Part shown: positions 1-64,000 of the stretch, in pieces
Position numbering within the stretch: the first letter of the stretch is position 1
Layout of the letters: each line of letters starts with the position of its first letter
NCBI GenBank assembly: GCA_002840835.1
Contig: PHCQ01000007.1
Span: 62,001 to 126,000, forward strand
Reading direction: 5' to 3'
DNA: 64,000 bases
Origin: Betaproteobacteria bacterium HGW-Betaproteobacteria-16
Lineage (GTDB): Bacteria > Pseudomonadota > Gammaproteobacteria > Burkholderiales > Burkholderiaceae_C
Program-made: the position numbers and the translations under genes
Notes under the pieces: generated by a model
What the model saw: only the letters and a program-made list of their open reading frames with translations
The model's database searches: none
Told to the model about the DNA's origin: nothing

Positions 1-138
1 CCTTCGACAACTCACATGTACGTCGAGGCGGATCTGGCCATGAAGGAGCGCGCGCTTGCGCGGCTGAAGTAACCGGAGATCAAGAAAGCGCGGTACCGCG
101 CGCCCAAGGCCTTGTTGGCATTCTTGCAAGCGCTGTGA
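1..138 (+). pseudogene. C-terminal remnant of a tyrosine recombinase/integrase
   Basis: Frame 1 reads STTHMYVEADLAMKERALAR and then LK, a TAA stop at 70-72, and in the same frame PEIKKARYRAPKALLAFLQAL to a TGA at 136-138. The S-T-T-H-M-Y-V-E-A-D segment is the typical end of the catalytic domain of transposon-type tyrosine recombinases: the active-site Tyr lies in HxYVEAD, and KERALARL and a proline-rich LLAFL tail follow. The in-frame stop separates the last 21 residues, so the copy appears decayed, although the stop could also be a genuine early end. The 5' part lies outside the window. Recombinases of this group often occur as three in tandem (RIT elements), but only one end is visible here. 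Confidence 0.6.
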
Positions 139-266
139 TTATGCGAAGCAGTGTCGGTGCCCTGCGGCGATCCTGCCCAGGGTGCCGATTCCACAGCGTC
201 GTGCCGACTTCGCATAAAAGTGGAGTTCGCCTTATTGCGGTCATGCGAAGCTTCGCATGACCGCAA
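139..266. repeat. Inverted-repeat cluster with a perfect 32-bp palindrome, probable end of a recombinase-type element
   Basis: TTATGCGAAG at 139-148 is mirrored by CTTCGCATAA at 208-217. A perfect palindrome with no spacer lies at 235-266; its left half is TTGCGGTCATGCGAAG (235-250) and its right half is the exact reverse complement (251-266). The core TGCGAAG therefore occurs four times in alternating orientation within about 120 bases. The cluster starts right after the recombinase remnant and ends right where recognisable IS66 coding sequence begins. This fits the terminal or crossover site of a tyrosine-recombinase element inserted in an IS66 transposase gene. The sequence shows the repeats; the assignment to an element end is inference. 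Confidence 0.5.
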
Positions 267-441
267 CAATTGGCTGTTCGCTGGCAGCCTGCGCGCGGGC
301 CAGCGGGCGGCAGCGGTGATGAGCCTGATCCAGTCGGCGCGCATGGACGGGCATGACCCGTGGGCATACATCAATGACGTGCTCAGTCGTCTGCCAACCC
401 AGCCGAACAGGCGCATCGCCGAACTGCTCCCGCACCTATGG
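267..441 (+). pseudogene. IS66-family transposase, C-terminal fragment
   Basis: The frame gives NWLFAGSLRAGQRAAAVMSL followed by IQSARMDGHDPWAYINDVLS and RLPTQ...ELLPHLW. This is the highly conserved C-terminal segment of the IS66 TnpC transposase (NWLFAGS...AA..MSLI.SA..NGHDP..Y..DVL.RLP...ELLPH.W). The N-terminal part, more than 400 residues in family members, is missing. The fragment starts directly at the edge of the 32-bp palindrome. Family proteins normally stop just after the final H-x-W; here the frame runs on into unrelated sequence to about 522, so the 3' end is altered too. No complete IS66 end was identified. Confidence 0.75.
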
Positions 442-732
442 CATCTAACGACGCTGGCACCCAGAGATATTCCTCGGACTGCAGCTCGGGGCCCGTTGCA
501 GGCGGTAACGGCATCCAACTGAGTGACAGTCGTGCATCGCTGGTGCTGTCTTTGGCCATGAAGCGGCGCACTAACGATGCCCGTAACTAGGCGGTTACTG
601 AAGATGGAGGTCGCGGGCGGCGCGCGAGTCTGCTGTATGAGGCAAAGCAGTCGCAGGCCCCGCGCGAGCGTCATTGATCAGCCGATGCCCACCTCGGTCG
701 ACCTCAACCAGCAATGAAAACACATGAAGATT
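442..732. other. Non-coding stretch beside the IS debris
   Basis: No convincing gene. A short dyad GTAAC-taggcg-GTTAC lies at about 582-597 and may belong to the decayed IS66 end, but this could not be established. The stretch ends just downstream of the stop of the leftward sensor kinase gene. Confidence 0.35.
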
Positions 733-2952
733 TCAACTGGATGTGTTGTTCTTGATCGCTTCATCCAATGAACGCAGCAGTTCGTCCTGATCGACTGGTT
801 TGTGCAGAACAGCGCTGAAGCCAGCCCCTTCCAGTTGTGCTTCGTCCTCAAACGGAATCTGCCCGCTGATGAGAATCACCGGTGGTGGTGAAGTTGTTGA
901 ACCGATACGGTGCGCCAGTTGCAGTCCTGTCATTCTTGGCATGGACAGATCAGTCAGGACTGCATCCCATTTGCCTAGATGGGCTTGGAATTGAGTCCAA
1001 GCCTCTTCTCCATCGCAAGCAGTTGTCACCACCCATCCTTGACGCTGGAGCAGCGCGCTCCACGCGTCACGAACCAAAGCATCGTCCTCTGCGTAAAGGA
1101 GTCTTTTAGGGGTGGATGCCGCAGCCGCTTCTGGGCTTCGAGAGGAGAGCCGGAGCTCCTCCTGAGCTGGAAGTATGAGCACAAAGCAGGCGCCTTCTCC
1201 GGGTGCGCTGGTCACGCGAACTGCTCCTGAATGGCGGGCCATGATGCCCTGCACTACGGACAACCCGAGCCCCGTACCCTTGTCGGAGGCTTTGGTTGTG
1301 AAGAACGGTTCGAAAATGCGATCGAGATGCTCAGCTGCAATCCCCGGGCCCACATCGCGGATGCTCAATGTGACGTATCGACCTTCACCGAGTTGATCGA
1401 AGAATATGCTTGGTGCATTGCCCGCTGGCAAAGTGGTTTCATGTGAGTCAAGCGTGAGCGTGATCGACCCCTTCCCGCCCATCGCATCACATGCATTGAT
1501 GAGTAAGTTGACGATCACTTGCTTCATCTGCGTAGGATCCGCCTCGATCCAGTCATCCTCGGTTCGTTGATCCACCTGCAAGGTGCATTTCCCCATCAAG
1601 CCCAAAGAGACCAAGGTGCGCGCCTCCGCGATCAGTGCGCTCACGCGTATGCGCTCCAGACAGGGTGTCGATTGGCGACTGAACGACAAGAGTTGCTTCA
1701 TCAATCCCGATGCGTATCGGATGGACTTGAAGGCATGCTCCAATGACTCAGCGCTCGGGTGGTTGGGTGGCAGGTCCTCGTTTGCAAGTCGAACCCATCC
1801 GGAGATCGCTGCCAGGGAATTGTTGAAGTCGTGTGCGATGCCACTCGTGAATCGACCCAGCGCTTCGGTCTTCTGGCTTTGCATCAACTGGAGATGAAGC
1901 GCTTCCTGGCGCGCGTGTGCCTGCCTTTGCTCTACCGCATCCTCTCTTGTTTTAGCCAAAAGATCGTTGATACCCAGGGCCAGATCGGTCAACTCATCTC
2001 CGCCTCCGACCGACAGCTTTGCGTCTCCAGTAACTCCCTCGCGCGTCACATGAATCAATTCTTGGTGCGTGCGCTGCAATCTGCGCAGGATGAGGTGATT
2101 CAACAGGAGCACCAGCAGGGCTCCCACTACCAAGCTTGCAAACGCAACCTGCAATGCACCTGCCAGCGCAAGCGAATGACCCGCTTCGTGAAGACGCATA
2201 TCGAGCTTCAGAACCAAAAGTGCCACCGGTCGTCCCTCATGGTCCAACACGGGTGCGCTTACCTCAGTTCTTGCGTGACTGGACGAGCCTCGATCATCAG
2301 ATGAATCGGACGGAGACGATTCGACGAAACTCAGCCGCACGGGGTGCATGAGGATGTCGCTGAATCGCGTGAGTTCTGTCGAATCAAAGCGCCGAACCGC
2401 AGCAAGAGCACCCATTGGATCAGTGCCTGGTTTGTACTGGCTGCGCACAGCTGCAATCGACACCAAGTACAGATCCCCATCGACTCGGTGGTAGGTTCGC
2501 AGCACCGTCTTGCTGGTCTTGTCGGACAGGACCGAAACCGCAAGGCTGCGCAGCACTTGCGACATGCTTTCGGAGATCGGCTTTAGGGTTGGCTCCGCTG
2601 TCAGTTCCGCACCAGCTAGTGGAAGCCCAAGCGCATCGAGAACCAGAATCTTGGTGATCCCGAGGTACTTCATATTGTCAGTACCAAAGTTCTCTTCGAA
2701 GAACTCTGGTCTCGATCCCTCTATGAACTGCACCGTGTCCGTCCAGTACGCGTAGTCCATGGCGGTCGCCGTCAAGCCTTCGAGCTGTTGGCTCAAGAGC
2801 CTTCGGGCGCGCTCACTTTGGTCTTGAGACTGTAAACGCTCCAGATCTTCAAAAGTATTGAAAATCGAATACCTTGAGACAAGGACCGACGCCGTAGTCA
2901 ACAGGCCGATGGTTGCCAAAACGAGTAGCCAGGCTTTGTACTGAAGTTTCAT
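733..2952 (-). CDS. Hybrid sensor histidine kinase with extracytoplasmic CHASE4 domain
   Basis: A membrane hybrid kinase of 739 aa from ATG 2952; an in-frame ATG at 3000 would add 16 residues. ATG 2952 is preferred because MKLQYKAWLLVLATIGLL starts a normal signal-anchor helix. Order: TM1 (about 5-28), a periplasmic CHASE4-type sensor (about 40-250, with the YWTD and FGTDNMKYLGI patches typical of CHASE4), TM2 (about 265-290), HAMP-like linker, a HisKA-type dimerisation region with the H box GIAHDFNNSLAAISG (His about 374), a HATPase with GTGLGLSVV, and a C-terminal receiver (YAEDD; phospho-Asp in LTDLSMP; Lys in LHKPVD). The AHDFNN H box is that of kinases that often act together with a fused receiver. 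The ligand is unknown. No cognate regulator lies next to it. It is transcribed away from the next kinase upstream of it, with a 375-base gap. Confidence 0.88.
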   Translation of the reverse strand: MKLQYKAWLLVLATIGLLTTASVLVSRYSIFNTFEDLERLQSQDQSERARRLLSQQLEGLTATAMDYAYWTDTVQFIEGSRPEFFEENFGTDNMKYLGITKILVLDALGLPLAGAELTAEPTLKPISESMSQVLRSLAVSVLSDKTSKTVLRTYHRVDGDLYLVSIAAVRSQYKPGTDPMGALAAVRRFDSTELTRFSDILMHPVRLSFVESSPSDSSDDRGSSSHARTEVSAPVLDHEGRPVALLVLKLDMRLHEAGHSLALAGALQVAFASLVVGALLVLLLNHLILRRLQRTHQELIHVTREGVTGDAKLSVGGGDELTDLALGINDLLAKTREDAVEQRQAHARQEALHLQLMQSQKTEALGRFTSGIAHDFNNSLAAISGWVRLANEDLPPNHPSAESLEHAFKSIRYASGLMKQLLSFSRQSTPCLERIRVSALIAEARTLVSLGLMGKCTLQVDQRTEDDWIEADPTQMKQVIVNLLINACDAMGGKGSITLTLDSHETTLPAGNAPSIFFDQLGEGRYVTLSIRDVGPGIAAEHLDRIFEPFFTTKASDKGTGLGLSVVQGIMARHSGAVRVTSAPGEGACFVLILPAQEELRLSSRSPEAAAASTPKRLLYAEDDALVRDAWSALLQRQGWVVTTACDGEEAWTQFQAHLGKWDAVLTDLSMPRMTGLQLAHRIGSTTSPPPVILISGQIPFEDEAQLEGAGFSAVLHKPVDQDELLRSLDEAIKNNTSS

Positions 2953-3327
2953 AGATGGGTTGATGATCGACAGAACCAGTGCTGAACATGAAAATTCCAT
3001 CGCCGATGCTGTGCGTTACTACCTCCACCTGTAATTTGCAAACTGAATAGGAGGATTAAGTCACACCACGAAACCAATGAGCCTGCAAACGAACCCTCGG
3101 GGCGGTTTGGAAGGACCTGCCGCCGTTCGAGCGATGCTTGGCTCAATGAAGGAAAGCCAACGTCGTGACGATTCGATGTCTAAACGACGAACGTCCGAGA
3201 CCCAATGCCGGTACAAGGCAAGCCATCGCGGCAGGCTGTTGTTGGCCGATTCCTGAAGTCTAGCCTTGGCGCTGGGGAACAGCGATCCATCAAGATGGGA
3301 TCGCCGGCCGCTTACGATTCGTTTGGT
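2953..3327. other. Intergenic region upstream of the CHASE4 kinase
   Basis: It lies between the start of the CHASE4 kinase and the stop of the next leftward kinase. It should hold the promoter of the CHASE4 kinase on the - strand. No clear -35/-10 pair, hairpin with T-tract, or small gene was recognised. Confidence 0.35.
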
Positions 3328-6231
<2,904 letters not shown>

Positions 6232-6571
6232 AAGCGTCTTCGTGAGGTAAGGAAGCAGATGGGATACAGACCATCAGGACCGGTGTGCAGGTTGAGACCA
6301 CACCCATACAGCTCTCGCACTCGAATGGCGGACTGAAGCTGTTTGTGTTCGCAAGGGTGTTTGCCACCGGCCTCGGCATGACCAGAAAACAACAAGATGA
6401 GACCAAATATAACAAATATTACAAAAATAGCAACAATGTCAATTTGAAACGATGGTGATATTACGGTCTGCCGGGAGGGGGGAGGGTAGGCGCTCATGGG
6501 CGACAATCGCCAGTCCGGAAGCGAGATTTTTTAGATTTCCGGTAAAACTGCCTAAATTGGTTTGAAATGAT
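6232..6571. promoter_or_regulatory. Divergent control region between the hybrid kinase and the HTH-receiver gene
   Basis: 340 bases separate two divergent starts. The middle is AT-rich (about 6390-6450, with CAAATATAACAAATATTACA-like runs), followed by a purine run (about 6473-6487). Promoters for both genes must lie here. No single sigma-70 pair stands out. Neither start has a strong Shine-Dalgarno sequence. Confidence 0.45.
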
Positions 6572-7159
6572 ATGAATGCTGTGACCACGGACGAATACTG
6601 CGGAACCTTCTACGCCGCCAAGCTGCTGGGACTCTCAGTCGGGACCGTCCAGGCGCTTGCCAAGAAAAATGAGCTCACTGCCTGGAAGACCAGAGGTGGT
6701 CATCGCCGGATATCTCTCTCTTCCATCCGCCATTACCAACGTGAAAATGGACTGGCAAAGACCTCTGAAGCAGGGAAATTTCTCAAACTCTTGGTGGTGG
6801 AAGATGATGTGGCGATGCTGGCGATCGTCAGGTCGACCATCGACGGCTGGGGCTTGCCCATCGACGTCACGCCGATGTCGTCTGCCATGGAGGCTCTGAT
6901 TGACATCAATGCGCTCAAGCCGGACGTGTTGATCACAGATTTGAAGATGCCTGGTGTGGATGGGTTTGAACTGTTGCGCACGTTGCGGGCCAACCCCAGC
7001 TTTTCTTCCATCGTCTTCATAGCCATGACCGGACTCAATCCCGTAGAAGTCACAGCAAAAGGGGGGCTTCCGGCACACACAGTCGCCATTCAGAAGCCCG
7101 TTGACATGCGATGGCTCAAGGGCTTCATTGCCGCCATGTTGGCCTTTCGTCAATTCTGA
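6572..7159 (+). CDS. HTH-receiver fusion protein (excisionase-type HTH at N-terminus, REC at C-terminus), copy 1
   Basis: 195 aa. Residues 8-60 form an excisionase/MerR-type helix-turn-helix (EYCGTFYAAKLLGLSVGTVQ, then the wing WKTRGGHRRIS). Residues 70-190 are a complete receiver: acidic pocket E77-D78-D79, phospho-Asp 123 in ITDLKMPGVDG, Thr 153, Lys 175 in IQKPVD. DNA-binding domain first and receiver second is the reverse of the usual response-regulator order. It probably acts as a phosphorylation-controlled DNA-binding protein, with the divergent GAF-PAS-PAS kinase as phosphate donor (inference from position). A close paralogue lies at 58347-58958, also beside an HPt-containing hybrid kinase. 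Target genes are unknown; the adhesion cluster starting 860 bases downstream is a plausible one. Confidence 0.88.
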   Translation: MNAVTTDEYCGTFYAAKLLGLSVGTVQALAKKNELTAWKTRGGHRRISLSSIRHYQRENGLAKTSEAGKFLKLLVVEDDVAMLAIVRSTIDGWGLPIDVTPMSSAMEALIDINALKPDVLITDLKMPGVDGFELLRTLRANPSFSSIVFIAMTGLNPVEVTAKGGLPAHTVAIQKPVDMRWLKGFIAAMLAFRQF

Positions 7160-7794
7160 ACTGCCGTCTCGGTCGCAGTGAGGCGTCGGCAGTGCTGCTG
7201 TCCTCAGCGCAGTTGTCTGCCGTATTGCATGCCTGGCCTACAGAAAGTTCGTAGCCCCCCTCGGATCGCCTGCAAGCAACCGTCTCGCCAAGGCTCAGGG
7301 CCTGGCCCAGAAACGCAGAGGATGGGTCCGTCGCCCCACGAGTCTCGCAGTGGACATCTCGTAGCCATTGCCGAGCTGTATGCCGAATCGGAGCCATCCA
7401 GGCGACAGCGTTCACTTCATGTTGACGATCCCGCTTGCTGACGCAATTCGCTGCGGTGAGTGAAGCTGGGCACTCATCGATGTCTCCTTCGTGAAAGTGA
7501 CAGACGCCGCCGAACGGGGTGACGTTCCTCGGACCCAGGTGCCACCGTACTGCTAGCCATCGGTCGGGATTTGAGTGGTGATATTAGCCGCGTTGGTTTG
7601 CGCAGCATCTCATCAAAGTCCATCTGGCCGGCCGACCCGAGCGCCCCCACCACGCGGGCTCCCAACCCGCTCGGCGTGCTGCATCCCGGCCGATGTGCAC
7701 GGGCCACTCAATGCTGCACCCATCACAACCCCCCGAAATTCACCGCCTCTGTCACCTGCGTAGGCGGGTAAACCCCATTCGGCTTCCCGCATTG
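7160..7794. other. Long non-coding stretch between the HTH-receiver gene and the adhesion locus
   Basis: About 635 bases in which no frame gives a protein with recognisable features. An imperfect hairpin (CTGCCG...CGGCAG) lies just after the HTH-receiver stop without a T-tract. The length is unusual for this otherwise dense region. Confidence 0.35.
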
Positions 7795-8021
7795 TTTATG
7801 GCTTGTATGATATTTTTCACAGTTAAAGTATATAAATATTATTTTTAACATTTACAGATTGTAAATATCTCTATGGACGCTAACATGTAACTCGAAGTCA
7901 ACAAGATGGCTGTCCCGCTCAAGGCTCGGCAATCGCACCAAAGCCTCCTTTTCCCCGTTTAAACCGTGGCCACCTCGACCCAACGCCTTCAGGGTGGGCC
8001 CAACCCAGGATTTCTCAGATC
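7795..8021 (+). promoter_or_regulatory. AT-rich leader with a TTTACA-GAT-TGTAAA dyad upstream of the adhesion locus
   Basis: An abrupt AT-rich block (about 7796-7880) precedes the first adhesion gene. It contains a perfect 6+6 dyad with a 3-base spacer, TTTACA (7851-7856) and TGTAAA (7860-7865), within runs such as AAGTATATAAATATTATTTT. Such a dyad suits a dimeric regulator or an IHF-like binding area. An AGGA at 8008-8011 serves as ribosome binding site for ATG 8022. The operator role is inferred. Confidence 0.45.
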
Positions 8022-8606
8022 ATGAAAACCAAAGTGCTTCCGGCACCTTCGCGCTTCCCAGTGCTGCGGTGCATTGAATTGCTCCCGGCGGCCCGCAATG
8101 GCCTTCTGGCCATGGTGGCCGCCGTCATGGCCATCCCTGCTGCACTGGCCAACGGTGCAGGCGAAAGCGCTCCCTGGCAGTTTCAGACGCGTGCCGACAA
8201 GGCCCACCAGGCCATGGTTCTGGAGATGGTCCAGAAACGCAACATGGGCTACTACACGGCGCCTGTCTACACCACCAACATCGACCGCCAGATCAATTGC
8301 AACCAATCTGCAAACGCCACAGGCAACGAAAGCAGCCAGGGGGCTGCCGCTCTCTCGCCGTCCAACAGTGGCGCCACATCTGATGCCACCGGCAACGACA
8401 ACACCAACTCAGGTGGGGCCAACGGCAGCACGGCCAACAGCGATCAGGCAAACAGCGGCAGCGTGGGATCAAGCGTCAGGGGCAACACCAACACCCATGT
8501 CAGAGGATCGGCCGACCAAGCGCTGAACAACCGCCAGGACAACAGCGGCGACCAGAGCGCCGGCGTGACGGGAAGTTACGGCTGCACGTTTGGCGTATTG
8601 AACTGA
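8022..8606 (+). CDS. Secreted small Asn/Ser/Gly-rich protein, HfaA-like candidate
   Basis: 194 aa. A long N-terminal export signal ends near residue 43 (LLAMVAAVMAIPAALA). The mature part begins with a conventional 45-residue segment, followed from about residue 90 by low-complexity sequence in which N, S, G and T recur (GNESSQGAA, SDATGNDNTNSGG, NSGSVGSSVRGNTN), ending YGCTFGVLN. It is the first gene of a + strand set, 16 bases ahead of the CsgG/HfaB lipoprotein gene. In Caulobacter the order hfaA-hfaB-hfaD places a small secreted curlin-like protein (HfaA) before the CsgG-like lipoprotein HfaB. The HfaA-like call rests on gene order, size and composition, not on clear sequence similarity. 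It may be an amyloid-like subunit or nucleator. Confidence 0.55.
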   Translation: MKTKVLPAPSRFPVLRCIELLPAARNGLLAMVAAVMAIPAALANGAGESAPWQFQTRADKAHQAMVLEMVQKRNMGYYTAPVYTTNIDRQINCNQSANATGNESSQGAAALSPSNSGATSDATGNDNTNSGGANGSTANSDQANSGSVGSSVRGNTNTHVRGSADQALNNRQDNSGDQSAGVTGSYGCTFGVLN

Positions 8607-8622
8607 GCAGCGGACACAAGAC

Positions 8623-9990
8623 ATGATCATCAAACCGAATTCTTTTGCTTCTTCCCTTGCCACGCCTGGGCTGAAACTGGTGCTGGCCACCTCCACCGCT
8701 GCACTGCTTGCCGGTTGCGGCACTGCGCCCATGCAGCGCATGGGGCCGATGGAGTTGCCTACGGTTCTGGGCCCGTCCGTGCGTGACAACGTCACGCCGA
8801 TGGAGCCAGTGATTGCCTGCTTTGCCGATCATGTGGCCGCCACCGGGCGGGCTCCGGTGGTGGTTGCTGTGGGCGACGTCAAAGATTACACGGGCAAATA
8901 CAACATCAATGAAGGCAACGCCATTACCCAGGGTGGCGCACTCATGGTGTATTCCGCGCTCGGAAAGCTCAGCGGCGCTGTGCGAATTGCCGAACGCTTC
9001 GATCCCATGATCGCCGAGCGTGAGCTGGGCTACGCCGACCGCAGACAACTTGGCGACGGCCGCAGTCACGTACTGGCAGGGGCCAATGGAAGCGCAGGTC
9101 AGAACGTGCCATGGCTGCCTTACTTTGGCGGCACCATCAACAAGTCCGACTATTTCATCGTGGGCGGCATCACCGAGCTGAACTACAACATCAACTCGGG
9201 CGGTGCCGAATTCGGCATGAACCAGGTGGCCCTCAAGGCGCGCACCTTCAGCCAGTCGGTGGGTGTGGACCTTCGCATCGTCGACACCAAGTCGCTGATG
9301 GTCGTTCAAACAATCAGCCTGACCAAGCAGTTCAAGGGTTATGAAGTGGGCTTCAATGTCTTCCGCTTCTTCAACAGCGATCTGTTTGACATCGACATCG
9401 GTGCAAAAGGCCAGGAGCCCGTGCAGTTGGGCGTACGCGCCGCACTCGAAGAGGGCGTGGTCAGGTTGATTGGCGCCGTCACCAAGGTCGACCATCAGCC
9501 ATGCCTGGCGATGCTCCCCGGCGCTGGAGAAAAAATCCAGACCAAACCGGCCGCCCAACTGCGCAAGGTGGACAACCCGACGGTCGATGTCAGTGGCGCT
9601 CCTTTGCAGACAAGCCAGAGCGGCAGAGCTGTTAATGCTTCGAGCCAGGCGGGGGCTCAGGCGGCGGGCAGCGTCGTGCAGTTGCCTTTCGAATTTGGTG
9701 CGACACAACTGGGTGGGGCAACGATGGCCCTGGTGGATCAGATCGCAGCAGCGGCCAAACAAGGGTCCGTCGAGGTGGTGCTGGTGGCGCGCGACAGCGA
9801 AAAATGGGATGCCCGCAAACGCGACGACCTGATCGACCAGCGCATTGCCGCTTTCACCTCCGCACTGGCCAACCGAGGCGTTGCCCCGGCCGCTGTCAGC
9901 GTCATCTGGCGGCCCGACGCGGCCGACAGCTCGATCCACCGGGATGGCCCGGGTCTTCAGGAGATCGCCAAGCTGCGCATAGGCGGCTGA
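8623..9990 (+). CDS. CsgG/HfaB-family outer-membrane secretion lipoprotein
   Basis: 455 aa. Lipoprotein signal with lipobox LLAGC (Cys 32). Residues about 60-300 match the CsgG/HfaB family: VVVAVGDVKDYTGKY, EGNAITQGGALMVYSALGKL, YFIVGGITELNYNI, VGVDLRIVDTKSLMVV and VRAALEEGVVRLIGAV. CsgG forms a nonameric pore in the outer membrane that exports curli subunits; HfaB does the same for holdfast-anchor proteins. Residues about 340-455 are an extra domain with an OmpA-like look (FEFGATQLGG, VVLVARDSEKWDARKRDDLI), possibly for cell-wall contact. Such a tail is longer than in Escherichia coli CsgG (about 277 aa). Likely substrates are the products of the flanking genes. There is no csgE/csgF-like gene nearby. 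Confidence 0.85.
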   Translation: MIIKPNSFASSLATPGLKLVLATSTAALLAGCGTAPMQRMGPMELPTVLGPSVRDNVTPMEPVIACFADHVAATGRAPVVVAVGDVKDYTGKYNINEGNAITQGGALMVYSALGKLSGAVRIAERFDPMIAERELGYADRRQLGDGRSHVLAGANGSAGQNVPWLPYFGGTINKSDYFIVGGITELNYNINSGGAEFGMNQVALKARTFSQSVGVDLRIVDTKSLMVVQTISLTKQFKGYEVGFNVFRFFNSDLFDIDIGAKGQEPVQLGVRAALEEGVVRLIGAVTKVDHQPCLAMLPGAGEKIQTKPAAQLRKVDNPTVDVSGAPLQTSQSGRAVNASSQAGAQAAGSVVQLPFEFGATQLGGATMALVDQIAAAAKQGSVEVVLVARDSEKWDARKRDDLIDQRIAAFTSALANRGVAPAAVSVIWRPDAADSSIHRDGPGLQEIAKLRIGG

Positions 9991-10081
9991 CCTCCATTCC
10001 ATGAAACCTTCCCTTTAGTTCTCGTCCGTCAATCCACGTCATTTTTCGCCGTCACAGGCACCCACAGCCCGAGGAGTTCAC

Positions 10082-13000
10082 ATGAAAAAAAGCCAAATCC
10101 GCAACCGCAACCGCATCAGCCGCAAGCCGGCACTCAGCAGCATCGGCATGGCCGTTGTGGCCACCCTGATTGCCGGCGGCGTCCATGCGGCCGACACGTC
10201 CTATAGCTTCGAATTTGAACCTGCGGTAGCGAATGCTCCGGCAGTGAATGCCAGTGGCCACCAGACCCAGAAACTGCTGCTGAACAACGGCGGCCCGGTC
10301 ACTGCCACGCTGCAGAATGGCCAAGGCAACATCAGTGCCAGTGGCGCCCAGACCGCCAACTCGACCTTCCTCACGGGCAACACCATGGGCGCGAGTGCCA
10401 TCGGCAACGTTGCCTTGCCAGTCGACACATCGATCGACCTGATCCTGATCAGCGATACCGCAGGTGGCAATACGGGTCTGGCTACGCTGCTGCATTCCAC
10501 CAACACCGGCGCCGTCAGCAGCCTGGTCGAGGACAACAGCCTGTCGATCGTCCTGACCGGCTTTGAAAGCGGCAGCGCGGTCAACAAGGACAACACCATT
10601 TCCGCCAGCACCGTCGTCAATCAGGGCACCTCGTCGATCGCCGGCGTCGTGCCAGTCGGCTACACCTCCGTCACGCCGGGTTCCGTCAGCGTGAGCTCGC
10701 TCTTCGGACCGGTCGAATCCGCCGCCCAGGGCAGCATCGTCGTGACCACGGCGCAGCAGACCAGCGATGTTGCCTCCAGCGCGGTCGCTGCAGACAACGC
10801 CGTCGCATTGACCCTGACGGCCGGCAACATGGCCGCACTCGAAGCCGGTGCAGCCGTCACCGGCAACAAGATCGTCGCCAGCACGAAGGGCAACAGCAGC
10901 GCCAGCACCATCGACATCCAGTCGGTCGAGGGTGCACCCACCTTCTCCGGCTCGGCCGTGATCAGCAACACCCAGCTCGGCACAAACGCCCCGGCCTCGG
11001 CCACCAACAGCGACGGCAGCGTGCGCGCCACCGTGACGGGCCTGCTGGGCATCAGTGAACTCGGCGGCTCGCTGGCGGTCTCGGGCAACAGCATCAGCAG
11101 CGCCACCATCGGCAACGAAGCGCTGGGCAGTGGCACCAATCCGGTCGGCAACCAGATCCTGCTGGCCGACGGCCTCTCGTTCGCGGGCCCAGGCAACATC
11201 AGCGCTCCCCCGGGCGCCACCCTGAACGGCTATGCCGATGGCACGGCGGTCAACGCCGACCTCGTGATTGCCAACACGCAGAGCAACACCAGCCTGCTCG
11301 GTTCGGTCATGGGCAGCAGCACCATCAATGGCGCGGTTGAGACCTCGGTCGAATCCCTGGTGAACGGTGCGGTCGCCCTGTCGGACAACGCCATCACCTC
11401 CAGCGCCACCGGCAACGCCGCGCGCAGCGCCCTGGCCAGCGGCACGAACGCCGCGTCGTTCTCCGGCAGCGCCGCGCTGGCCAACCAGCAGGACAACACC
11501 ACCGTCGGTGTCACGGCCACCAACGCCGGCTCGTCCATCGAAGCCACGGCGGGCAGCGTGCAGGACAGCAGCGTGTCGGTCGCCGACAACCGCAGCAGCG
11601 CCAGCGCACGCGGCAACGAAGTCGGCCAGAGCCTGGACCTCAACGCCACCACGCTGTCGCTGGGCGACACCGTGAACCTGACCAGCAGCGCCACGCTGCT
11701 GCAGGCCTCCGGCCCCGCCACGGTCAGCAACCGGCAAGTCAACACCGGCGCAGCGGTGACCGCCAACAACACCGCATCGTCCATTGGCCAACGCGCCACA
11801 TCCGTCTCTGGCCCGACGCTGTCGGTCACCGGCAACACCCAGGACGCCGTGGCGCTGGCCAACAACGCCTCGAACCAGCTCAGCCTCGCGGGCACCACCG
11901 TGAGCGGCGGCGCCGGCATCCTGAGCCAGCAACGGGTCGATGCAGAAGAAGCCGATTACACGCCAGCCTCCACGGTGACCGCCACGCTGAGCGGCGCGCG
12001 TGCCTTCATCGAAGCCGGCAACGGCGCTAGCGTCGCGGGCAGCACGCTGGCCGTGACCGACAACCTGCAGGAAGCCATCGGCTACGGCAACCTGGTCAAC
12101 AACGCGATGTCGGTCTCCGGCACCACGCTGGTGACCCCCGACACCCTGGGTGCCGCTTCGACCGTGACGCTGGACAGCGTCGACAACATGCCATCCGGCA
12201 ACGTGGTGGCCGCCTTCGGTGTGCTCAGCCAGCAATCGGTCCTGTCGGACGTGAACGCCCGCGTCACCAGCAGCGGCGCTTCGGCCCAGATCGCCGTCAC
12301 CGGCTCCCTGGACAACAGCACGGCGCTGAACGATGCCAACACCCTGTCCACCGAGGCCTATGGCAACTACGGCCAGAGCGGCCTGTCGCTGGCCGCCACC
12401 AACGTGGGCGTCGGCGCCTTCTCCAGCGTGGGCAACCTGACCAGCCTGCAATCGGTCGAGGCCGACATCACAGCCCAGACCGCCACCGGCGCGGTCGCTC
12501 TGACCAGCGTCAGCGGCAACGTCGGCTCCGTCGACACCGTCTCCAGCGTCTCGGCTTCGGGCAACCGGATCGACGCGCAGGCCACCGGCAGCCGCGCGAT
12601 CAACACGGTGGGCGTGAGCGCCACCAACATCGACACCGTGGCGACGGGTTCGACCAGCACCGCGATGGGGAGTGAAATGACCACCACCGCGGCGTTCAGC
12701 CTGCAGAACATGCAGACGGGAGCGGGCAGCGTGAACGCCACCTTGCTGGACGTGGACAACACTTCGCTGCCGTCCGACGTGCGAGTCGCCATCGTCGGTG
12801 ATGTGACGCGCTCCAGCGTACTCGCTGACGGCAACACCGCCCGAGCCGTGGCCACCAGCAACAACGCCACCAACGCGTTGCTCATCGATGGCTCCGGCAA
12901 CCTGGCTACCAGCAGTGCGCAGCAGAACGTTCAGGTAACCTCCGCGGGCGTGAATGCGCTGGTGGGACAAGCGGGCCTTCCTGCTTCAGCGGGCGGTCCT

Positions 13001-14782
13001 TTCAACTACGGCATCGGTGGCACAGGTCTTTCCCATGATTCCGAAACCGATATGTTTACCGCCGGTACGCTGACTGTTGACACGACAGCGCTGGGTGCCG
13101 ATGCCCGTGCATTTCTCCTGAACAACGGCTGGTCTGATGCAGGCGCAAACATGGTTTCCAGAAGTGCCGTGGGCTATTCCGCAACGGTGGTGGACTATCT
13201 GGATCTCACCATGGGCGGCACCTTTGCCCGGTCAGGGATCACACTGCCCACCGACGGCACGCCCAACTCCGGTGGCGTCAACCTGGCCGTCGGCGGATCG
13301 GTCACCGACTCCGCGCTCTCGGTCAGCGGCAACACCACCTACGGTCTGACCCGCGGCAACGTGGCCTCCAACCGCACGGAAGTCAAGGGCAACACGATCG
13401 CTTCGGGCAGCAGCGCCACTGTGGCATCTGCGGGCGAAGGGATTATGGGTGGGCTGGAGACGGTTGCAGACCACACGGTCACCAACCTGCAGCAGGTCAT
13501 CGGTGACGCGCCCATCAACAGCAATGTCCATGGCAGCTTCTTCATCAGTGCCCAGCCGGGCGCGGCGATCAGCGGTTCTTCGCTGAGCGTGTCGGGCAAC
13601 ACCCAGATGGCCGAAGCCAGGGCCAACACCGCGACCAACAGCCTGATGCTGGAAGGCACAAGCGTGACGGCGGTGTCTGCGCTGCAATCCGCACAGATGA
13701 GCGCCGCGGCGGTCAACGCGTCGTCCAACCTGAACCTGTTTGCTCCGGGCGCGGTCACCGACTCCAGTGTGCTGCTGTCCAACAACAGCAACATCGCGCT
13801 GGCCGTGATGAACGACGCGACCAACAGCCTGACGGTCCAAGGCAGCCAGGTCGGCTCGGGTGATGTCGCCAACATCAGCGTCGGAGGTGATTTTGGCGAC
13901 ACACTGACGGCCGAACACGTGCTGGCCAACCAGCAGGCGGCCACCACCACTGTCACCAGCACCGCCACCACCACGCTGAACAACCAGGAAGCCCTGGCCA
14001 GCGACACCGGTACCGCGGTTCGCAGCACGCTGTCCATCCTGGACAACACCACAGCCGCTGAAGCGACCGCCAACCAGGCGCTCAACACGGCGTCGGTCAC
14101 CGGCACGGCCAGCCAGGCGGCCAGCGTGGCCCTGCGCAACATCCAGGACAGCAGTGCCGATGTGACGGCGACCGCCACCAGCGCGGCCCGCGTTGCACTG
14201 GCACCGCTGAACTCGACCGCGCTCAACAGCAGCAGCGTGGTGCTCGACGGCAACAGCACGACGGCCCTGGCCCGCGGCAACAGCGCGACCAACGTGCTGA
14301 ACTCGCTGGCAGGCGCCAACTACGGCCCGGCAACGGGCGGTTCGGTCCAGTCGGGTGATGCTCTGACGGGCTTCGCCGTCAACGCCAACGCCGGCATCCT
14401 GAACAGCCAGAGCAACACCGGCGCGGTCTCGGCCGCCAGCACGGGTGCGAGCTACCAGGTGGCCATGAACTCGATGGATGCAGCAGCCCTCAGCAGCAGC
14501 AGCTTGGCCGTTACCGGCAACCAGGTGGTCGCGCAAGCCTATGGCAACAGCGCGGTCAACCAGTTGACGCTCAACGCGTCGAACACCGGCACCCCGACGT
14601 CGGCGATTGGCAACTACCAGCGCAACACCGGTGCGATCACCGCCACCGTCACCAGCGTGAACTTTGGCGCCGGCATCTCCAACGCGATGACGGGCAGCAC
14701 CGTGAACGTGAGCGGCAACCAGATCTCGGCCTCGGCCGTGGGCAACTCGGTGGCTTCTTCGATCATGGCCGCGCCACGCTGA
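10082..14782 (+). CDS. Large secreted repeat protein, HfaD-like adhesin candidate
   Basis: 1566 aa, started by ATG 10082 behind a good GAGGAG ribosome site, with a Sec signal ending GGVHA-AD (about residue 38). The rest consists of imperfect repeats of roughly 80-100 residues with a recurring core V-S-G-N-x-x-x-A-x-A-x-G-N-x-A-x-N-x-L (SVSGNSISSATIGNEALG, SVTGNTQDAVALANNASN, NVSGNQISASAVGNSVAS). These short GN/AN turns suggest a beta-solenoid fibre. A stretch at about 965-1045 (GGPFNYGIGGTGLSHDSETD onward) breaks the pattern. It follows the CsgG/HfaB gene by about 90 bases, as hfaD follows hfaB in Caulobacter; Caulobacter HfaD is several times shorter. It ends before a strong terminator pair. 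It is probably exported through the CsgG-like pore and displayed on the cell surface. Confidence 0.7.
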   Translation: MKKSQIRNRNRISRKPALSSIGMAVVATLIAGGVHAADTSYSFEFEPAVANAPAVNASGHQTQKLLLNNGGPVTATLQNGQGNISASGAQTANSTFLTGNTMGASAIGNVALPVDTSIDLILISDTAGGNTGLATLLHSTNTGAVSSLVEDNSLSIVLTGFESGSAVNKDNTISASTVVNQGTSSIAGVVPVGYTSVTPGSVSVSSLFGPVESAAQGSIVVTTAQQTSDVASSAVAADNAVALTLTAGNMAALEAGAAVTGNKIVASTKGNSSASTIDIQSVEGAPTFSGSAVISNTQLGTNAPASATNSDGSVRATVTGLLGISELGGSLAVSGNSISSATIGNEALGSGTNPVGNQILLADGLSFAGPGNISAPPGATLNGYADGTAVNADLVIANTQSNTSLLGSVMGSSTINGAVETSVESLVNGAVALSDNAITSSATGNAARSALASGTNAASFSGSAALANQQDNTTVGVTATNAGSSIEATAGSVQDSSVSVADNRSSASARGNEVGQSLDLNATTLSLGDTVNLTSSATLLQASGPATVSNRQVNTGAAVTANNTASSIGQRATSVSGPTLSVTGNTQDAVALANNASNQLSLAGTTVSGGAGILSQQRVDAEEADYTPASTVTATLSGARAFIEAGNGASVAGSTLAVTDNLQEAIGYGNLVNNAMSVSGTTLVTPDTLGAASTVTLDSVDNMPSGNVVAAFGVLSQQSVLSDVNARVTSSGASAQIAVTGSLDNSTALNDANTLSTEAYGNYGQSGLSLAATNVGVGAFSSVGNLTSLQSVEADITAQTATGAVALTSVSGNVGSVDTVSSVSASGNRIDAQATGSRAINTVGVSATNIDTVATGSTSTAMGSEMTTTAAFSLQNMQTGAGSVNATLLDVDNTSLPSDVRVAIVGDVTRSSVLADGNTARAVATSNNATNALLIDGSGNLATSSAQQNVQVTSAGVNALVGQAGLPASAGGPFNYGIGGTGLSHDSETDMFTAGTLTVDTTALGADARAFLLNNGWSDAGANMVSRSAVGYSATVVDYLDLTMGGTFARSGITLPTDGTPNSGGVNLAVGGSVTDSALSVSGNTTYGLTRGNVASNRTEVKGNTIASGSSATVASAGEGIMGGLETVADHTVTNLQQVIGDAPINSNVHGSFFISAQPGAAISGSSLSVSGNTQMAEARANTATNSLMLEGTSVTAVSALQSAQMSAAAVNASSNLNLFAPGAVTDSSVLLSNNSNIALAVMNDATNSLTVQGSQVGSGDVANISVGGDFGDTLTAEHVLANQQAATTTVTSTATTTLNNQEALASDTGTAVRSTLSILDNTTAAEATANQALNTASVTGTASQAASVALRNIQDSSADVTATATSAARVALAPLNSTALNSSSVVLDGNSTTALARGNSATNVLNSLAGANYGPATGGSVQSGDALTGFAVNANAGILNSQSNTGAVSAASTGASYQVAMNSMDAAALSSSSLAVTGNQVVAQAYGNSAVNQLTLNASNTGTPTSAIGNYQRNTGAITATVTSVNFGAGISNAMTGSTVNVSGNQISASAVGNSVASSIMAAPR

Positions 14783-14794
14783 TCTCCCCCCTCA

Positions 14795-14858
14795 CCCAGG
14801 CTGGCTTCCGCCCGCCTGGGTTTTGGCCCGTGCCGCCCAGGCAGTGCGGGCCTTTTTT
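14795..14858 (+). terminator. Tandem rho-independent terminators closing the HfaB-like cluster
   Basis: The first hairpin is CCCAGGC (14795-14801) with GCCTGGG (14814-14820), followed by TTTT. The second is GGCCCG (14825-14830) with CGGGCC (14847-14852), followed by TTTTTT (14853-14858). They begin 13 bases after the stop of the 1566-aa gene and separate it from the two-partner secretion genes. Confidence 0.85.
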
Positions 14859-14967
14859 CAGAGCAGCTTGTGGCTTGAGACCGCAAAAGGGTTTGCTGTG
14901 CAGTCCCACGGGCCCAGGCACAGGCTGCTGCGAAAAGAACAGTTCCGTTGAAAGGATCGAGAAAACC

Positions 14968-16659
14968 ATGATCGCATCCCTCAAGGCTCGCTTGTCCCGC
15001 ACGGGCAAGCCTGTCGATCTGCATTCCTCGATGCGATTCGTTGGCTCGTATCACCTTGTAGTGGTCACTGCCATGCTGGCGCTGGCGGGTGGCCCGAGCG
15101 TCGCGGCCGACATGCCCGCCATCGATCCGGCCGCCCGCATGCAGGACGAGCTCAGGCGCGCCGACAAAGCCGCTCCACCGCCGCCAGTGGCGCCTCGTGC
15201 CACGCCCACCGTCCCGCCACAAGTTCCCGAGGCGCCGACGCTTGCGGGCAAGGTGCTGCTGAACGAGGTGCTGTATTCCCCCAGCGAGCTGCTGGACGAA
15301 GCTGAACTCCGCGCAATGGCCCAGCCCTACCTGGGACGAGAAGTATCCAGCCAGGACCTGAACGCCTTTCTTCGCTCGATCCAGGCGCTGTATCTGAGCA
15401 AAGGCATTGAGACTGCGGTACCGGTGTTGCCTCAGCAAGACCTGCGCAGCGGCACCATGCGGGTGCTGCTGGTCGAAGGCAAGCTGGGTGCCGTCAAGGT
15501 GGAGGGCGCGTCCGGGGTCGATCCCGCCTGGGTTGGTCAGTGGTTCGACCTGGCGGCCGGATCGGTCATCCGCCCCGAGGCGCTTGAGCGCCGGCTCGGC
15601 GTGTTCAATGTGGCCAGTGACTTTGCAGCCCAGGCGGCCTACGTTCCAGGCGCCGAGTTCGGCCGCAGCGACTTGTTGATTCGCGTGCCAGCCCCGGCAG
15701 CGGGTCAGGTCTGGGGCCTGGTGGACATGCCCGATACCCGATCATCGGAGCGTTCCAGCGTGATCGCCGGTTACCGCCTGTATCCGGTGGGTCTGCGGGG
15801 TGGTCGTGTCGATCTCATGACCATTGCCAGTTCGAACGCCACCACGCTCAGCGTGGCCGGCAGCCTGCCGCTGGGCCATCAGGGTTGGCGGCTGGGTGGC
15901 AGCGCCACGGCATCTCGATCACGCAGCACCTTCGAGTCAACGGATTCCGACATACCCGACCTGGTGATCCATGGTGATTCCAGCTCGGTGGCTGTAGAGC
16001 TTGGGCGCCACCTGTCAATCTCGGCGCAACAACTGATGCTGTTGACAGCGTCCGTTTCGCAACTCAAGTCTCGGTCGACCATTGGCGGGGAGGTGCTCAG
16101 CGACCCCACCGTCGACAGGTTGACGCTGGCCGCGTCGACTGAGTGGCCAGCGCAGCGCGGCGAGGTTTCGCCGGCCTCGCTGCGCACCTCGATCACCACC
16201 GCGCGTGGGTCTGTCAATGACTACAGTTTTGCGGAGGTGGCGGGCATGCTGGCCACGCGGTTGGGCGCGTCGGGCGGTCCCCTGTTGCGCGTCAATGGCC
16301 AGGCGCGCGTGGGATCGAACAACACCCCCGACGTGGTGGACGCCTGGCTAGCCGGAGGCAGCAATTCGGTGCGTGGCTTCGACAGCGGTTCCCTGGTCGG
16401 GGAGCGTGGGTATGCCATGCAGCTGGCGCTTTACCAGCCCGTCACTGTCAAGGGGCTTGAGGCCACCGAGGTGTATCTGTTTGCCGACCAGGCCGAGGTC
16501 TACATCGGCGGCTCGCATCACCGCATTGCCGCAGCGGGCGCAGGCCTGCAGTTTCAGGTGAATCGGCACCTGGCCGTCGATGCGACCGTGGCCAGGCAAA
16601 CGGCCGGCTTCCAGGGAGCCCGAACGCGGCTTTCGCTGCGGGCCAGCGCAAGCTGGTAG
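14968..16659 (+). CDS. Two-partner secretion outer-membrane transporter, ShlB/FhaC/HecB family
   Basis: 563 aa from ATG 14968. The frame is open from 14830, but the upstream part overlaps the terminator and has no ribosome site, whereas AAAGGA precedes 14968. A signal region (VVVTAMLALAGGPSVAAD) is followed by a proline-rich linker, a ShlB-type POTRA domain (about 95-175, LLNEVLYSPSELLDEAELR, LNAFLRSIQALYLSKG), and a 16-strand-type barrel ending RLSLRASASW with a terminal aromatic residue. The VRGF motif in GGSNSVRGFDSGSLVGERGY is the conserved loop that reaches into the pore in Omp85/TpsB proteins. It should export the giant filamentous protein encoded 0.9 kb downstream; TpsB and TpsA genes are normally adjacent. 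Confidence 0.92.
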   Translation: MIASLKARLSRTGKPVDLHSSMRFVGSYHLVVVTAMLALAGGPSVAADMPAIDPAARMQDELRRADKAAPPPPVAPRATPTVPPQVPEAPTLAGKVLLNEVLYSPSELLDEAELRAMAQPYLGREVSSQDLNAFLRSIQALYLSKGIETAVPVLPQQDLRSGTMRVLLVEGKLGAVKVEGASGVDPAWVGQWFDLAAGSVIRPEALERRLGVFNVASDFAAQAAYVPGAEFGRSDLLIRVPAPAAGQVWGLVDMPDTRSSERSSVIAGYRLYPVGLRGGRVDLMTIASSNATTLSVAGSLPLGHQGWRLGGSATASRSRSTFESTDSDIPDLVIHGDSSSVAVELGRHLSISAQQLMLLTASVSQLKSRSTIGGEVLSDPTVDRLTLAASTEWPAQRGEVSPASLRTSITTARGSVNDYSFAEVAGMLATRLGASGGPLLRVNGQARVGSNNTPDVVDAWLAGGSNSVRGFDSGSLVGERGYAMQLALYQPVTVKGLEATEVYLFADQAEVYIGGSHHRIAAAGAGLQFQVNRHLAVDATVARQTAGFQGARTRLSLRASASW

Positions 16660-16711
16660 CGGCTACACACCACTCGTCACTTCATTCTTTCACTCACGAA
16701 ACGAGACTCTC

Positions 16712-17542
16712 ATGAAAAAAACCAGAAATCCGGCGGTTCCCGGCTTCAACCCCGCACCTGGCGCAGCGGCCGCTTCGCAATTCACCATACTGCACCGCGA
16801 GGCACACCGCCAGCAGCGGCTGAAACGTGACCAGCGCGACATGCGCTGGGTGGGCAGCACGATCACCGTGGCCCTCGCGGCAGCAGAAATGCCGGCGGCT
16901 GCCATCGAGTTTCCATGCGTGATGACGCGTTCGGCTGGTGGCGGTGGTCGGCTGCTGGCCATCACCGGGCTGGAGAACGGGCGCAACCTGTATGTCGACA
17001 GCCAAGGCCACTGGACCGGCAACTACCTGCCGGCGGTCCTTCGCACCTGGCCGTTCCGCCTGCTCACCGAGTACGACGACGAAGGCGCGCGGCCCGTCGC
17101 TGTGCACCAACCGGCGCTGAGCCTGACCGAGGGCGAGCCGCTGTTTGACGATCAAGGTATCGAAATGCCATGGCTGAAGGCGGTGCTGCAGGAACTGGTT
17201 GCGCTGGACGCGGCGGCGACAACCACCTCGGACACCGTGGCCGCGCTGGATGCCGCAGGCCTTCTGCACGAGCGCACGCTGCAGGTGGTGCTCCCGGGTG
17301 GGCGCCAGATGGAACTGAACGGCTTCCTCAGCGTGGACGAGGCCAAGCTGAATGCGCTTGATGCTGCCCAGGCCGGGGAATTGCACAGCAAAGGCGCGTT
17401 GGCGCTGGCCTACCTCCACCTGCTGTCCCTGAGGCGGTTCCGCCCACTGATGGAACGAGCGGCGCAGCAGGAACCTGCAGCACCGGGCGCAGCGACGGCT
17501 CCGGTCGAGCCTGAGCCCGAGGCCGAGCCGATCACAGCCTGA
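16712..17542 (+). CDS. SapC-family protein
   Basis: 276 aa from ATG 16712 (MKKTRNPAVPG). The core (about 20-250) matches the SapC family (PF07277), named after a gene of the Campylobacter fetus S-layer locus: FTILHREAHRQQRLK, VGSTITVALAAAEMPAAAIE, FPCVMTR, LTGLENGRNLYVD-type motif, YLPAVLRTWPFRL, GEPLFDDQGIEMPWLK, LNGFLSVDEAKLNAL. No signal peptide or membrane span, so probably cytoplasmic. The C-terminus is a Pro/Glu/Ala-rich tail (PVEPEPEAEPITA). It lies between the TpsB transporter and the giant TpsA-like protein, 62 bases before the latter, so probably co-transcribed and linked to its production or export. The biochemical function of the family is not established. Confidence 0.88.
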   Translation: MKKTRNPAVPGFNPAPGAAAASQFTILHREAHRQQRLKRDQRDMRWVGSTITVALAAAEMPAAAIEFPCVMTRSAGGGGRLLAITGLENGRNLYVDSQGHWTGNYLPAVLRTWPFRLLTEYDDEGARPVAVHQPALSLTEGEPLFDDQGIEMPWLKAVLQELVALDAAATTTSDTVAALDAAGLLHERTLQVVLPGGRQMELNGFLSVDEAKLNALDAAQAGELHSKGALALAYLHLLSLRRFRPLMERAAQQEPAAPGAATAPVEPEPEAEPITA

Positions 17543-17603
17543 AGCGGCCTTCTCCCTTCCTTTGCCCACCCTGCCGGATCGCCCGGCAAACAGGACTCAC
17601 GCC

Positions 17604-20600
17604 ATGAAATTCGCCGCATTCCCGACCCGAACCCCTGCCCAGTTGGCCCGCATTGCCCGTCGACGCTTGCTGGTGCGTGTGCGGCCCCTGGCCCTGGCCG
17701 CTGCGGCTGCGCTGGGTGCGACCGGGCCGGTGGTGCACGCACAAACCGTCATCACACCGATCACGGGCCCCGGGCAGACCGACACGGTGGTGAGCACGCA
17801 GGGAAGCCAGACGGTGATATCGACCCAGAGTCTGAGGGACGGTAACGCGTTCAGCACCTACTCTGCGTTCAAGGTCGGCGGGGGCGATACGGCCCAGATG
17901 GCGGTGCCCCAGGGTGCCAACTGGTGGGTCAACATCGTGCGCGATTCGCAAGTGCGCGTCGACGGCCTGCTGGAGAGCCGACTGACCAATGGCAACATCG
18001 GCGGCAACATCATGTTCATCGACAGCCATGGCTTTGCGGTCGGGCCATCCGGCCGGGTGAACGTTGGCCGGTTGTCGTTTGCCGCGCCGTCCACTGCCTT
18101 TGTCGACGGCTTGCTGGACGGCGGTGGCGTGTTGTCCGGTGCCGCCGTCAAGGGCCTGCTGGCGGGCGACTTCAAGCGATCGGCCACGGGTGCGGTGGAC
18201 ATTCGAGGCCGGATCACGGCTCAGGACGGCGTGAGCCTGATGGCGGGTGCTGGTGCGGGCGCCAGCCGTGCGGTGAGCATCAGCGGTCAGGTGACGGTTC
18301 AAGGCCGCTCGGCTGGCTCGGCCGTGAACCTGGGCAACCTCAAATCGCTGGCGCCGTTGCAGGACCTCGACGGTGTCATCGACATCACGACGCCCGGCTC
18401 GATCAAGCTCGACGGCGTGCTGATTTCCGACAGCTCTCGGTGGGGCCGTGTCGGCGCGGTGCGCGTGGTCGCGGGCACTGACATCGAGGTGGGCGCAAAC
18501 ACCCGGGTGTCGGCGTCTGGAGCCGCAGGCTCAGGCGACGCGGGGGGCCAGGTGGCCCTGTATGCCCAGCGCGATATTGCCAATGCGCCGGGTGCAGAAC
18601 TGCGCGCGCGGGGCGATGGTTCGGGTGCGGGCGGCACGATCGAGTACTCGGGCGGGCGACAACTGTCCTTGAACAGCATGAAATTCGACGCGGGCAGCGA
18701 TTCCGGGACAGCCGGCCGCGTGCTGGTCGATCTCAGCCGGGCGGTGATTGAGGGAGAAACTTCGACTGAGGACGCCAATTCCGAGGCAGCGGTCGACGAA
18801 ACGGTGAGTGGGGGCGAAACTCCCACAAAGCCAGCCGACGCTGAGGTGGCGATCGATACAACGGAGAGCGGGGGCGAAACTTCCACTAATCAACCCGATT
18901 CTGAGCCGGCGGGCGACGAAACTTTGACGTCCGAGACAGCTACTTTCAGCACTATGGCGGCAGATGATGGTGCGATGGGTGCCAGTGTCGCCTCTTCGGG
19001 CAACTCCACCCATGCAGTGTTTGAAGGAGAGATTCTGACCGGAGGCGCAAGTCTTGAGCTTGCGGGCGATGAAACGTTGACGGTGAGGGCGGGTGCTCTC
19101 ATCAACACGCGCAACGTATACGACGACGCCAAAGACGCCACTGCCGCGTCCGTTGGCAGAAGTGGCGACATCCTTCTGACGGCGCGCCACATCACTTTGG
19201 AGGGCAACAGCTTTCTGGATGCGTCGGTGGTCAACCAGGGCGGCACCACCTACCAAGCCGGCGACATCAGGCTGTACGCCAGCAACAGCAGCAGCGGGCA
19301 GACCCTCGTCAGCCTCGCCGATGCCGATGCGTCGATCGATGTGGCCGGCACGCTCAAGGGACGCGACATTTCGTTTGAAGCGTCGATCGAATCGTCGGCC
19401 GAGTTCGGAGGGGCCGCCGCAGGCATCCAGGAGAAGGCGCTTGAGTTGGTGCTTAAAGGGATGGATGCTCCGCTGGGCTTGAGCCTGGCCTACGTCGAGG
19501 CGAAAGGCAATGCCACCGTTACCGTTCGCGACACGGCCGTCATGGATGCAAGCCGGGACATTTCCATCGCCGCCAAGGCCGACCGGACGGCCTCGGCCGA
19601 AGTGGCGACCGAGGGTTCATCCATGGCCAATCTGAGCGCAGGTTTTGCGCACGTCGCGGGCGAGACCCGGGTTGACATCCAGTCCGGCGCAACGCTCGAT
19701 GCGGGGCGCGACATCGACGTGGTCGCCGCGTCCAAGACCAGCGTTGCCATGGCAGGTGCGGCCATCGGCAAGCCCGACCAGGGCACCGGCGAGCAGAATG
19801 TTGCCTCCGTGGTGTTTTCCGGCTCTTTGTCCGACATCACGACCTCGATCCATGTGGGCGCCGCGGCGGTGCTCACCAGCGGTGCGAACACCGATCTGCA
19901 GGCATTCCACTCGGGCAACTACGAAACCACAGCCGACGTCACCGTCTACGGCGGAGGCACCGCCGGAGTGGTGGGCGCGCTGTCCTTGCAGAAGTCAACA
20001 ACATCCACCAGCGTCGACGGCACGATCAACGCGGGTGGCGACGCGCGCGTGATGGCCATGAACGCCTCCGCCAAGAACATCATTTCTGCCACGGCCGTCA
20101 CCACATCCGATCCGTACACGATCGGTTTGCCGGAGACATTGGAGTTGTCCAACAGCGAAGCCAAAGACCAGTTGGCTCTGGGCTACCTCGATATGGTGGA
20201 CAAGCTCGGTTCCATGTCCGAATCGGCGTCTTCCTCCGACGGCAGTTCGGGGTCTGCACCTGCCTTGCGTCTGGCGGGCACCATGACCTGGTCGGAGTCG
20301 GAGCACATCACCCATGCCAGGGTGGGGGCCGGAGCCTCTATCACGGCGGGGGGTGATGCCGTGGTCGATGCCCAGACACTGGTTGGGCAACTGCAGAGCG
20401 TGGGGCTGTCAGAAGCTACTTCCGAGACCAAGGGCAAGGACGCATCCCCGGTCGCGCTGAGCGTGGCTTTCAATTATTCGGATCACGCCTTCAACACGCG
20501 CGCCGATGTAGGCGCCAATGCCGTGGTACAGGGCGGGCATGTGGCGGTGCATGCCGCTACCGACATTCCCCAGTTCTACACCGCAGGCCTGCCGACGCAA

Positions 20601-23600
20601 TGGGACAATTTTTTCTCTGTCTATGAGAATCTGATGGGCGGCACCGACCCGCTGTATGCGGGGTTCAACACCCGGGTCGGAGCCGCTTCAGCCGGTGGCA
20701 ACCTCGCGTTGGCGGGTGCCGTGAACCTCTCGTACATCAAGAACGACACGCGTTCCTGGATCGGTACTGGTGCAAGCATCACCACAACGGTCGCCGACGG
20801 CGCCAGCTGGAGTTATGGCGTCAAGGAAGTGGCTTTCGACTCCGACGTCGAAGCCATGTTCATCGGCAGCGCGCCTTACCGCCTGGACAAGGATCTGGGC
20901 GTGCTGGGCAGCTTCGTCAGCGAGACGCGGGCTGCGCCCAGCGGCCCCGATCTGGAAGAGATCAACTTCACGCGCAGCTTCATCGACGCTGCCGTGGTGA
21001 AGGCCGAAACCAATGTGCAGACCCTGCACCTGGCGGGTGGCTCCGGCCCCGAAGCGGGTGCCACGGGCGGCGCCGTCGGCGGCACCTTGTCCCTGGTTGA
21101 TCGGGACAACACCACCATCGCCGGTATCGCCGATGGTGCCGTGATCGAGACGCAAAGCCTGGCGGTCGATGCAAGCACCCACGACTGGCTGCTGACCATT
21201 TCCCCGACGTCGGGCAGCGGAGAGGGTATGGCGGCCAACGGAATGGTGTCGTCCAACAATCTCAAAGAGACGACCCTGGCGTCGATCAGCCGTGAGGCCT
21301 TTGTTACTGCGCCCACTGTGAAGGTGAACGCTGACTTGGAACTTTGGGTGCTCGCCGTCACGGGTGCGGTCACCCAGAGCGAAAACTCGGGTGTCGGCAT
21401 TGCCGTGTCGCTGAACCAGCTCGCGGGCGATACCCGCGCCTATATTGGAGACAACGATGCCGATGGCGGCGGTAGCGATACCGCCGAGGGCGCGGTCGGG
21501 GCCATAGCGACGGGAGCACTGCAGGTGCAAGCGCGCAGCGAGGGCATGATTGCGGCCGTGGGCGTGGCCGGGGCTGCGGCAGGCGACGGCACCAAACCAC
21601 CCGGCTCCGGCCTGGCGGAGAAGGCCGACGCCATGAAAGCTGAAATGGACGCCGCGACCACGACCGTGCTCAGCCTGGGTACCGAATCTGGCAAGAACGA
21701 GGGGGCTGGCGGCGAGGAAAGCGGTGATGAGGGTGCCGGCACGCCGCCGCCGTTCTCCATCGCCGGCGCTGGCGCTGTCGTGAGCAACTTCAGCAACATC
21801 GACACCCTGGCCCTGGTCGAGAACGCCCTGGTGACTGGCATTGACACGGGCACCAGCCGCCTGAATGTGCAGGCACTCTCGGACCTGACGCAGATCAGCG
21901 TGGCCGGGGGCGGTGCACTGGCCATGGCCAACAATGCGTCGACCACCTTCAGCTCGGCCATCGCCGGCGCGGCCGCGATCCAGTACTCGGACGATGACAC
22001 CACGGCGCGCGTGGTGGGCAGTACCGTGCGCGATCTCGCCGATGAAGCGGGTAGCTTGAGCGTGACAGCCCTTAAAAGCGGCGAACGCACCGCCGTGGCC
22101 ACCGGCATTTCGGTCAATTTGTCCAAGGGCAGCACAAGCGATCTGTCGATCGTCGGTTCGGTATCGCAAACCCACCTGAGTGACAAAACAACCGCCAGCA
22201 TAGAGGGCAGCACGATCAGTGGCGACGCGGCCAACCCGTCGGCAGCGGGTGCCAGCGTGGTGGCTTATGACCGCAGCCGCATTGGCGCGGGAGGAGGAGC
22301 CCTGTCTTTCAGCAAGGGAAAGGGCTCGGCCGGCATCGGCGCCACCATCTCCATGGTGGATCTGCAAGGCAGCACGTCGGCCTTTGTCGATGCGGGCTCC
22401 ATCAGCCAGATGCATGACCTGACGGTCGCTGCCCTGTCGTCGCAGAAGGTGGTGAGTGCGGGGATGGTCGCCGGTGTACAGACCGGGTCAGATTCAAAAG
22501 GCCAATTGATGGGCGCTTTTGTCTACAACGAAATCAACAACACGGTATCGGCTGGCATCAAAGGCGGCGCGGCGGTCAACCTGTCGGGCGATCTCTTCCT
22601 GCAAGCGGGCGGTGCGCCCGTGGACGGCGCGCTGGACGCCCTGATCGGCACGCAGCGAACTTCCGCAGTGACCGATTACGAGATGTCCAGTAGCAGCAAT
22701 GGTTACAGCGACGAACTCAAGTCTGCGACGGGTGGCGACAGCATCATCGGCGTGGCCGGTGCAATGAGTGTGAGCCTGGGCAACAGTGCGACCAGCGTGG
22801 GTTTGTCTTATGTGCAGAACAGCATCCAGAGCACCTACAACGCAGAACTCAGTGGCGACGTGGTGGCCGCTGGTGACGTGACGGTGAATGCACTGAGCCG
22901 CGCCAACATCGTGGGTGTGTCGGCAGGCCTGGGGGCTACCAAAGGCAAGTTCTCTGGCATGGGGTCGGCTTCCACCAACTTGATTGGTCAACGCACCCAG
23001 GCACGCGTGACCGGCGGCTCAATCACGGCATCGAGCCTGACGCTGGATTCAGGTACCAGCGGTGACATCTTTGCGCTGGCGGGCAACGTGAGCATTGCCG
23101 TGGGCAACGGCAGTGGCAATGCGGCGGGTGGGGCCGTTGCGTACACCCAGACCGGCACGCGCACCTACACGGTTGCGCCAACCACTTATGTTGTCGATGG
23201 CGAGACCTACACCGATGCGGGCGGCTCGACAAGCACCCGTGCAGCCGGCAATGAGGCGACCGTGAGCGGCGCCACCATCAACCTCGGTAGCGGCGATATC
23301 CGCGTGCAGGCGCACAACACCAGCGACACCCTGTCCGTTGCAGCATCTGGCGCGGCATCTGACGGCAATGTCGCTTTTGCAGGCACGCTCACCTGGAACG
23401 AAATCGGCGACGTCACCGACGCCCGCATCAGCGGATCGGCTGTGACTGCCGGCGACGTGCTGGTGCAGGCAGGCCAGAGTTCGGGGGGCACCAGTTCCAA
23501 TATCAGTTCACTGGCCGGTGGCGTGTCGGCCTCCAACGGGTATTCAGGCGCTCTGGCCTTTGGTTTCAACACCATCGAGAGCACGCGGTCCGCGCAGATC

Positions 23601-26600
23601 CTGTCGTCCACAATCACCGCGTCCGACTCGGTGTCGGTGCTGGCTGACGCACAAGGCAGCATCGAGACGGTGGCCGCCACGCTGGCAGCTTCCGGTACCA
23701 ACTACGCCATGGCCGGGTCGTCCAGCGTCAACTGGCTCAACGGCAGCACCGCGGCCCTGGTCGATGACGTGACCCTGCAAGGCACGGCGACATCGTTGAC
23801 GGTGCATGCGGCGCATTCCGGGAACATCGATTCCCTGGCGGGCGCGATCTCGGGAAGCGCCGCGGGCGTGGTCGGCGGGGCGGTCGCGGTCAACCTGATG
23901 GGCGACGGTTCGGACCATTTCGAGGTTCGGTCAGGCTTGAGCAACTCCACGCTCGCCGCACCGGTCTCGGTCAAGGTGGATGCAGCGCTCAGCGGCGACA
24001 TCGACAGCATCGCCGTCGCCGGCAGCGGTGCAGGCACCAATGCCGTCAATGGCAGTGTGACCCGCAACGTGATTGCGGGTGATGTCACGGCGGAGGTGAC
24101 CAACGTCACACAGACGGCCACAGGCGGCACGCTGCAAGTGCTGGCCGACCAGACCTCAAGCATCTCGTCGCTGGCCGGGGTGATCAATGGCGCAGGCACG
24201 AACGCCGTTGGTGGCGCCGTGGCAGTGAACGACATCGCCTCCACCGTGACGGCGCGTCTGGCCAGTTCCGAACTGCGGGCCAGCGGCGCTGTGACGGTCA
24301 AGGCCGGCATGGATGGAAACATCGATTCCATCGCGGCCGCAGGCAGCGGTGCTGGCACGACGGCGGTCAACGGTTCCAACACCACCAACAGCCTGACGTC
24401 GACCGTGCGTGCGAGTGCGACGGATCTGACCCAGGCGCTGGCGTCCACCTCCTTCGACGTGCTGGCCAGGGACGAGTCGACCATCCGTTCGCTGGCCGGA
24501 ACGGTGTCAGGCGGTGGAACCGCCGCGGTGGGCGCAGCGATCGCACTCAACTTCCTGGGCCGCACGGCCGCAGATGAGGCGGCTCAGAAGCTGGTGTTGG
24601 CGGAAGTCAACAACAGCACACTGAAGGTGACGGGCGCGGTGAACGTGCTGGCACGCTCGGATTCGACCATCCAGTCCATGGGCGTCGCAGCGGGTGGTGG
24701 CGGTACGTTCGCGGTGACCGGTTCCAACACCACCAACATTCTTGAAGACACGATCAGCGCGAGCTGGACGGGCAGCACCCTGGTTGGCTCGAACACCGGG
24801 TCGCTCAAGATCCAGGCGAAAGACGATGCAGATATCGAGTCCCTGGCCGGCAACTTTGCCGGGGGCGGCACGGCTGCGGTGGGGGCGGCATCTGCGGTCA
24901 ACCGCATCGCCACCGAGGTCCAGGCCAAGCTGTCAGGTACGGGTGCAGGGTATGTGCGCACGGGCGACGTGGAAGTACGTGCACTGAATGACGGCGAGAT
25001 CGACACCATCGCCGTGGGTATGAGCGCCTCCGGCACGGTGGGTGTGCAGGGCTCGGTCGCCGTTAGCATGATTAGCGCCGACACCGCTGCACTGATCGAT
25101 GGCGGAGCCCGGGTCGAAGCCTGGGACAGCGTGGCCGTCACGGCCGACAGCCAGGCTCGCATCAAGGCCCTGGCCGGTGCTGGCGCTTTGGGCGCGGGCG
25201 GTGTGGGCGCGGCCGGCGGCGTGCTGGTCAACATGATCACCAGCCAGACCACGGCAGGCATCAGCGGTGCCACCACGGCGGTCAGTGGCCTGGCCAACGC
25301 GGATGGGGTGCTCACCAACACATCGTGGCTCGCTTCGGCTCCGAACTTGATGAACATCACCGAAGTCACCGACGCGGCCCTATCGCGGCCCGTGCTCGCC
25401 ACCTACATGCGGCGTGGGGTGTCCGTGCAGGCAACCTCGATAGAGCAGATCGCCGCACTCACGACGGTGGCAGGTGGCGGCTCCGTGGGGGTTGGCGCTG
25501 CCGTCAACGTGGACAGCATCGCTGGCAGCACCCGTGCCTATGTGGACGGCGCCAGCATCAACGCGCTGGCCGGTGGCGCGTCAGGTCAGGACGTTACCGT
25601 GCTGGCGGCCGACCATGTGCTGATTGCCAGCAACGTTGCCACCGTGGCCGGTGGCGCAGCGACCGGCGTGGCCGGTGCGGTAGGCACCGAGACCGTCAAA
25701 CGCAGCAGCCATGCCGAGGTGCTGGGAGGCGCAACGGTCCAGGCCATTGGCGGCGTCATCGTCAAGGCGGTCTCGACCGCCAGCGTGGCCCAGATTTCCG
25801 CTGGCGCAGGCGTTGGCGGCTCGACTGGCGTGGCCGGCAGCGGCAATGTGGTGCTGCTCGCGGGAGACACGCGGGCGCGGGTGGACGGTTCAACCGTTGC
25901 CGCAAAAGATGTGAGTGTGCTAGCCGAAGGCGCCAACCGTACCAACTTGATTGCCGGCTCGGTGGGCGGCGGCGGCGTGGCCGGTGTTGGCCTGAGCTTT
26001 ACCGTCAACGTGTCGGGAGCTAACGTCCGCGCGCTGGTCAGCGACAGCCTGCTGCAGGCCGATGGCGACGTGAAGATTCACGCCAACAATGTGACCCAAG
26101 AGTTGGCCGTGGCGGCCACTGCCGGCGGTGGCGGCCTGGCCGGCGTGGCCATCGGTGCAGCAGTGACCGTACTCGAAGGCAACACCGAAGCCGGCCTGGG
26201 CGGCAGCTCCACGGTGGAGCGGCGCACCCGGGCCACCGGCACGGTGGCTTCGGCCAACAATGCCGGTGTGACGGTGCAACTCGACTCGAGCGACGGCGTG
26301 ATCACCGCCAATGAACAGGGCGCTGCGCGCTTTGTGCTGACCAGAGCGATCAGCACCCAGCTTGCCGATGGTTCGTTTGAAGTGGTTCATGAGCCCGCGT
26401 CACTGGGGGCCGGGGCCGTGGTCAAGGTTTTCGACGGCACGCGAGAGGTCACCGCGACACTCAACGCCGACGGAAGCTACTCGGCCGATATCTCGGCGCT
26501 GGGTGACGGTCAGCTGACGGCTATCGTCTATACATCTGTCAGCGGTGGTGCACCGGTCTCTGGCTCTCCTTCGAGCAGTGTCCTGTTCACCAAAGCTGCG

Positions 26601-29600
26601 GGTGTCAAGTCGCTGTCGGTGGCGGCGCTTGAAACCATTGACATCAACCATAACGCTGGCGGCATCGGCGTCGGCAGCTCGGTCGGCGCGGGTGTCGGGT
26701 CTGCTGCCAATGTAGTGATCGGGCGCAGCAAGGTGGCAGCCAGCGCGGCAGGTTCGGACATCACCGTGGGTAGCAACCTGGCCGTGACGGCCCTGCGCGA
26801 GGCCGAGGTCGACATGATCACGGCAACGTTGGGCGGCGGCGGCTTGGCCGGCGTCAGCGGGGCGGTCGGTGTGGTGCTGTTTGGCAGCGCTCCTGACAGC
26901 AATGCCACGGCCGAACTGAATGGTGGCAGCGGCAGCAGCATCAGCCGGGTTTCCGCTGGCACCGAGTCAAGCAAGGTGCAGGGCGCCGGGTCGTCGCTGA
27001 CTCAGGCCGAGACAGATTCGCTCAATGCCAGCGCCAGCTACAACACCGCAAGCGCGTTTGGTGGCGCCACCGGTCAGCATTCCACCTCGGCCAGCCTGAG
27101 CGCGGCCAACGTCCAGGCCGGTTCGGTGGCAGTCAGCAGCCTGGACCGTACCTCGGTTGAAAACAACGCTGGCGCCATCGCAGGTGGCGCGTACGTCGGC
27201 GCCAGCGCCGGTGTGGCAGTCACCGTTCTGGGCGGGGCCAACAGTGCCAACGTCAGCGCCAGCCAATTGGCCAGCCAGGGCGGGATCACTGTCGCCTCAG
27301 GCACCCGTACCCCATCACAGGGCGCACCGGCCATCACCAGCCGCGCTATCGCAGGCGCGGGTGGCTTTGTCGGCGTGGGTGCTGCGGTATCGGTCGCTAG
27401 CAATCAGACCGCCAACTCGGCCACCTTGTCGGGTCAGGTGAATGCGGGTGGCGCGGTCAGTGTGACCTCGCTCGACCAGGCCTCTATGCTGAGCGAAGCT
27501 TTCGGTGCCTCGGCAGGTGTCGCCAGTGTGGGCGTCGTTGTCGCCACGGCAGAGCAGACTGGCAGTGTCGCCACGCAGGTGGGTGGCCACGTCGATGGCA
27601 ATGGCGTTGCAATAAACGCGGCCCGTGAAGGCAGCGTGTCAGCGAATGCGATTGGCGGCGTGGCTGGTGTGTTTGCGGGCAGCGGTGCCGGCGCCACGGC
27701 CCGCGACAGTGGCACCGTGAATGTCACGCTCGCCAGTGGTACCGCGTTGGACGCGGGCCAGGGCGCGCTGAGCATCTCGGCGCGTTCCAATCCCAACGCC
27801 GAGGCGGACGCCGTGGGCGTGGCGGTGGCTGGGGGCGCTGCGGTGGGCATCTCGGTCGCCGAGGCGGAAGTCGATTCGGACGTTTCGGTCACCAGCCTGG
27901 GCGGACTGACGCTCAGGGGTGACTCGGTGAACGTCTCTGCCGTGCTGGGATCGGGCGACTCGTCCGTCAGCAGCCAGGCCTCGGCTGGTGCGGGGGCGTT
28001 GCTGCTTGGCGCCACCGGCGCTTCGGCCACTGCGACCAACACAGGCATTTCCAGGGTGAACCTGGCACCCGGTGTGGAACTGGTCACCACGGGCGATGTG
28101 GGCATCACGGCCACCGATGCGATGCGCATCGAATCCAGCGCCGTCGGTATCGGGGCGGGATTTGTGGGACTTGGAATGGCCTTCTCCAGCGCCATCAGCG
28201 ACACCACGGTCGGCGTTGATGCCCAAGGCGTCCGGGGCGTTGTGGGTGGTAGCCTGCAGATCAAGGCCAGCGGAAACGAGTCCATCGACAGCGAGGCCAT
28301 CGCTGGTTCGGGTGGGGTGGTCGCGGGTGCCGGCGCCGAGGCCTCGGTCAATCACGATCAGACCGTGGTGGCCGATCTGGGCATCACCGCAGGCAGCACG
28401 CTGCTGGTCGGTGGCATGACAACGGTCGACGCCAGCCGCCTGGTGCGCTACGACAGCACGACCACTGCCGTGAATGCGGCGGCGGTGGGTGCCTCCGGCG
28501 CTGTCACCCGGGCCACGCTTGATGGCTCTGCGACTGCCCGGTTACTCGACAACTCAACACTGGACAGCGGCAGCCTGCGCATTCTGGCCAGCAACAACCT
28601 CGCCCGCACCAACCTGACAGGCCAGAGCGCTGTGGGGGGTGGTGGGGGCGTGTACAGCGGTGCCGGCGCCGACGTGCACACCGAACTGAACGGCAACGCC
28701 ACGGCCAGTATCGGCAACAACGCCAGCATCCTGCTGGAAGACCTGCTGGAACTGCGCGCTTACAACGAGGTTCGCGGTTCTTCGCGGGCCCAGATGGACG
28801 TTGGCGGCGCGGTACCGATTGCCATGGTCAACACGCGCATTAGCAGCAACGCGAATGCCGATGCCAGCATCGGGCAGAACACCGACATCAATGTGTACGG
28901 CGAAGCGGCGGTCAATGCGCTGTCATACATCGACATCGAAGCCAATTCGGTGTCGAAAACCTACGGCCTGGCGGCTGCAGCCCAGGGCAATGCCTACGCC
29001 ACGGCCAATGTCAACAACCGGGTCACGATGGGCGCTGGTTCTGAACTGCGCAGCACCGAAGACCTGAGCCTGCTGGCCGGACAAGACCGCAACTTCAACC
29101 GCAACAAACATTTCGTGACGGCCCGCGTCGACCTGTTCAACCACTCGGCGATACCGGTGTCCATCAACCCCGATGCGGACGCCACGCTCAACCTGAACAA
29201 CGCGGTGACGGTCAACGCCGACGCAGTCCGCTCCGGCGGCACCATCAAGGTGGGCGGCGTTGAAGGCACCCTGGTGGTTGAAGGCAAGGGCAAGGTCAGC
29301 GACTGGACCCGCGAGCTGGGTGAGCTCATGGGCATCAGCAGCGACTACGGTAGCTCGCGCAAGAACCTGAGCAACACGGCCGTCTTGAACGGCGAGTTCG
29401 AGGCCGGTTTCGGTAACAAGCAGCGGCTGGTGATCGGTATCGATGGGCAGATTCTGGAGAGTGAGGGCGACGTCCGCTACACCATCACCAATGAAGATCT
29501 GTCGGCTTCTGCCGGCGCCTACATCGATAGGCTCTATGCGCAGCTGGCGCGTTACGGTGATGTGCCTGAGGTCAAGGCCTTTGTCGAGGCCGAACTGAGC

Positions 29601-32600
29601 TTCTACTTCGCCACGCTACTCCGGGAAGGACTGGCCGAAGAGATGACGCTGGAAAATGGCAGCAAGGTCATCGTGGCTTCCGAAGGCGTCGCCGCGAACT
29701 TCCTGAACATTCTGGACCTGCGCGCTGGCAGCGGGAACATTGAACTGTTTGGGGACAACGTGACCGGCTCTGCATCGCTCATGGCGCGTGCCGACTCCGA
29801 GATCTACATCGACAACCAGAGCCCTCTGAACCTGCGGGTCTACGACATGGTGGTCGACGCGAATGGCGGCTTTGCCAAGTACAACGGCACCTATCTGATG
29901 AGTGCTGCCGACATCGGCGCGCTCAACACCACCGCGAAGACCACGGGTCTCAGTGTGGACAGCATCGACACACGCGGCGGTGGTGCGTCGCAAGAGTTGC
30001 CCAAGCTGACGGTGAAGAACACCTACATGCCGGGCTCGGTGACCTGGGACCCCAGCATCGCCGTGATCGCCACGGCACCCGATGGGACTTGGGCCGACCT
30101 GCGTGAAGACCAGATGCGCGCGCCCGAGATGCGCGTCAACGGCTGGCTCTACAACAAGCTGGGAACCATCAACCTGATCAACACGGCCGGCAGCATCTCG
30201 GTCTATGCCGAGAACCCGGCGTACACGCCGCGCCTGGATGGCAAGGAGATTCTGGTGTCGGCGGGCAAGAACTTTGTGTTGTCTTCGCCCACCATCAGCC
30301 AGTCGGTCGGTGGCTCGCCCGAATCGCTGTATGCGGTGCATTACAGCGACGACCAGCAAAGGATTCTGGGTAACCTCGGCATTTCGGCCTGCGGCTCGGC
30401 ACGTCCAGGCACCACCACCACCACCTACAACCCCAACTGCGTGGTCAATGGGGCGGGCGGGGTGTATGCGAGCGGTGCGATCTTCATCGGCGCGCGCTAC
30501 CTGAACATCAACGGCACCGTGCAGTCCGGCCAGGCCGATTACAACGTGGTGCTCAATGACAGCACGGTGGGCAGCAAGATCACCAACTGGGCCAACGAAT
30601 GGAAAAACATGGGCGGGCTCTACCTGTCACAAGGTAAATCGTCGCTGGTTCAGCTGACTGGTGCGCTGCCCACCGACAGCGAGGCGGAGGTCAACAAGCG
30701 CTTTGCCAACGGCACCATCACGGCCGGCCAGCGCACCACGATGCTGCAGGCCATGGCCACTCGTCGACTGCAACCCATCGTCTACTTTGATGCCCAGACC
30801 AACCGGCTGAAGGTCGCGCCCACCAACGTTCAGGGCGGACTGGTCGAACTCGTCGGCTCGGTCATCAACACCGGCGGCGGTGTGGTGCGAGCGCTCGATG
30901 GATATGCACGCATCAACATCGACAACCAGACCGGCTACGGCCTGGACCTGATGGGTCTGGACACGGGCGGGGAAGCTGGCGTCATCCGCATCACCGACAT
31001 GAGCAAGCCGGTGGCCAACAGCAACGGCGCCTTTGAGGTCACGACCTACAAGCGCGACGCTGACGGCGTTTTCCGTGCTACCGTGACCGCAGGTCGGGGA
31101 GTGGGCTCCGCAGTTCTCTCGACGACGGCCTCCTCGGCGGCCAACCCGGCCAACGGCGTCAAGGCGCAGTTCACCTACAACCCTGCAGCCAACAGCACCT
31201 ATTCCTGGTCGGCCGGCTACGACTACGCGACGGAAAAGCGCTATTACCTGAAAACCTCGTCGTGGCTGGGCTTCATTCCCGGCGAGACGACGAACTGGAC
31301 CAGTGTGGACACGTACGTCAAGACCGCCAATGCCATGGCCGAAGACGTGTACGTGAGCACCATCAGGCCGGTGGGCGGTGGTTCGTTCTCCATCCAGTCT
31401 GACCGCTTCATCACCGATGCCGAGAAGGAAATCTACTACCGATCCTGGAGAAAGTGCGGCTTCCTGTGCATCAAGAAGACCTACTATGTGGATCGGCGCA
31501 CCGAGGTCGGCATGAAGGACGTCTTCACTCAGCGTGTCAAGGCCGACCACCCGATCAACATCCAGCTGATCGGCTACGACAGCGGCGTGCTCAACGTCAG
31601 CAGCGTGGGCGACATCCGCCTGGGTGGCAACATCACCAACGACAGCGGCACGGTGACACTGACCTCCACCCAAGGGTCCATCAGGCAGCTCAACAACGGT
31701 GCGGTGGTTGAAGGTGTGGATCTGAACTTCCGTGCCAAAACCGGGATCGGGGAAGAGGCCGCGCCCATCAACCTGATCACGGGGGCCGGGTCCTTCACGG
31801 CCATCTCCGACACGGGTCCGATCAGCTTCAAGGGTGTGAGCGGCGCACTGCGCATCAACCAGGTGTCGACCAACGGCGATATCTGGCTCGATGGCGACGG
31901 CAGCATCGTCGGGCTGGACCCCAGCAAGGTTCACGTCATCGGCAACCGCATTTTCATGTCGGCGCCACGCGGCGGGATCGGTGAATTCAACAGCGACGGC
32001 AGCGTCAAGTCCACGCTCAACATCCAGACCCTGGATGCGCCCAACGGCGGCCTGACGGCCCACGCTCGCAACGGCATCGCCATCAAGCAAGACTCAGGCA
32101 ACCTGTGGGTCAACCAGGTCGTGAGTGGCGGCGACGTGTACCTCGAGACGGGCGGCGACCTGATCGACAACAACCGCAACGAATCGCGTGACGAGCGCAC
32201 AGAAGCCCAGTTGCTGGCTTTGTGGGATCAGGCCGCGCTGCAGGGCAGCTCGGCCGAAGCCAGCCGGCAGTTGACGCTGACCACCACCCGTGCACAGTTC
32301 CGCCGCTACTGGAGCCTGCGCGACGTGCGCAACGTGGTGACGGACAGCAACGGCAACGTCACCAGCTATGAAGCAGATGTCATCGATCCGGCGACCTATG
32401 TCTTCCGCTTCGGGACAGAGGAGCGGGAGCAATACCTCCTTGGCGGCATCACCGAACCCCAGATCGAGGCCATCGAGGCGGCGCGCACCACGGAGATGAA
32501 GGCGCTGCACGCCCAATTCGGCGGCACCGGCTACCAGACCGACAACGACCGCATCATCACGGCCATCAATGTCGCCAATGCGGCCAACGGCAAATCAGAG

Positions 32601-35600
32601 GTGGGAGCGCTGGCAGAGTGGTCGGATGCAGAGCTGTACAGTCCCTTGCCCGCCGCGGTGTTCACCAAGAGCAGCACCGACACACAGACCCGCATCGAAG
32701 AGCCCAATGTGGTGGGCAACCGGGTGGTGTTGCGCGCGCACGGTCAGATCGGCAACGACGACGGGCAGGTGGTGATACCGCTCAAACGCCAGGATCGCAT
32801 CAATCAGGGCCTGGCGCCCGATCTGACGGACGACGAGCGCCTGGCCATCATGTCGGCGGAGAGCGACGACATGATCCTCAACCGCGACAACTGGACCCTG
32901 ACGGTGGTCAAGAAGGACACCTTCAACGTGCTGTCGAACCGTCTGAATGTGGAGTCCGACGGCTTTGTCTACCTGGGTGCCGACACCACCGACACCTATA
33001 CCAACGGCGGTACGGCCAATCTGGAACTGATCAGGGCACCCGGTGAAGTTCGCATCAAGGTGACGGACTCCATCCTGAGCGTCGCCAACCCGGGCGTTTC
33101 GGTCATCCAGGGCCAGAAGGCGGTGCTGGAAGCCGCCCAGGGCAGCATTGGCTCTGCCGCCAACCCGCTTCAGATCACCCTTGCCAACAACGCCACGGGC
33201 ACGCTCGTGGCTCGTGCGAACGACGGCATCTGGATCCATGAAATCGGCGACATGCGGGTCGCAGATATCTACACCCCGGGCAGCGCGAACCTGTCGGCTA
33301 CGGGCTCCATCTTTGACGCTCGTGCAGTGACCAACTTCCCTACCGCCGGCGACCGCGCCGTTCGTTCGATCGAGGCTCACGAACTCACACTGACCGCGCT
33401 GGGGGGTTCTGTCGGTGAACTTGCCAACCCGTTGGTGGTCAAGGTCGGTGCCGGTGGCGTCAATGCCACTTCGGCACTCGGCTATTCGGTCTACCTGCAG
33501 GGCGCAGCCGGTTCCGGCCTGAACCTGAACGCGGTCAACTCCGGATTCGATTTCACAGCCGTTGCAACAGGCGACATGCACCACACCGGGTCGGTGAGAG
33601 TACGCGGCAGCATCTTTGCCGAGGCCGGTGGTGACATCACCGGGGTGATGTACAACGCGGGCGGTCAGATCGTGATCGGCGCCGGCGGTGACATCACCGG
33701 CAGCAATGTGACGGCCAGCACAGGCGGCATCAGCTTGAACGCCGGTGGCGACATCGCCTTGGGCAGCGTGCTGTCCAACCGGGACGTGGCGGCCACTGCA
33801 GATGGCTCGATCGAGCTGACATCGGCGTCAGCGGGACGTGACCTGAATCTGACCGCACTGGGAGGCGGCGTGCAGGGCGTGTCCTGGAGGGCTGCCAACA
33901 ACATCAGCATCTGGGGCTTGGGCGATATCAGGGCAACCAGCGTTCTGGCGTCGGCTGGAGAAATCACGATGAACGGCGGGGCCGACCTGTTTGTGGACTT
34001 CGCCAGCGCAAGGGGTGACGTGGAACTGAGTGCCGCGCGCAACATCGCTCTGACCAATGCCAGCAGCAGCACCGGACTGCTTTCGGTCGACGCAGGCGAA
34101 GCGGTCTCCATGCTCTCAGGATCGGCCAGGGGATCGGTGACGGTCACAGCCGGTACCGGCCTGCAAGCGTCGATGCTGGCCAGCGCCACGTCCTCGGTGC
34201 AAGCCGTCACCGACGAGGGTGATCTGGAAGTCCAAAGGGTTTCCGCCGTCGAGGACGTCAACCTGACTGCGGCCACCGGCGATCTGAACGCGGGCGTTGT
34301 GAGTACCACACGTGGCAACCTGTGGCTGATGTCGGGCGGCGCCATGAGTGTCTCTTCCGTAACCTTGCCTGGCAACCTGTCTGCGCAGGCGGGCGGGAAT
34401 GCCGATTTCGGCAAGCTGACCTCCACTGCTGGGCGGATCGACCTGGCATCCACCAACGAGTCTCTCAGCGCCGGTGCGGTCATCGCCAAGACCGTGTTTG
34501 ACGCGCAAGCACTGAACGGCGCAATGACTGTGGGCGCCTTCAATGCCGCCACGGCGAGCTTGCTGGCGGGTACCGATCTGATCATTGCGGGCACGGCCAC
34601 GACCTTCGGCGCGATGGACCTGCGCAGCGGCGGTGATGCGCTCTTTGGCAATCTGACCTCGACGGGTGGCAGCATCACAGCGGATGCCGGAGGCAAGGTG
34701 ACGGCCAACAGCCTCAGGGCACAAACGGGTCTGGACCTGTCGGCAGGCACAGGCTTGACCGCCAATGCGCTGACCAGCGTCACATCGAGCGTGGACGTGT
34801 CCACAGACAGCGGCCCTCTGCTGATGAACAGCGTCATCGCCAAGACGGCGTTCAACGCCATCAGCGGCGATGCGCTGACCATCAAGGCGTTCAACGCGGC
34901 CACGGCCAACCTGGCCGCGGGCACCGACCTGATCGTGGCCGGCACGGGTGCGACCAGCGGCGCCATGGACTTGCGCAGCGGTGGCGACGCGCTCTTTGGC
35001 AACCTGACTTCGACGACTGGCAGCATCACTGCGGACGCCGGGGGCAAGATGACGGCCAATACCCTCAGGGCACAAACGGGTTTGGATCTGTCGGCAGGCA
35101 CCGGGCTGACCGCCAGTGCGCTGACCAGCGTCACATCACGCGTCGATGTGTCCACCGACAGCGGCCCTCTGCTGATGAACAGCGCCATCGCCAAGACGGC
35201 GTTCAACGCCACCAGCGGCGACGCGCTGACCATTCGAAGCTTCAACGCGGCCACGGCGACCCTGCTGGCGGGCACCGACCTGATCGTTGCCGGTACCGGC
35301 ACGACCAGCGGCTCGATGGACCTGCGCAGCGGTGGCGACGCGCTCTTTGCCACCCTGACTTCGACGGGCAGCAGCATCACGGCGGAAGCCGGGGGCAAGT
35401 TGACAGCCAACAGCCTCAGGGCACAAACGGAGCTGGACCTGTCGGCAGGCACAGGCTTGACCGCCGGTGCACTGACCAGCGTCACATCAAGCATTGATGT
35501 GGAGTCGTTGGCCGGTGCCGTGACCATCAATGGCGCCACCGCCAGGACCTCGTTCAGTGCCCGCAGCGGCGACGCGCTGACCATTCGAAGCTTCAACGTG

Positions 35601-36059
35601 ACGATGGGCCACGCTTTGCTGCAGTCGGGCGGTTCCACGCTGTTGAGTGCCGGGCAGGCCAGCGGTGACATCACCATCACCAGCGGCAGCCATGCCTCGC
35701 TGGGCAACCTGACAAGCTCGGGCGGCAAGATCAGCGCGACCTCCCAGGGGGGAGGGCTGGCCTTCGGAACCCTCAGGGCAAACACCGGCATCACGCTCGA
35801 TGCCGCCACGGCCTGGTCGGGTGGCAATGCCATTTCCGGCAGTGGTTTGTACGTGAGCAGTGGCCTCGTCGATGTGATGGCGAGATTCGGCAACATCAAT
35901 ATCGGCACCCTGTCGGTTGCGAGTCCTCTGGGAATCAGCACCTTGACAACCCAGGCCGGTTCGCTTCGATTGGGTCAGATCGCCGGGTTTGCCTCACACC
36001 AGAATAAGCTGGTGATCGAGGTGGCAGGCGGCACCCGGATCGTGCCGGCCGGCTACTGA
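17604..36059 (+). CDS. Giant two-partner-secreted filamentous adhesin (about 6151 aa), LktA/FHA-like
   Basis: An uninterrupted frame of about 18.5 kb, from ATG 17604 with AGGA 8 bases upstream. N-terminus: Arg-rich extended signal ending VVHAQ (about 50), then a TPS secretion domain (about 60-270) with NWWVNIVRDSQVRVDGLLES, GNIGGNIMFIDSHGFAVGPS and FVDGLLDGGGVL, of the type in leukotoxin LktA-family filamentous adhesins. At 385-444 there are three 20-residue Thr/Glu-rich units. From about 600 to 4000 runs a long beta-helical repeat region with many GGGxxAVGAAxAxN and AGSGAGTxAVNG blocks. An Ig-like insert lies at about 2873-2998 (VKVFDGTREVTATLNADGSYS). Residues 5627-5978 hold three nearly identical 117-aa repeats. 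Cysteines are rare but paired (near 4262 and 4617). No C-terminal anchor is evident. Partners are the TpsB transporter and SapC upstream and the isomerase downstream. Exported substrate role: attachment or aggregation (inference). Confidence 0.92.
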   Translation: MKFAAFPTRTPAQLARIARRRLLVRVRPLALAAAAALGATGPVVHAQTVITPITGPGQTDTVVSTQGSQTVISTQSLRDGNAFSTYSAFKVGGGDTAQMAVPQGANWWVNIVRDSQVRVDGLLESRLTNGNIGGNIMFIDSHGFAVGPSGRVNVGRLSFAAPSTAFVDGLLDGGGVLSGAAVKGLLAGDFKRSATGAVDIRGRITAQDGVSLMAGAGAGASRAVSISGQVTVQGRSAGSAVNLGNLKSLAPLQDLDGVIDITTPGSIKLDGVLISDSSRWGRVGAVRVVAGTDIEVGANTRVSASGAAGSGDAGGQVALYAQRDIANAPGAELRARGDGSGAGGTIEYSGGRQLSLNSMKFDAGSDSGTAGRVLVDLSRAVIEGETSTEDANSEAAVDETVSGGETPTKPADAEVAIDTTESGGETSTNQPDSEPAGDETLTSETATFSTMAADDGAMGASVASSGNSTHAVFEGEILTGGASLELAGDETLTVRAGALINTRNVYDDAKDATAASVGRSGDILLTARHITLEGNSFLDASVVNQGGTTYQAGDIRLYASNSSSGQTLVSLADADASIDVAGTLKGRDISFEASIESSAEFGGAAAGIQEKALELVLKGMDAPLGLSLAYVEAKGNATVTVRDTAVMDASRDISIAAKADRTASAEVATEGSSMANLSAGFAHVAGETRVDIQSGATLDAGRDIDVVAASKTSVAMAGAAIGKPDQGTGEQNVASVVFSGSLSDITTSIHVGAAAVLTSGANTDLQAFHSGNYETTADVTVYGGGTAGVVGALSLQKSTTSTSVDGTINAGGDARVMAMNASAKNIISATAVTTSDPYTIGLPETLELSNSEAKDQLALGYLDMVDKLGSMSESASSSDGSSGSAPALRLAGTMTWSESEHITHARVGAGASITAGGDAVVDAQTLVGQLQSVGLSEATSETKGKDASPVALSVAFNYSDHAFNTRADVGANAVVQGGHVAVHAATDIPQFYTAGLPTQWDNFFSVYENLMGGTDPLYAGFNTRVGAASAGGNLALAGAVNLSYIKNDTRSWIGTGASITTTVADGASWSYGVKEVAFDSDVEAMFIGSAPYRLDKDLGVLGSFVSETRAAPSGPDLEEINFTRSFIDAAVVKAETNVQTLHLAGGSGPEAGATGGAVGGTLSLVDRDNTTIAGIADGAVIETQSLAVDASTHDWLLTISPTSGSGEGMAANGMVSSNNLKETTLASISREAFVTAPTVKVNADLELWVLAVTGAVTQSENSGVGIAVSLNQLAGDTRAYIGDNDADGGGSDTAEGAVGAIATGALQVQARSEGMIAAVGVAGAAAGDGTKPPGSGLAEKADAMKAEMDAATTTVLSLGTESGKNEGAGGEESGDEGAGTPPPFSIAGAGAVVSNFSNIDTLALVENALVTGIDTGTSRLNVQALSDLTQISVAGGGALAMANNASTTFSSAIAGAAAIQYSDDDTTARVVGSTVRDLADEAGSLSVTALKSGERTAVATGISVNLSKGSTSDLSIVGSVSQTHLSDKTTASIEGSTISGDAANPSAAGASVVAYDRSRIGAGGGALSFSKGKGSAGIGATISMVDLQGSTSAFVDAGSISQMHDLTVAALSSQKVVSAGMVAGVQTGSDSKGQLMGAFVYNEINNTVSAGIKGGAAVNLSGDLFLQAGGAPVDGALDALIGTQRTSAVTDYEMSSSSNGYSDELKSATGGDSIIGVAGAMSVSLGNSATSVGLSYVQNSIQSTYNAELSGDVVAAGDVTVNALSRANIVGVSAGLGATKGKFSGMGSASTNLIGQRTQARVTGGSITASSLTLDSGTSGDIFALAGNVSIAVGNGSGNAAGGAVAYTQTGTRTYTVAPTTYVVDGETYTDAGGSTSTRAAGNEATVSGATINLGSGDIRVQAHNTSDTLSVAASGAASDGNVAFAGTLTWNEIGDVTDARISGSAVTAGDVLVQAGQSSGGTSSNISSLAGGVSASNGYSGALAFGFNTIESTRSAQILSSTITASDSVSVLADAQGSIETVAATLAASGTNYAMAGSSSVNWLNGSTAALVDDVTLQGTATSLTVHAAHSGNIDSLAGAISGSAAGVVGGAVAVNLMGDGSDHFEVRSGLSNSTLAAPVSVKVDAALSGDIDSIAVAGSGAGTNAVNGSVTRNVIAGDVTAEVTNVTQTATGGTLQVLADQTSSISSLAGVINGAGTNAVGGAVAVNDIASTVTARLASSELRASGAVTVKAGMDGNIDSIAAAGSGAGTTAVNGSNTTNSLTSTVRASATDLTQALASTSFDVLARDESTIRSLAGTVSGGGTAAVGAAIALNFLGRTAADEAAQKLVLAEVNNSTLKVTGAVNVLARSDSTIQSMGVAAGGGGTFAVTGSNTTNILEDTISASWTGSTLVGSNTGSLKIQAKDDADIESLAGNFAGGGTAAVGAASAVNRIATEVQAKLSGTGAGYVRTGDVEVRALNDGEIDTIAVGMSASGTVGVQGSVAVSMISADTAALIDGGARVEAWDSVAVTADSQARIKALAGAGALGAGGVGAAGGVLVNMITSQTTAGISGATTAVSGLANADGVLTNTSWLASAPNLMNITEVTDAALSRPVLATYMRRGVSVQATSIEQIAALTTVAGGGSVGVGAAVNVDSIAGSTRAYVDGASINALAGGASGQDVTVLAADHVLIASNVATVAGGAATGVAGAVGTETVKRSSHAEVLGGATVQAIGGVIVKAVSTASVAQISAGAGVGGSTGVAGSGNVVLLAGDTRARVDGSTVAAKDVSVLAEGANRTNLIAGSVGGGGVAGVGLSFTVNVSGANVRALVSDSLLQADGDVKIHANNVTQELAVAATAGGGGLAGVAIGAAVTVLEGNTEAGLGGSSTVERRTRATGTVASANNAGVTVQLDSSDGVITANEQGAARFVLTRAISTQLADGSFEVVHEPASLGAGAVVKVFDGTREVTATLNADGSYSADISALGDGQLTAIVYTSVSGGAPVSGSPSSSVLFTKAAGVKSLSVAALETIDINHNAGGIGVGSSVGAGVGSAANVVIGRSKVAASAAGSDITVGSNLAVTALREAEVDMITATLGGGGLAGVSGAVGVVLFGSAPDSNATAELNGGSGSSISRVSAGTESSKVQGAGSSLTQAETDSLNASASYNTASAFGGATGQHSTSASLSAANVQAGSVAVSSLDRTSVENNAGAIAGGAYVGASAGVAVTVLGGANSANVSASQLASQGGITVASGTRTPSQGAPAITSRAIAGAGGFVGVGAAVSVASNQTANSATLSGQVNAGGAVSVTSLDQASMLSEAFGASAGVASVGVVVATAEQTGSVATQVGGHVDGNGVAINAAREGSVSANAIGGVAGVFAGSGAGATARDSGTVNVTLASGTALDAGQGALSISARSNPNAEADAVGVAVAGGAAVGISVAEAEVDSDVSVTSLGGLTLRGDSVNVSAVLGSGDSSVSSQASAGAGALLLGATGASATATNTGISRVNLAPGVELVTTGDVGITATDAMRIESSAVGIGAGFVGLGMAFSSAISDTTVGVDAQGVRGVVGGSLQIKASGNESIDSEAIAGSGGVVAGAGAEASVNHDQTVVADLGITAGSTLLVGGMTTVDASRLVRYDSTTTAVNAAAVGASGAVTRATLDGSATARLLDNSTLDSGSLRILASNNLARTNLTGQSAVGGGGGVYSGAGADVHTELNGNATASIGNNASILLEDLLELRAYNEVRGSSRAQMDVGGAVPIAMVNTRISSNANADASIGQNTDINVYGEAAVNALSYIDIEANSVSKTYGLAAAAQGNAYATANVNNRVTMGAGSELRSTEDLSLLAGQDRNFNRNKHFVTARVDLFNHSAIPVSINPDADATLNLNNAVTVNADAVRSGGTIKVGGVEGTLVVEGKGKVSDWTRELGELMGISSDYGSSRKNLSNTAVLNGEFEAGFGNKQRLVIGIDGQILESEGDVRYTITNEDLSASAGAYIDRLYAQLARYGDVPEVKAFVEAELSFYFATLLREGLAEEMTLENGSKVIVASEGVAANFLNILDLRAGSGNIELFGDNVTGSASLMARADSEIYIDNQSPLNLRVYDMVVDANGGFAKYNGTYLMSAADIGALNTTAKTTGLSVDSIDTRGGGASQELPKLTVKNTYMPGSVTWDPSIAVIATAPDGTWADLREDQMRAPEMRVNGWLYNKLGTINLINTAGSISVYAENPAYTPRLDGKEILVSAGKNFVLSSPTISQSVGGSPESLYAVHYSDDQQRILGNLGISACGSARPGTTTTTYNPNCVVNGAGGVYASGAIFIGARYLNINGTVQSGQADYNVVLNDSTVGSKITNWANEWKNMGGLYLSQGKSSLVQLTGALPTDSEAEVNKRFANGTITAGQRTTMLQAMATRRLQPIVYFDAQTNRLKVAPTNVQGGLVELVGSVINTGGGVVRALDGYARINIDNQTGYGLDLMGLDTGGEAGVIRITDMSKPVANSNGAFEVTTYKRDADGVFRATVTAGRGVGSAVLSTTASSAANPANGVKAQFTYNPAANSTYSWSAGYDYATEKRYYLKTSSWLGFIPGETTNWTSVDTYVKTANAMAEDVYVSTIRPVGGGSFSIQSDRFITDAEKEIYYRSWRKCGFLCIKKTYYVDRRTEVGMKDVFTQRVKADHPINIQLIGYDSGVLNVSSVGDIRLGGNITNDSGTVTLTSTQGSIRQLNNGAVVEGVDLNFRAKTGIGEEAAPINLITGAGSFTAISDTGPISFKGVSGALRINQVSTNGDIWLDGDGSIVGLDPSKVHVIGNRIFMSAPRGGIGEFNSDGSVKSTLNIQTLDAPNGGLTAHARNGIAIKQDSGNLWVNQVVSGGDVYLETGGDLIDNNRNESRDERTEAQLLALWDQAALQGSSAEASRQLTLTTTRAQFRRYWSLRDVRNVVTDSNGNVTSYEADVIDPATYVFRFGTEEREQYLLGGITEPQIEAIEAARTTEMKALHAQFGGTGYQTDNDRIITAINVANAANGKSEVGALAEWSDAELYSPLPAAVFTKSSTDTQTRIEEPNVVGNRVVLRAHGQIGNDDGQVVIPLKRQDRINQGLAPDLTDDERLAIMSAESDDMILNRDNWTLTVVKKDTFNVLSNRLNVESDGFVYLGADTTDTYTNGGTANLELIRAPGEVRIKVTDSILSVANPGVSVIQGQKAVLEAAQGSIGSAANPLQITLANNATGTLVARANDGIWIHEIGDMRVADIYTPGSANLSATGSIFDARAVTNFPTAGDRAVRSIEAHELTLTALGGSVGELANPLVVKVGAGGVNATSALGYSVYLQGAAGSGLNLNAVNSGFDFTAVATGDMHHTGSVRVRGSIFAEAGGDITGVMYNAGGQIVIGAGGDITGSNVTASTGGISLNAGGDIALGSVLSNRDVAATADGSIELTSASAGRDLNLTALGGGVQGVSWRAANNISIWGLGDIRATSVLASAGEITMNGGADLFVDFASARGDVELSAARNIALTNASSSTGLLSVDAGEAVSMLSGSARGSVTVTAGTGLQASMLASATSSVQAVTDEGDLEVQRVSAVEDVNLTAATGDLNAGVVSTTRGNLWLMSGGAMSVSSVTLPGNLSAQAGGNADFGKLTSTAGRIDLASTNESLSAGAVIAKTVFDAQALNGAMTVGAFNAATASLLAGTDLIIAGTATTFGAMDLRSGGDALFGNLTSTGGSITADAGGKVTANSLRAQTGLDLSAGTGLTANALTSVTSSVDVSTDSGPLLMNSVIAKTAFNAISGDALTIKAFNAATANLAAGTDLIVAGTGATSGAMDLRSGGDALFGNLTSTTGSITADAGGKMTANTLRAQTGLDLSAGTGLTASALTSVTSRVDVSTDSGPLLMNSAIAKTAFNATSGDALTIRSFNAATATLLAGTDLIVAGTGTTSGSMDLRSGGDALFATLTSTGSSITAEAGGKLTANSLRAQTELDLSAGTGLTAGALTSVTSSIDVESLAGAVTINGATARTSFSARSGDALTIRSFNVTMGHALLQSGGSTLLSAGQASGDITITSGSHASLGNLTSSGGKISATSQGGGLAFGTLRANTGITLDAATAWSGGNAISGSGLYVSSGLVDVMARFGNINIGTLSVASPLGISTLTTQAGSLRLGQIAGFASHQNKLVIEVAGGTRIVPAGY
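18756..18935 (+). repeat. Three 60-bp tandem repeats inside the giant adhesin gene
   Basis: In-frame units start at 18756, 18816 and 18876, each beginning with GAAACT and encoding ETSTEDANSEAAVDETVSGG-like sequence (20 residues, rich in E, T, S). They form an acidic linker just after the TPS domain. Copies are imperfect. Confidence 0.75.
34482..35537 (+). repeat. Three near-identical 351-354-bp tandem repeats near the 3' end of the giant adhesin gene
   Basis: Units start at 34482, 34836 and 35187 (spacing 354 and 351). Each encodes about 117 residues beginning AKTAFNA-SGDALTI-FNAAT and containing DLRSGGDALF, LRAQTGLDLSAGTGLTA and VDVSTDSGPLLMNS. A fourth, diverged unit starts near 35538. Long stretches are identical between units at DNA level, so the array can expand or contract by recombination while keeping the frame. 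Confidence 0.85.
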
Positions 36060-36105
36060 AACAGTGGCCCATTCTTTCCTTCGATTTTTGAACAACAGAC
36101 TTTCC

Positions 36106-36927
36106 ATGAACACTACCCTTTACCCGTCATTTTCCCGTTCCATGCTCAGCCTTGCCACCGTCCTGGTGGTCGGTCTGGCCCCTGCGAGCCACGTGCTGGC
36201 CCAGCCGGCCACGGCGTTTGCGATCACCATCAACGGCGAAGTGCAACCGCCCGAGCGGGGCCAGTTTCTGTTGCAGCAGCAGATCGCCAAAGGGGTCGCC
36301 AACACGCCGCAGCTGCAGTCGGCGCTGCGCGAGACACTGATCAATCAGACCGTGATGGCGCAGGAGGCAACGAAAGTGGGTCTGGACCAACGGCCCGAGG
36401 TCCGGGCCAGGCTCGATCTGGCGCGTCAGAATGTTCTGGCGCAAGCCTGGCAGCAGCAGGTTCTTCAAGACGCCCCACCCACCGATGCCAGCCTGCAGGC
36501 GGAGTACCAGCGTCAGCTTCAGGCCTTGGGAACCGAGGAGGTGCGTGTGCGCCATGTGCTGGTGAGTGAGGAACACCAGGCGAAAGCCGCCCATGCACAG
36601 ATCCAGGGAGGGGTCCCGTTCGAGCAGGTGGTGGCACAGTATTCAAGCGATGCAGCGACCCGTGAGTCGGGTGGTTTGACGGAATGGGTGCCCGTCGGCA
36701 TGCTTTCTCCAGCAGTGGCCAAGGTGCTGCAGGGTGTAGAGAAAGGGCAACTCGCGGCCGCACCGGTGGAGACAGCCGCCGGGTGGCAGGTGCTGCGCCT
36801 GGAAGAGCGCCGCCCTTACGCCGCGCCAGCCATGGACAAGGTTCGACCCCAGCTGCTGCAGGCCCTTGCCAAACAAAAGCTTCAAGCTGAGCTCATGGCA
36901 CTGCGAGAGGGTGCCAAGGTGGAGTGA
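36106..36927 (+). CDS. Periplasmic peptidyl-prolyl isomerase, parvulin (PpiC/SurA) type
   Basis: 273 aa from ATG 36106; a GTG at 36064 in frame would add 14 residues but gives a poorer signal peptide. Signal peptide SMLSLATVLVVGLAPASHVLA, then an N-terminal chaperone-like helical segment (about 45-125, INGEVQPPERGQFLLQQQIA, INQTVMAQEATKVGLDQRPE), and a parvulin domain (about 150-240: VRVRHVLVSEEHQAKAAHAQ, PFEQVVAQYSSDAATRESGG, LTEWVPVGMLSPAVAKVLQG). It catalyses proline cis-trans isomerisation and may hold unfolded exported proteins in the periplasm. It lies 46 bases after the giant adhesin, so probably in its operon as a dedicated periplasmic helper. A terminator-like hairpin follows. Confidence 0.9.
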   Translation: MNTTLYPSFSRSMLSLATVLVVGLAPASHVLAQPATAFAITINGEVQPPERGQFLLQQQIAKGVANTPQLQSALRETLINQTVMAQEATKVGLDQRPEVRARLDLARQNVLAQAWQQQVLQDAPPTDASLQAEYQRQLQALGTEEVRVRHVLVSEEHQAKAAHAQIQGGVPFEQVVAQYSSDAATRESGGLTEWVPVGMLSPAVAKVLQGVEKGQLAAAPVETAAGWQVLRLEERRPYAAPAMDKVRPQLLQALAKQKLQAELMALREGAKVE

Positions 36928-36936
36928 CGCCACGCG

Positions 36937-36954
36937 AAGGGGCGGGCGCCCCTT
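36937..36954 (+). terminator. Weak terminator-like hairpin after the isomerase gene
   Basis: AAGGGGC (36937-36943) pairs with GCCCCTT (36948-36954) across a 4-base loop, 10 bases after the stop. Only a short T run follows, so intrinsic termination may be incomplete. Confidence 0.5.
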
Positions 36955-37266
36955 TGGCCGGTATGCGCTGGTTTGCTGAACGGTTCTGGCATTTGCATCA
37001 GGGCGAACCCCGCCTGGGGCGCGAGTTGGCGCTTTCGGCAGCGCGCCCAGGTTGGCGGGGCCTACCCCAGTTACGGCAGGTCCAACGCCCAGTCGTACTG
37101 CGACAGTTCCCGTTTTCGGGGGTGTGCGAAGAATGAACAGGTCGGCGGAGCAGACGCTCGTCCGAATGGTCGTGAACTGCCTTTGCAGCATGGGCGTCGG
37201 GGGCGCAGGTGAGTGCGCCGCAACCCGTCGAGGCGACTTGTGTTGTCCCGGCGAGGTGTCAGGAGG
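36955..37266. other. Intergenic region between convergent genes
   Basis: About 310 bases between the isomerase (+) and the fucose-synthase-like gene (-). No frame gives a recognisable protein and no further hairpin with a T-tract was seen. Confidence 0.35.
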
Positions 37267-38307
37267 CTACGCAGCCTTGTTTCGAAGGCAGTTCGAGGAA
37301 CCCGGTTCTGCCAGCTGCCACAGCTTGTGGGCCATGGCCGTGAGCTCAAGTCCTGTGGTGAGTTCGACAAGTGGCCTCCAGCCGAACTCACGGAGGCGCC
37401 GGTTGTCCAGCTTGCAACCTTCTCGGGAGAAACCAACCGGAGACAGTTCCACCGCGCCGTGAAATCCAATCGCTATGGCAATGGCCTGTACCAGATCGCC
37501 CGCACCCACGTCGACATCACTGGCCGTATTGATGTGGCTGCAGGAAGGCGGCAGGATGCCGTCGTACTCGCACTGCGGAAGTTCCATCAGGAATACGGCT
37601 GCATCAGCCACATCATCCACGTAGAGCAGGTCAAAACGCTCTGAAGGGTCGATTTCAAGCATCACTGAGCTGCCAGGCGAGGCCATGGCAGACGAAAAGC
37701 TGTGAAACATGTTTCGGATGAATCTGTCGGCGGCGCCAGCGCAGTTGGTGAGCCTGCCTTTGGTCATCGACCAGCTGGGTCCGTAGGGTTGGCTCGTCAG
37801 AATGCATCGGTAGTCAAGCCCATGGCTCTGGCCTAACTCTTTCATTATCTGGCGGCTGAGAGAGACGCTCTGATAATCCGGTGCACAGGTGCCATCAACG
37901 CCCGCTTTAAAAGAAAACGCGGACAACCACCGTGCCTCGTCAATGGGCCCGTGGTCCGGGATGGGCCTGGAAACCGCCGTGGTGACTTGCATCAGGCGAC
38001 GCACGCCCGACTTGAGTGCCGCCTGAACTATGTGTGCCGACCCCGCGTGCTTGCGAGAGCCATTCAATCTTGCGTAGCCGTCTGGAGCCTGAAAGGCATC
38101 CATGTCTTCACTCCCGACATATACCTGAGCAGGCTTCACCTTTTCAAAAAATGATCGTATGGACCTGGTGTCGGTCCAGTCGACATCGTCCGATGGAGTC
38201 GGATAAATCAGATTTCTCGGATGCCCCAGGCGGATCAGCTGGCGGTAGATGGCCGCTCCAACCGCCGTGTGGTTGGCGACGGCAATGCGTTCGGTGCAAA
38301 AGCCCAT
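37267..38307 (-). CDS. GDP-fucose-synthase-like SDR protein with altered cofactor and catalytic motifs, copy 1
   Basis: 346 aa from ATG 38307; an upstream in-frame extension to 38496 has no homology. The framework is that of GDP-L-fucose synthase/NAD-dependent epimerases: IAVANHTAVGAAIYRQL at the N-terminus, VDWTDTRSIRSFFEKVKPAQVYVGS, YRCILTSQPYGPSW, FDLLYVDDVADAAVFLME, LREFGWRPLVELTTGLE. In active enzymes the first motif is V-A-G-H-R-G-x-V-G and the catalytic motif is Y-x-x-x-K. Here the Rossmann glycines are largely lost (VANHTAVG) and Y145-Q-S-V-S149 has Ser instead of Lys. It is therefore unlikely to be a normal epimerase/reductase and may bind a nucleotide sugar or act as a regulator (inference). 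It follows the UppS-like gene by 192 bases on the same strand. A related altered protein is at 56572-57564. Confidence 0.75.
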   Translation of the reverse strand: MGFCTERIAVANHTAVGAAIYRQLIRLGHPRNLIYPTPSDDVDWTDTRSIRSFFEKVKPAQVYVGSEDMDAFQAPDGYARLNGSRKHAGSAHIVQAALKSGVRRLMQVTTAVSRPIPDHGPIDEARWLSAFSFKAGVDGTCAPDYQSVSLSRQIMKELGQSHGLDYRCILTSQPYGPSWSMTKGRLTNCAGAADRFIRNMFHSFSSAMASPGSSVMLEIDPSERFDLLYVDDVADAAVFLMELPQCEYDGILPPSCSHINTASDVDVGAGDLVQAIAIAIGFHGAVELSPVGFSREGCKLDNRRLREFGWRPLVELTTGLELTAMAHKLWQLAEPGSSNCLRNKAA

Positions 38308-38499
38308 CGGGTATTCTTCAGCCTGCAGCCGGGCGTACCCAGCAGATTTTGAAAGGTTTGCATGATGCAGGCAATGGCGCCTCTGAGACTGCCGGGCTGC
38401 AGCGCAAGGTGAACTCCGCGCACTGAAGCATGCTCTTGCTGAGTCGCTCGCCGTGATGTGTGAGGTGACTGCCCCGAGGCGTAGCGATGCTGGCATTGC

Positions 38500-39297
38500 T
38501 CACCACTCGCTACCCTGGGCAGTTGCGCAAGGGATTGGAGGGACCTGGTCTTGCGCTGGAGAGAGTTCACAACCTTTTTGTCGCGCTTCCAGGCCATACC
38601 AGTCCAGCGCGTCCTTCAGTGCAGGGGCATCGAAATCAGGCCAGAGCGCGTCGGTGAAGTACAGCGCGGTGCGCCCAGTCGTCCACAGCATGGCGTTCTG
38701 GACCGACATCGGTCCACCGGTGCGAATGACAAAATCCGGCTCGCAATATGCGTCGTAGGGCACAGCCTTGGTCACTCTGTCCAGTTCGGACTCTGGTCGG
38801 CCGTGGGTTTGCCGAGGACCGTTCCAGCAACCAAGCTTCGGGTTGTCAACCAGCAGGTTGAGCAACATGCCTTTGTTGAATCGCGTCTGAAAAGACAGAT
38901 TGACCAGATTCCTTCCAATGAAGGCGTCTTCCAGCGGGAGGCGCACCTCGGAGCAAAGACGTACTCGGTGACGGTGCAGGTTCTGCTCGCCCACCGCGAT
39001 GTAGCGGACCAGCGAACGCAGGAGTGCAAGGTGCTGACCTTGTGTCGTCGACTGCAAGTCGGCAGAGAATGCACAGAAGGTGACCCGCTTGAGTTCACTG
39101 GTCATGCAGAGGTCGATCAACTCGAGAAAGCGCCGAAACCCGGCGGCGGCCGCTTCGGTGGGAGAGAGACTGTGTTTCTGTGCCCAGGCGCGGTGGCCCT
39201 GGAGAATGATGGCCAAGTGCTGGGGCTTCTTTTCACTGAACTCGTCAGGAGCCTGCTTGTGGAGCCCCATGGGTGCTGTTACTTGCTGTTCTCGCAT
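38500..39297 (-). CDS. Undecaprenyl-diphosphate-synthase-like protein lacking the catalytic Asp
   Basis: 265 aa from ATG 39297, with AGGGA 8 bases upstream. Collinear with cis-isoprenyl transferases (UppS): HLAIILQGHRAWAQKHSLSP, VTFCAFSADLQ, VGEQNLHRHRVRLC, PDFVIRTGGPMSVQNAMLW, ALYFTDALWPDFDAPALKDA. In active enzymes the first motif is M-D-G-N-G-R-W-A, where the Asp is essential for pyrophosphate/Mg2+ handling; here it is L-Q33-G-H-R-A-W-A, so Asp, Asn and Arg positions are changed. The distal R-T-G-G and Y-F-T-D-x-L-W-P motifs remain. The length is normal for the family and the frame is intact, so this is a diverged paralogue and not an obvious broken gene. The likely partner is the fucose-synthase-like gene directly downstream. 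Function unknown; possibly binds prenyl phosphates without catalysis. Confidence 0.78.
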   Translation of the reverse strand: MREQQVTAPMGLHKQAPDEFSEKKPQHLAIILQGHRAWAQKHSLSPTEAAAAGFRRFLELIDLCMTSELKRVTFCAFSADLQSTTQGQHLALLRSLVRYIAVGEQNLHRHRVRLCSEVRLPLEDAFIGRNLVNLSFQTRFNKGMLLNLLVDNPKLGCWNGPRQTHGRPESELDRVTKAVPYDAYCEPDFVIRTGGPMSVQNAMLWTTGRTALYFTDALWPDFDAPALKDALDWYGLEARQKGCELSPAQDQVPPIPCATAQGSEW

Positions 39298-39817
39298 AGC
39301 TGTATCCCTGTGACTGTCTTCACCTGAACAGATGGATGCCGGGCGGTTGAGTTGAGAGGGTCAAGTCGGCGCGAATTGAAGATGGGTGTGAGGCTGACAA
39401 CGAACGCGTTACAGGATGATAAATGTCATAAATACTATTAAAATGGCAACTTTATCATAAATATATCAGTTTGTGACTTTTGTCGCAGAATAGTTCAGTG
39501 GTCACCCACAGCCTTCACTGGAACTTGCGCGCCTGAGTCGGTGCCGTGCACGAAGCGCGGTTCTGCCGGCCGCGGTACCTGGTGTGTTCGACCCGAGAGC
39601 GTGTTGCAGGCGTCTTTGTCACCAGTGACCGATGCTCAGGTCGAGGTGAAGGAAACGGAAGGCAAGCGATGCTCACGACCTGCTGGCCAGTGAACGCATG
39701 CATGGCTGCTTAGCCTGGTCAAACCATCAGCGGGACTCCGCTCGCCAGGCAAGAGGCGCTCTGACGGCGGGGTAACGGTCGAGGCACTGATGAGCTGTGC
39801 TGAGGAACAGGTAACAG
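39298..39817. promoter_or_regulatory. Intergenic region with an AT-rich promoter block ahead of the UppS-like gene
   Basis: 520 bases between the IHF-like stop and the UppS-like start. 39415-39490 is strongly AT-rich with TGATAAATGTCATAAAT (39417-39433) and TCATAAATATATCAGTTT (39455-39472); a related TCATATTTATCAGTT occurs at 56460-56474 ahead of the second fucose-synthase-like gene. The rest (39500-39817) is GC-rich with nothing recognised. Promoter function is inferred. Confidence 0.4.
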
Positions 39818-40276
39818 TCAGCCGCTGTGGGTGTTGCGGGCGATGCCGCCGCGACAGGCTGAACTCGACGCCTCCGCCTGTTCCTGGGGCAGGAGCGCGT
39901 AGGCAATGGGGTGAAACACGAATTGCTTCAGTTCGCGGCCTTCGCCTTCCGACTCGTCCCCCCGCTTGGTCATCATCCGCTCCCTCAGCGTGGGGCCTGT
40001 AGAGAACTTCACCACTTGGCGGGGTGAAATGGGAGCGCTCAACCCGGTACGCGGGTTGCGGCCCATGCGAGCACTTTTTTTCTGCACTACAAAGCTGCCG
40101 AAACCCGTCAGCTTCACCTTTTCTCCTTGGGCGAGTTGCTCCAGGATCAACTCGAAGAATGCGTTGACCATTTCATCGGACTCTCGTCCGCTGACGCCCA
40201 TTTTTTCGCCCAGCAGGTCCGCAAGGTCTGCCTTGGTCAGCGAGGAAAGCGCCAGGTTGTCTGTCAAGTGGTTCAT
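39818..40276 (-). CDS. IHF-alpha-like DNA-bending protein with a C-terminal extension
   Basis: 152 aa, GGAG just upstream of ATG 40276. Residues about 12-100 are an IHF/HU fold closest in style to IHF-alpha: LTKADLADLLGEKMGVSGRE, VNAFFELILEQLAQGEKVKL, TGFGSFVVQKKSARMGRNPR, ISPRQVVKFSTG, LRERM. The GRNPRTG arm tip, with the intercalating proline, is present. Family members stop near residue 100; here about 50 further residues follow (RGDESEGEGRELKQFVFHPI...SACRGGIARNTHSG) with no known motif. The chromosomal ihfA normally lies after pheT, so this is probably a second, accessory copy. Such proteins bend promoter DNA; the AT-rich regions on both sides are possible targets. Confidence 0.88.
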   Translation of the reverse strand: MNHLTDNLALSSLTKADLADLLGEKMGVSGRESDEMVNAFFELILEQLAQGEKVKLTGFGSFVVQKKSARMGRNPRTGLSAPISPRQVVKFSTGPTLRERMMTKRGDESEGEGRELKQFVFHPIAYALLPQEQAEASSSACRGGIARNTHSG

Positions 40277-40604
40277 CCGACTCCATCTCCTTCATGAAAA
40301 AAAGCGAGCACGGGTTCACCTTTGCAAGCCAGGGTGCCGGTTTATGGGTTTAGTGGTGGAAGGATCTGGCTTGAAAAATGAGCATGCACTGTGTAAATTT
40401 TAACAGTTATGGAGTCTTTAATGTTTGTAATGTCAAGAGTGTGAAAAAGTGACTTAATCTAGCCGAAATGCCAAATTTGTTTTCCATTAACGAGGTGGTG
40501 GCTCATGCAGGTGGAGCCCTTGGGAGACCCTGTATCTCTCTGTCGGTGGAACTGTGGTGGAGCGCCCGGGGGCCCGCCCTGTTGAATTCGAGGTGGCCAT
40601 TCCT
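40277..40604. promoter_or_regulatory. Divergent region between the IHF-like gene and the pilus operon
   Basis: AT-rich block at about 40375-40490 (GTGTAAATTTTAACAGTTAT near 40390-40410, further T/A runs after it). It should hold the promoters for the IHF-like gene (-) and the pilus operon (+). No clear -35/-10 pair could be fixed. The GC-rich 3' part has no gene. Confidence 0.4.
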
Positions 40605-41111
40605 ATGACTTGCAACTGTCTCAACATCCGCTTCCGGATTCTTGTCTGGATCGCGCTGTGTATGCCGGGCGTGGCGTTCGCGACCACGCAGGTGACGTGC
40701 ACCATCGCATCCATCCAGATGGGTGCGCTGCAAAGCGTACTCCCGCTGGCGGCGGCGCAACACACGGAGGGAACGGTCGAAGCGCTCTGTACCAGCGAGT
40801 CGAGCCGCTCTCAATTGGTCGAGTTTGCGCTGGTGGATGTTAGCCAGTCTGCGCCGCGAGACTCACGCGGTGTGACGGCTGATATTCAAGTGAGCTTGTT
40901 TGCTGATGCAGCTCTGCACGAAGCGCTCCCCAAAAGCGCATCAGCGGTCACCAGCTATTCAACGAGCAGTGTTGTGTCAAGCGCGGCCCACTCCCGGGTG
41001 GTGATCCCGTTTTTCGCACGTGTGTATGCAGGCCCGAGATCAAATCCAGGTGAATACACGATCGGTCGCAACATCAGCCTGGTCTTTCGGGGAGCGGAGT
41101 ACCGGCAATGA
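40605..41111 (+). CDS. Spore-coat-U (Csu-type) domain secreted protein
   Basis: 168 aa from ATG 40605, with signal peptide ILVWIALCMPGVAFA. The mature part resembles a single SCPU domain as in Csu-type fimbrial subunits: an early Cys (VTCTIASIQMGALQS), a second Cys (EALCTSESS), DIQVSLFADAALHEALPK in the middle, and the C-terminal FFARVYAGPRSNPGEYTIG, which matches the family's V-Y-G-R-I-P-A-G-Q-x-x-P-G-x-Y-T/S pattern in altered form. Csu proteins are usually assembled by a chaperone and usher, none of which is seen here. The gene lies directly ahead of the minor-pilin genes on the same strand, 218 bases before pilE, so it may be an extracellular partner of that pilus or simply a neighbour. 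Confidence 0.6.
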   Translation: MTCNCLNIRFRILVWIALCMPGVAFATTQVTCTIASIQMGALQSVLPLAAAQHTEGTVEALCTSESSRSQLVEFALVDVSQSAPRDSRGVTADIQVSLFADAALHEALPKSASAVTSYSTSSVVSSAAHSRVVIPFFARVYAGPRSNPGEYTIGRNISLVFRGAEYRQ

Positions 41112-41329
41112 GCGGGCCGAGCGCGACATTCACCGTCAAGTCTCGCGCTGACCGTTTTCGGTACCGGCCCACCTGCGGGCGCTTCGCCGTGTGCAGTCGG
41201 GCGAGCGACTGGGAACGAAATCGCAGAAGCAAACGTGCTCCCGATGGGGAACAGGATGGTGGTGACCTCTTTGATTCCGACACGGCTCTTACTGGCGTTC
41301 CAAACCTTGCACAAGCATCAACTCACGGT

Positions 41330-41806
41330 ATGAAGCAGATCAGAAATGCTCCGGGCGACTTGCATGGATTCACACTCATCGAGGTGATGATCGTCGTCGC
41401 AATCGTCGCGATTCTGGCGAGCATCGCGCTGCCCAGCTACGAGTCTTACCTGCGCAGGGGTCAGGCGCAGGAGGCCTTCGGTGCCCTGGCGGATTACCGC
41501 ACGAAGCTGGAGCTGTACTACCAGGACAACCGCGGCTACGGCGTGGCCGGTGGGGTGGACTGTGCCAACGGGCCCACCGCACCGAGCTGGAGTTCCTTTG
41601 TCCCGTCTGATTCGCAATACTTCAGCTACAGCTGCGTGCTGGGCGCTGACAACCAGTCCTATACGCTGACCGCAACCGGTGCGAGGTCGAGTTCGGTGGG
41701 CAGCGTTTACACGATCACGGAGGCCAACGAGAAGGGCACCACCCGGTTCAAGGGTAGCCTGGTCGTGGGGCGCCCCTGCTGGTTGGCCAGGGGCGACGAG
41801 TGCTGA
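41330..41806 (+). CDS. pilE: Type IV pilin, PilE-like
   Basis: 158 aa from ATG 41330. The class III leader MKQIRNAPGDLHG is followed by the prepilin-peptidase site G-FTLIEVMIVVAIVAILASI, with Glu at +5. The rest is a short pilin: SYLRRGQAQEAFGALADYRT, LELYYQDNRGYG, then two cysteine pairs including a C-terminal RPCWLARGDEC disulfide loop. This pattern (AQEA...R..LE.YYQDNR.YG) is that of PilE minor pilins in beta- and gammaproteobacteria. Here PilE precedes the other minor pilins; in many Burkholderiales it follows PilY1. It overlaps the next gene by 7 bases. Confidence 0.9.
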   Translation: MKQIRNAPGDLHGFTLIEVMIVVAIVAILASIALPSYESYLRRGQAQEAFGALADYRTKLELYYQDNRGYGVAGGVDCANGPTAPSWSSFVPSDSQYFSYSCVLGADNQSYTLTATGARSSSVGSVYTITEANEKGTTRFKGSLVVGRPCWLARGDEC

Positions 41807-42411
41807 GGCGGCGCAGTGGCCGTCGTGCGGCACTGGGCATCTCCCTCATCGAAATAGCGGTCACGCTCTCGGTCATGGCCTTGCTGATGTCCCTGGCCGT
41901 GCCTTCGTTTCAGGAGTTGCTGCTCAACGGCAAGGTCCGCAGCACGGCCGATGCGATCTCCAAGGGGTTGCAGCGCGCCAGAACCGAGGCGGTCAAGCGC
42001 AATCAGTCCATCCGGTTCACGCTGGTGGCCTCTGCTGACTCACGCCTTCTGGATGATTCCTGCCAGGCGTCTGCTGAGGGTGCCCACTGGGTGGTGAGCG
42101 TGGATGAACCATCGCGAAACTGTGCAGGCGCGCCCTCTGCGGTCAACCCACCACGGGTGATTGAAAAAAGTGAAGGAACAGTTGGCCCCGGGGCCGCGGT
42201 TGCCGGGCAGGACGCATCAGGCGATCCAGCGTCCTCGATCACCTTCAACGGCTTTGGTCGCCCGACGGGCGGTCTGCCACTGGCCCGTATCGATGTGAGC
42301 CAGGTCTCGGGAGCAGGCCGGTCTTTGCGGGTCACGGTTTCCAGTTCGGGCGCCGTGCGGCTGTGCGACCCCGCTGTTCGGGATGCTGTGGATCCGAGGA
42401 GATGTTTGTGA
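41800..42411 (+). CDS. fimT: Minor pseudopilin, FimT/GspH family
   Basis: 203 aa from GTG 41800, overlapping the pilE stop. Prepilin site G-ISLIEIAVTLSVMALLMSL with Glu +5, then the FimT/GspH hallmark LLLNGKVRSTADAISKGLQRARTEAVKRNQ, and a C-terminal region with ITFNGFGRPTGG (the conserved F.G.G.P motif). It would initiate or cap the type IV pilus together with PilV, PilW and PilX. The stop overlaps the start of pilV (GTGA), so the two are translationally coupled. Confidence 0.88.
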   Translation: MLRRRSGRRAALGISLIEIAVTLSVMALLMSLAVPSFQELLLNGKVRSTADAISKGLQRARTEAVKRNQSIRFTLVASADSRLLDDSCQASAEGAHWVVSVDEPSRNCAGAPSAVNPPRVIEKSEGTVGPGAAVAGQDASGDPASSITFNGFGRPTGGLPLARIDVSQVSGAGRSLRVTVSSSGAVRLCDPAVRDAVDPRRCL

Positions 42412-42833
42412 AGAACCGTTTGAGGCGCGGGCGCCGTGGCGCCACCGGCCGTTCCCTGTCCAGGGGTGTCGCTCTCATTGAGGCGTTGGTCGCAATGCTC
42501 CTCTTCTCCATCGGGATCCTGGCGGCCGTGGGGCTTCATGTTTCGATGGTGAAGAACCAGACCAATACAGCCCTGAGGAGCGATGCGTCCAACCTTGCCA
42601 GCGAAGCGATCGGGGTGATGTGGAGCGATGCGGCAAACGTTGCGTTGTATGCAGGTGACGGCTGCGCTGCTTACGCCCGATGCAGGGAACTCCAGGACAA
42701 GGCCCAGAAGCGCTTGCCGGCTGGCATCCTCAGCATTTCGCTCGATGGTGTGGCCTCGACCGTGGTGGTGCGGTGGACGCCCCCCCATGACGGTACCCAT
42801 GCCTACGCCACTTCGACGGTGATCCTCAGATGA
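42408..42833 (+). CDS. pilV: Minor pilin PilV
   Basis: 141 aa from GTG 42408. An ATG lies 6 bases upstream, but GAGGAG at 42396-42401 is ideally spaced (6 bases) for the GTG, which also gives the GTGA overlap with fimT. Prepilin site G-VALIEALVAMLLFSIGILA with Glu +5; the GxxLIEALVAMLxFSIGxLG pattern is characteristic of PilV. It is part of the priming complex of the type IV pilus with FimT, PilW, PilX and PilY1. It ends in an ATGA overlap with pilW. Confidence 0.88.
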   Translation: MKNRLRRGRRGATGRSLSRGVALIEALVAMLLFSIGILAAVGLHVSMVKNQTNTALRSDASNLASEAIGVMWSDAANVALYAGDGCAAYARCRELQDKAQKRLPAGILSISLDGVASTVVVRWTPPHDGTHAYATSTVILR

Positions 42834-43936
42834 CGGCCGATCGAGTGATGCGCCAACGGGGCGTTACGTTGATCGAACTGATGGTCGGGATGGCGGTTGC
42901 GCTGATCACGACGCTCGCCATCTCGCAGTTGCTGATCTTCTCGGAAGCTCAGAAGAGGATCGCCACGGATGGAACCGATGCTCAGATCAACGGGTCCCTT
43001 GCTCTGTTCACGCTCCAGCGCGACTTGCAGGACGCGGGCTACGGCATCAGCGCGATCCAGGGTGCACTCGGTTGTGAGGTTCGCGCGGTGTACAAGGGGG
43101 TGGAGCGCGCCATGGCGCTCGCACCCGTTCTGATCACCGTGGGTGCAGACGGTGCGCCGGACATGGTGCAGGTGATGTCCAGCAGCAAAGCAAATTTCTC
43201 GGTGCCTGCGCTGATCACGAAAGACCATCCCCGCCAGGCGGCCAACTTCTTCGTCAACACAGCCATGGGCATCCAGGTGGGTGACCTCATGCTGGCAGTG
43301 CCGCAAGCCCCGGATGCGCTCAACTGGTGCAGCCTGTTCCAGGTCACCAAGACCAACGATGGCACCGGCAACGGCCTGGGAAACAACCAGGTCCTGCACA
43401 ACAGTGGCCAGAGCCACTGGAACAATCCGGGCGGCGCCACGATTTTTCCCGCGAAGGGCTACCCCACGGGAAGCTACCTGTTCAACCTGGGTGACTTCAT
43501 CGACCGGACCTACAGCATCAGTGAACACCATGCGCTGCAGATGGAGGAGTTCTCGGCTTCGACAGGCTCGGCTGTGACGTCCGAACTCTTCCCTGAAATT
43601 GTCCAGCTGCAGGCTTACTACGGCAAGGACACCAACGGCAACGGAGTGGTCGATGTTTACAACAAGGATTTGCCTACGAATGTTGCTGAATGGCAGCAGG
43701 TCCTGACCGTTCGCATCGCGCTGGTGGCCCGAAGCACCCAGTTCAATCGTGAGCAGGTCACCTTCGCCAACCCCAGCTGGGATGTGGGCTCCAGCACACC
43801 GGTCTCCGGATCCTCGGACTGCGGCACTTCCAGTTGTGTCGTTCTCAAGGTCGATGCATTAGCGGACTGGAGCCGATATCGCTACAAGGTCTTCGAGACC
43901 ACAGTGCCGCTTCGGAACATGTTGTGGCACTCATGA
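42830..43936 (+). CDS. pilW: Minor pilin PilW
   Basis: 368 aa, ATG 42830 overlapping the pilV stop. Prepilin site G-VTLIELMVGMAVALITTLA with Glu +5, followed by LQRDLQDAGYGI, the conserved PilW helix motif (RDLR.AGYG). A large C-terminal part has Gly/Asn-rich loops and YYGKDTNGNGVVD, a possible Ca2+-binding D-x-N-x-N-x-V-x-D loop. It helps prime pilus assembly and present PilY1 at the tip. It ends in an ATGA overlap with pilX. Confidence 0.9.
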   Translation: MTADRVMRQRGVTLIELMVGMAVALITTLAISQLLIFSEAQKRIATDGTDAQINGSLALFTLQRDLQDAGYGISAIQGALGCEVRAVYKGVERAMALAPVLITVGADGAPDMVQVMSSSKANFSVPALITKDHPRQAANFFVNTAMGIQVGDLMLAVPQAPDALNWCSLFQVTKTNDGTGNGLGNNQVLHNSGQSHWNNPGGATIFPAKGYPTGSYLFNLGDFIDRTYSISEHHALQMEEFSASTGSAVTSELFPEIVQLQAYYGKDTNGNGVVDVYNKDLPTNVAEWQQVLTVRIALVARSTQFNREQVTFANPSWDVGSSTPVSGSSDCGTSSCVVLKVDALADWSRYRYKVFETTVPLRNMLWHS

Positions 43937-44595
43937 AAAGTTCCAGACAAATGCACAAGCGCAGGAGAACCCAGGCGGGCATCGTATTGATCTTTGCGTT
44001 GATCGCGTTGATCGTACTGGCGCTGGCGGCGGTCTCCGTGGTCCGTTCGATCGACACGGGCGTTCAAGTCGTGGGCAATGTCGGCTTCAAGCAGGACACC
44101 ACCGCGACCAGTGACCTCATTGCGAACGAAGCGGTGGCCTGGCTGAGTGCGCGCGTGGCGGGACCGGGCCTCGAATCGAACGATCCGGACAACGGCTACT
44201 ACGCGACCAGTCTGGATGCCCTCGACCCCACGGGCAACGCAGGCATGGACGCCAATCGTGCGCTGGTCGACTGGGGCTCGGACGGTTGCAAGTTTGCACA
44301 GGCAGGATCGTTTTCCACCTGCTTGAAAGCCAGCCCACCTCTTGAGCGATCGCAGAACACTGGACAGTGGGTCATCGCCCGTCTTTGCAAGTCAGCCGGG
44401 TCTGCAGGGACCCAGGGAAACAGCTGTGCAGTTCCGCTGAGCAAGCAGTCTGTTCAGTCAGGTGGGGGCGAAGCCAAGTACGGCGCCGCCACCCGGTTCA
44501 CGCCCGGTTCTGGCGGCCCCTACTACCGGATCATCGTTCGCAATGCCGGTGCACGCGGCACGGTCAGCTTCACCGAAACCCTCGTCTATTTTTGA
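43933..44595 (+). CDS. pilX: Minor pilin PilX
   Basis: 220 aa from ATG 43933, overlapping the pilW stop. N-terminus RRRTQAGIVLIFALIALIVLALAAV: a prepilin-like helix in which position +5 is Phe and not Glu, as in other PilX/GspK-type tip pilins. The motif SVVRSIDTGVQVVGNVGFKQDT is followed by SDLIANEAVAWL, typical of PilX (R..D...GN.AF...A...AD.A.E.A..WL). The C-terminus PYYRIIVRNAGARGTVSFTE is the usual ending before pilY1. The pilY1 gene begins 32 bases downstream. Confidence 0.88.
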   Translation: MKSSRQMHKRRRTQAGIVLIFALIALIVLALAAVSVVRSIDTGVQVVGNVGFKQDTTATSDLIANEAVAWLSARVAGPGLESNDPDNGYYATSLDALDPTGNAGMDANRALVDWGSDGCKFAQAGSFSTCLKASPPLERSQNTGQWVIARLCKSAGSAGTQGNSCAVPLSKQSVQSGGGEAKYGAATRFTPGSGGPYYRIIVRNAGARGTVSFTETLVYF

Positions 44596-44627
44596 CCGGT
44601 GACTGCCGCCGGATCACAGAAATCACC

Positions 44628-47600
44628 ATGCACGTAACCAAGCCGACTCCACCCCGCCGATGCGTTGCCATGGCCGTTGTCTTGGCCACGACGCTCTGCA
44701 CATCTGCAGGCCTGGCGTTGGCGGCTTCTGCAGACATATCGACCGCACCCATCGACACTGCGCCCAGCGCGAGCATCCGTCCCAATGTGATGTTCATTCT
44801 CGATGATTCGGGCTCGATGGCTGCCGACTATGTGCCCGAGGAGGCGGGATATTCGAACCTGTGTTTCGGCACGTCGTCAGTGAACCGCATCTTTTACGAT
44901 CCGAAAAAAACGTACGTGCCCCCTTCCCGGGCGGACGGAACGAAATACCCCGACGCCAGCTTCACCAACGCCCCCCTGGACGGATTCTCGCCGAGCAGCT
45001 TTCGGCGAAGACTCGACAGGATAGACAGTCTCTCCACCTCGACCACCCGCGTTGGGACGAGCAAAGGCGAGGCGGTCAATTCCAAGTACTACTACGCGAC
45101 TTACGCGCACACGGGCACGCCTGTCTGCCAAGGTTCGCGCTACGACTGGCTCGATTTCGATGTCGTGCTGGATGAAAACGATATCAAGGCCCCGGCCACC
45201 GTCAATCCCAAAACCAACTACGCCAACTGGTATGCCTACTACCGGACCCGGATGCTGACGATGCGTTCGTCGGCCGGGCAGGTGTTTGCTGGCCTGGACC
45301 CTTCACGGTTCCGAGTGGGATTCTCGACCATCACGGCAACTTCTGCCGCCGATGGCAAGGAGTTTCTCAACATCCGGGACTTCGGCAGCGGTTCGCAGCG
45401 GGACGACTTCTTCACCAGGCTCTACAGCCAGGCAGGAACCACCACCACGCCGCTGCGATCGGCACTGGCCATGGCGGGCAAGTACTACGCCGGCAAGCTT
45501 CCGGGCCAGATCGATCCCGTGCAGTACTCCTGCCAGCGCAACTACGCCATCCTGTCCACCGACGGTTACTGGAACCTGGGAAACGAGCCCAGCGGATGGA
45601 ACCAGAGACTCGACAGCTCCATAGCCATCGGCAACCAGGACGGTCCTGGTGGCTCGGTGGTTCGCCCGCAACTGGATGATCTGCAACCCTCCAATGGCGG
45701 CACGGGTGGCCCCGGGGTCTCCAACACGTTAGCCGACATTGCTCAGTACTACTACGCAACCGACCTGCGCACGCCCGCCCTGGGCAACTGTGTAGGTGCG
45801 GTTGCCGGGCAGAACGTCTGCACCAACAACGTCTCACCGGTGCCCTCAGATCCGGCGGTGCACCAGCACATGAACACGATCACACTGGGACTGGGCGTGT
45901 CTGGCACGCTTGCCTACGACCCGAACTACCTCACCCAGACCCAGGGCGACTATTACAGCATCGTCAACGGCACGAAAGCATGGCCGGATGTTCGGCCTAC
46001 CGACCCCACGCTCAACTTGCCCGCCCGCATCGATGACGTGTGGCACGCTGCGGTCAATGGCCGTGGCCGCTACTACAGCGCCAACGATGCCTTAGAAGTG
46101 ATGGCTAGCCTACAGTCCAGCCTGAACTCCATTGAAGCGCAAGTCGGCTCGGGCTCGGCAGCGGCGACATCCACGCTGCAACCGGTGACCGGTGACAACT
46201 TCGTGTTTCTTGCAAGCTACCTCACCAAACTCTGGACGGGTGATCTGAGCGCGATGACCATCGACCCAGTGAGCGGGAACGTGGACCCGACAACCCTGTG
46301 GAGTGCGGCAATCGAACTCGCCGAGCGCGTCGGCGCCACATCTGACAGCCGCAAGATCTACTTCAGTACCGAGGGCTCAAATCCATCCCTGGAGGCCTTC
46401 ACGTATGCCAACCTGAAAAAAGAGGGACTGGCAGCGCCGTTCGAGCATCTGTGTGCTTCTGGCGCGTCACGCCTGAGTCATTGTTCAAACCTCACGGAGG
46501 CCGAGCGCACGGCCGCCAGTGGCGCCAACGTGGTGAATTACCTGCGGGGTTGGAGTGAGCTCGAAAGTGCACCGGCCAACACGCTGAAGGTCTTTCGCGA
46601 GCGACTCGACGACAAAGGGATGCGCAACGTGCTGGGCGACATCGTCAACTCTGTACCGGTTTACGTGAAAAAGCCGCCATTCGGCTATGTCGACGACGGC
46701 TATGCCGTGTTTGCCAATGACAACCAGGCGCGCCTGGGCGCCGTATACACCGGGGCCAACGACGGCATGCTGCATGCGTTCAATGCGGAAACCGGAGCAG
46801 AGTTGTGGGCCTATGTGCCCCGCTTGGTCATGCCCCACATGCACGTGCTCGCTGACAAGGACTACGCCAACCGCCACCAGTTCCTGACCGATGGAGCGCC
46901 GACGATTGGTGACATCTACGCACCATCTGGCCGTGCAGGCAAGAAGGAGTGGGCCACCATCTTGGTAGCGGGCCTCAACAGGGGTGGAAGGGGTTACTAC
47001 GCCCTGGATGTGACCGACCCGGAAGCACCCAGAGCGATGTGGGAGTTCACGGACACGGACATGGGTTACACCTATGGCAACCCGATCGTGACCAAACTCA
47101 AGAACGGCACCTGGGTGGTCTTGTTCAGCTCGGGCTACAACAACAACATGGGCGGTGGCAACGGCAACGGGCACTTGTACGTGCTCAACGCCAGGACAGG
47201 TGCGCTGATATCGAAGATTGCCACGTTCACCACCGATGGCGCACCGGCGGGTACGACGGGCAACCCCAGCGACCTGGGCGCCATCAACGGCTGGGTGGAG
47301 CGCACGTTCGACAACACCACCGAGCGGGTCTATGCCGGCGACATGCTGGGCAACCTGTGGCGCTTCGACATTGATGACAACCTCGGACCTGACGGCAATG
47401 AGGCGCTGCAGATGGCGCGCGCCACGGCAAGCGATGGATCACCGCAGCCGATCACGACGAAGCCTGAACTGTCGGAGGTGAAGTCCGGGGCCACGCGTTA
47501 CCCGCTGATCTCGCTTGGGACCGGGCGCCTTCTCGGATCATCGGATCTGGGCGACACGCAAGTGCAGTCGATCTACACCTTCAAGGACACGTTGAGCAAC

Positions 47601-48098
47601 GTCTCGATGGGGCCGCTGCGAGCGCATCCCGGCATGGTGGCTCAGAGCCTAGGTGCGTTCACAACGAACGACGGACGGGCTGCACGCACGATCGCTTCGC
47701 CCGCGCCTGTGCTCTGGTCGTCCCAGGCTGGCTGGTTCGTCGACCTGAATCTGAGCGTTGGCGAGCGGGTGAACGTGGACATGACTTCGCAACTGGGTGT
47801 GCTTACGGTCGCCACGAACATTCCCGAAGTCAATGCCTGCACGTCGGGTGGCTCGTCCTGGCTGTATTTCTTTGACGTGCTCAGCGGCTCTTTTGTGCCA
47901 ACGGCATCGCAATCGGTGTTGAGCGTTTTTCTGGGCAATACGCTGGTGCAGGGCATCACCACCATTCAGCGCGTTTCAGGTGTGACCAACACCATCGTCG
48001 TAAACAACCGTGGCCAGGTGAGCTCCGAGGAAAACCCTCCGCCACAGTCGCTCATCGGCGAAGCACGTCGCACCTCATGGCGAGAGCTGAAGAACTGA
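44628..48098 (+). CDS. pilY1: Type IV pilus tip adhesin PilY1
   Basis: 1156 aa from ATG 44628. Signal peptide AMAVVLATTLCTSAGLALA. N-terminal von Willebrand A-like region with the MIDAS motif FILDDSGSM (D59-x-S61-x-S63). The C-terminal half (from about 660) is the PilY1 beta-propeller: NVLGDIVNSVPVYVKKPPFG, YTGANDGMLHAFNAETGAEL, VAGLNRGGRGYYALDVTDPE, YTYGNPIVTKLKNGTWVVLF, YAGDMLGNLWRFDIDDNLGP. The last includes an acidic D-I-D-D-N-L-G-P-D-G-N-E patch, possibly Ca2+ binding. PilY1 sits at the pilus tip, promotes assembly and acts in adhesion and mechanosensing. It is the last pilus gene of the operon apart from the small frame at 48110. Confidence 0.93.
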   Translation: MHVTKPTPPRRCVAMAVVLATTLCTSAGLALAASADISTAPIDTAPSASIRPNVMFILDDSGSMAADYVPEEAGYSNLCFGTSSVNRIFYDPKKTYVPPSRADGTKYPDASFTNAPLDGFSPSSFRRRLDRIDSLSTSTTRVGTSKGEAVNSKYYYATYAHTGTPVCQGSRYDWLDFDVVLDENDIKAPATVNPKTNYANWYAYYRTRMLTMRSSAGQVFAGLDPSRFRVGFSTITATSAADGKEFLNIRDFGSGSQRDDFFTRLYSQAGTTTTPLRSALAMAGKYYAGKLPGQIDPVQYSCQRNYAILSTDGYWNLGNEPSGWNQRLDSSIAIGNQDGPGGSVVRPQLDDLQPSNGGTGGPGVSNTLADIAQYYYATDLRTPALGNCVGAVAGQNVCTNNVSPVPSDPAVHQHMNTITLGLGVSGTLAYDPNYLTQTQGDYYSIVNGTKAWPDVRPTDPTLNLPARIDDVWHAAVNGRGRYYSANDALEVMASLQSSLNSIEAQVGSGSAAATSTLQPVTGDNFVFLASYLTKLWTGDLSAMTIDPVSGNVDPTTLWSAAIELAERVGATSDSRKIYFSTEGSNPSLEAFTYANLKKEGLAAPFEHLCASGASRLSHCSNLTEAERTAASGANVVNYLRGWSELESAPANTLKVFRERLDDKGMRNVLGDIVNSVPVYVKKPPFGYVDDGYAVFANDNQARLGAVYTGANDGMLHAFNAETGAELWAYVPRLVMPHMHVLADKDYANRHQFLTDGAPTIGDIYAPSGRAGKKEWATILVAGLNRGGRGYYALDVTDPEAPRAMWEFTDTDMGYTYGNPIVTKLKNGTWVVLFSSGYNNNMGGGNGNGHLYVLNARTGALISKIATFTTDGAPAGTTGNPSDLGAINGWVERTFDNTTERVYAGDMLGNLWRFDIDDNLGPDGNEALQMARATASDGSPQPITTKPELSEVKSGATRYPLISLGTGRLLGSSDLGDTQVQSIYTFKDTLSNVSMGPLRAHPGMVAQSLGAFTTNDGRAARTIASPAPVLWSSQAGWFVDLNLSVGERVNVDMTSQLGVLTVATNIPEVNACTSGGSSWLYFFDVLSGSFVPTASQSVLSVFLGNTLVQGITTIQRVSGVTNTIVVNNRGQVSSEENPPPQSLIGEARRTSWRELKN

Positions 48099-48109
48099 GG
48101 GGGTGCTCG

Positions 48110-48247
48110 ATGACACGAACCGCGTGCCCGCATCGCTCCGCCAACACCATGGTGCGGTGCGCCCTGGCCGCAGCGGTCACCTTTGGCACGCGGGCGCTCG
48201 CGATTCTGCCGCGATGTGGTGACCCTGAACCGGGCACGCTCCATTAA
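48110..48247 (+). CDS. Short frame after pilY1 (45 aa), possible truncated secreted protein
   Basis: ATG 48110 starts 11 bases after the pilY1 stop, behind GAGGGGG at 48097-48103. The product has an export-signal look (MVRCALAAAVTFGTRALA) and then only LPRCGDPEPGTLH before a TAA at 48245. Right after the stop the base composition changes to AT-rich sequence. It may be the signal-peptide end of a longer gene that was cut off when the low-GC block joined here, or a genuine small secreted peptide. Not recognised as any family. Confidence 0.4.
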   Translation: MTRTACPHRSANTMVRCALAAAVTFGTRALAILPRCGDPEPGTLH

Positions 48248-48250
48248 AAA

Positions 48251-48766
48251 CTACTGCTTTCCCAAAAGGTTTCCTTTTCGTTTCTGAGTTGCTTGAATCC
48301 AGCATTTTTGGCGTACCAGATTCGTTAAATAGGCCTCAATCCGGTGTTTTACATTAATTTTCCAGCTGGTTTGATGTTTCTTGAGGAAAACAGGCGCTAA
48401 ATGAATACTCGCATTTTGTCCCACTTGTATCCATGCTCGCTGCAGGGAAATTGATGACCAATCATTGTTTTTGGCAGGGTTCCGGCGTGATGTCCCGCTC
48501 TCGATATAACCCGCTGCATGGGATCTGGGTGGTTCGATATCGCCGCACGGCGAAATAATCCAGATGTAAACCGGAAATATGGAGGCCTCTTGTCTGTCGG
48601 CTGAAGCCCCTGCAAGCTGCTTACACTTTTTCGATAGTGCGAATAATAAGTATCCAGCTGCATAAATGAAGTGAAGGCTAAGGCAGTCCTTTCGTTTGCG
48701 GCGATGAAAGGCGGTGGAAAAATTCAACCATGTTTGTAAGGTTCGTTCACCAAATATCTGCTTCAA
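48251..48766 (-). CDS. Doubtful 171-aa frame, possible remnant with a LuxR-like HTH end
   Basis: The only long frame in the AT-rich gap between pilY1 and the next kinase. No ribosome site stands out and no family was recognised over most of the length. The C-terminal part NVKHRIEAYLTNLVRQKCWI faintly recalls the second half of a LuxR-type helix-turn-helix (N-T-V-K-x-H-x-x-x-x-x-K-L). It could be a decayed regulator or a chance frame. On the + strand the same 540 bases must include the promoter of the kinase at 48786. Confidence 0.25.
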   Translation of the reverse strand: MKQIFGERTLQTWLNFSTAFHRRKRKDCLSLHFIYAAGYLLFALSKKCKQLAGASADRQEASIFPVYIWIISPCGDIEPPRSHAAGYIESGTSRRNPAKNNDWSSISLQRAWIQVGQNASIHLAPVFLKKHQTSWKINVKHRIEAYLTNLVRQKCWIQATQKRKGNLLGKQ

Positions 48767-48785
48767 GGCTAAACGATAGTCGAAA

Positions 48786-50813
48786 ATGACGAAAATAGAA
48801 TCATCGAAAAAGCGTCTTTTGGTAGGTAATGCCTCAAATGGAAAGGAGGTGCAACTTCAATTTTTGCTGAAGGCCTCCAAACTGGGGTGGTGGAAAGCCC
48901 GAATGCCATTCACAGAAATTTATTTGTATGGGTATTCGAAGAAGCTGCTTGGTGACCTCCCCGCGGACGGCAAATATTGCACCAAAGCATTGATTGAGAG
49001 TGTTCATCCTGACGAAAGGAAGCGACTCACGGCCGAGTTGAATCTTCTATTTACATCCGCTGTTGAACACATCTCAAGTGAATATCGCTTCCAGACGCCT
49101 GACGGGTGGGTTTGGCTGGAGTCCCACGCTGTCGCCGCGGAGGTCGATGAGGGAGGAACAGTCACCTGCCTCATGGGTACGCTTGCGGATATCACTCAGC
49201 GCAAGAAAATTGACGAGTCTTCATTGCAAGAAGGCAGGGCGGCCAGACAGAAGATTCATGAGCAGACTGCGTTCCTGGCCACGATCAGTCATGAGATACG
49301 TACCCCGCTCAACTCCGTCATGGGGCTCGCCCAGGTCCTGGAATCAAGCCCGTTGAATGAGGTTCAGCAACACTGGGTGAGGTTGATGCAAGAATCGTCG
49401 AACGTGCTGTTGAATGTGTTGAATGATGTTGTGGATTTTGCTCGTCTTGGATCGGACAAACTGAAAATCGAGCGAATTGAATTTGCACTGCGCCCCCTTA
49501 CAGTCGGAGTGGTTGATTTGTACCGTGAACAGGCCAGGTTGAAGCCTGTTCGGCTGGAGTTGTCAATTTCCCCACTGTTGCCCAGCAACATGGTGGGGGA
49601 CCCCCTGCGCATCCGTCAAGTATTGAACAATTTGTTGTCAAATGCCATCAAGTTCACACCCCCGGGCGGGCAAGTGAAGCTTGCCGTGGACCCACTGCAT
49701 GGAGCCAATCGTGACACTGAAATTTCCTTCCGGATTGAAGACACGGGAATCGGTATTCATCAGGAACAACAGCAAGCCGTGTTCGAACCCTTTGCCCAGG
49801 CAGACGCCAGTACAACACGACGCTATGGGGGCAGCGGCCTGGGGCTAGCCATTTGCTCCAGGCTGGTAGAAATGATGGATGGCAAGATCTTCCTGAGCAG
49901 TACTCCAGGGGTGGGCAGCATATTTGAAATGCGTCTTCCATTGATGAGCGCTGATTGTCTCGAGCTTGATATTTTGCCAAATATGACTGTACCCCATGAT
50001 GAATTGATGTCGGCCAGCCGCAGCTTCGCGAAGTTGAAAGTCATCATTGCGCTGGACCAATCTTGCGGCACTCAACTCATAAGCAATACGCTGACGAAGG
50101 TGGGGTGCGAAGTACACATAGTCACTAGCGGGGCGATGGCAATTGAAATGTGGGAGGAGGGTGGCGTGGATCTGATTCTAATGGATGTTGAATGCCGCAG
50201 TTTCAATGGATCCGGGGCTATTCTTGAGATTCGCTCCAGGGAGCAGCGACTGAATCTGCCACCGGTCCCCATTTTGTCATCAACTGATTTTATTGCATCC
50301 AACCATAGCCCAACCTCCAAGTCCTCCGGAAGAGGGGAGAACAGGTTGAGGGCCACTGATCTCAGACACCTCCTGCAGTGCATGGCGAAAGCAGTGCATG
50401 GCGCAAAGGCAGATTTCGCGTCGGGAACAAGTACCATTCCCAACCCACGAAGAATTGCCTCTGATCCAAATGTTCAACGGAATGCGCACACGCGTGCAGC
50501 GTCGGAATTGGAAAGCACTGCGATCATTCAGGATGAAATAGCAGAAGGCCTGGTGAAACTTCGTAGGCTGCTTGACGTTCAGGATTCATTGCATGCTGAA
50601 GGCGCGCTTGCGGAGTTGAAGAAGCAGCTTTCACGCTTTGCAGCCGAGCGCGCGATCAGAATTTGCAATGGGCTCGACATGGCGAGACACGCGGGTGAGT
50701 GGGGGCTCGCAGCTCACGCGCTGTCCTTGCTTGAGGCAGAGATCCAGGAAGCGCTGAGTCGGTTGCCATTCGATGGATTCAGGGCTTCATCAGAAGATGC
50801 GGGAGCCGCATGA
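48786..50813 (+). CDS. PAS hybrid sensor kinase with degenerate receiver and HPt-like tail
   Basis: 675 aa, cytoplasmic. A PAS_3 domain (about 24-138, LLKASKLGWWKARMP, VHPDERKRL, MGTLADITQRK) is followed by HisKA with FLATISHEIRTPLNSVMG (His 169) and a HATPase (about 275-390; EDTGIGI, YGGSGLGLAI). Residues 418-510 are receiver-like, but the acidic pair is reduced to IIALDQ, Asp is kept in LILMDVE, and the conserved K-P segment is missing. The last 90 residues resemble an HPt helical bundle (LKKQLSRFAAERAIRICNGL) without the phospho-accepting His. So the kinase core looks active, but the internal relay probably is not. Base composition is lower in GC than the flanking pilus and adhesin genes, which hints at transfer. 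Confidence 0.82.
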   Translation: MTKIESSKKRLLVGNASNGKEVQLQFLLKASKLGWWKARMPFTEIYLYGYSKKLLGDLPADGKYCTKALIESVHPDERKRLTAELNLLFTSAVEHISSEYRFQTPDGWVWLESHAVAAEVDEGGTVTCLMGTLADITQRKKIDESSLQEGRAARQKIHEQTAFLATISHEIRTPLNSVMGLAQVLESSPLNEVQQHWVRLMQESSNVLLNVLNDVVDFARLGSDKLKIERIEFALRPLTVGVVDLYREQARLKPVRLELSISPLLPSNMVGDPLRIRQVLNNLLSNAIKFTPPGGQVKLAVDPLHGANRDTEISFRIEDTGIGIHQEQQQAVFEPFAQADASTTRRYGGSGLGLAICSRLVEMMDGKIFLSSTPGVGSIFEMRLPLMSADCLELDILPNMTVPHDELMSASRSFAKLKVIIALDQSCGTQLISNTLTKVGCEVHIVTSGAMAIEMWEEGGVDLILMDVECRSFNGSGAILEIRSREQRLNLPPVPILSSTDFIASNHSPTSKSSGRGENRLRATDLRHLLQCMAKAVHGAKADFASGTSTIPNPRRIASDPNVQRNAHTRAASELESTAIIQDEIAEGLVKLRRLLDVQDSLHAEGALAELKKQLSRFAAERAIRICNGLDMARHAGEWGLAAHALSLLEAEIQEALSRLPFDGFRASSEDAGAA

Positions 50814-51179
50814 AATTGCTTGCTGATGCTTCCACGAGATCGCAGCAGCCTGGGTGCAAACGGCGGCCAAGGATGCCTCGTTGAGAGTCGTCCTTCCGCG
50901 TTCATGAGTTCTTGCTTATGGTTCCGCATGTTACATGCCAATCTCGGGTTACCACAATCTAGCCACTCATTGGTAGCGCCCGCTTTGAACCGGGCGTGCA
51001 TTTTCTAAAGGTTGTTCCAGACGCATTGTCTGCCCTTAGGAATGTCTGGGCAGACTAAAAAGTGAAGTGCTACACCTACCATCGCCGACGTCGGATGCTC
51101 TGAATGCTTCAGTATTTTGGGAAGCCTGATTGACTTCTGCGTCGCCTGACTTCCATCACTTCTTTTGGCGGTAAATAGT
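50814..51179. other. Intergenic region between two low-GC kinases, with hairpins
   Basis: A hairpin CGCCCG (50977-50982) / CGGGCG (50991-50996) followed shortly by TTTTCT may be a weak terminator of the upstream kinase gene. The paired elements at 51017-51055 are listed separately. No small gene was recognised. Confidence 0.4.
51017..51055 (+). promoter_or_regulatory. Mutually exclusive hairpins in the leader of the multi-PAS kinase
   Basis: GTCTGCCC (51028-51035) pairs perfectly with GGGCAGAC (51048-51055). CCAGAC (51017-51022) can instead pair with GTCTGG (51044-51049) or with GTCTG of the first arm, so the structures compete. A run CTAAAAAG follows. It could be a terminator or an attenuator-like leader about 125 bases before ATG 51180. 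Only the base pairing is seen; function is inferred. Confidence 0.4.
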
Positions 51180-54100
51180 ATGCAACTAACAACTGATGGG
51201 CTTTACAAGCGATTGTTCAAGAATTCCCCTGGAAACATCTTGGTGCTCGAACCAGGCTCGCTAAGAATAATTGATGTCACCGAAGCATACTTAAAGGCCA
51301 CGGCTACTCGTGAATCTGACATTGTCGGCAAATTACTTTTCGAAGTATTCCCAGACAATCCTGAGGATGTGGAGGCGGATGGAGTCAAAATCCTGGCTAA
51401 ATCGCTACAACGTGTGCAGTTACTCAAAACAACCGACATCATGGGCGTCCAGCGCTATCCGATTAGGATAGCTAATGGCCAATATGAGGAGCGTTTTTGG
51501 AGCCCGGTGAATATACCAATTCTGAACGATGCAGGAGAAATTGAATTCATCATGCACCGAGCAGAAGACATCACCACTATTGTCAAGAAGGTTACAGGTC
51601 AAGCGACGGTGGGGGAATTGAATTCCAACATTTCGACTGAGGTTTTAGACATCATCCTGCGTTCCCAAGAGCTTCAGCTCGTTCTCTCAAAGCTGAAAGA
51701 GTACGAAGCGCGGATGCGAACCGCTGAACGTCTTCTTAAGCTTGGAGCTTGGGAATTCAACGTCAAGACTGGCAAGCTCAGTTGGTCTGAGCAAGTGTTT
51801 GACATTTACGATATTCCTGTTGGCGAGTCTGCTCGGGATCTCGCAGGTTATTTTGCCTTGGTACATCCAGATGATCGTGATGCCTCTCTCGCTGTGTACG
51901 CTGAATTTGAAGAGAAAAAGGCATCTCAGATTGAATTCGAACATAGAGTCATTGGGCGAGATGGTGAAGTCAGATACATCAAAGGTGCAGGGGAGCGGCA
52001 TGCACTTGCAGATGGGGAAATCATAGTCGGCTATGTACAGAATATAACCACTTTGGTTCGAACGCGACGTCAGCTGAGTCAGGCTGAGCACATGCTGCGC
52101 TTGGCAGGTGAAAAGGCACGATTAGGTGGTTGGCGCGTCGAACTCTCATCCGGATCAACGATTTGGACACCTGAAACGGCAGTCATTCATGACATGCCCG
52201 CCACCTATTCTCCAGCGAGTGTAGAGGAGGCTATTCAATACTACGTGCCCGAATCGCGCGCTGTCATTGAGAAAGCCTTCGACGCATGTGCACGCCTGGG
52301 CGTTGAGTTTGACGTGATCTGTCAGTTGCAAACCCCACTAGGACGCCATCCTTGGGTCCGAGCAATAGGTATCGCTGAACGCGATGAGCAAGGGAAAATT
52401 GTAGCTGTTCAAGGGGCTTTTCAAGATATTACCGCCCTTCACGAAGCACAAACAAAGGCTGAAGAAGCTGAGAGGCAGCGCCTCAACATTTTGGAGAGTA
52501 TTAATGATGCCTTTTTTGCCATTGATACAGAATGGAAATTCACCTACTTGAATGAACAATGCAACACTTTGCTTGAACGCTCAAAGGGTGAGCTTCTTGG
52601 TCGAAATATATGGTCTGAGTTTCCTCATGCTGTAGGGACGGTGTTTCAACGGCAGTATGAGAATGCCATGAACAATCAGGAAACATCTCGATTTCAATCA
52701 TTTTATCCACCACTTGAGAAGTGGTTTGATGTCAGCGCCTACCCGATTCCTGACGGGGTGGCGGTCTATTTCCGGGATGTGACACGAGAAAGGACACGGC
52801 AGGAACAACTGAGATTGGTAGAGGCTGCACTTTCCCGCCAAAACGACATGGTCATGATCACCGAGGCCGGTTCACTCGAAGGTCCAGATGGCCCAAAAAT
52901 TGTCTATGTGAATGATGCTTTTGATCGGCTGACAGGTTATGCCAAAGATGAAGCAATTGGCAAGACGCCTCGTTTCCTTCAAGGCATTGGTTCAGACCGT
53001 CAGGTCTTGAGCCGGATGCGCAATGCATTGACGAAATTTGAGCCCATCCGTAGCGAAGTCCTTAACTACACCAAGTCAGGCGAACCGTATTGGGTCGAGC
53101 TCGATATCACGCCCTTGTTTGATGAATCCGGACACTGCACACATTTTGTTGCAGTAGAGAGAGACATTACCCAACGAAAACACAATGAAGATGATCTCCG
53201 CCAAGCTCAGGAGCGCTATCAGCTGATTGCAAAGGCCACCAACGATGTGATCTGGGACTGGGACTTTTCAAGCAACAAGGTTTGGTGGAATGAAACTGTA
53301 TCGAGCGTTTACGGATATGCCCTGACAGAGATGGAGCCAGGTCCCGAATCCTGGTCTCGTCGAATTCATCCTGAGGATCTCGAACGTGTTCTGGAGAGCA
53401 TTCACCAGGTGATAGATGGGGAGGGGGAATTGTGGACTGGTGAATATCGCTTTTTACGCGGTGATGGCCAATATGCGCATGTGAGTGATCGAGGCTATGT
53501 GTTCCGGAACGAAGCGGGGAGCGCTACCCGTATGGTCGGGAGCATGGTTGACATCACGGAGAGGCTGGAGATGGAGAGGAGGCTGCGGGAGTCACAGAAG
53601 CTTGAGGCAGTGGGGCACCTGACCGGTGGCGTGGCTCATGACTTCAACAACCTTTTGACCGTGATCATGGGCAATGCGGAAATGCTCGCTGAGTTGGGGA
53701 CTGACCCCAACCTACGAGCCATGGCAGACATGACGTTGGCGGCAGCGCAAAGAGGAGCCGAACTGACCAGCCGGCTTCTGGCGTTTGCCCGCCGCCAGCC
53801 GCTTAACCCACAAGCGACTGACATCAATCAACTGGTGCAGGCGATGAGAGCACTGATTCGCCCCACCTTGCCAGAAGATATTGAGTTTGAGTTGGTCCCC
53901 GATCCCGATCTTGGTATTGCGGAAGTCGATGCTGGTGAGCTCGACACAGCCCTCCTGAATCTTGTGGTCAACGCTCGCGACGCCATGCCAAACGGAGGCA
54001 AGTTGACCATAGAGACGGCCAATGCCGTGCTGGACAGTCACTACACATCGCATCATCCAGAAGTGGTGCCGGGTGAGTACGTGATGATTGCAGTCTCCGA

Positions 54101-54731
54101 CACAGGCTCCGGGATGGATGCTCAGACAGCCAGTCGTGCGTTTGAACCATTTTTCACCACCAAGGCCGTGGGCAAAGGCAGTGGTCTGGGCCTGAGCATG
54201 GTGTTTGGCTTCACCAAGCAGTCTGGCGGGCATCTCAAGATTTACTCAGAGCCGGGGGAAGGGACCTCGGTCAAACTGTACTTTCCACGTGTACGGGGCG
54301 CCCAGCCCGCTGGGAGTATGCCGCTGGGCGAACTCACGCCTGAAGGTGGGACAGAGCACATCCTGATTGCAGAAGACGACGATCTCGTGCTCCAGCACCT
54401 GGAGCGTCAGTTGCGCTCGCTGGGCTACCGTGTGACAGCGGTTACCTCTGGGCCCGAAGCGCTCAAAGCTCTAAAGGTCCACAGCGATGTGGACTTGCTT
54501 CTCACAGACATCATCATGCCCGGCGGGATGAACGGGCGTGAATTGGCCGACCAGGTGCGCGCAATCTATCCTTCGCTGAAAATCCTCTTCTCCTCTGGCT
54601 ATACCGAAAACGCCATCGTCCATCACGGGCGGCTCGACCCAGGGGTGAACCTGCTCAGCAAACCCTACACTCGCCTCGAGTTGGCCACGAGGGTGCGCCT
54701 GGCGCTGACCAAGACATCGCGACCTTCATAA
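51180..54731 (+). CDS. Multi-PAS hybrid sensor histidine kinase
   Basis: 1183 aa from ATG 51180 (GGCGG 8 bases upstream; a TTG 15 bases earlier is in frame). No membrane segment. Six PAS-type modules in a row (about 6-130, 180-295, 300-425, 438-545, 546-670, 680-800), several with clear PAS_3/PAC signatures ([60 protein letters not shown]). Then HisKA with [20 protein letters not shown] (His 820), HATPase with [20 protein letters not shown], and a receiver (about 1058-1180; [26 protein letters not shown]). The fourth and fifth PAS modules resemble those in the KaiB-domain kinase at 59361. The long PAS array suggests integration of several redox, light or ligand cues. GC is lower than in the pilus genes. 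Confidence 0.9.
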
Positions 54732-54798
54732 ACTTCACGAATCGCGTACATGGATCTCTGTGCGGTTCGACGAAGCGGCTGTGTCAGCAAAGCTGTGG

Positions 54799-55935
54799 TC
54801 AAGCCAGTTGTAGCTTCACTGTGAAGACCGCTCCTTCGCCTGGGATGGCGCTGGCCTCTACTTGGCCACCGTGTCTTTCAACGATACGCTTAACGTTTGC
54901 CAGTCCCATGCCTGCTCCAGAGAATTCGCTTTGGGAGTGCAACCGCTGAAACGGAAGAAAAAGCATATTTGCGTACTTCGGTTCAAAGCCAACGCCGTTG
55001 TCGCTCACTGCAATGCTGACAAATTGCTCGCCACAGTGCTTTGCTTGCACGGTCACAAGAATGTTTGCCTTTGGCTCGCTGTATTTCACCGCATTGCTTA
55101 GCAGGTTGGTAAACACTTGCCCAAGCAGCCCCTCGTGCCCCAAGACCAACGGGAGAGACCCAATCTCGATGCGGCACCGTTCGGCGGAGTGGGATGGCTG
55201 TAGCCCATCTACGCATCGATGCATCAGAGGCTCCAAAGCAACCGGCGCCAGTCGCAGATGTCCGTGCCCTAGACGTGCAAAATCGAGCAAGTCATTCACC
55301 ATGCGCAATGACTGATCGCTCGAACGCACTGCGCGATTCATCAGTTCAAGATGGTCCCCTTGCAGGGCTTCTCCTATTTCGTCGGACAGATAAGTCACGA
55401 TCCCTCGAACGTTGTTGATCGGTCCGCGCAGATCGTGAGCAAGTCGAGCTGCGAAGGCATCGAGCTCTTGATTCACGGCCGTCAGTTCTGCGTTGCGCTC
55501 CAGCAGCGCTGCCTGAAGCTCTCGATTGGATCTTTGCAGCGACTGTACTTGCAAAACTCGCGCGACGACAGTCTCAAGGGCTGAGAGTGCAAACGGCTTT
55601 CGCAGGTAATCCACAGCGCCGTGAGTAAGAGCTTGCACTGCCGAATCCACCGATGCGTGTCCAGTCATCAATACGGCTGCCAGGTCGGGACACCTGGTCT
55701 TGGCATGACCGATGAGCTCAATGCCGTCCATATGGGGCAACTGCAAGTCGGTTATCAGAAGATCGGTGTGCTGCAAGGCTGGATGATCTAGCGCTTGCTT
55801 GGCGGTAGCGCAAACCTCGACTTCGTAGCCTCGCGAGCGCAAAAATGTCTGCAGGGTTTGGCCAAGCAACTCTTCATCATCGACGACTAGGAGTCGGGCA
55901 GCTGCAGCGTGTTCATTGGAAGACTGCTTTGCCAT
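54799..55935 (-). CDS. Receiver-first histidine kinase (REC-HisKA-HATPase)
   Basis: 378 aa from ATG 55935. N-terminal receiver (about 13-125) with LLVVDDE, phospho-Asp 63 in LLITDLQLPHMDG, Thr in LMTGHAS and Lys 113 in LRKPF. A coiled-coil linker (LQRSNRELQAALLERNAELT) leads to a HisKA domain with AARLAHDLRGPINNVRG (His 167) and a HATPase (GLLGQVFTNLLSNAVKYSEP, VSDNGVGFEP, GAGMGLANVKRI). Such receiver-first kinases take phosphate from another kinase and pass it on, or change their own activity on phosphorylation. The gene is convergent with the multi-PAS kinase, 67 bases apart, which is a candidate partner. An IS5-type remnant lies just upstream, so its original promoter may have been replaced. 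Confidence 0.88.
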   Translation of the reverse strand: MAKQSSNEHAAAARLLVVDDEELLGQTLQTFLRSRGYEVEVCATAKQALDHPALQHTDLLITDLQLPHMDGIELIGHAKTRCPDLAAVLMTGHASVDSAVQALTHGAVDYLRKPFALSALETVVARVLQVQSLQRSNRELQAALLERNAELTAVNQELDAFAARLAHDLRGPINNVRGIVTYLSDEIGEALQGDHLELMNRAVRSSDQSLRMVNDLLDFARLGHGHLRLAPVALEPLMHRCVDGLQPSHSAERCRIEIGSLPLVLGHEGLLGQVFTNLLSNAVKYSEPKANILVTVQAKHCGEQFVSIAVSDNGVGFEPKYANMLFLPFQRLHSQSEFSGAGMGLANVKRIVERHGGQVEASAIPGEGAVFTVKLQLA

Positions 55936-56044
55936 TTTTCTGCTGATTAAAAATGTTCGCGTTGCGCGTAAATTCTCAGGCAAGACGCGAACCTTGCTTT
56001 TCCCGAGGAAAACATCCCACTGAGCACTCCCGCGCGAGTTGCGT

Positions 56045-56405
56045 GACATCGACCACCGTGCCGCTCCTCAAGAGCAGGCCCACGGCTGCCAGCGTGGCGT
56101 TGAAGGTGGCCTGACTTTGCAAGCTCAGGTTGTGGGCTTCGGGCAAGATGCCGAAACCGAATAATGCTGCTCTCGTCGGACAAGTCGTCTTCCCCGGCAT
56201 CTAGACCCTCGAACTCGTGAAACATGGGCGTGTCGTGTAGCACTCCCTCCATCGCCGCGTCCGAGAGGTTGAACCACTGTCGGAGGAAGTGAGTGCGTTG
56301 CATGGTGTCCTCGGCAAAAAGTGGGCGTCCACCTGGGTGCGGGGCGATCAGCGAAACCGGATCGACCCAAGGCGCCACGAGGTTCGTCTCTTCAAGGAAC
56401 CCGCG
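56045..56405 (-). pseudogene. IS5-family transposase, frameshifted N-terminal fragment
   Basis: On the - strand one frame reads RGFLEETNLVAPWVDPVSLI, then MQRTHFLRQWFNLSDAAMEG and DDLSDESSIIRFRHL, which is the N-terminal domain of IS5-type transposases (MLRIHFLQQWF.LSDPAMEE.L, ESTILRFRHLLE). Similarity then continues in another frame as LPEAHNLSLQSQATFNATLA and LLLRSGTVVDV (family: LLE...L...IL..VN..L...GL.L..GTVVDAT). So there is a frameshift near 56155, and the catalytic core after VDAT is lost. No terminal inverted repeats were identified. Confidence 0.78.
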
Positions 56406-56571
56406 CTTACATGTCCGCTTGCTATTTCAGAGAGTAAATGGCATTAAAACCATTCTATGTCATATTTATCAGTTACTATGACGAAAATTCAGCGCGGCTG
56501 GGATCTGATCCTGAAACAAGCCGGGCCCTCGCCATCCCCTGCATTCGATCAGAACCAACCCACTTTGTCAG
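56406..56571 (+). promoter_or_regulatory. AT-rich promoter region of the second fucose-synthase-like gene
   Basis: 56425-56480 is AT-rich and contains TCATATTTATCAGTT (56460-56474), related to TCATAAATATATCAGTTT ahead of the UppS-like gene. ATG 56572 has no strong ribosome binding site. Promoter assignment is inferred from composition and position. Confidence 0.4.
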
Positions 56572-57564
56572 ATGCGCGTCCCTCAAAAAGTGTTTGTAGC
56601 CGGTCCCGCCAGCGCCGTGCGTCATGCCATCGTGAGGCGCCTGACGGCCAGTGGTCTGCCTGCCGAGCAGATCGACACCTGGGACACAACCTGCCTTGAC
56701 AGCCAAGATCCACTCGCTGTGCGTGCGTACCTGCGCATCCAGGCTCCCGACCAGATCTACATTGCGGCGGGGCCATGGGGTCGCCAGGCCGACTGCGTCG
56801 ATCACAGAGGCAGCTACCTGGCTGATGCGTTGCTGGGGCAGGCCCAGCTGATTCACGAGGCCATGTTCGCTGGCATTCGCAATCTGCTCTTCATCGCTTC
56901 GCATCAAGTCTACGGCCGGTGTCCAGTGTTGCCGATTGCGGAAGAGGATCTGGCCCATGCCTGCGCCTGTAGCTACCGTGAACCCGTCGCGATCGGGCAC
57001 TTGGCTGCGATTCGACTCTGTGAAGCCTACATGCATCAGTACGGTGAGGCGCTTGACCTGACCTACAGGTCGGTTGTGGTGGGCAATGTGTATGGGCCTG
57101 GCGACACCCTCGAAAACTCCAGAACCGGAGAGCTTCTGGCCCTGGTTCGTCAGATTGATCAGGCGAAAGGAGCCAATCTTTCCAGTTTGAAGATCCGATC
57201 CAGCGGCCTTCGGCGAGAAGACTGGTTACATGCCGACGACATGGCAGCGGCATGCATTGGTCTGCTGGGCCTGCCTGCCAGCAAACACCAGTTCCTCACC
57301 GATGCAAACCGCCCGCACATCAATCTGGGCAGCGGCGAGCCGAGCACGACGATGCAGCTGGCGCAGGCGGTTGCCAGAGTTGTGGGGTACCGAGGGGAGC
57401 TTCTGCCGGATAGCTGCAATGTAGACGAGGGTCCCGATTTCTTTCTCGACACGCGTCGCATGCGGAGCACCGGCTGGAAGCCGCAGGTAACGCTTGATGC
57501 AGGCATCGCAGAGATGTACCAGGACTACCTGCGGCAAGTGCAGGAAACGGAGGCCACGTCATGA
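56572..57564 (+). CDS. GDP-fucose-synthase-like SDR protein without catalytic Tyr/Lys, copy 2
   Basis: 330 aa. Framework of GDP-L-fucose synthase: VFVAGPASAVRHAIVRRL at the N-terminus, LRIQAPDQIYIAAGPWG, LIHEAMFAGIRNLLFIASHQ, IRLCEAYMHQYG, LTYRSVVVGNVYGPGDTLEN, WLHADDMAAACIGLL, INLGSGEPSTTMQLAQAVAR, STGWKPQVTLDAGI. In active enzymes the dinucleotide motif is G-H-R-G-M-V-G and the catalytic segment is EP-Y-AIA-K-IAGIK. Here they read G-PAS-AV-R and EP-V139-AIG-H143-LAAIR, so two Rossmann glycines and both catalytic residues are replaced while the surroundings remain. It is a diverged, probably non-catalytic paralogue. Copy 1 at 37267-38307 has lost different residues of the same motifs. Role unknown. 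Confidence 0.8.
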   Translation: MRVPQKVFVAGPASAVRHAIVRRLTASGLPAEQIDTWDTTCLDSQDPLAVRAYLRIQAPDQIYIAAGPWGRQADCVDHRGSYLADALLGQAQLIHEAMFAGIRNLLFIASHQVYGRCPVLPIAEEDLAHACACSYREPVAIGHLAAIRLCEAYMHQYGEALDLTYRSVVVGNVYGPGDTLENSRTGELLALVRQIDQAKGANLSSLKIRSSGLRREDWLHADDMAAACIGLLGLPASKHQFLTDANRPHINLGSGEPSTTMQLAQAVARVVGYRGELLPDSCNVDEGPDFFLDTRRMRSTGWKPQVTLDAGIAEMYQDYLRQVQETEATS

Positions 57565-58346
57565 GTCAGGCCCTCCGTGCCCCTTCGTCGAAAGCTGAGA
57601 CTCTTACCCTCGCAGAGGGTTGCCCTGGGACGCGCTGACGTCAGGTGACCTCGGCAACATCATCGAGCGCTTCTGTTCTGTCCACTCGGGACTTTGAGGT
57701 GATTTGGCTCACTCGACTCAGATGGTGTTTTTCCTTCCGCTTCGTGACTGAGATTGACATTCCACAAGGCCAACCTTGGGACAGAGGCGTCACCTAGAAG
57801 CGGGAAGTCCCTTCGCATTCGCATCAGGTGGAGAGACTGAAAGCCTGTTCGTCCCTGTAATAGGCATTCATGAGCAAGAGCCGGCGTAGCTACCCAAACC
57901 CTGATGACACATTGCCTGGAGTTCCAGGATGGCCAGCGAGTTTTTGCGTCGTTCTCATTTCTAGAAGTCGCACGGAGGAAGTGGAAAATGGCTTGCTCCT
58001 GGCAGATTTGCCAGTCCGTGCCAGGCCGGAGAGGGCAGTTTCTCTCGCGAGAGCGACATCCTGCCTCTTCGGGAAGCACCCTTGCGGGTGTAGCGTGCGC
58101 GGATCTAACACTGCTTGTGGAAAGGCCCCATCGGTTGACCAGGAGTGGCATCTGTCGGTATCGACACGCTGGCATTGGGATTGCCTTGTCTCAAATCAAG
58201 GTGTAGGTCTGTTGGTCTTGGGACAGGCGTTTTGTTAGCCGCCAATTTTGACGGGGTGCAAAAATGTGAATAATGCGAATGTTCGGCCAAACCTCGCCCA
58301 AACAAGCTGCACTCATTTTTTTCAATATTGTTTTCGAAGCAAATTC
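57565..58346. other. Long intergenic region before the second HTH-receiver gene
   Basis: About 780 bases without a recognisable gene. A small hairpin ACCCT-cgcag-AGGGT (57606-57620) follows the upstream gene without a T-tract. The last 100 bases (58240-58346) are AT-richer and should hold the promoter of the HTH-receiver gene. The rest shows nothing identifiable. Confidence 0.4.
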
Positions 58347-58958
58347 ATGACGCCAGTTGCACCACCAGAAGAGTATTGTGGAACCTTCAGCGCTGCGAAG
58401 CTGCTCGGGCTGTCTGTGGGCACCATTCAGGGAATGGTGGAAAAAAACGAGTTGCACGCCTGGAAAACCAAAGGCGGTCACAGGCGAATTTCAATGGATT
58501 CCATCAGGGCTTATCAGCGCCAGCACGGGTTCGCTGAAACCACCGACAAGCTCCGGTTGCTCAAGGTACTGGTCGTTGAAGATGACGCGCCAACCCTGGA
58601 ACTTTTTAAGACTACATTCGGCAGTTGGGATATGCCGGTCGATGTTTCCCTGATGTCCTCCGCGATGGAGGCCTTGATGGACATCAATAACCTCAAGCCG
58701 GATGTGTTGATCACCGACCTCAACATGCCCGGCGTAAATGGATTCGAATTGTTGCGCACGCTGCGCGCGAATCCCAGCTTTTCCACGATGGTCATGGTCG
58801 CCATGACCGGCCTCTCGCAGGCTGAAGTCATGGAGCATGGTGGCTTGCCGGCGCACACGGTCGCGGTTCAGAAGCCTGTTGATATGCGTTGGTGTCAGGG
58901 CTTCATTGCCGCAATGGTGGCCCTGCGCAGCTCTGGGACGGAGGTCTCATCTTCGTGA
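58347..58958 (+). CDS. HTH-receiver fusion protein, copy 2
   Basis: 203 aa from ATG 58347; an in-frame ATG at 58248 would add 33 unconserved residues absent from copy 1. Excisionase/MerR-type HTH (about 10-62, EYCGTFSAAKLLGLSVGTIQ, WKTKGGHRRIS) followed by a complete receiver: VVEDD, phospho-Asp in LITDLNMPGVNG, Thr in AMTGLS, Lys in VQKPVD. Nearly collinear with copy 1 at 6572, with long identical stretches (EALxDINxLKPDVLITDL, FELLRTLRANPSFS, GGLPAHTVA). It is convergent with the KaiB-domain hybrid kinase, whose HPt domain could be its phosphate donor, mirroring the arrangement of copy 1 with its neighbouring kinase. A terminator follows. Confidence 0.88.
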   Translation: MTPVAPPEEYCGTFSAAKLLGLSVGTIQGMVEKNELHAWKTKGGHRRISMDSIRAYQRQHGFAETTDKLRLLKVLVVEDDAPTLELFKTTFGSWDMPVDVSLMSSAMEALMDINNLKPDVLITDLNMPGVNGFELLRTLRANPSFSTMVMVAMTGLSQAEVMEHGGLPAHTVAVQKPVDMRWCQGFIAAMVALRSSGTEVSSS

Positions 58959-59011
58959 GTCCTTGACTGACCCGAAATATTTCAGCATCGGGCGTCCACT
59001 GGCGCTTGCGC

Positions 59012-59029
59012 AAGCCCGGGGCTTTTTTT
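59012..59029 (+). terminator. Rho-independent terminator after HTH-receiver copy 2
   Basis: AAGCC (59012-59016) pairs with GGCTT (59020-59024) over a 3-base loop and runs into seven T residues (59023-59029). A self-complementary GCTTGCGCAAGC lies directly before it and can form an alternative hairpin. Confidence 0.7.
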
Positions 59030-59360
59030 GCAGATGTCACTGGGCCTCTCAATGAAGCGGCCTCAGCGTGAAGGGTGGGTCCCCTTTGTCAGGCAAGCGG
59101 CACGCGAGGAAGGTCGCGATGAAATCGCTGAGCTCATCTGACGGCTCCACCATGTAGTCAATGGCCCACACCCGAGCACTTCGCCAGCGGCTTCAAATTC
59201 CGCATAGGGCTTGCTTGCAGTTGGGCGCGTTCAGCGGTTTAAGCGTGCCCCTCCTAGGCAAGCACCACCGTGAGGCAATATGGGAGGTGCTATGTGGCGC
59301 GTACGCCGGCGGACACGTGGGTGCCGCCAGGGGTATGTGGCGTGTGACGTCGCTACTGTT
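59030..59360. other. Intergenic region between convergent HTH-receiver and KaiB-kinase genes
   Basis: About 330 bases. On the - strand a short open stretch (about 59054-59190) reads like protein (WAIDYMVEPSDELSDFIATF, then LACRLPDK) and ends in a stop, but it has no start and matches no family I recognise. It may be the tail of a lost gene. Confidence 0.35.
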
Positions 59361-62300
59361 CTATCGTTTGTCGAGAAAATGCTGTACAGCCAGCAACTCG
59401 ACCTCAAAGTCTGCCATCAGGGGCTCGAGTGCCCCGGTGTGTTGCGTGCTGTTGGTGGCCGCTTCGATATCCTCGCAAATCTGGCCAAGACGTGTCGCAC
59501 CGATGGCTCGGGCGGTCGACTTCAGCTTGTGGGCCACATCGGACATGGCCTGCGCCCCACCGCTGGCGTAGGCCTTTGACATCGCCTGCTTCGAACCCGA
59601 CATGCTCGCACGAAATGCGGCCAGCACTTCCTGCATCACTTGTGGGTCGCCGCCGAGGAGATCGGCGAGCACGGCGAAGTCGACCGGGGACTGGACATCT
59701 GGGGGCGCTTCATTGGCCATGGCCACGCCCGCTGGGGTGGGCGTAGGCTGCAGCCAGACGTCGATGGCCGATTTCAGCTGTGCCAGAAGCACCGGCTTGA
59801 TCAGGTAGCCGTCCATGCCAACCTGACGGCAGCGCAGTTCTTCGTCGCGCAAGGCATTGGCTGTAATGGCGATGATGGGCAGGTGCGCCCCCTCTCTCTC
59901 CTCTGCGCGCACCGCAGCGGCCAGGGTGTAGCCGTCCATGGCTGGCATGTGCAGATCGGTCAGCAGCAGAGCATAACCTCCACAGCGCCAGCGGGCCAGG
60001 GCCTCCACACCGTCTGCCGCCATTTCGGCGCGGTAGCCGAGCAGTGCGAGCTGCTTGGTGAGAACCTGCTGATTGACTTCGTTGTCTTCCGCCACCAGGA
60101 TCAGTTGGCCCGCGCCCGACGACTGCTGCGGTGCTGGCACCGCCACGGGCGTTTCGACCGCTTCCGGGGCATTTCCGGTTTCCCCGGTCAGATCGAGGCT
60201 GGCCGCGAGTGCGACGCCGCGCAGGAAGGCCGCTCGTTGCAGGCCGTCGCTGTCCAGGTCCACCTCGTCCGGCCGCTGCCGCCGCGGCTGGCCTCTGCTG
60301 CCGGCTTTGATGATGACGAAGGCCAGCCCCATCCCAAGACGCTCCATCGCCATGGCACGGCAGGCCGCCAGTACCGGTTCGATGCCCTCCGGAGGTCCTG
60401 CGACGACGACGACACAGCGGCCCGGGGCCACGCCTCGCATCCAGGTCAATCCCACAGCAAGCGTCGGCGCGCATTGCACTGCGCAGCCTGCGTGGGTGAG
60501 GTAGTCGGCCAGGCCGGTAGTCAGGTCGGTGGAACCCAGCAACAGGCATGGCAACCCCGCCAGCGGCCGCTGCACAGGCGCCTCACCGGCGTCGCCCACC
60601 GGCAGGCGCACCGTGAATGTCGAACCCTGGCCCACAATGCTGCTGACGGTGATTTCGCCGCCCATCATCGCCACGAGGCGATGTGAGATGCTGAGGCCCA
60701 GCCCGGTGCCGCCGAAGCGCCGCGTCGTGCTGGCGTCTGCCTGCGTAAATGGGGAGAACAGGCGGGTCAATGTACCGGCGTCCATGCCCACGCCATTGTC
60801 GGTCACCACCAGTGCCAGTGTGTCGTCACCGGCTTCGTTGACGACGCACGCTGCCCGCAACGACACCGACCCTTGGCGCGCTTGACCGCTGCTGAACTTG
60901 ATCGCGTTGCCTACCAGATTCATCAGCACTTGCCGCAGCCGCCCTGCATCGCCCAGCATGCGAGTGGGCAGGCGTGGGTCGGCGTAATGGCGCAACAGCA
61001 CGTCCTTGCTGTTTGCCAACTGGCGCAAGGCGTCACCAACGCCCTCAACCACGGCAGTCACGTCCATTGGCGCGTGGTCAATAGCGAAATGCCCGGCCTC
61101 GATCTTGGAGAAGTCGAGCACATCGTCGACGACAGCCAGCAAGGCATGGGCAGACTCGCGCACAGTTTTGACCATGTCGCGCTGGTCGGGCCGCATGGGA
61201 GTCTCCTCGAGCACTTCGACCATGCCGACGACGCCGTTCATGGGGGTGCGGATCTCATGGCTCATCGTCGCAAGGAACGAGGACTTGGCGCGGTTGGCTT
61301 GTTCGGCGAGTTCACGCGCGTGCTCCAGTTCCAGGGTGCGGTGGCGCACCCGGTCCTCAAGCCCGGCATTCAGCTCGCGCAGAACCTCTTCGCTGCGGCG
61401 GCGTTCGCTGATGTCGCGTATGACGGTGACAAAATGCGTGTAGCCCTTGCCGTTCGCCGCAACCGGTGTGATGTCGACCTCGACGGGGTACTGCCTGCCG
61501 TCCTTCGTTTGCAAGACAAGCTCGGCGTGCACCGACTCAAAGCGGTTAACCGCAGTGCGGATGCGGTGGAGCTCGGCAGCATCCATCAAGAGGCTATCGG
61601 TCACCCCGGCTGACCGGCCCATCACCTGCTCCCGGGCGTAGCCGGTCAGGCGCACAAAGGCCTCGTTGACGAACACGATGCGCCGCCCGTGTTGCAACTC
61701 GGGTGCCGGCTCGGTAATGACGACGATATCGTTCAATTGCGCCACGCTGGCCTCAAGCAGTTCCAGTTGCTGACGCGTGGCGCGGGCTTCGGTGACATTG
61801 CGGAAGTACACCGACAGCCCGTCGGCCAGCGGGTGACAATCAACGCCGAACCACCCCTGCAATGGCGGGTAAAAGGCCTCGAAGGTGACGCCCGTTTCGC
61901 CCCCCATCGCGCGCCGGTAGTTGTGCTCGAAGACCAGGCCAAGCGCCGCTGGGAACACCTCCCACAGGACTTGCCCGAGTGTCTCTTCTCGCTTTCGCCC
62001 CCAAAGTCGCTCGGCCTCTCGGTTGATGTAGGTGAAGCGCCAGTCGCGGTCAACGGTGAAGAAGCCGTCGGTGATGCTCTCCAGCGTGTTGCGCAGTTGC
62101 TGCGTGAGCTTCTGCGTCTGCAACGCCGCCCGCTTGCGCTCGGTGATATCCTGCAGCGCGCCCTGGATGCGCACGATGCGGCCATCAGCGTCGCGCACCG
62201 CTTCGCCCATGGTGCGTACCCAGAAGTGTCGTCCCGTGGCTGAAATCTTCTCGGCTTCCATGTCATAGGGAACGCCGAACGCGATGCAGCGCCTGACAGC

Positions 62301-63761
62301 TTCGTTGACAGTGGGGAGGTGCTCGGGGACGAAGTTGGCCCATCCATACTCCGGTGGGGGCGAATAGCCGACCGGTTCGTCGTGCAGCACGGCGACCATG
62401 TCGGACCAGTGCAGGCGCCGCTCGATCAGGTCCAGGCTCCAGGCGCCCACCTTGGCAATCCGCCCAGCTATGTCCAGCATCGACTTGCTGTCGCGCAGTG
62501 CCTGTTCGGCGAGCCTGTCATCGGTGATGTCGCGGGCGATGCAGATGATGCCGACCATCGCATCCTGGGCGTCGCGCTGCGGGGCTCGCGTCGAGCGGAA
62601 CAGGCGCCGTCCGTTCACGCCCGTGACCCACACCTCGGTCGCCTGCACCTTGGCCGTCGCGAACATCGTGCGATCGTTGTCGACCATGGGGCCAGCCTCT
62701 GAGGCGCCGAACAAGGCCAGGTCATCGCAGCCAAGAATCTGTTCGATCGGCCGGCCGGTGAAGTCGGCCATGGCCGTGTTGCACATCACGTAGCGACCGC
62801 GCCGGTCCTTGATGTAGATGATGTCGGGAGCACCGTCGACGACAGCCTGCAGTAATTCGGTGCTGCGTTGGCTTGCCTGCTCGGCTCGTGCGCGGGCACT
62901 GACGTTGATGTGCAACACCACGGCGCCGGCAGGTCGCTCGGTCGAAAGGGGCGTCGCCATCAGCGTGAAGCACCGCTGCTCGGTGGGTGAATCGCAGGGG
63001 TACTCGATCGAGAAGCTGTTGCGTTCGCCCGCCAGCACGGCGCGCAAGCCTGATGCAACGGTGGTGTTGTCGGAAGCGCCACTGTCATGGCCCTGGCCGC
63101 AGGCGTCGAGGTAGTTCTGGCCCACACAGTGGTTGGCGTCCTGCAGGCCGTTTTCGTTGGCGAAGCGGCGCCAAGCCTCGTTGACGGAGACGATCGTGCC
63201 TTCAGAGTCGAGCACGGCAATATGCGCGGGCAGGGCGTCGAGCAGTGCCAATTGCTTGTTCGCCTCTTGCTGCTGCCTCTGCTCTTGCGCGCGACGCAGC
63301 AGGAACATGCGACCAGCCTGGTTCGCCACGGCGTCGACTTGGCCGGCAGTCAAATCCTCAATCCGCTGCTCGGTTTCTTGCAGGGTCTCGATCAGTGCAG
63401 CAAGGCCTGCTGGAGGGTTTTGCCCGGAGCAGCCAGGCGCCGCTTTCGCGTCTCGGCCGTCAAAGGGTTCCCGGGCTCCCGGCAGATCCAGCAGATGCAT
63501 CAGCGCCGCGGTGTCGCCCAGCGTTCCGAAGAATCTGCGCGTGGGTGTGGGTTCCAGAACGAGCAGTGTCGGCGTCACAACTATGCCGTCGGCTCGCGCA
63601 CGCTCAGGCTCGCGGAACACGTCGACGATTTCGATGTTGTAGCGCCCTGCCAGATGCTCGCGGCACAACGCCTGCAGGTTGGTCTTTGCTTGCGCCGAGT
63701 GGACGGTCTCGCCCACGATGTAGAGCCTGAAGCTCCAGGCGATGCAGTCGGTCACGGGCAT
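59361..63761 (-). CDS. Hybrid sensor kinase with N-terminal KaiB-like domain, five PAS domains, two receivers and HPt
   Basis: 1466 aa from ATG 63761; the frame is open to 63977 (GTG), but the extra 72 residues lack conserved features. Residues 10-95 are KaiB-like (FRLYIVGETVHSAQAKTNLQ, YNIEIVDVFREPERARADGI, VVTPTLLVLEPTPTRRFFG), the thioredoxin-like fold of clock protein KaiB and of the sensor end of SasA. A linker with TAGQVDAVANQAGRMFLLRR follows. PAS modules: about 168-290, 300-418, 427-545, 555-660, 672-790. HisKA has FLATMSHEIRTPMNGVVG (His 835). HATPase has TDNGVGM and FGGTGLGLSI. About 1080-1200 is a receiver-like domain without the usual Asp (LLLGSTDLTT, VVVVAGPPEG). About 1230-1350 is a normal receiver (VAEDNEVNQ, LLTDLHMPAMDG, LIKPV). 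The HPt has AHKLKSTARAIGA. Its catalytic half resembles the kinase at 3328. Likely output: the HTH-receiver at 58347. Confidence 0.88.
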   Translation of the reverse strand: MPVTDCIAWSFRLYIVGETVHSAQAKTNLQALCREHLAGRYNIEIVDVFREPERARADGIVVTPTLLVLEPTPTRRFFGTLGDTAALMHLLDLPGAREPFDGRDAKAAPGCSGQNPPAGLAALIETLQETEQRIEDLTAGQVDAVANQAGRMFLLRRAQEQRQQQEANKQLALLDALPAHIAVLDSEGTIVSVNEAWRRFANENGLQDANHCVGQNYLDACGQGHDSGASDNTTVASGLRAVLAGERNSFSIEYPCDSPTEQRCFTLMATPLSTERPAGAVVLHINVSARARAEQASQRSTELLQAVVDGAPDIIYIKDRRGRYVMCNTAMADFTGRPIEQILGCDDLALFGASEAGPMVDNDRTMFATAKVQATEVWVTGVNGRRLFRSTRAPQRDAQDAMVGIICIARDITDDRLAEQALRDSKSMLDIAGRIAKVGAWSLDLIERRLHWSDMVAVLHDEPVGYSPPPEYGWANFVPEHLPTVNEAVRRCIAFGVPYDMEAEKISATGRHFWVRTMGEAVRDADGRIVRIQGALQDITERKRAALQTQKLTQQLRNTLESITDGFFTVDRDWRFTYINREAERLWGRKREETLGQVLWEVFPAALGLVFEHNYRRAMGGETGVTFEAFYPPLQGWFGVDCHPLADGLSVYFRNVTEARATRQQLELLEASVAQLNDIVVITEPAPELQHGRRIVFVNEAFVRLTGYAREQVMGRSAGVTDSLLMDAAELHRIRTAVNRFESVHAELVLQTKDGRQYPVEVDITPVAANGKGYTHFVTVIRDISERRRSEEVLRELNAGLEDRVRHRTLELEHARELAEQANRAKSSFLATMSHEIRTPMNGVVGMVEVLEETPMRPDQRDMVKTVRESAHALLAVVDDVLDFSKIEAGHFAIDHAPMDVTAVVEGVGDALRQLANSKDVLLRHYADPRLPTRMLGDAGRLRQVLMNLVGNAIKFSSGQARQGSVSLRAACVVNEAGDDTLALVVTDNGVGMDAGTLTRLFSPFTQADASTTRRFGGTGLGLSISHRLVAMMGGEITVSSIVGQGSTFTVRLPVGDAGEAPVQRPLAGLPCLLLGSTDLTTGLADYLTHAGCAVQCAPTLAVGLTWMRGVAPGRCVVVVAGPPEGIEPVLAACRAMAMERLGMGLAFVIIKAGSRGQPRRQRPDEVDLDSDGLQRAAFLRGVALAASLDLTGETGNAPEAVETPVAVPAPQQSSGAGQLILVAEDNEVNQQVLTKQLALLGYRAEMAADGVEALARWRCGGYALLLTDLHMPAMDGYTLAAAVRAEEREGAHLPIIAITANALRDEELRCRQVGMDGYLIKPVLLAQLKSAIDVWLQPTPTPAGVAMANEAPPDVQSPVDFAVLADLLGGDPQVMQEVLAAFRASMSGSKQAMSKAYASGGAQAMSDVAHKLKSTARAIGATRLGQICEDIEAATNSTQHTGALEPLMADFEVELLAVQHFLDKR

Positions 63762-64000
63762 GCTGGCTGGATCAGCATCGTGTTGAGGGAGGCCTTGGGC
63801 TGAGTCGTCATGGGGGAATCTGGGGTTATCGAGCGCGGCAGTGGCTTGCACGCCGGAAAACCTATTGTCCAATGTGACAGTAGCGGTCCAGGACCATATA
63901 GTCTCTCCGGAGACCGCGCCATCCGTATGTGTACTTACCTCGCGGGACCAGCTATGGTCATGGCGCGAGAGATTCACTCTGGATGAATTGTCTTCGGTGG
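63762..64000. other. Upstream region of the KaiB-domain kinase at the window edge
   Basis: It holds the presumed - strand promoter of the kinase, or, if the GTG at 63977 is used, 72 further codons. No other gene is recognisable before the window ends. Confidence 0.35.

Follow-up and report, generated by a model that had tools for sequence, protein, structure and literature searches.

Homologs of polysaccharide-precursor enzymes with replaced active sites in a putative adhesion regulon of Hydrogenophaga

Two neighboring genes in the genome of Betaproteobacteria bacterium HGW-Betaproteobacteria-16 (GCA_002840835.1, contig PHCQ01000007.1) resemble UppS and GDP-L-fucose synthase (Fcl/WcaG) and have altered active sites, which raises the question of whether they encode dead enzymes that are maintained and, if so, what they are maintained for. 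We analyzed a stretch of 64,000 nucleotides (positions 62,001 to 126,000 of the forward strand), referred to here as the window, together with a survey of 67 Hydrogenophaga genomes in which the present genome is labeled G000. The genes in question are as follows.

38500 to 39297, minus strand: UppS-like pseudo-enzyme P0001, 265 aa, PF01255 match with active-site residues replaced; relatives P0003 and P0005
37267 to 38307, minus strand: GDP-fucose-synthase-like pseudo-enzyme type A, P0002, 346 aa from the likely start, PF01370; relative P0007 in G072
56572 to 57564, plus strand: GDP-fucose-synthase-like pseudo-enzyme type B, P0013, 330 aa, PF01370 at 90 bits, catalytic residues lost

Replaced residues in the UppS-like and fucose-synthase-like proteins

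Both family assignments held in profile searches, where P0001 matched PF01255 along its whole length (E 1.2e-21, 77.7 bits, cut-off 27) and P0002 matched PF01370 (43 bits, cut-off 20.9). P0001 resembles UppS in this full-domain match, in its RTGG and WPxF motifs (the latter within YFTDALWPDFD), and in structural Gly and Trp residues, but it falls below all NCBIfam UppS cut-offs listed, and the catalytic Asp and most diphosphate-binding residues are replaced. Where active enzymes have the loop MDGN[GR]RWA, it has LQGHRAWA. The initial annotation had described this as loss of the essential Asp from a protein that keeps its fold motifs, which proved correct, and the real loss is far larger than one Asp. 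In an alignment of 73 active proteins, drawn from the genus, its family and order, and more distant groups, with three altered ones, numbered by the active UppS of this genome, the catalytic Asp was present in 73/73 active proteins and absent from P0001 (LQGH). Fifty positions were invariant in the active proteins, and 23 of these were changed in all three altered proteins (two of them as a gap in one altered protein), while 15, including RTGG and Trp, Gly, and Pro residues, were retained by all three. Among the residues lost are the catalytic Asp, the loop Asn, His41, Glu71, Asn72, Trp73, Arg75, and Glu79, as well as Glu189, Arg191, Ser193, Glu204, and Arg233; for most of these we presume a catalytic or binding role such as contact with the diphosphate. 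The arginine of the C-terminal RxG motif (R233) is replaced by Gln, Ser, and Pro in the three altered proteins. Four substitutions are common to all three and occur in none of the 73 active proteins (Asn to His, Gly to Ala, Glu to Asp, and Glu to Ala). In human DHDDS, according to an excerpt of PMC7573591, changing the matching Asp lowers activity about 5-20 fold. Since residual activity is kept there, the single Asp change is no proof of a dead enzyme; it is the sum of the changes that makes one likely.

The altered motif recurs in a second species as LQGHRQWA (G072), in a protein with approximately 50% amino acid identity to P0001, and in a third genome as VSGHRRWA (G080). Identity between altered and active UppS is 25-34%. 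All three altered proteins fall on one side of a 100/99 tree branch, but the branches are very long, so the grouping may be due in part to long-branch attraction and the exact sister group is unsure.

The open frame of P0002 spans 37267-38496 on the minus strand (409 aa). Residue 64 aligns with a Met in relatives P0006 and P0007, and the start of P0004 lies close by. The likely start is therefore 38307, and the first 63 residues of the frame were set aside as probably untranslated, non-coding sequence. From the UppS-like stop to this likely start there are 192 bases. Neither frame contains an internal stop, as the initial annotation had observed. P0002 aligns nearly full length with E. coli GDP-fucose synthase structures (best E 6.6e-19, residues 69-386), but scores only 77.7 bits against the GDP-fucose synthase model NF047922, far under the NCBIfam equivalog cut-off of 500. 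It differs from GDP-L-fucose synthase in lacking the equivalents of Cys109, Tyr136, Lys140, and His179, and all four catalytic residues are likewise missing from P0013. Roles for these Cys, His, Tyr, and Lys residues in the enzyme are described in excerpts of PMC12362431 and PMC2279256. In the multiple alignment the canonical Tyr is replaced by Thr and the Lys by Asp, whereas the pairwise alignment shifts the Tyr by about one position. Of the earlier reading of YQSVS in place of YxxxK, the loss of Lys therefore stands in both alignments, but the assignment of the Tyr depends on register. The broken glycine motif noted earlier is real (VANHTA-VG versus VAGHRGMVG); GxxGxxG is broken in both P0002 and P0013 and intact in P0006 of G080.

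Across the genus, five altered Fcl proteins lack Cys, Tyr, Lys, and His, all of which are kept in 19 canonical proteins and six paralogs, and a sixth, from G079, has lost Cys, Tyr, and Lys and kept His. Among eleven further Fcl matches, nine have SSC and YxxxK, one at a contig end has SSC and the His motif, and one is a fragment unreadable for motifs. The six altered proteins lie on one side of a 77/92 tree branch, again with long branches. P0013 is 63% identical to P0004, and P0006 retains 122 of 154 canonical-invariant positions, with the catalytic ones and a few others changed. NmrA-type regulators are a known case of an SDR-like fold that lacks the catalytic pair and is regulatory; they keep the dinucleotide-binding motif, however, which is broken in the SDR proteins of the window. 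This genome also carries an active-looking UppS (G000:C154, MDGNGRWA) and a canonical GDP-fucose synthase (G000:C132), and P0001 and P0002 are therefore extra copies.

Distribution, gene sets, and retention

P0001 matched UppS sequences in 64 of the 67 Hydrogenophaga genomes. In these 64, 72 UppS places were read, of which 69 keep the Asp and three do not. Altered Fcl occurs in four genomes, namely G000 (two), G072 (two), G080 (one), and G079 (one; this genome is 79% complete), so that the three genomes with altered UppS all carry altered Fcl as well. The altered proteins are thus not isolated to one genome (altered UppS in 3/67, altered Fcl in 4/67). Co-occurrence probabilities, which ignore kinship and are given no weight here, were 8e-5 for altered UppS with altered Fcl and 1.6e-4 for altered Fcl with proteins combining HTH_17 and receiver domains. 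In one genome assembled as a single contig (G025:C1:2051000-2052100, L302), the only UppS matches are two pieces in overlapping frames, resembling a frame shift, which may reflect a sequencing error or have another cause.

Outside the genus, the altered UppS motif was not seen in viral contigs, plasmids, GTDB r220, or genomes of the family, within the scope of each search. Viral contigs yielded no relatives. Plasmid matches were all below 60% identity (P0001, 49 records; P0002, 116), and among the matches listed the named genes were UppS/ispU or GDP-fucose synthase, the others having no named gene. No close relative of P0001 was found in GTDB r220, where 79 of the best 80 loci read keep the Asp and the remaining one is G080 itself. 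In the family search (399 genomes), P-loops were read in the 29 best-match loci other than our own, so a weak relative there could be missed.

The initial annotation had suggested that the adjacent pair might form a small unit, which did not hold up, since the UppS-like and type A genes are neighbors in the window only. In G072 the UppS-like gene adjoins the type B gene (P0004) and a family-2 glycosyltransferase gene, and the type A gene (P0007) is about 79 kb away. In G080 UppS and Fcl are separated by four ORFs, namely a WecA-like gene, a family-2 glycosyltransferase gene, a dehydrogenase-like gene, and an additional one. The genomes differ in gene order; the conserved unit is a set of altered enzymes, not the adjacent pair. 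A GalE-like protein in G080 has Leu at the Tyr and Lys places and keeps 92 of the 147 positions invariant in 11 canonical GalE proteins. A short UDP-sugar-dehydrogenase-like protein in G080 scores 65.7 bits, and a weaker, also short one in G072 scores 26.2 bits, below the Pfam cut-off of 27. The family-2 glycosyltransferases of G072 and G080 are 49% identical, and no counterpart was found in G000 or G079; UDP-sugar-dehydrogenase-like and GalE-like genes were likewise not found in G000.

A second active UppS (MDGNRRWA) is present in G016, G008, G073, and G085. It lies beside GalU in G008, G073, and G085 (GalU and export genes were named by eye) and occurs with a WecA-like gene in G016, G008, and G085. 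The altered UppS of G080 is located directly 5′ of a WecA-like gene 44-47% identical to those of G016, G008, and G085, which suggests that altered UppS is most likely derived from a UppS dedicated to polysaccharide synthesis. In G011, a second UppS-like frame (L041:8765-9520) has MDGNGRWA, and the RTGG motif is unmatched.

When the genes of the window were compared with those of G072, pN/pS was 0.36/0.78 (UppS-like), 0.23/0.72 (type B Fcl), and 0.43/0.71 (type A); an active UppS pair gave 0.19/0.71. In all three altered genes pN is well below pS, although synonymous sites are saturated, so that dN/dS has no precise value and constraint is shown but not its exact strength. Altered-UppS pairs involving G080 gave dN/dS of 0.4-0.5, which is compatible with relaxed constraint. 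The frames are open in the window and in relatives from other species. Neutral drift simulated at 0.7 changes per site produced about 7-9 stops per gene, and 0/1000 runs were stop-free for the three genes.

Ordinary decay would make these genes remnants of a duplicated polysaccharide locus, kept temporarily under relaxed selection. The rarity of altered UppS in the genus, the fast evolution, the partial sets in different genomes, the short weak dehydrogenase-like gene of G072, and the insertion-sequence-like ORFs in the islands are all consistent with it. However, open frames in all species, the excess of pS over pN, and the number of stops expected under drift argue against decay, as do the four substitutions shared by three species at or near former active-site positions and the retention of the promoter boxes described below, and we consider it unlikely. 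The view of these proteins as maintained pseudo-enzymes is borne out by altered relatives in other genomes, open frames, and synonymous differences exceeding non-synonymous ones, and we conclude with high confidence that the enzymes are dead and maintained.

Promoter box and adhesion island

The UppS-like and type B genes share a candidate promoter box with other genes of the window, at the following places.

39410 to 39471, strand not assigned: promoter boxes 5′ of the UppS-like gene, with TTTATCA at 39417 (minus) and 39451 (plus) and AATATATCAGTT at 39460 (plus)
56456 to 56478, plus strand: promoter box 5′ of type B Fcl, the sole TTTATCA[GT]TT site in the whole genome
6403 to 6425, minus strand: box-like site 5′ of an HTH_17-receiver gene, 16.9 bits
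7795 to 7857, plus strand: box-like sites 5′ of the gene at 8022-8606, the best 23.1 bits at 7835

In the window, TTTATCA is present three times, always in intergenic DNA; two copies precede the UppS-like gene and one precedes type B Fcl. The longer TTTATCA[GT]TT is almost restricted to the islands; it is found once in G000, within the island. In G072 five of six genome-wide sites fall within the 84 kb holding the altered genes, and in G080 all five are on one contig within 46 kb. G079 has three, one beside altered Fcl, and G010 has one; seven genomes in which no HTH_17-receiver gene was found have 0-3 each. When 15 sites of G072, G080, and G079 were combined into a 23-base matrix, it gave nine window matches of at least 16 bits, against an average of 0.5 in Markov copies that kept local composition. 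The matches fall in four promoter regions, those of the HTH_17-receiver gene, the gene at 8022, the UppS-like gene, and type B Fcl. Shuffled versions of two promoters peaked at 15.6 bits, compared with 21.4 and 24.7 for the real ones. Because the box was first noticed by comparing promoters of the window and G072, this matrix test is partly circular and partly independent. Two matches of at least 19 bits turned up in 355 kb of other loci; one belongs to G006, a genome that carries an HTH_17-receiver gene. A Polaromonas locus (L131:9964) has a box-like match of 22.6 bits. A 1913-aa protein of G080 with an animal-haem-peroxidase domain and RTX repeats (L209:5200-10941) has a TTTATCATTT box in front of its gene.

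Promoter and terminator scans near the UppS-like and type A pair gave nothing clear. A CRP-like site (TGTGA-N6-TCACA, one mismatch) at 39472-39487, 5′ of the UppS-like gene, was discounted because the excess of such sites over chance is weak (six in the window versus 2.3 expected, with 3/100 shuffles as high).

The surrounding island encodes regulators and surface-associated proteins.

58248 to 58958, plus strand: HTH_17 and response-regulator receiver protein (Pfam), candidate regulator, 79% identical to one in G072
6572 to 7159, plus strand: second HTH_17-receiver protein (Pfam)
8022 to 8606, plus strand: secreted-looking protein without a Pfam match, 5′ of the CsgG gene, 74% identical in G072
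8623 to 9990, plus strand: CsgG-family outer-membrane assembly protein, PF03783 at 61.2 bits, 87% identical in G072
10082 to 14782, plus strand: large, repetitive putative adhesin without a Pfam match, 75% identical in G072
48786 to 50813, plus strand: PAS_3-HisKA-HATPase-receiver hybrid kinase (Pfam), with relatives in G072 and G080

The CsgG region may be holdfast-like. Relatives of the hybrid kinase adjoin the UppS-like gene in G072 and lie approximately 2.5 kb from it in G080. The window also contains a two-partner-secretion gene, PilY1, and hybrid kinases, and an M23 peptidase gene is present in the islands of G072 and G080, along with bactofilin (by Pfam in G072 and by eye in G080). Insertion-sequence-like ORFs were seen in the islands by eye. 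HTH_17-receiver proteins occur in nine of the 67 genomes, including all four with altered Fcl and five in which no altered enzymes were detected. Following ShlB-type secretion and SapC-family genes, a 6165-aa frame with repeated segments occupies 17562-36059 on the plus strand (approximately 6020 aa in G072). Upstream of the UppS-like gene, at 39818-40276 on the minus strand, is an IHF/HU-family gene (PF00216, 92.1 bits) whose product has about 50 extra C-terminal residues.

A shared promoter box, the mark by which membership in an adhesion regulon was judged, was found, and the altered enzymes probably belong to such a regulon. The evidence points to a larger set within an adhesion regulon, rather than a two-gene ligand-binding unit.

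Proposed origin and role of the altered set

The reading that we favor, with a probability of roughly 0.58, is that the enzymes of a duplicated polysaccharide pathway lost catalysis without losing their folds and became part of the adhesion regulon. The ancestral duplicated locus would have comprised a second UppS, a WecA-like sugar-phosphate transferase, a family-2 glycosyltransferase, a UDP-sugar dehydrogenase, GDP-fucose synthase, and GalE. In one branch of Hydrogenophaga several of these enzymes would have lost catalysis with their folds kept, and their genes would then have come under the promoter box common to adhesin, fimbrial, and regulator genes, which may be read by the HTH_17-receiver regulators and their kinases. 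In the mechanism that we consider most likely, the dead copies would pair with active paralogs (UppS, GDP-fucose synthase) or with glycosyltransferase machinery, and such pairing might tune or scaffold production of a surface polymer while the adhesion program is on.

UppS, Fcl, GalE, and UDP-sugar dehydrogenases form dimers or higher oligomers, so dead copies could pair with live ones, although for UppS this is uncertain because of the low identity between altered and active proteins. A role as partners or scaffolds is accordingly a tentative suggestion, which we reach by inference. More doubtful still is a narrower version, in which the regulon would encode deliberately dead paralogs of enzymes from a single biosynthetic route (a lipid-carrier synthase, a UDP-sugar dehydrogenase, and epimerases), made together with adhesins as decoy or tuning subunits and possibly pairing with active enzymes so that polymer synthesis is redirected or held back while cells attach. 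The binding of lipid-phosphate and nucleotide-sugar ligands proposed initially has lost ground, as the diphosphate-contacting residues are gone along with the Asp, and the glycine motif is broken in both SDR proteins.

The proteins might alternatively be neofunctionalized enzymes, with new active sites on old folds for another reaction or ligand. The new residues H35, A49, D80, and A211 are conserved in the UppS-like group, and in P0006 of G080 it is mainly the catalytic positions that are changed, as might be expected of such enzymes. However, several kinds of residues needed for diphosphate, Mg, or NADP chemistry have gone together, and beyond H35, E59, D62, and D80 the UppS-like group showed no new charged residues that could take their place, which makes this improbable.

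Like NgBR/Nus1, P0001 has an inactive cis-prenyltransferase fold in a cell that also contains an active one, but it is bacterial, lacks the RxG arginine, and is linked to adhesion genes, and any partnership is putative. That it is an NgBR-type subunit stimulating the active UppS of the same cell is the least probable reading, for although UppS is a dimer, an inactive subunit is known in eukaryotes (excerpt of PMC7573591), and an active UppS exists in the same genome, none of the three altered proteins has the RxG arginine that NgBR supplies (yeast Nus1 also lacks a canonical RxG, according to the same excerpt) and most Hydrogenophaga have no altered UppS-like gene.

Inactive enzyme copies as such are already known. 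In the open-licence PMC literature, we found no account of several enzymes from a single polysaccharide-precursor route that have lost catalysis and are kept together in an adhesion island. Homology-based annotation would label these genes UppS and fucose synthase, which calls for caution. If true, the conversion of a duplicated pathway proposed here would be a bacterial parallel to the inactive subunits of prenyltransferases, and it would offer a case in which the change of enzymes into regulators across a whole pathway can be tested.
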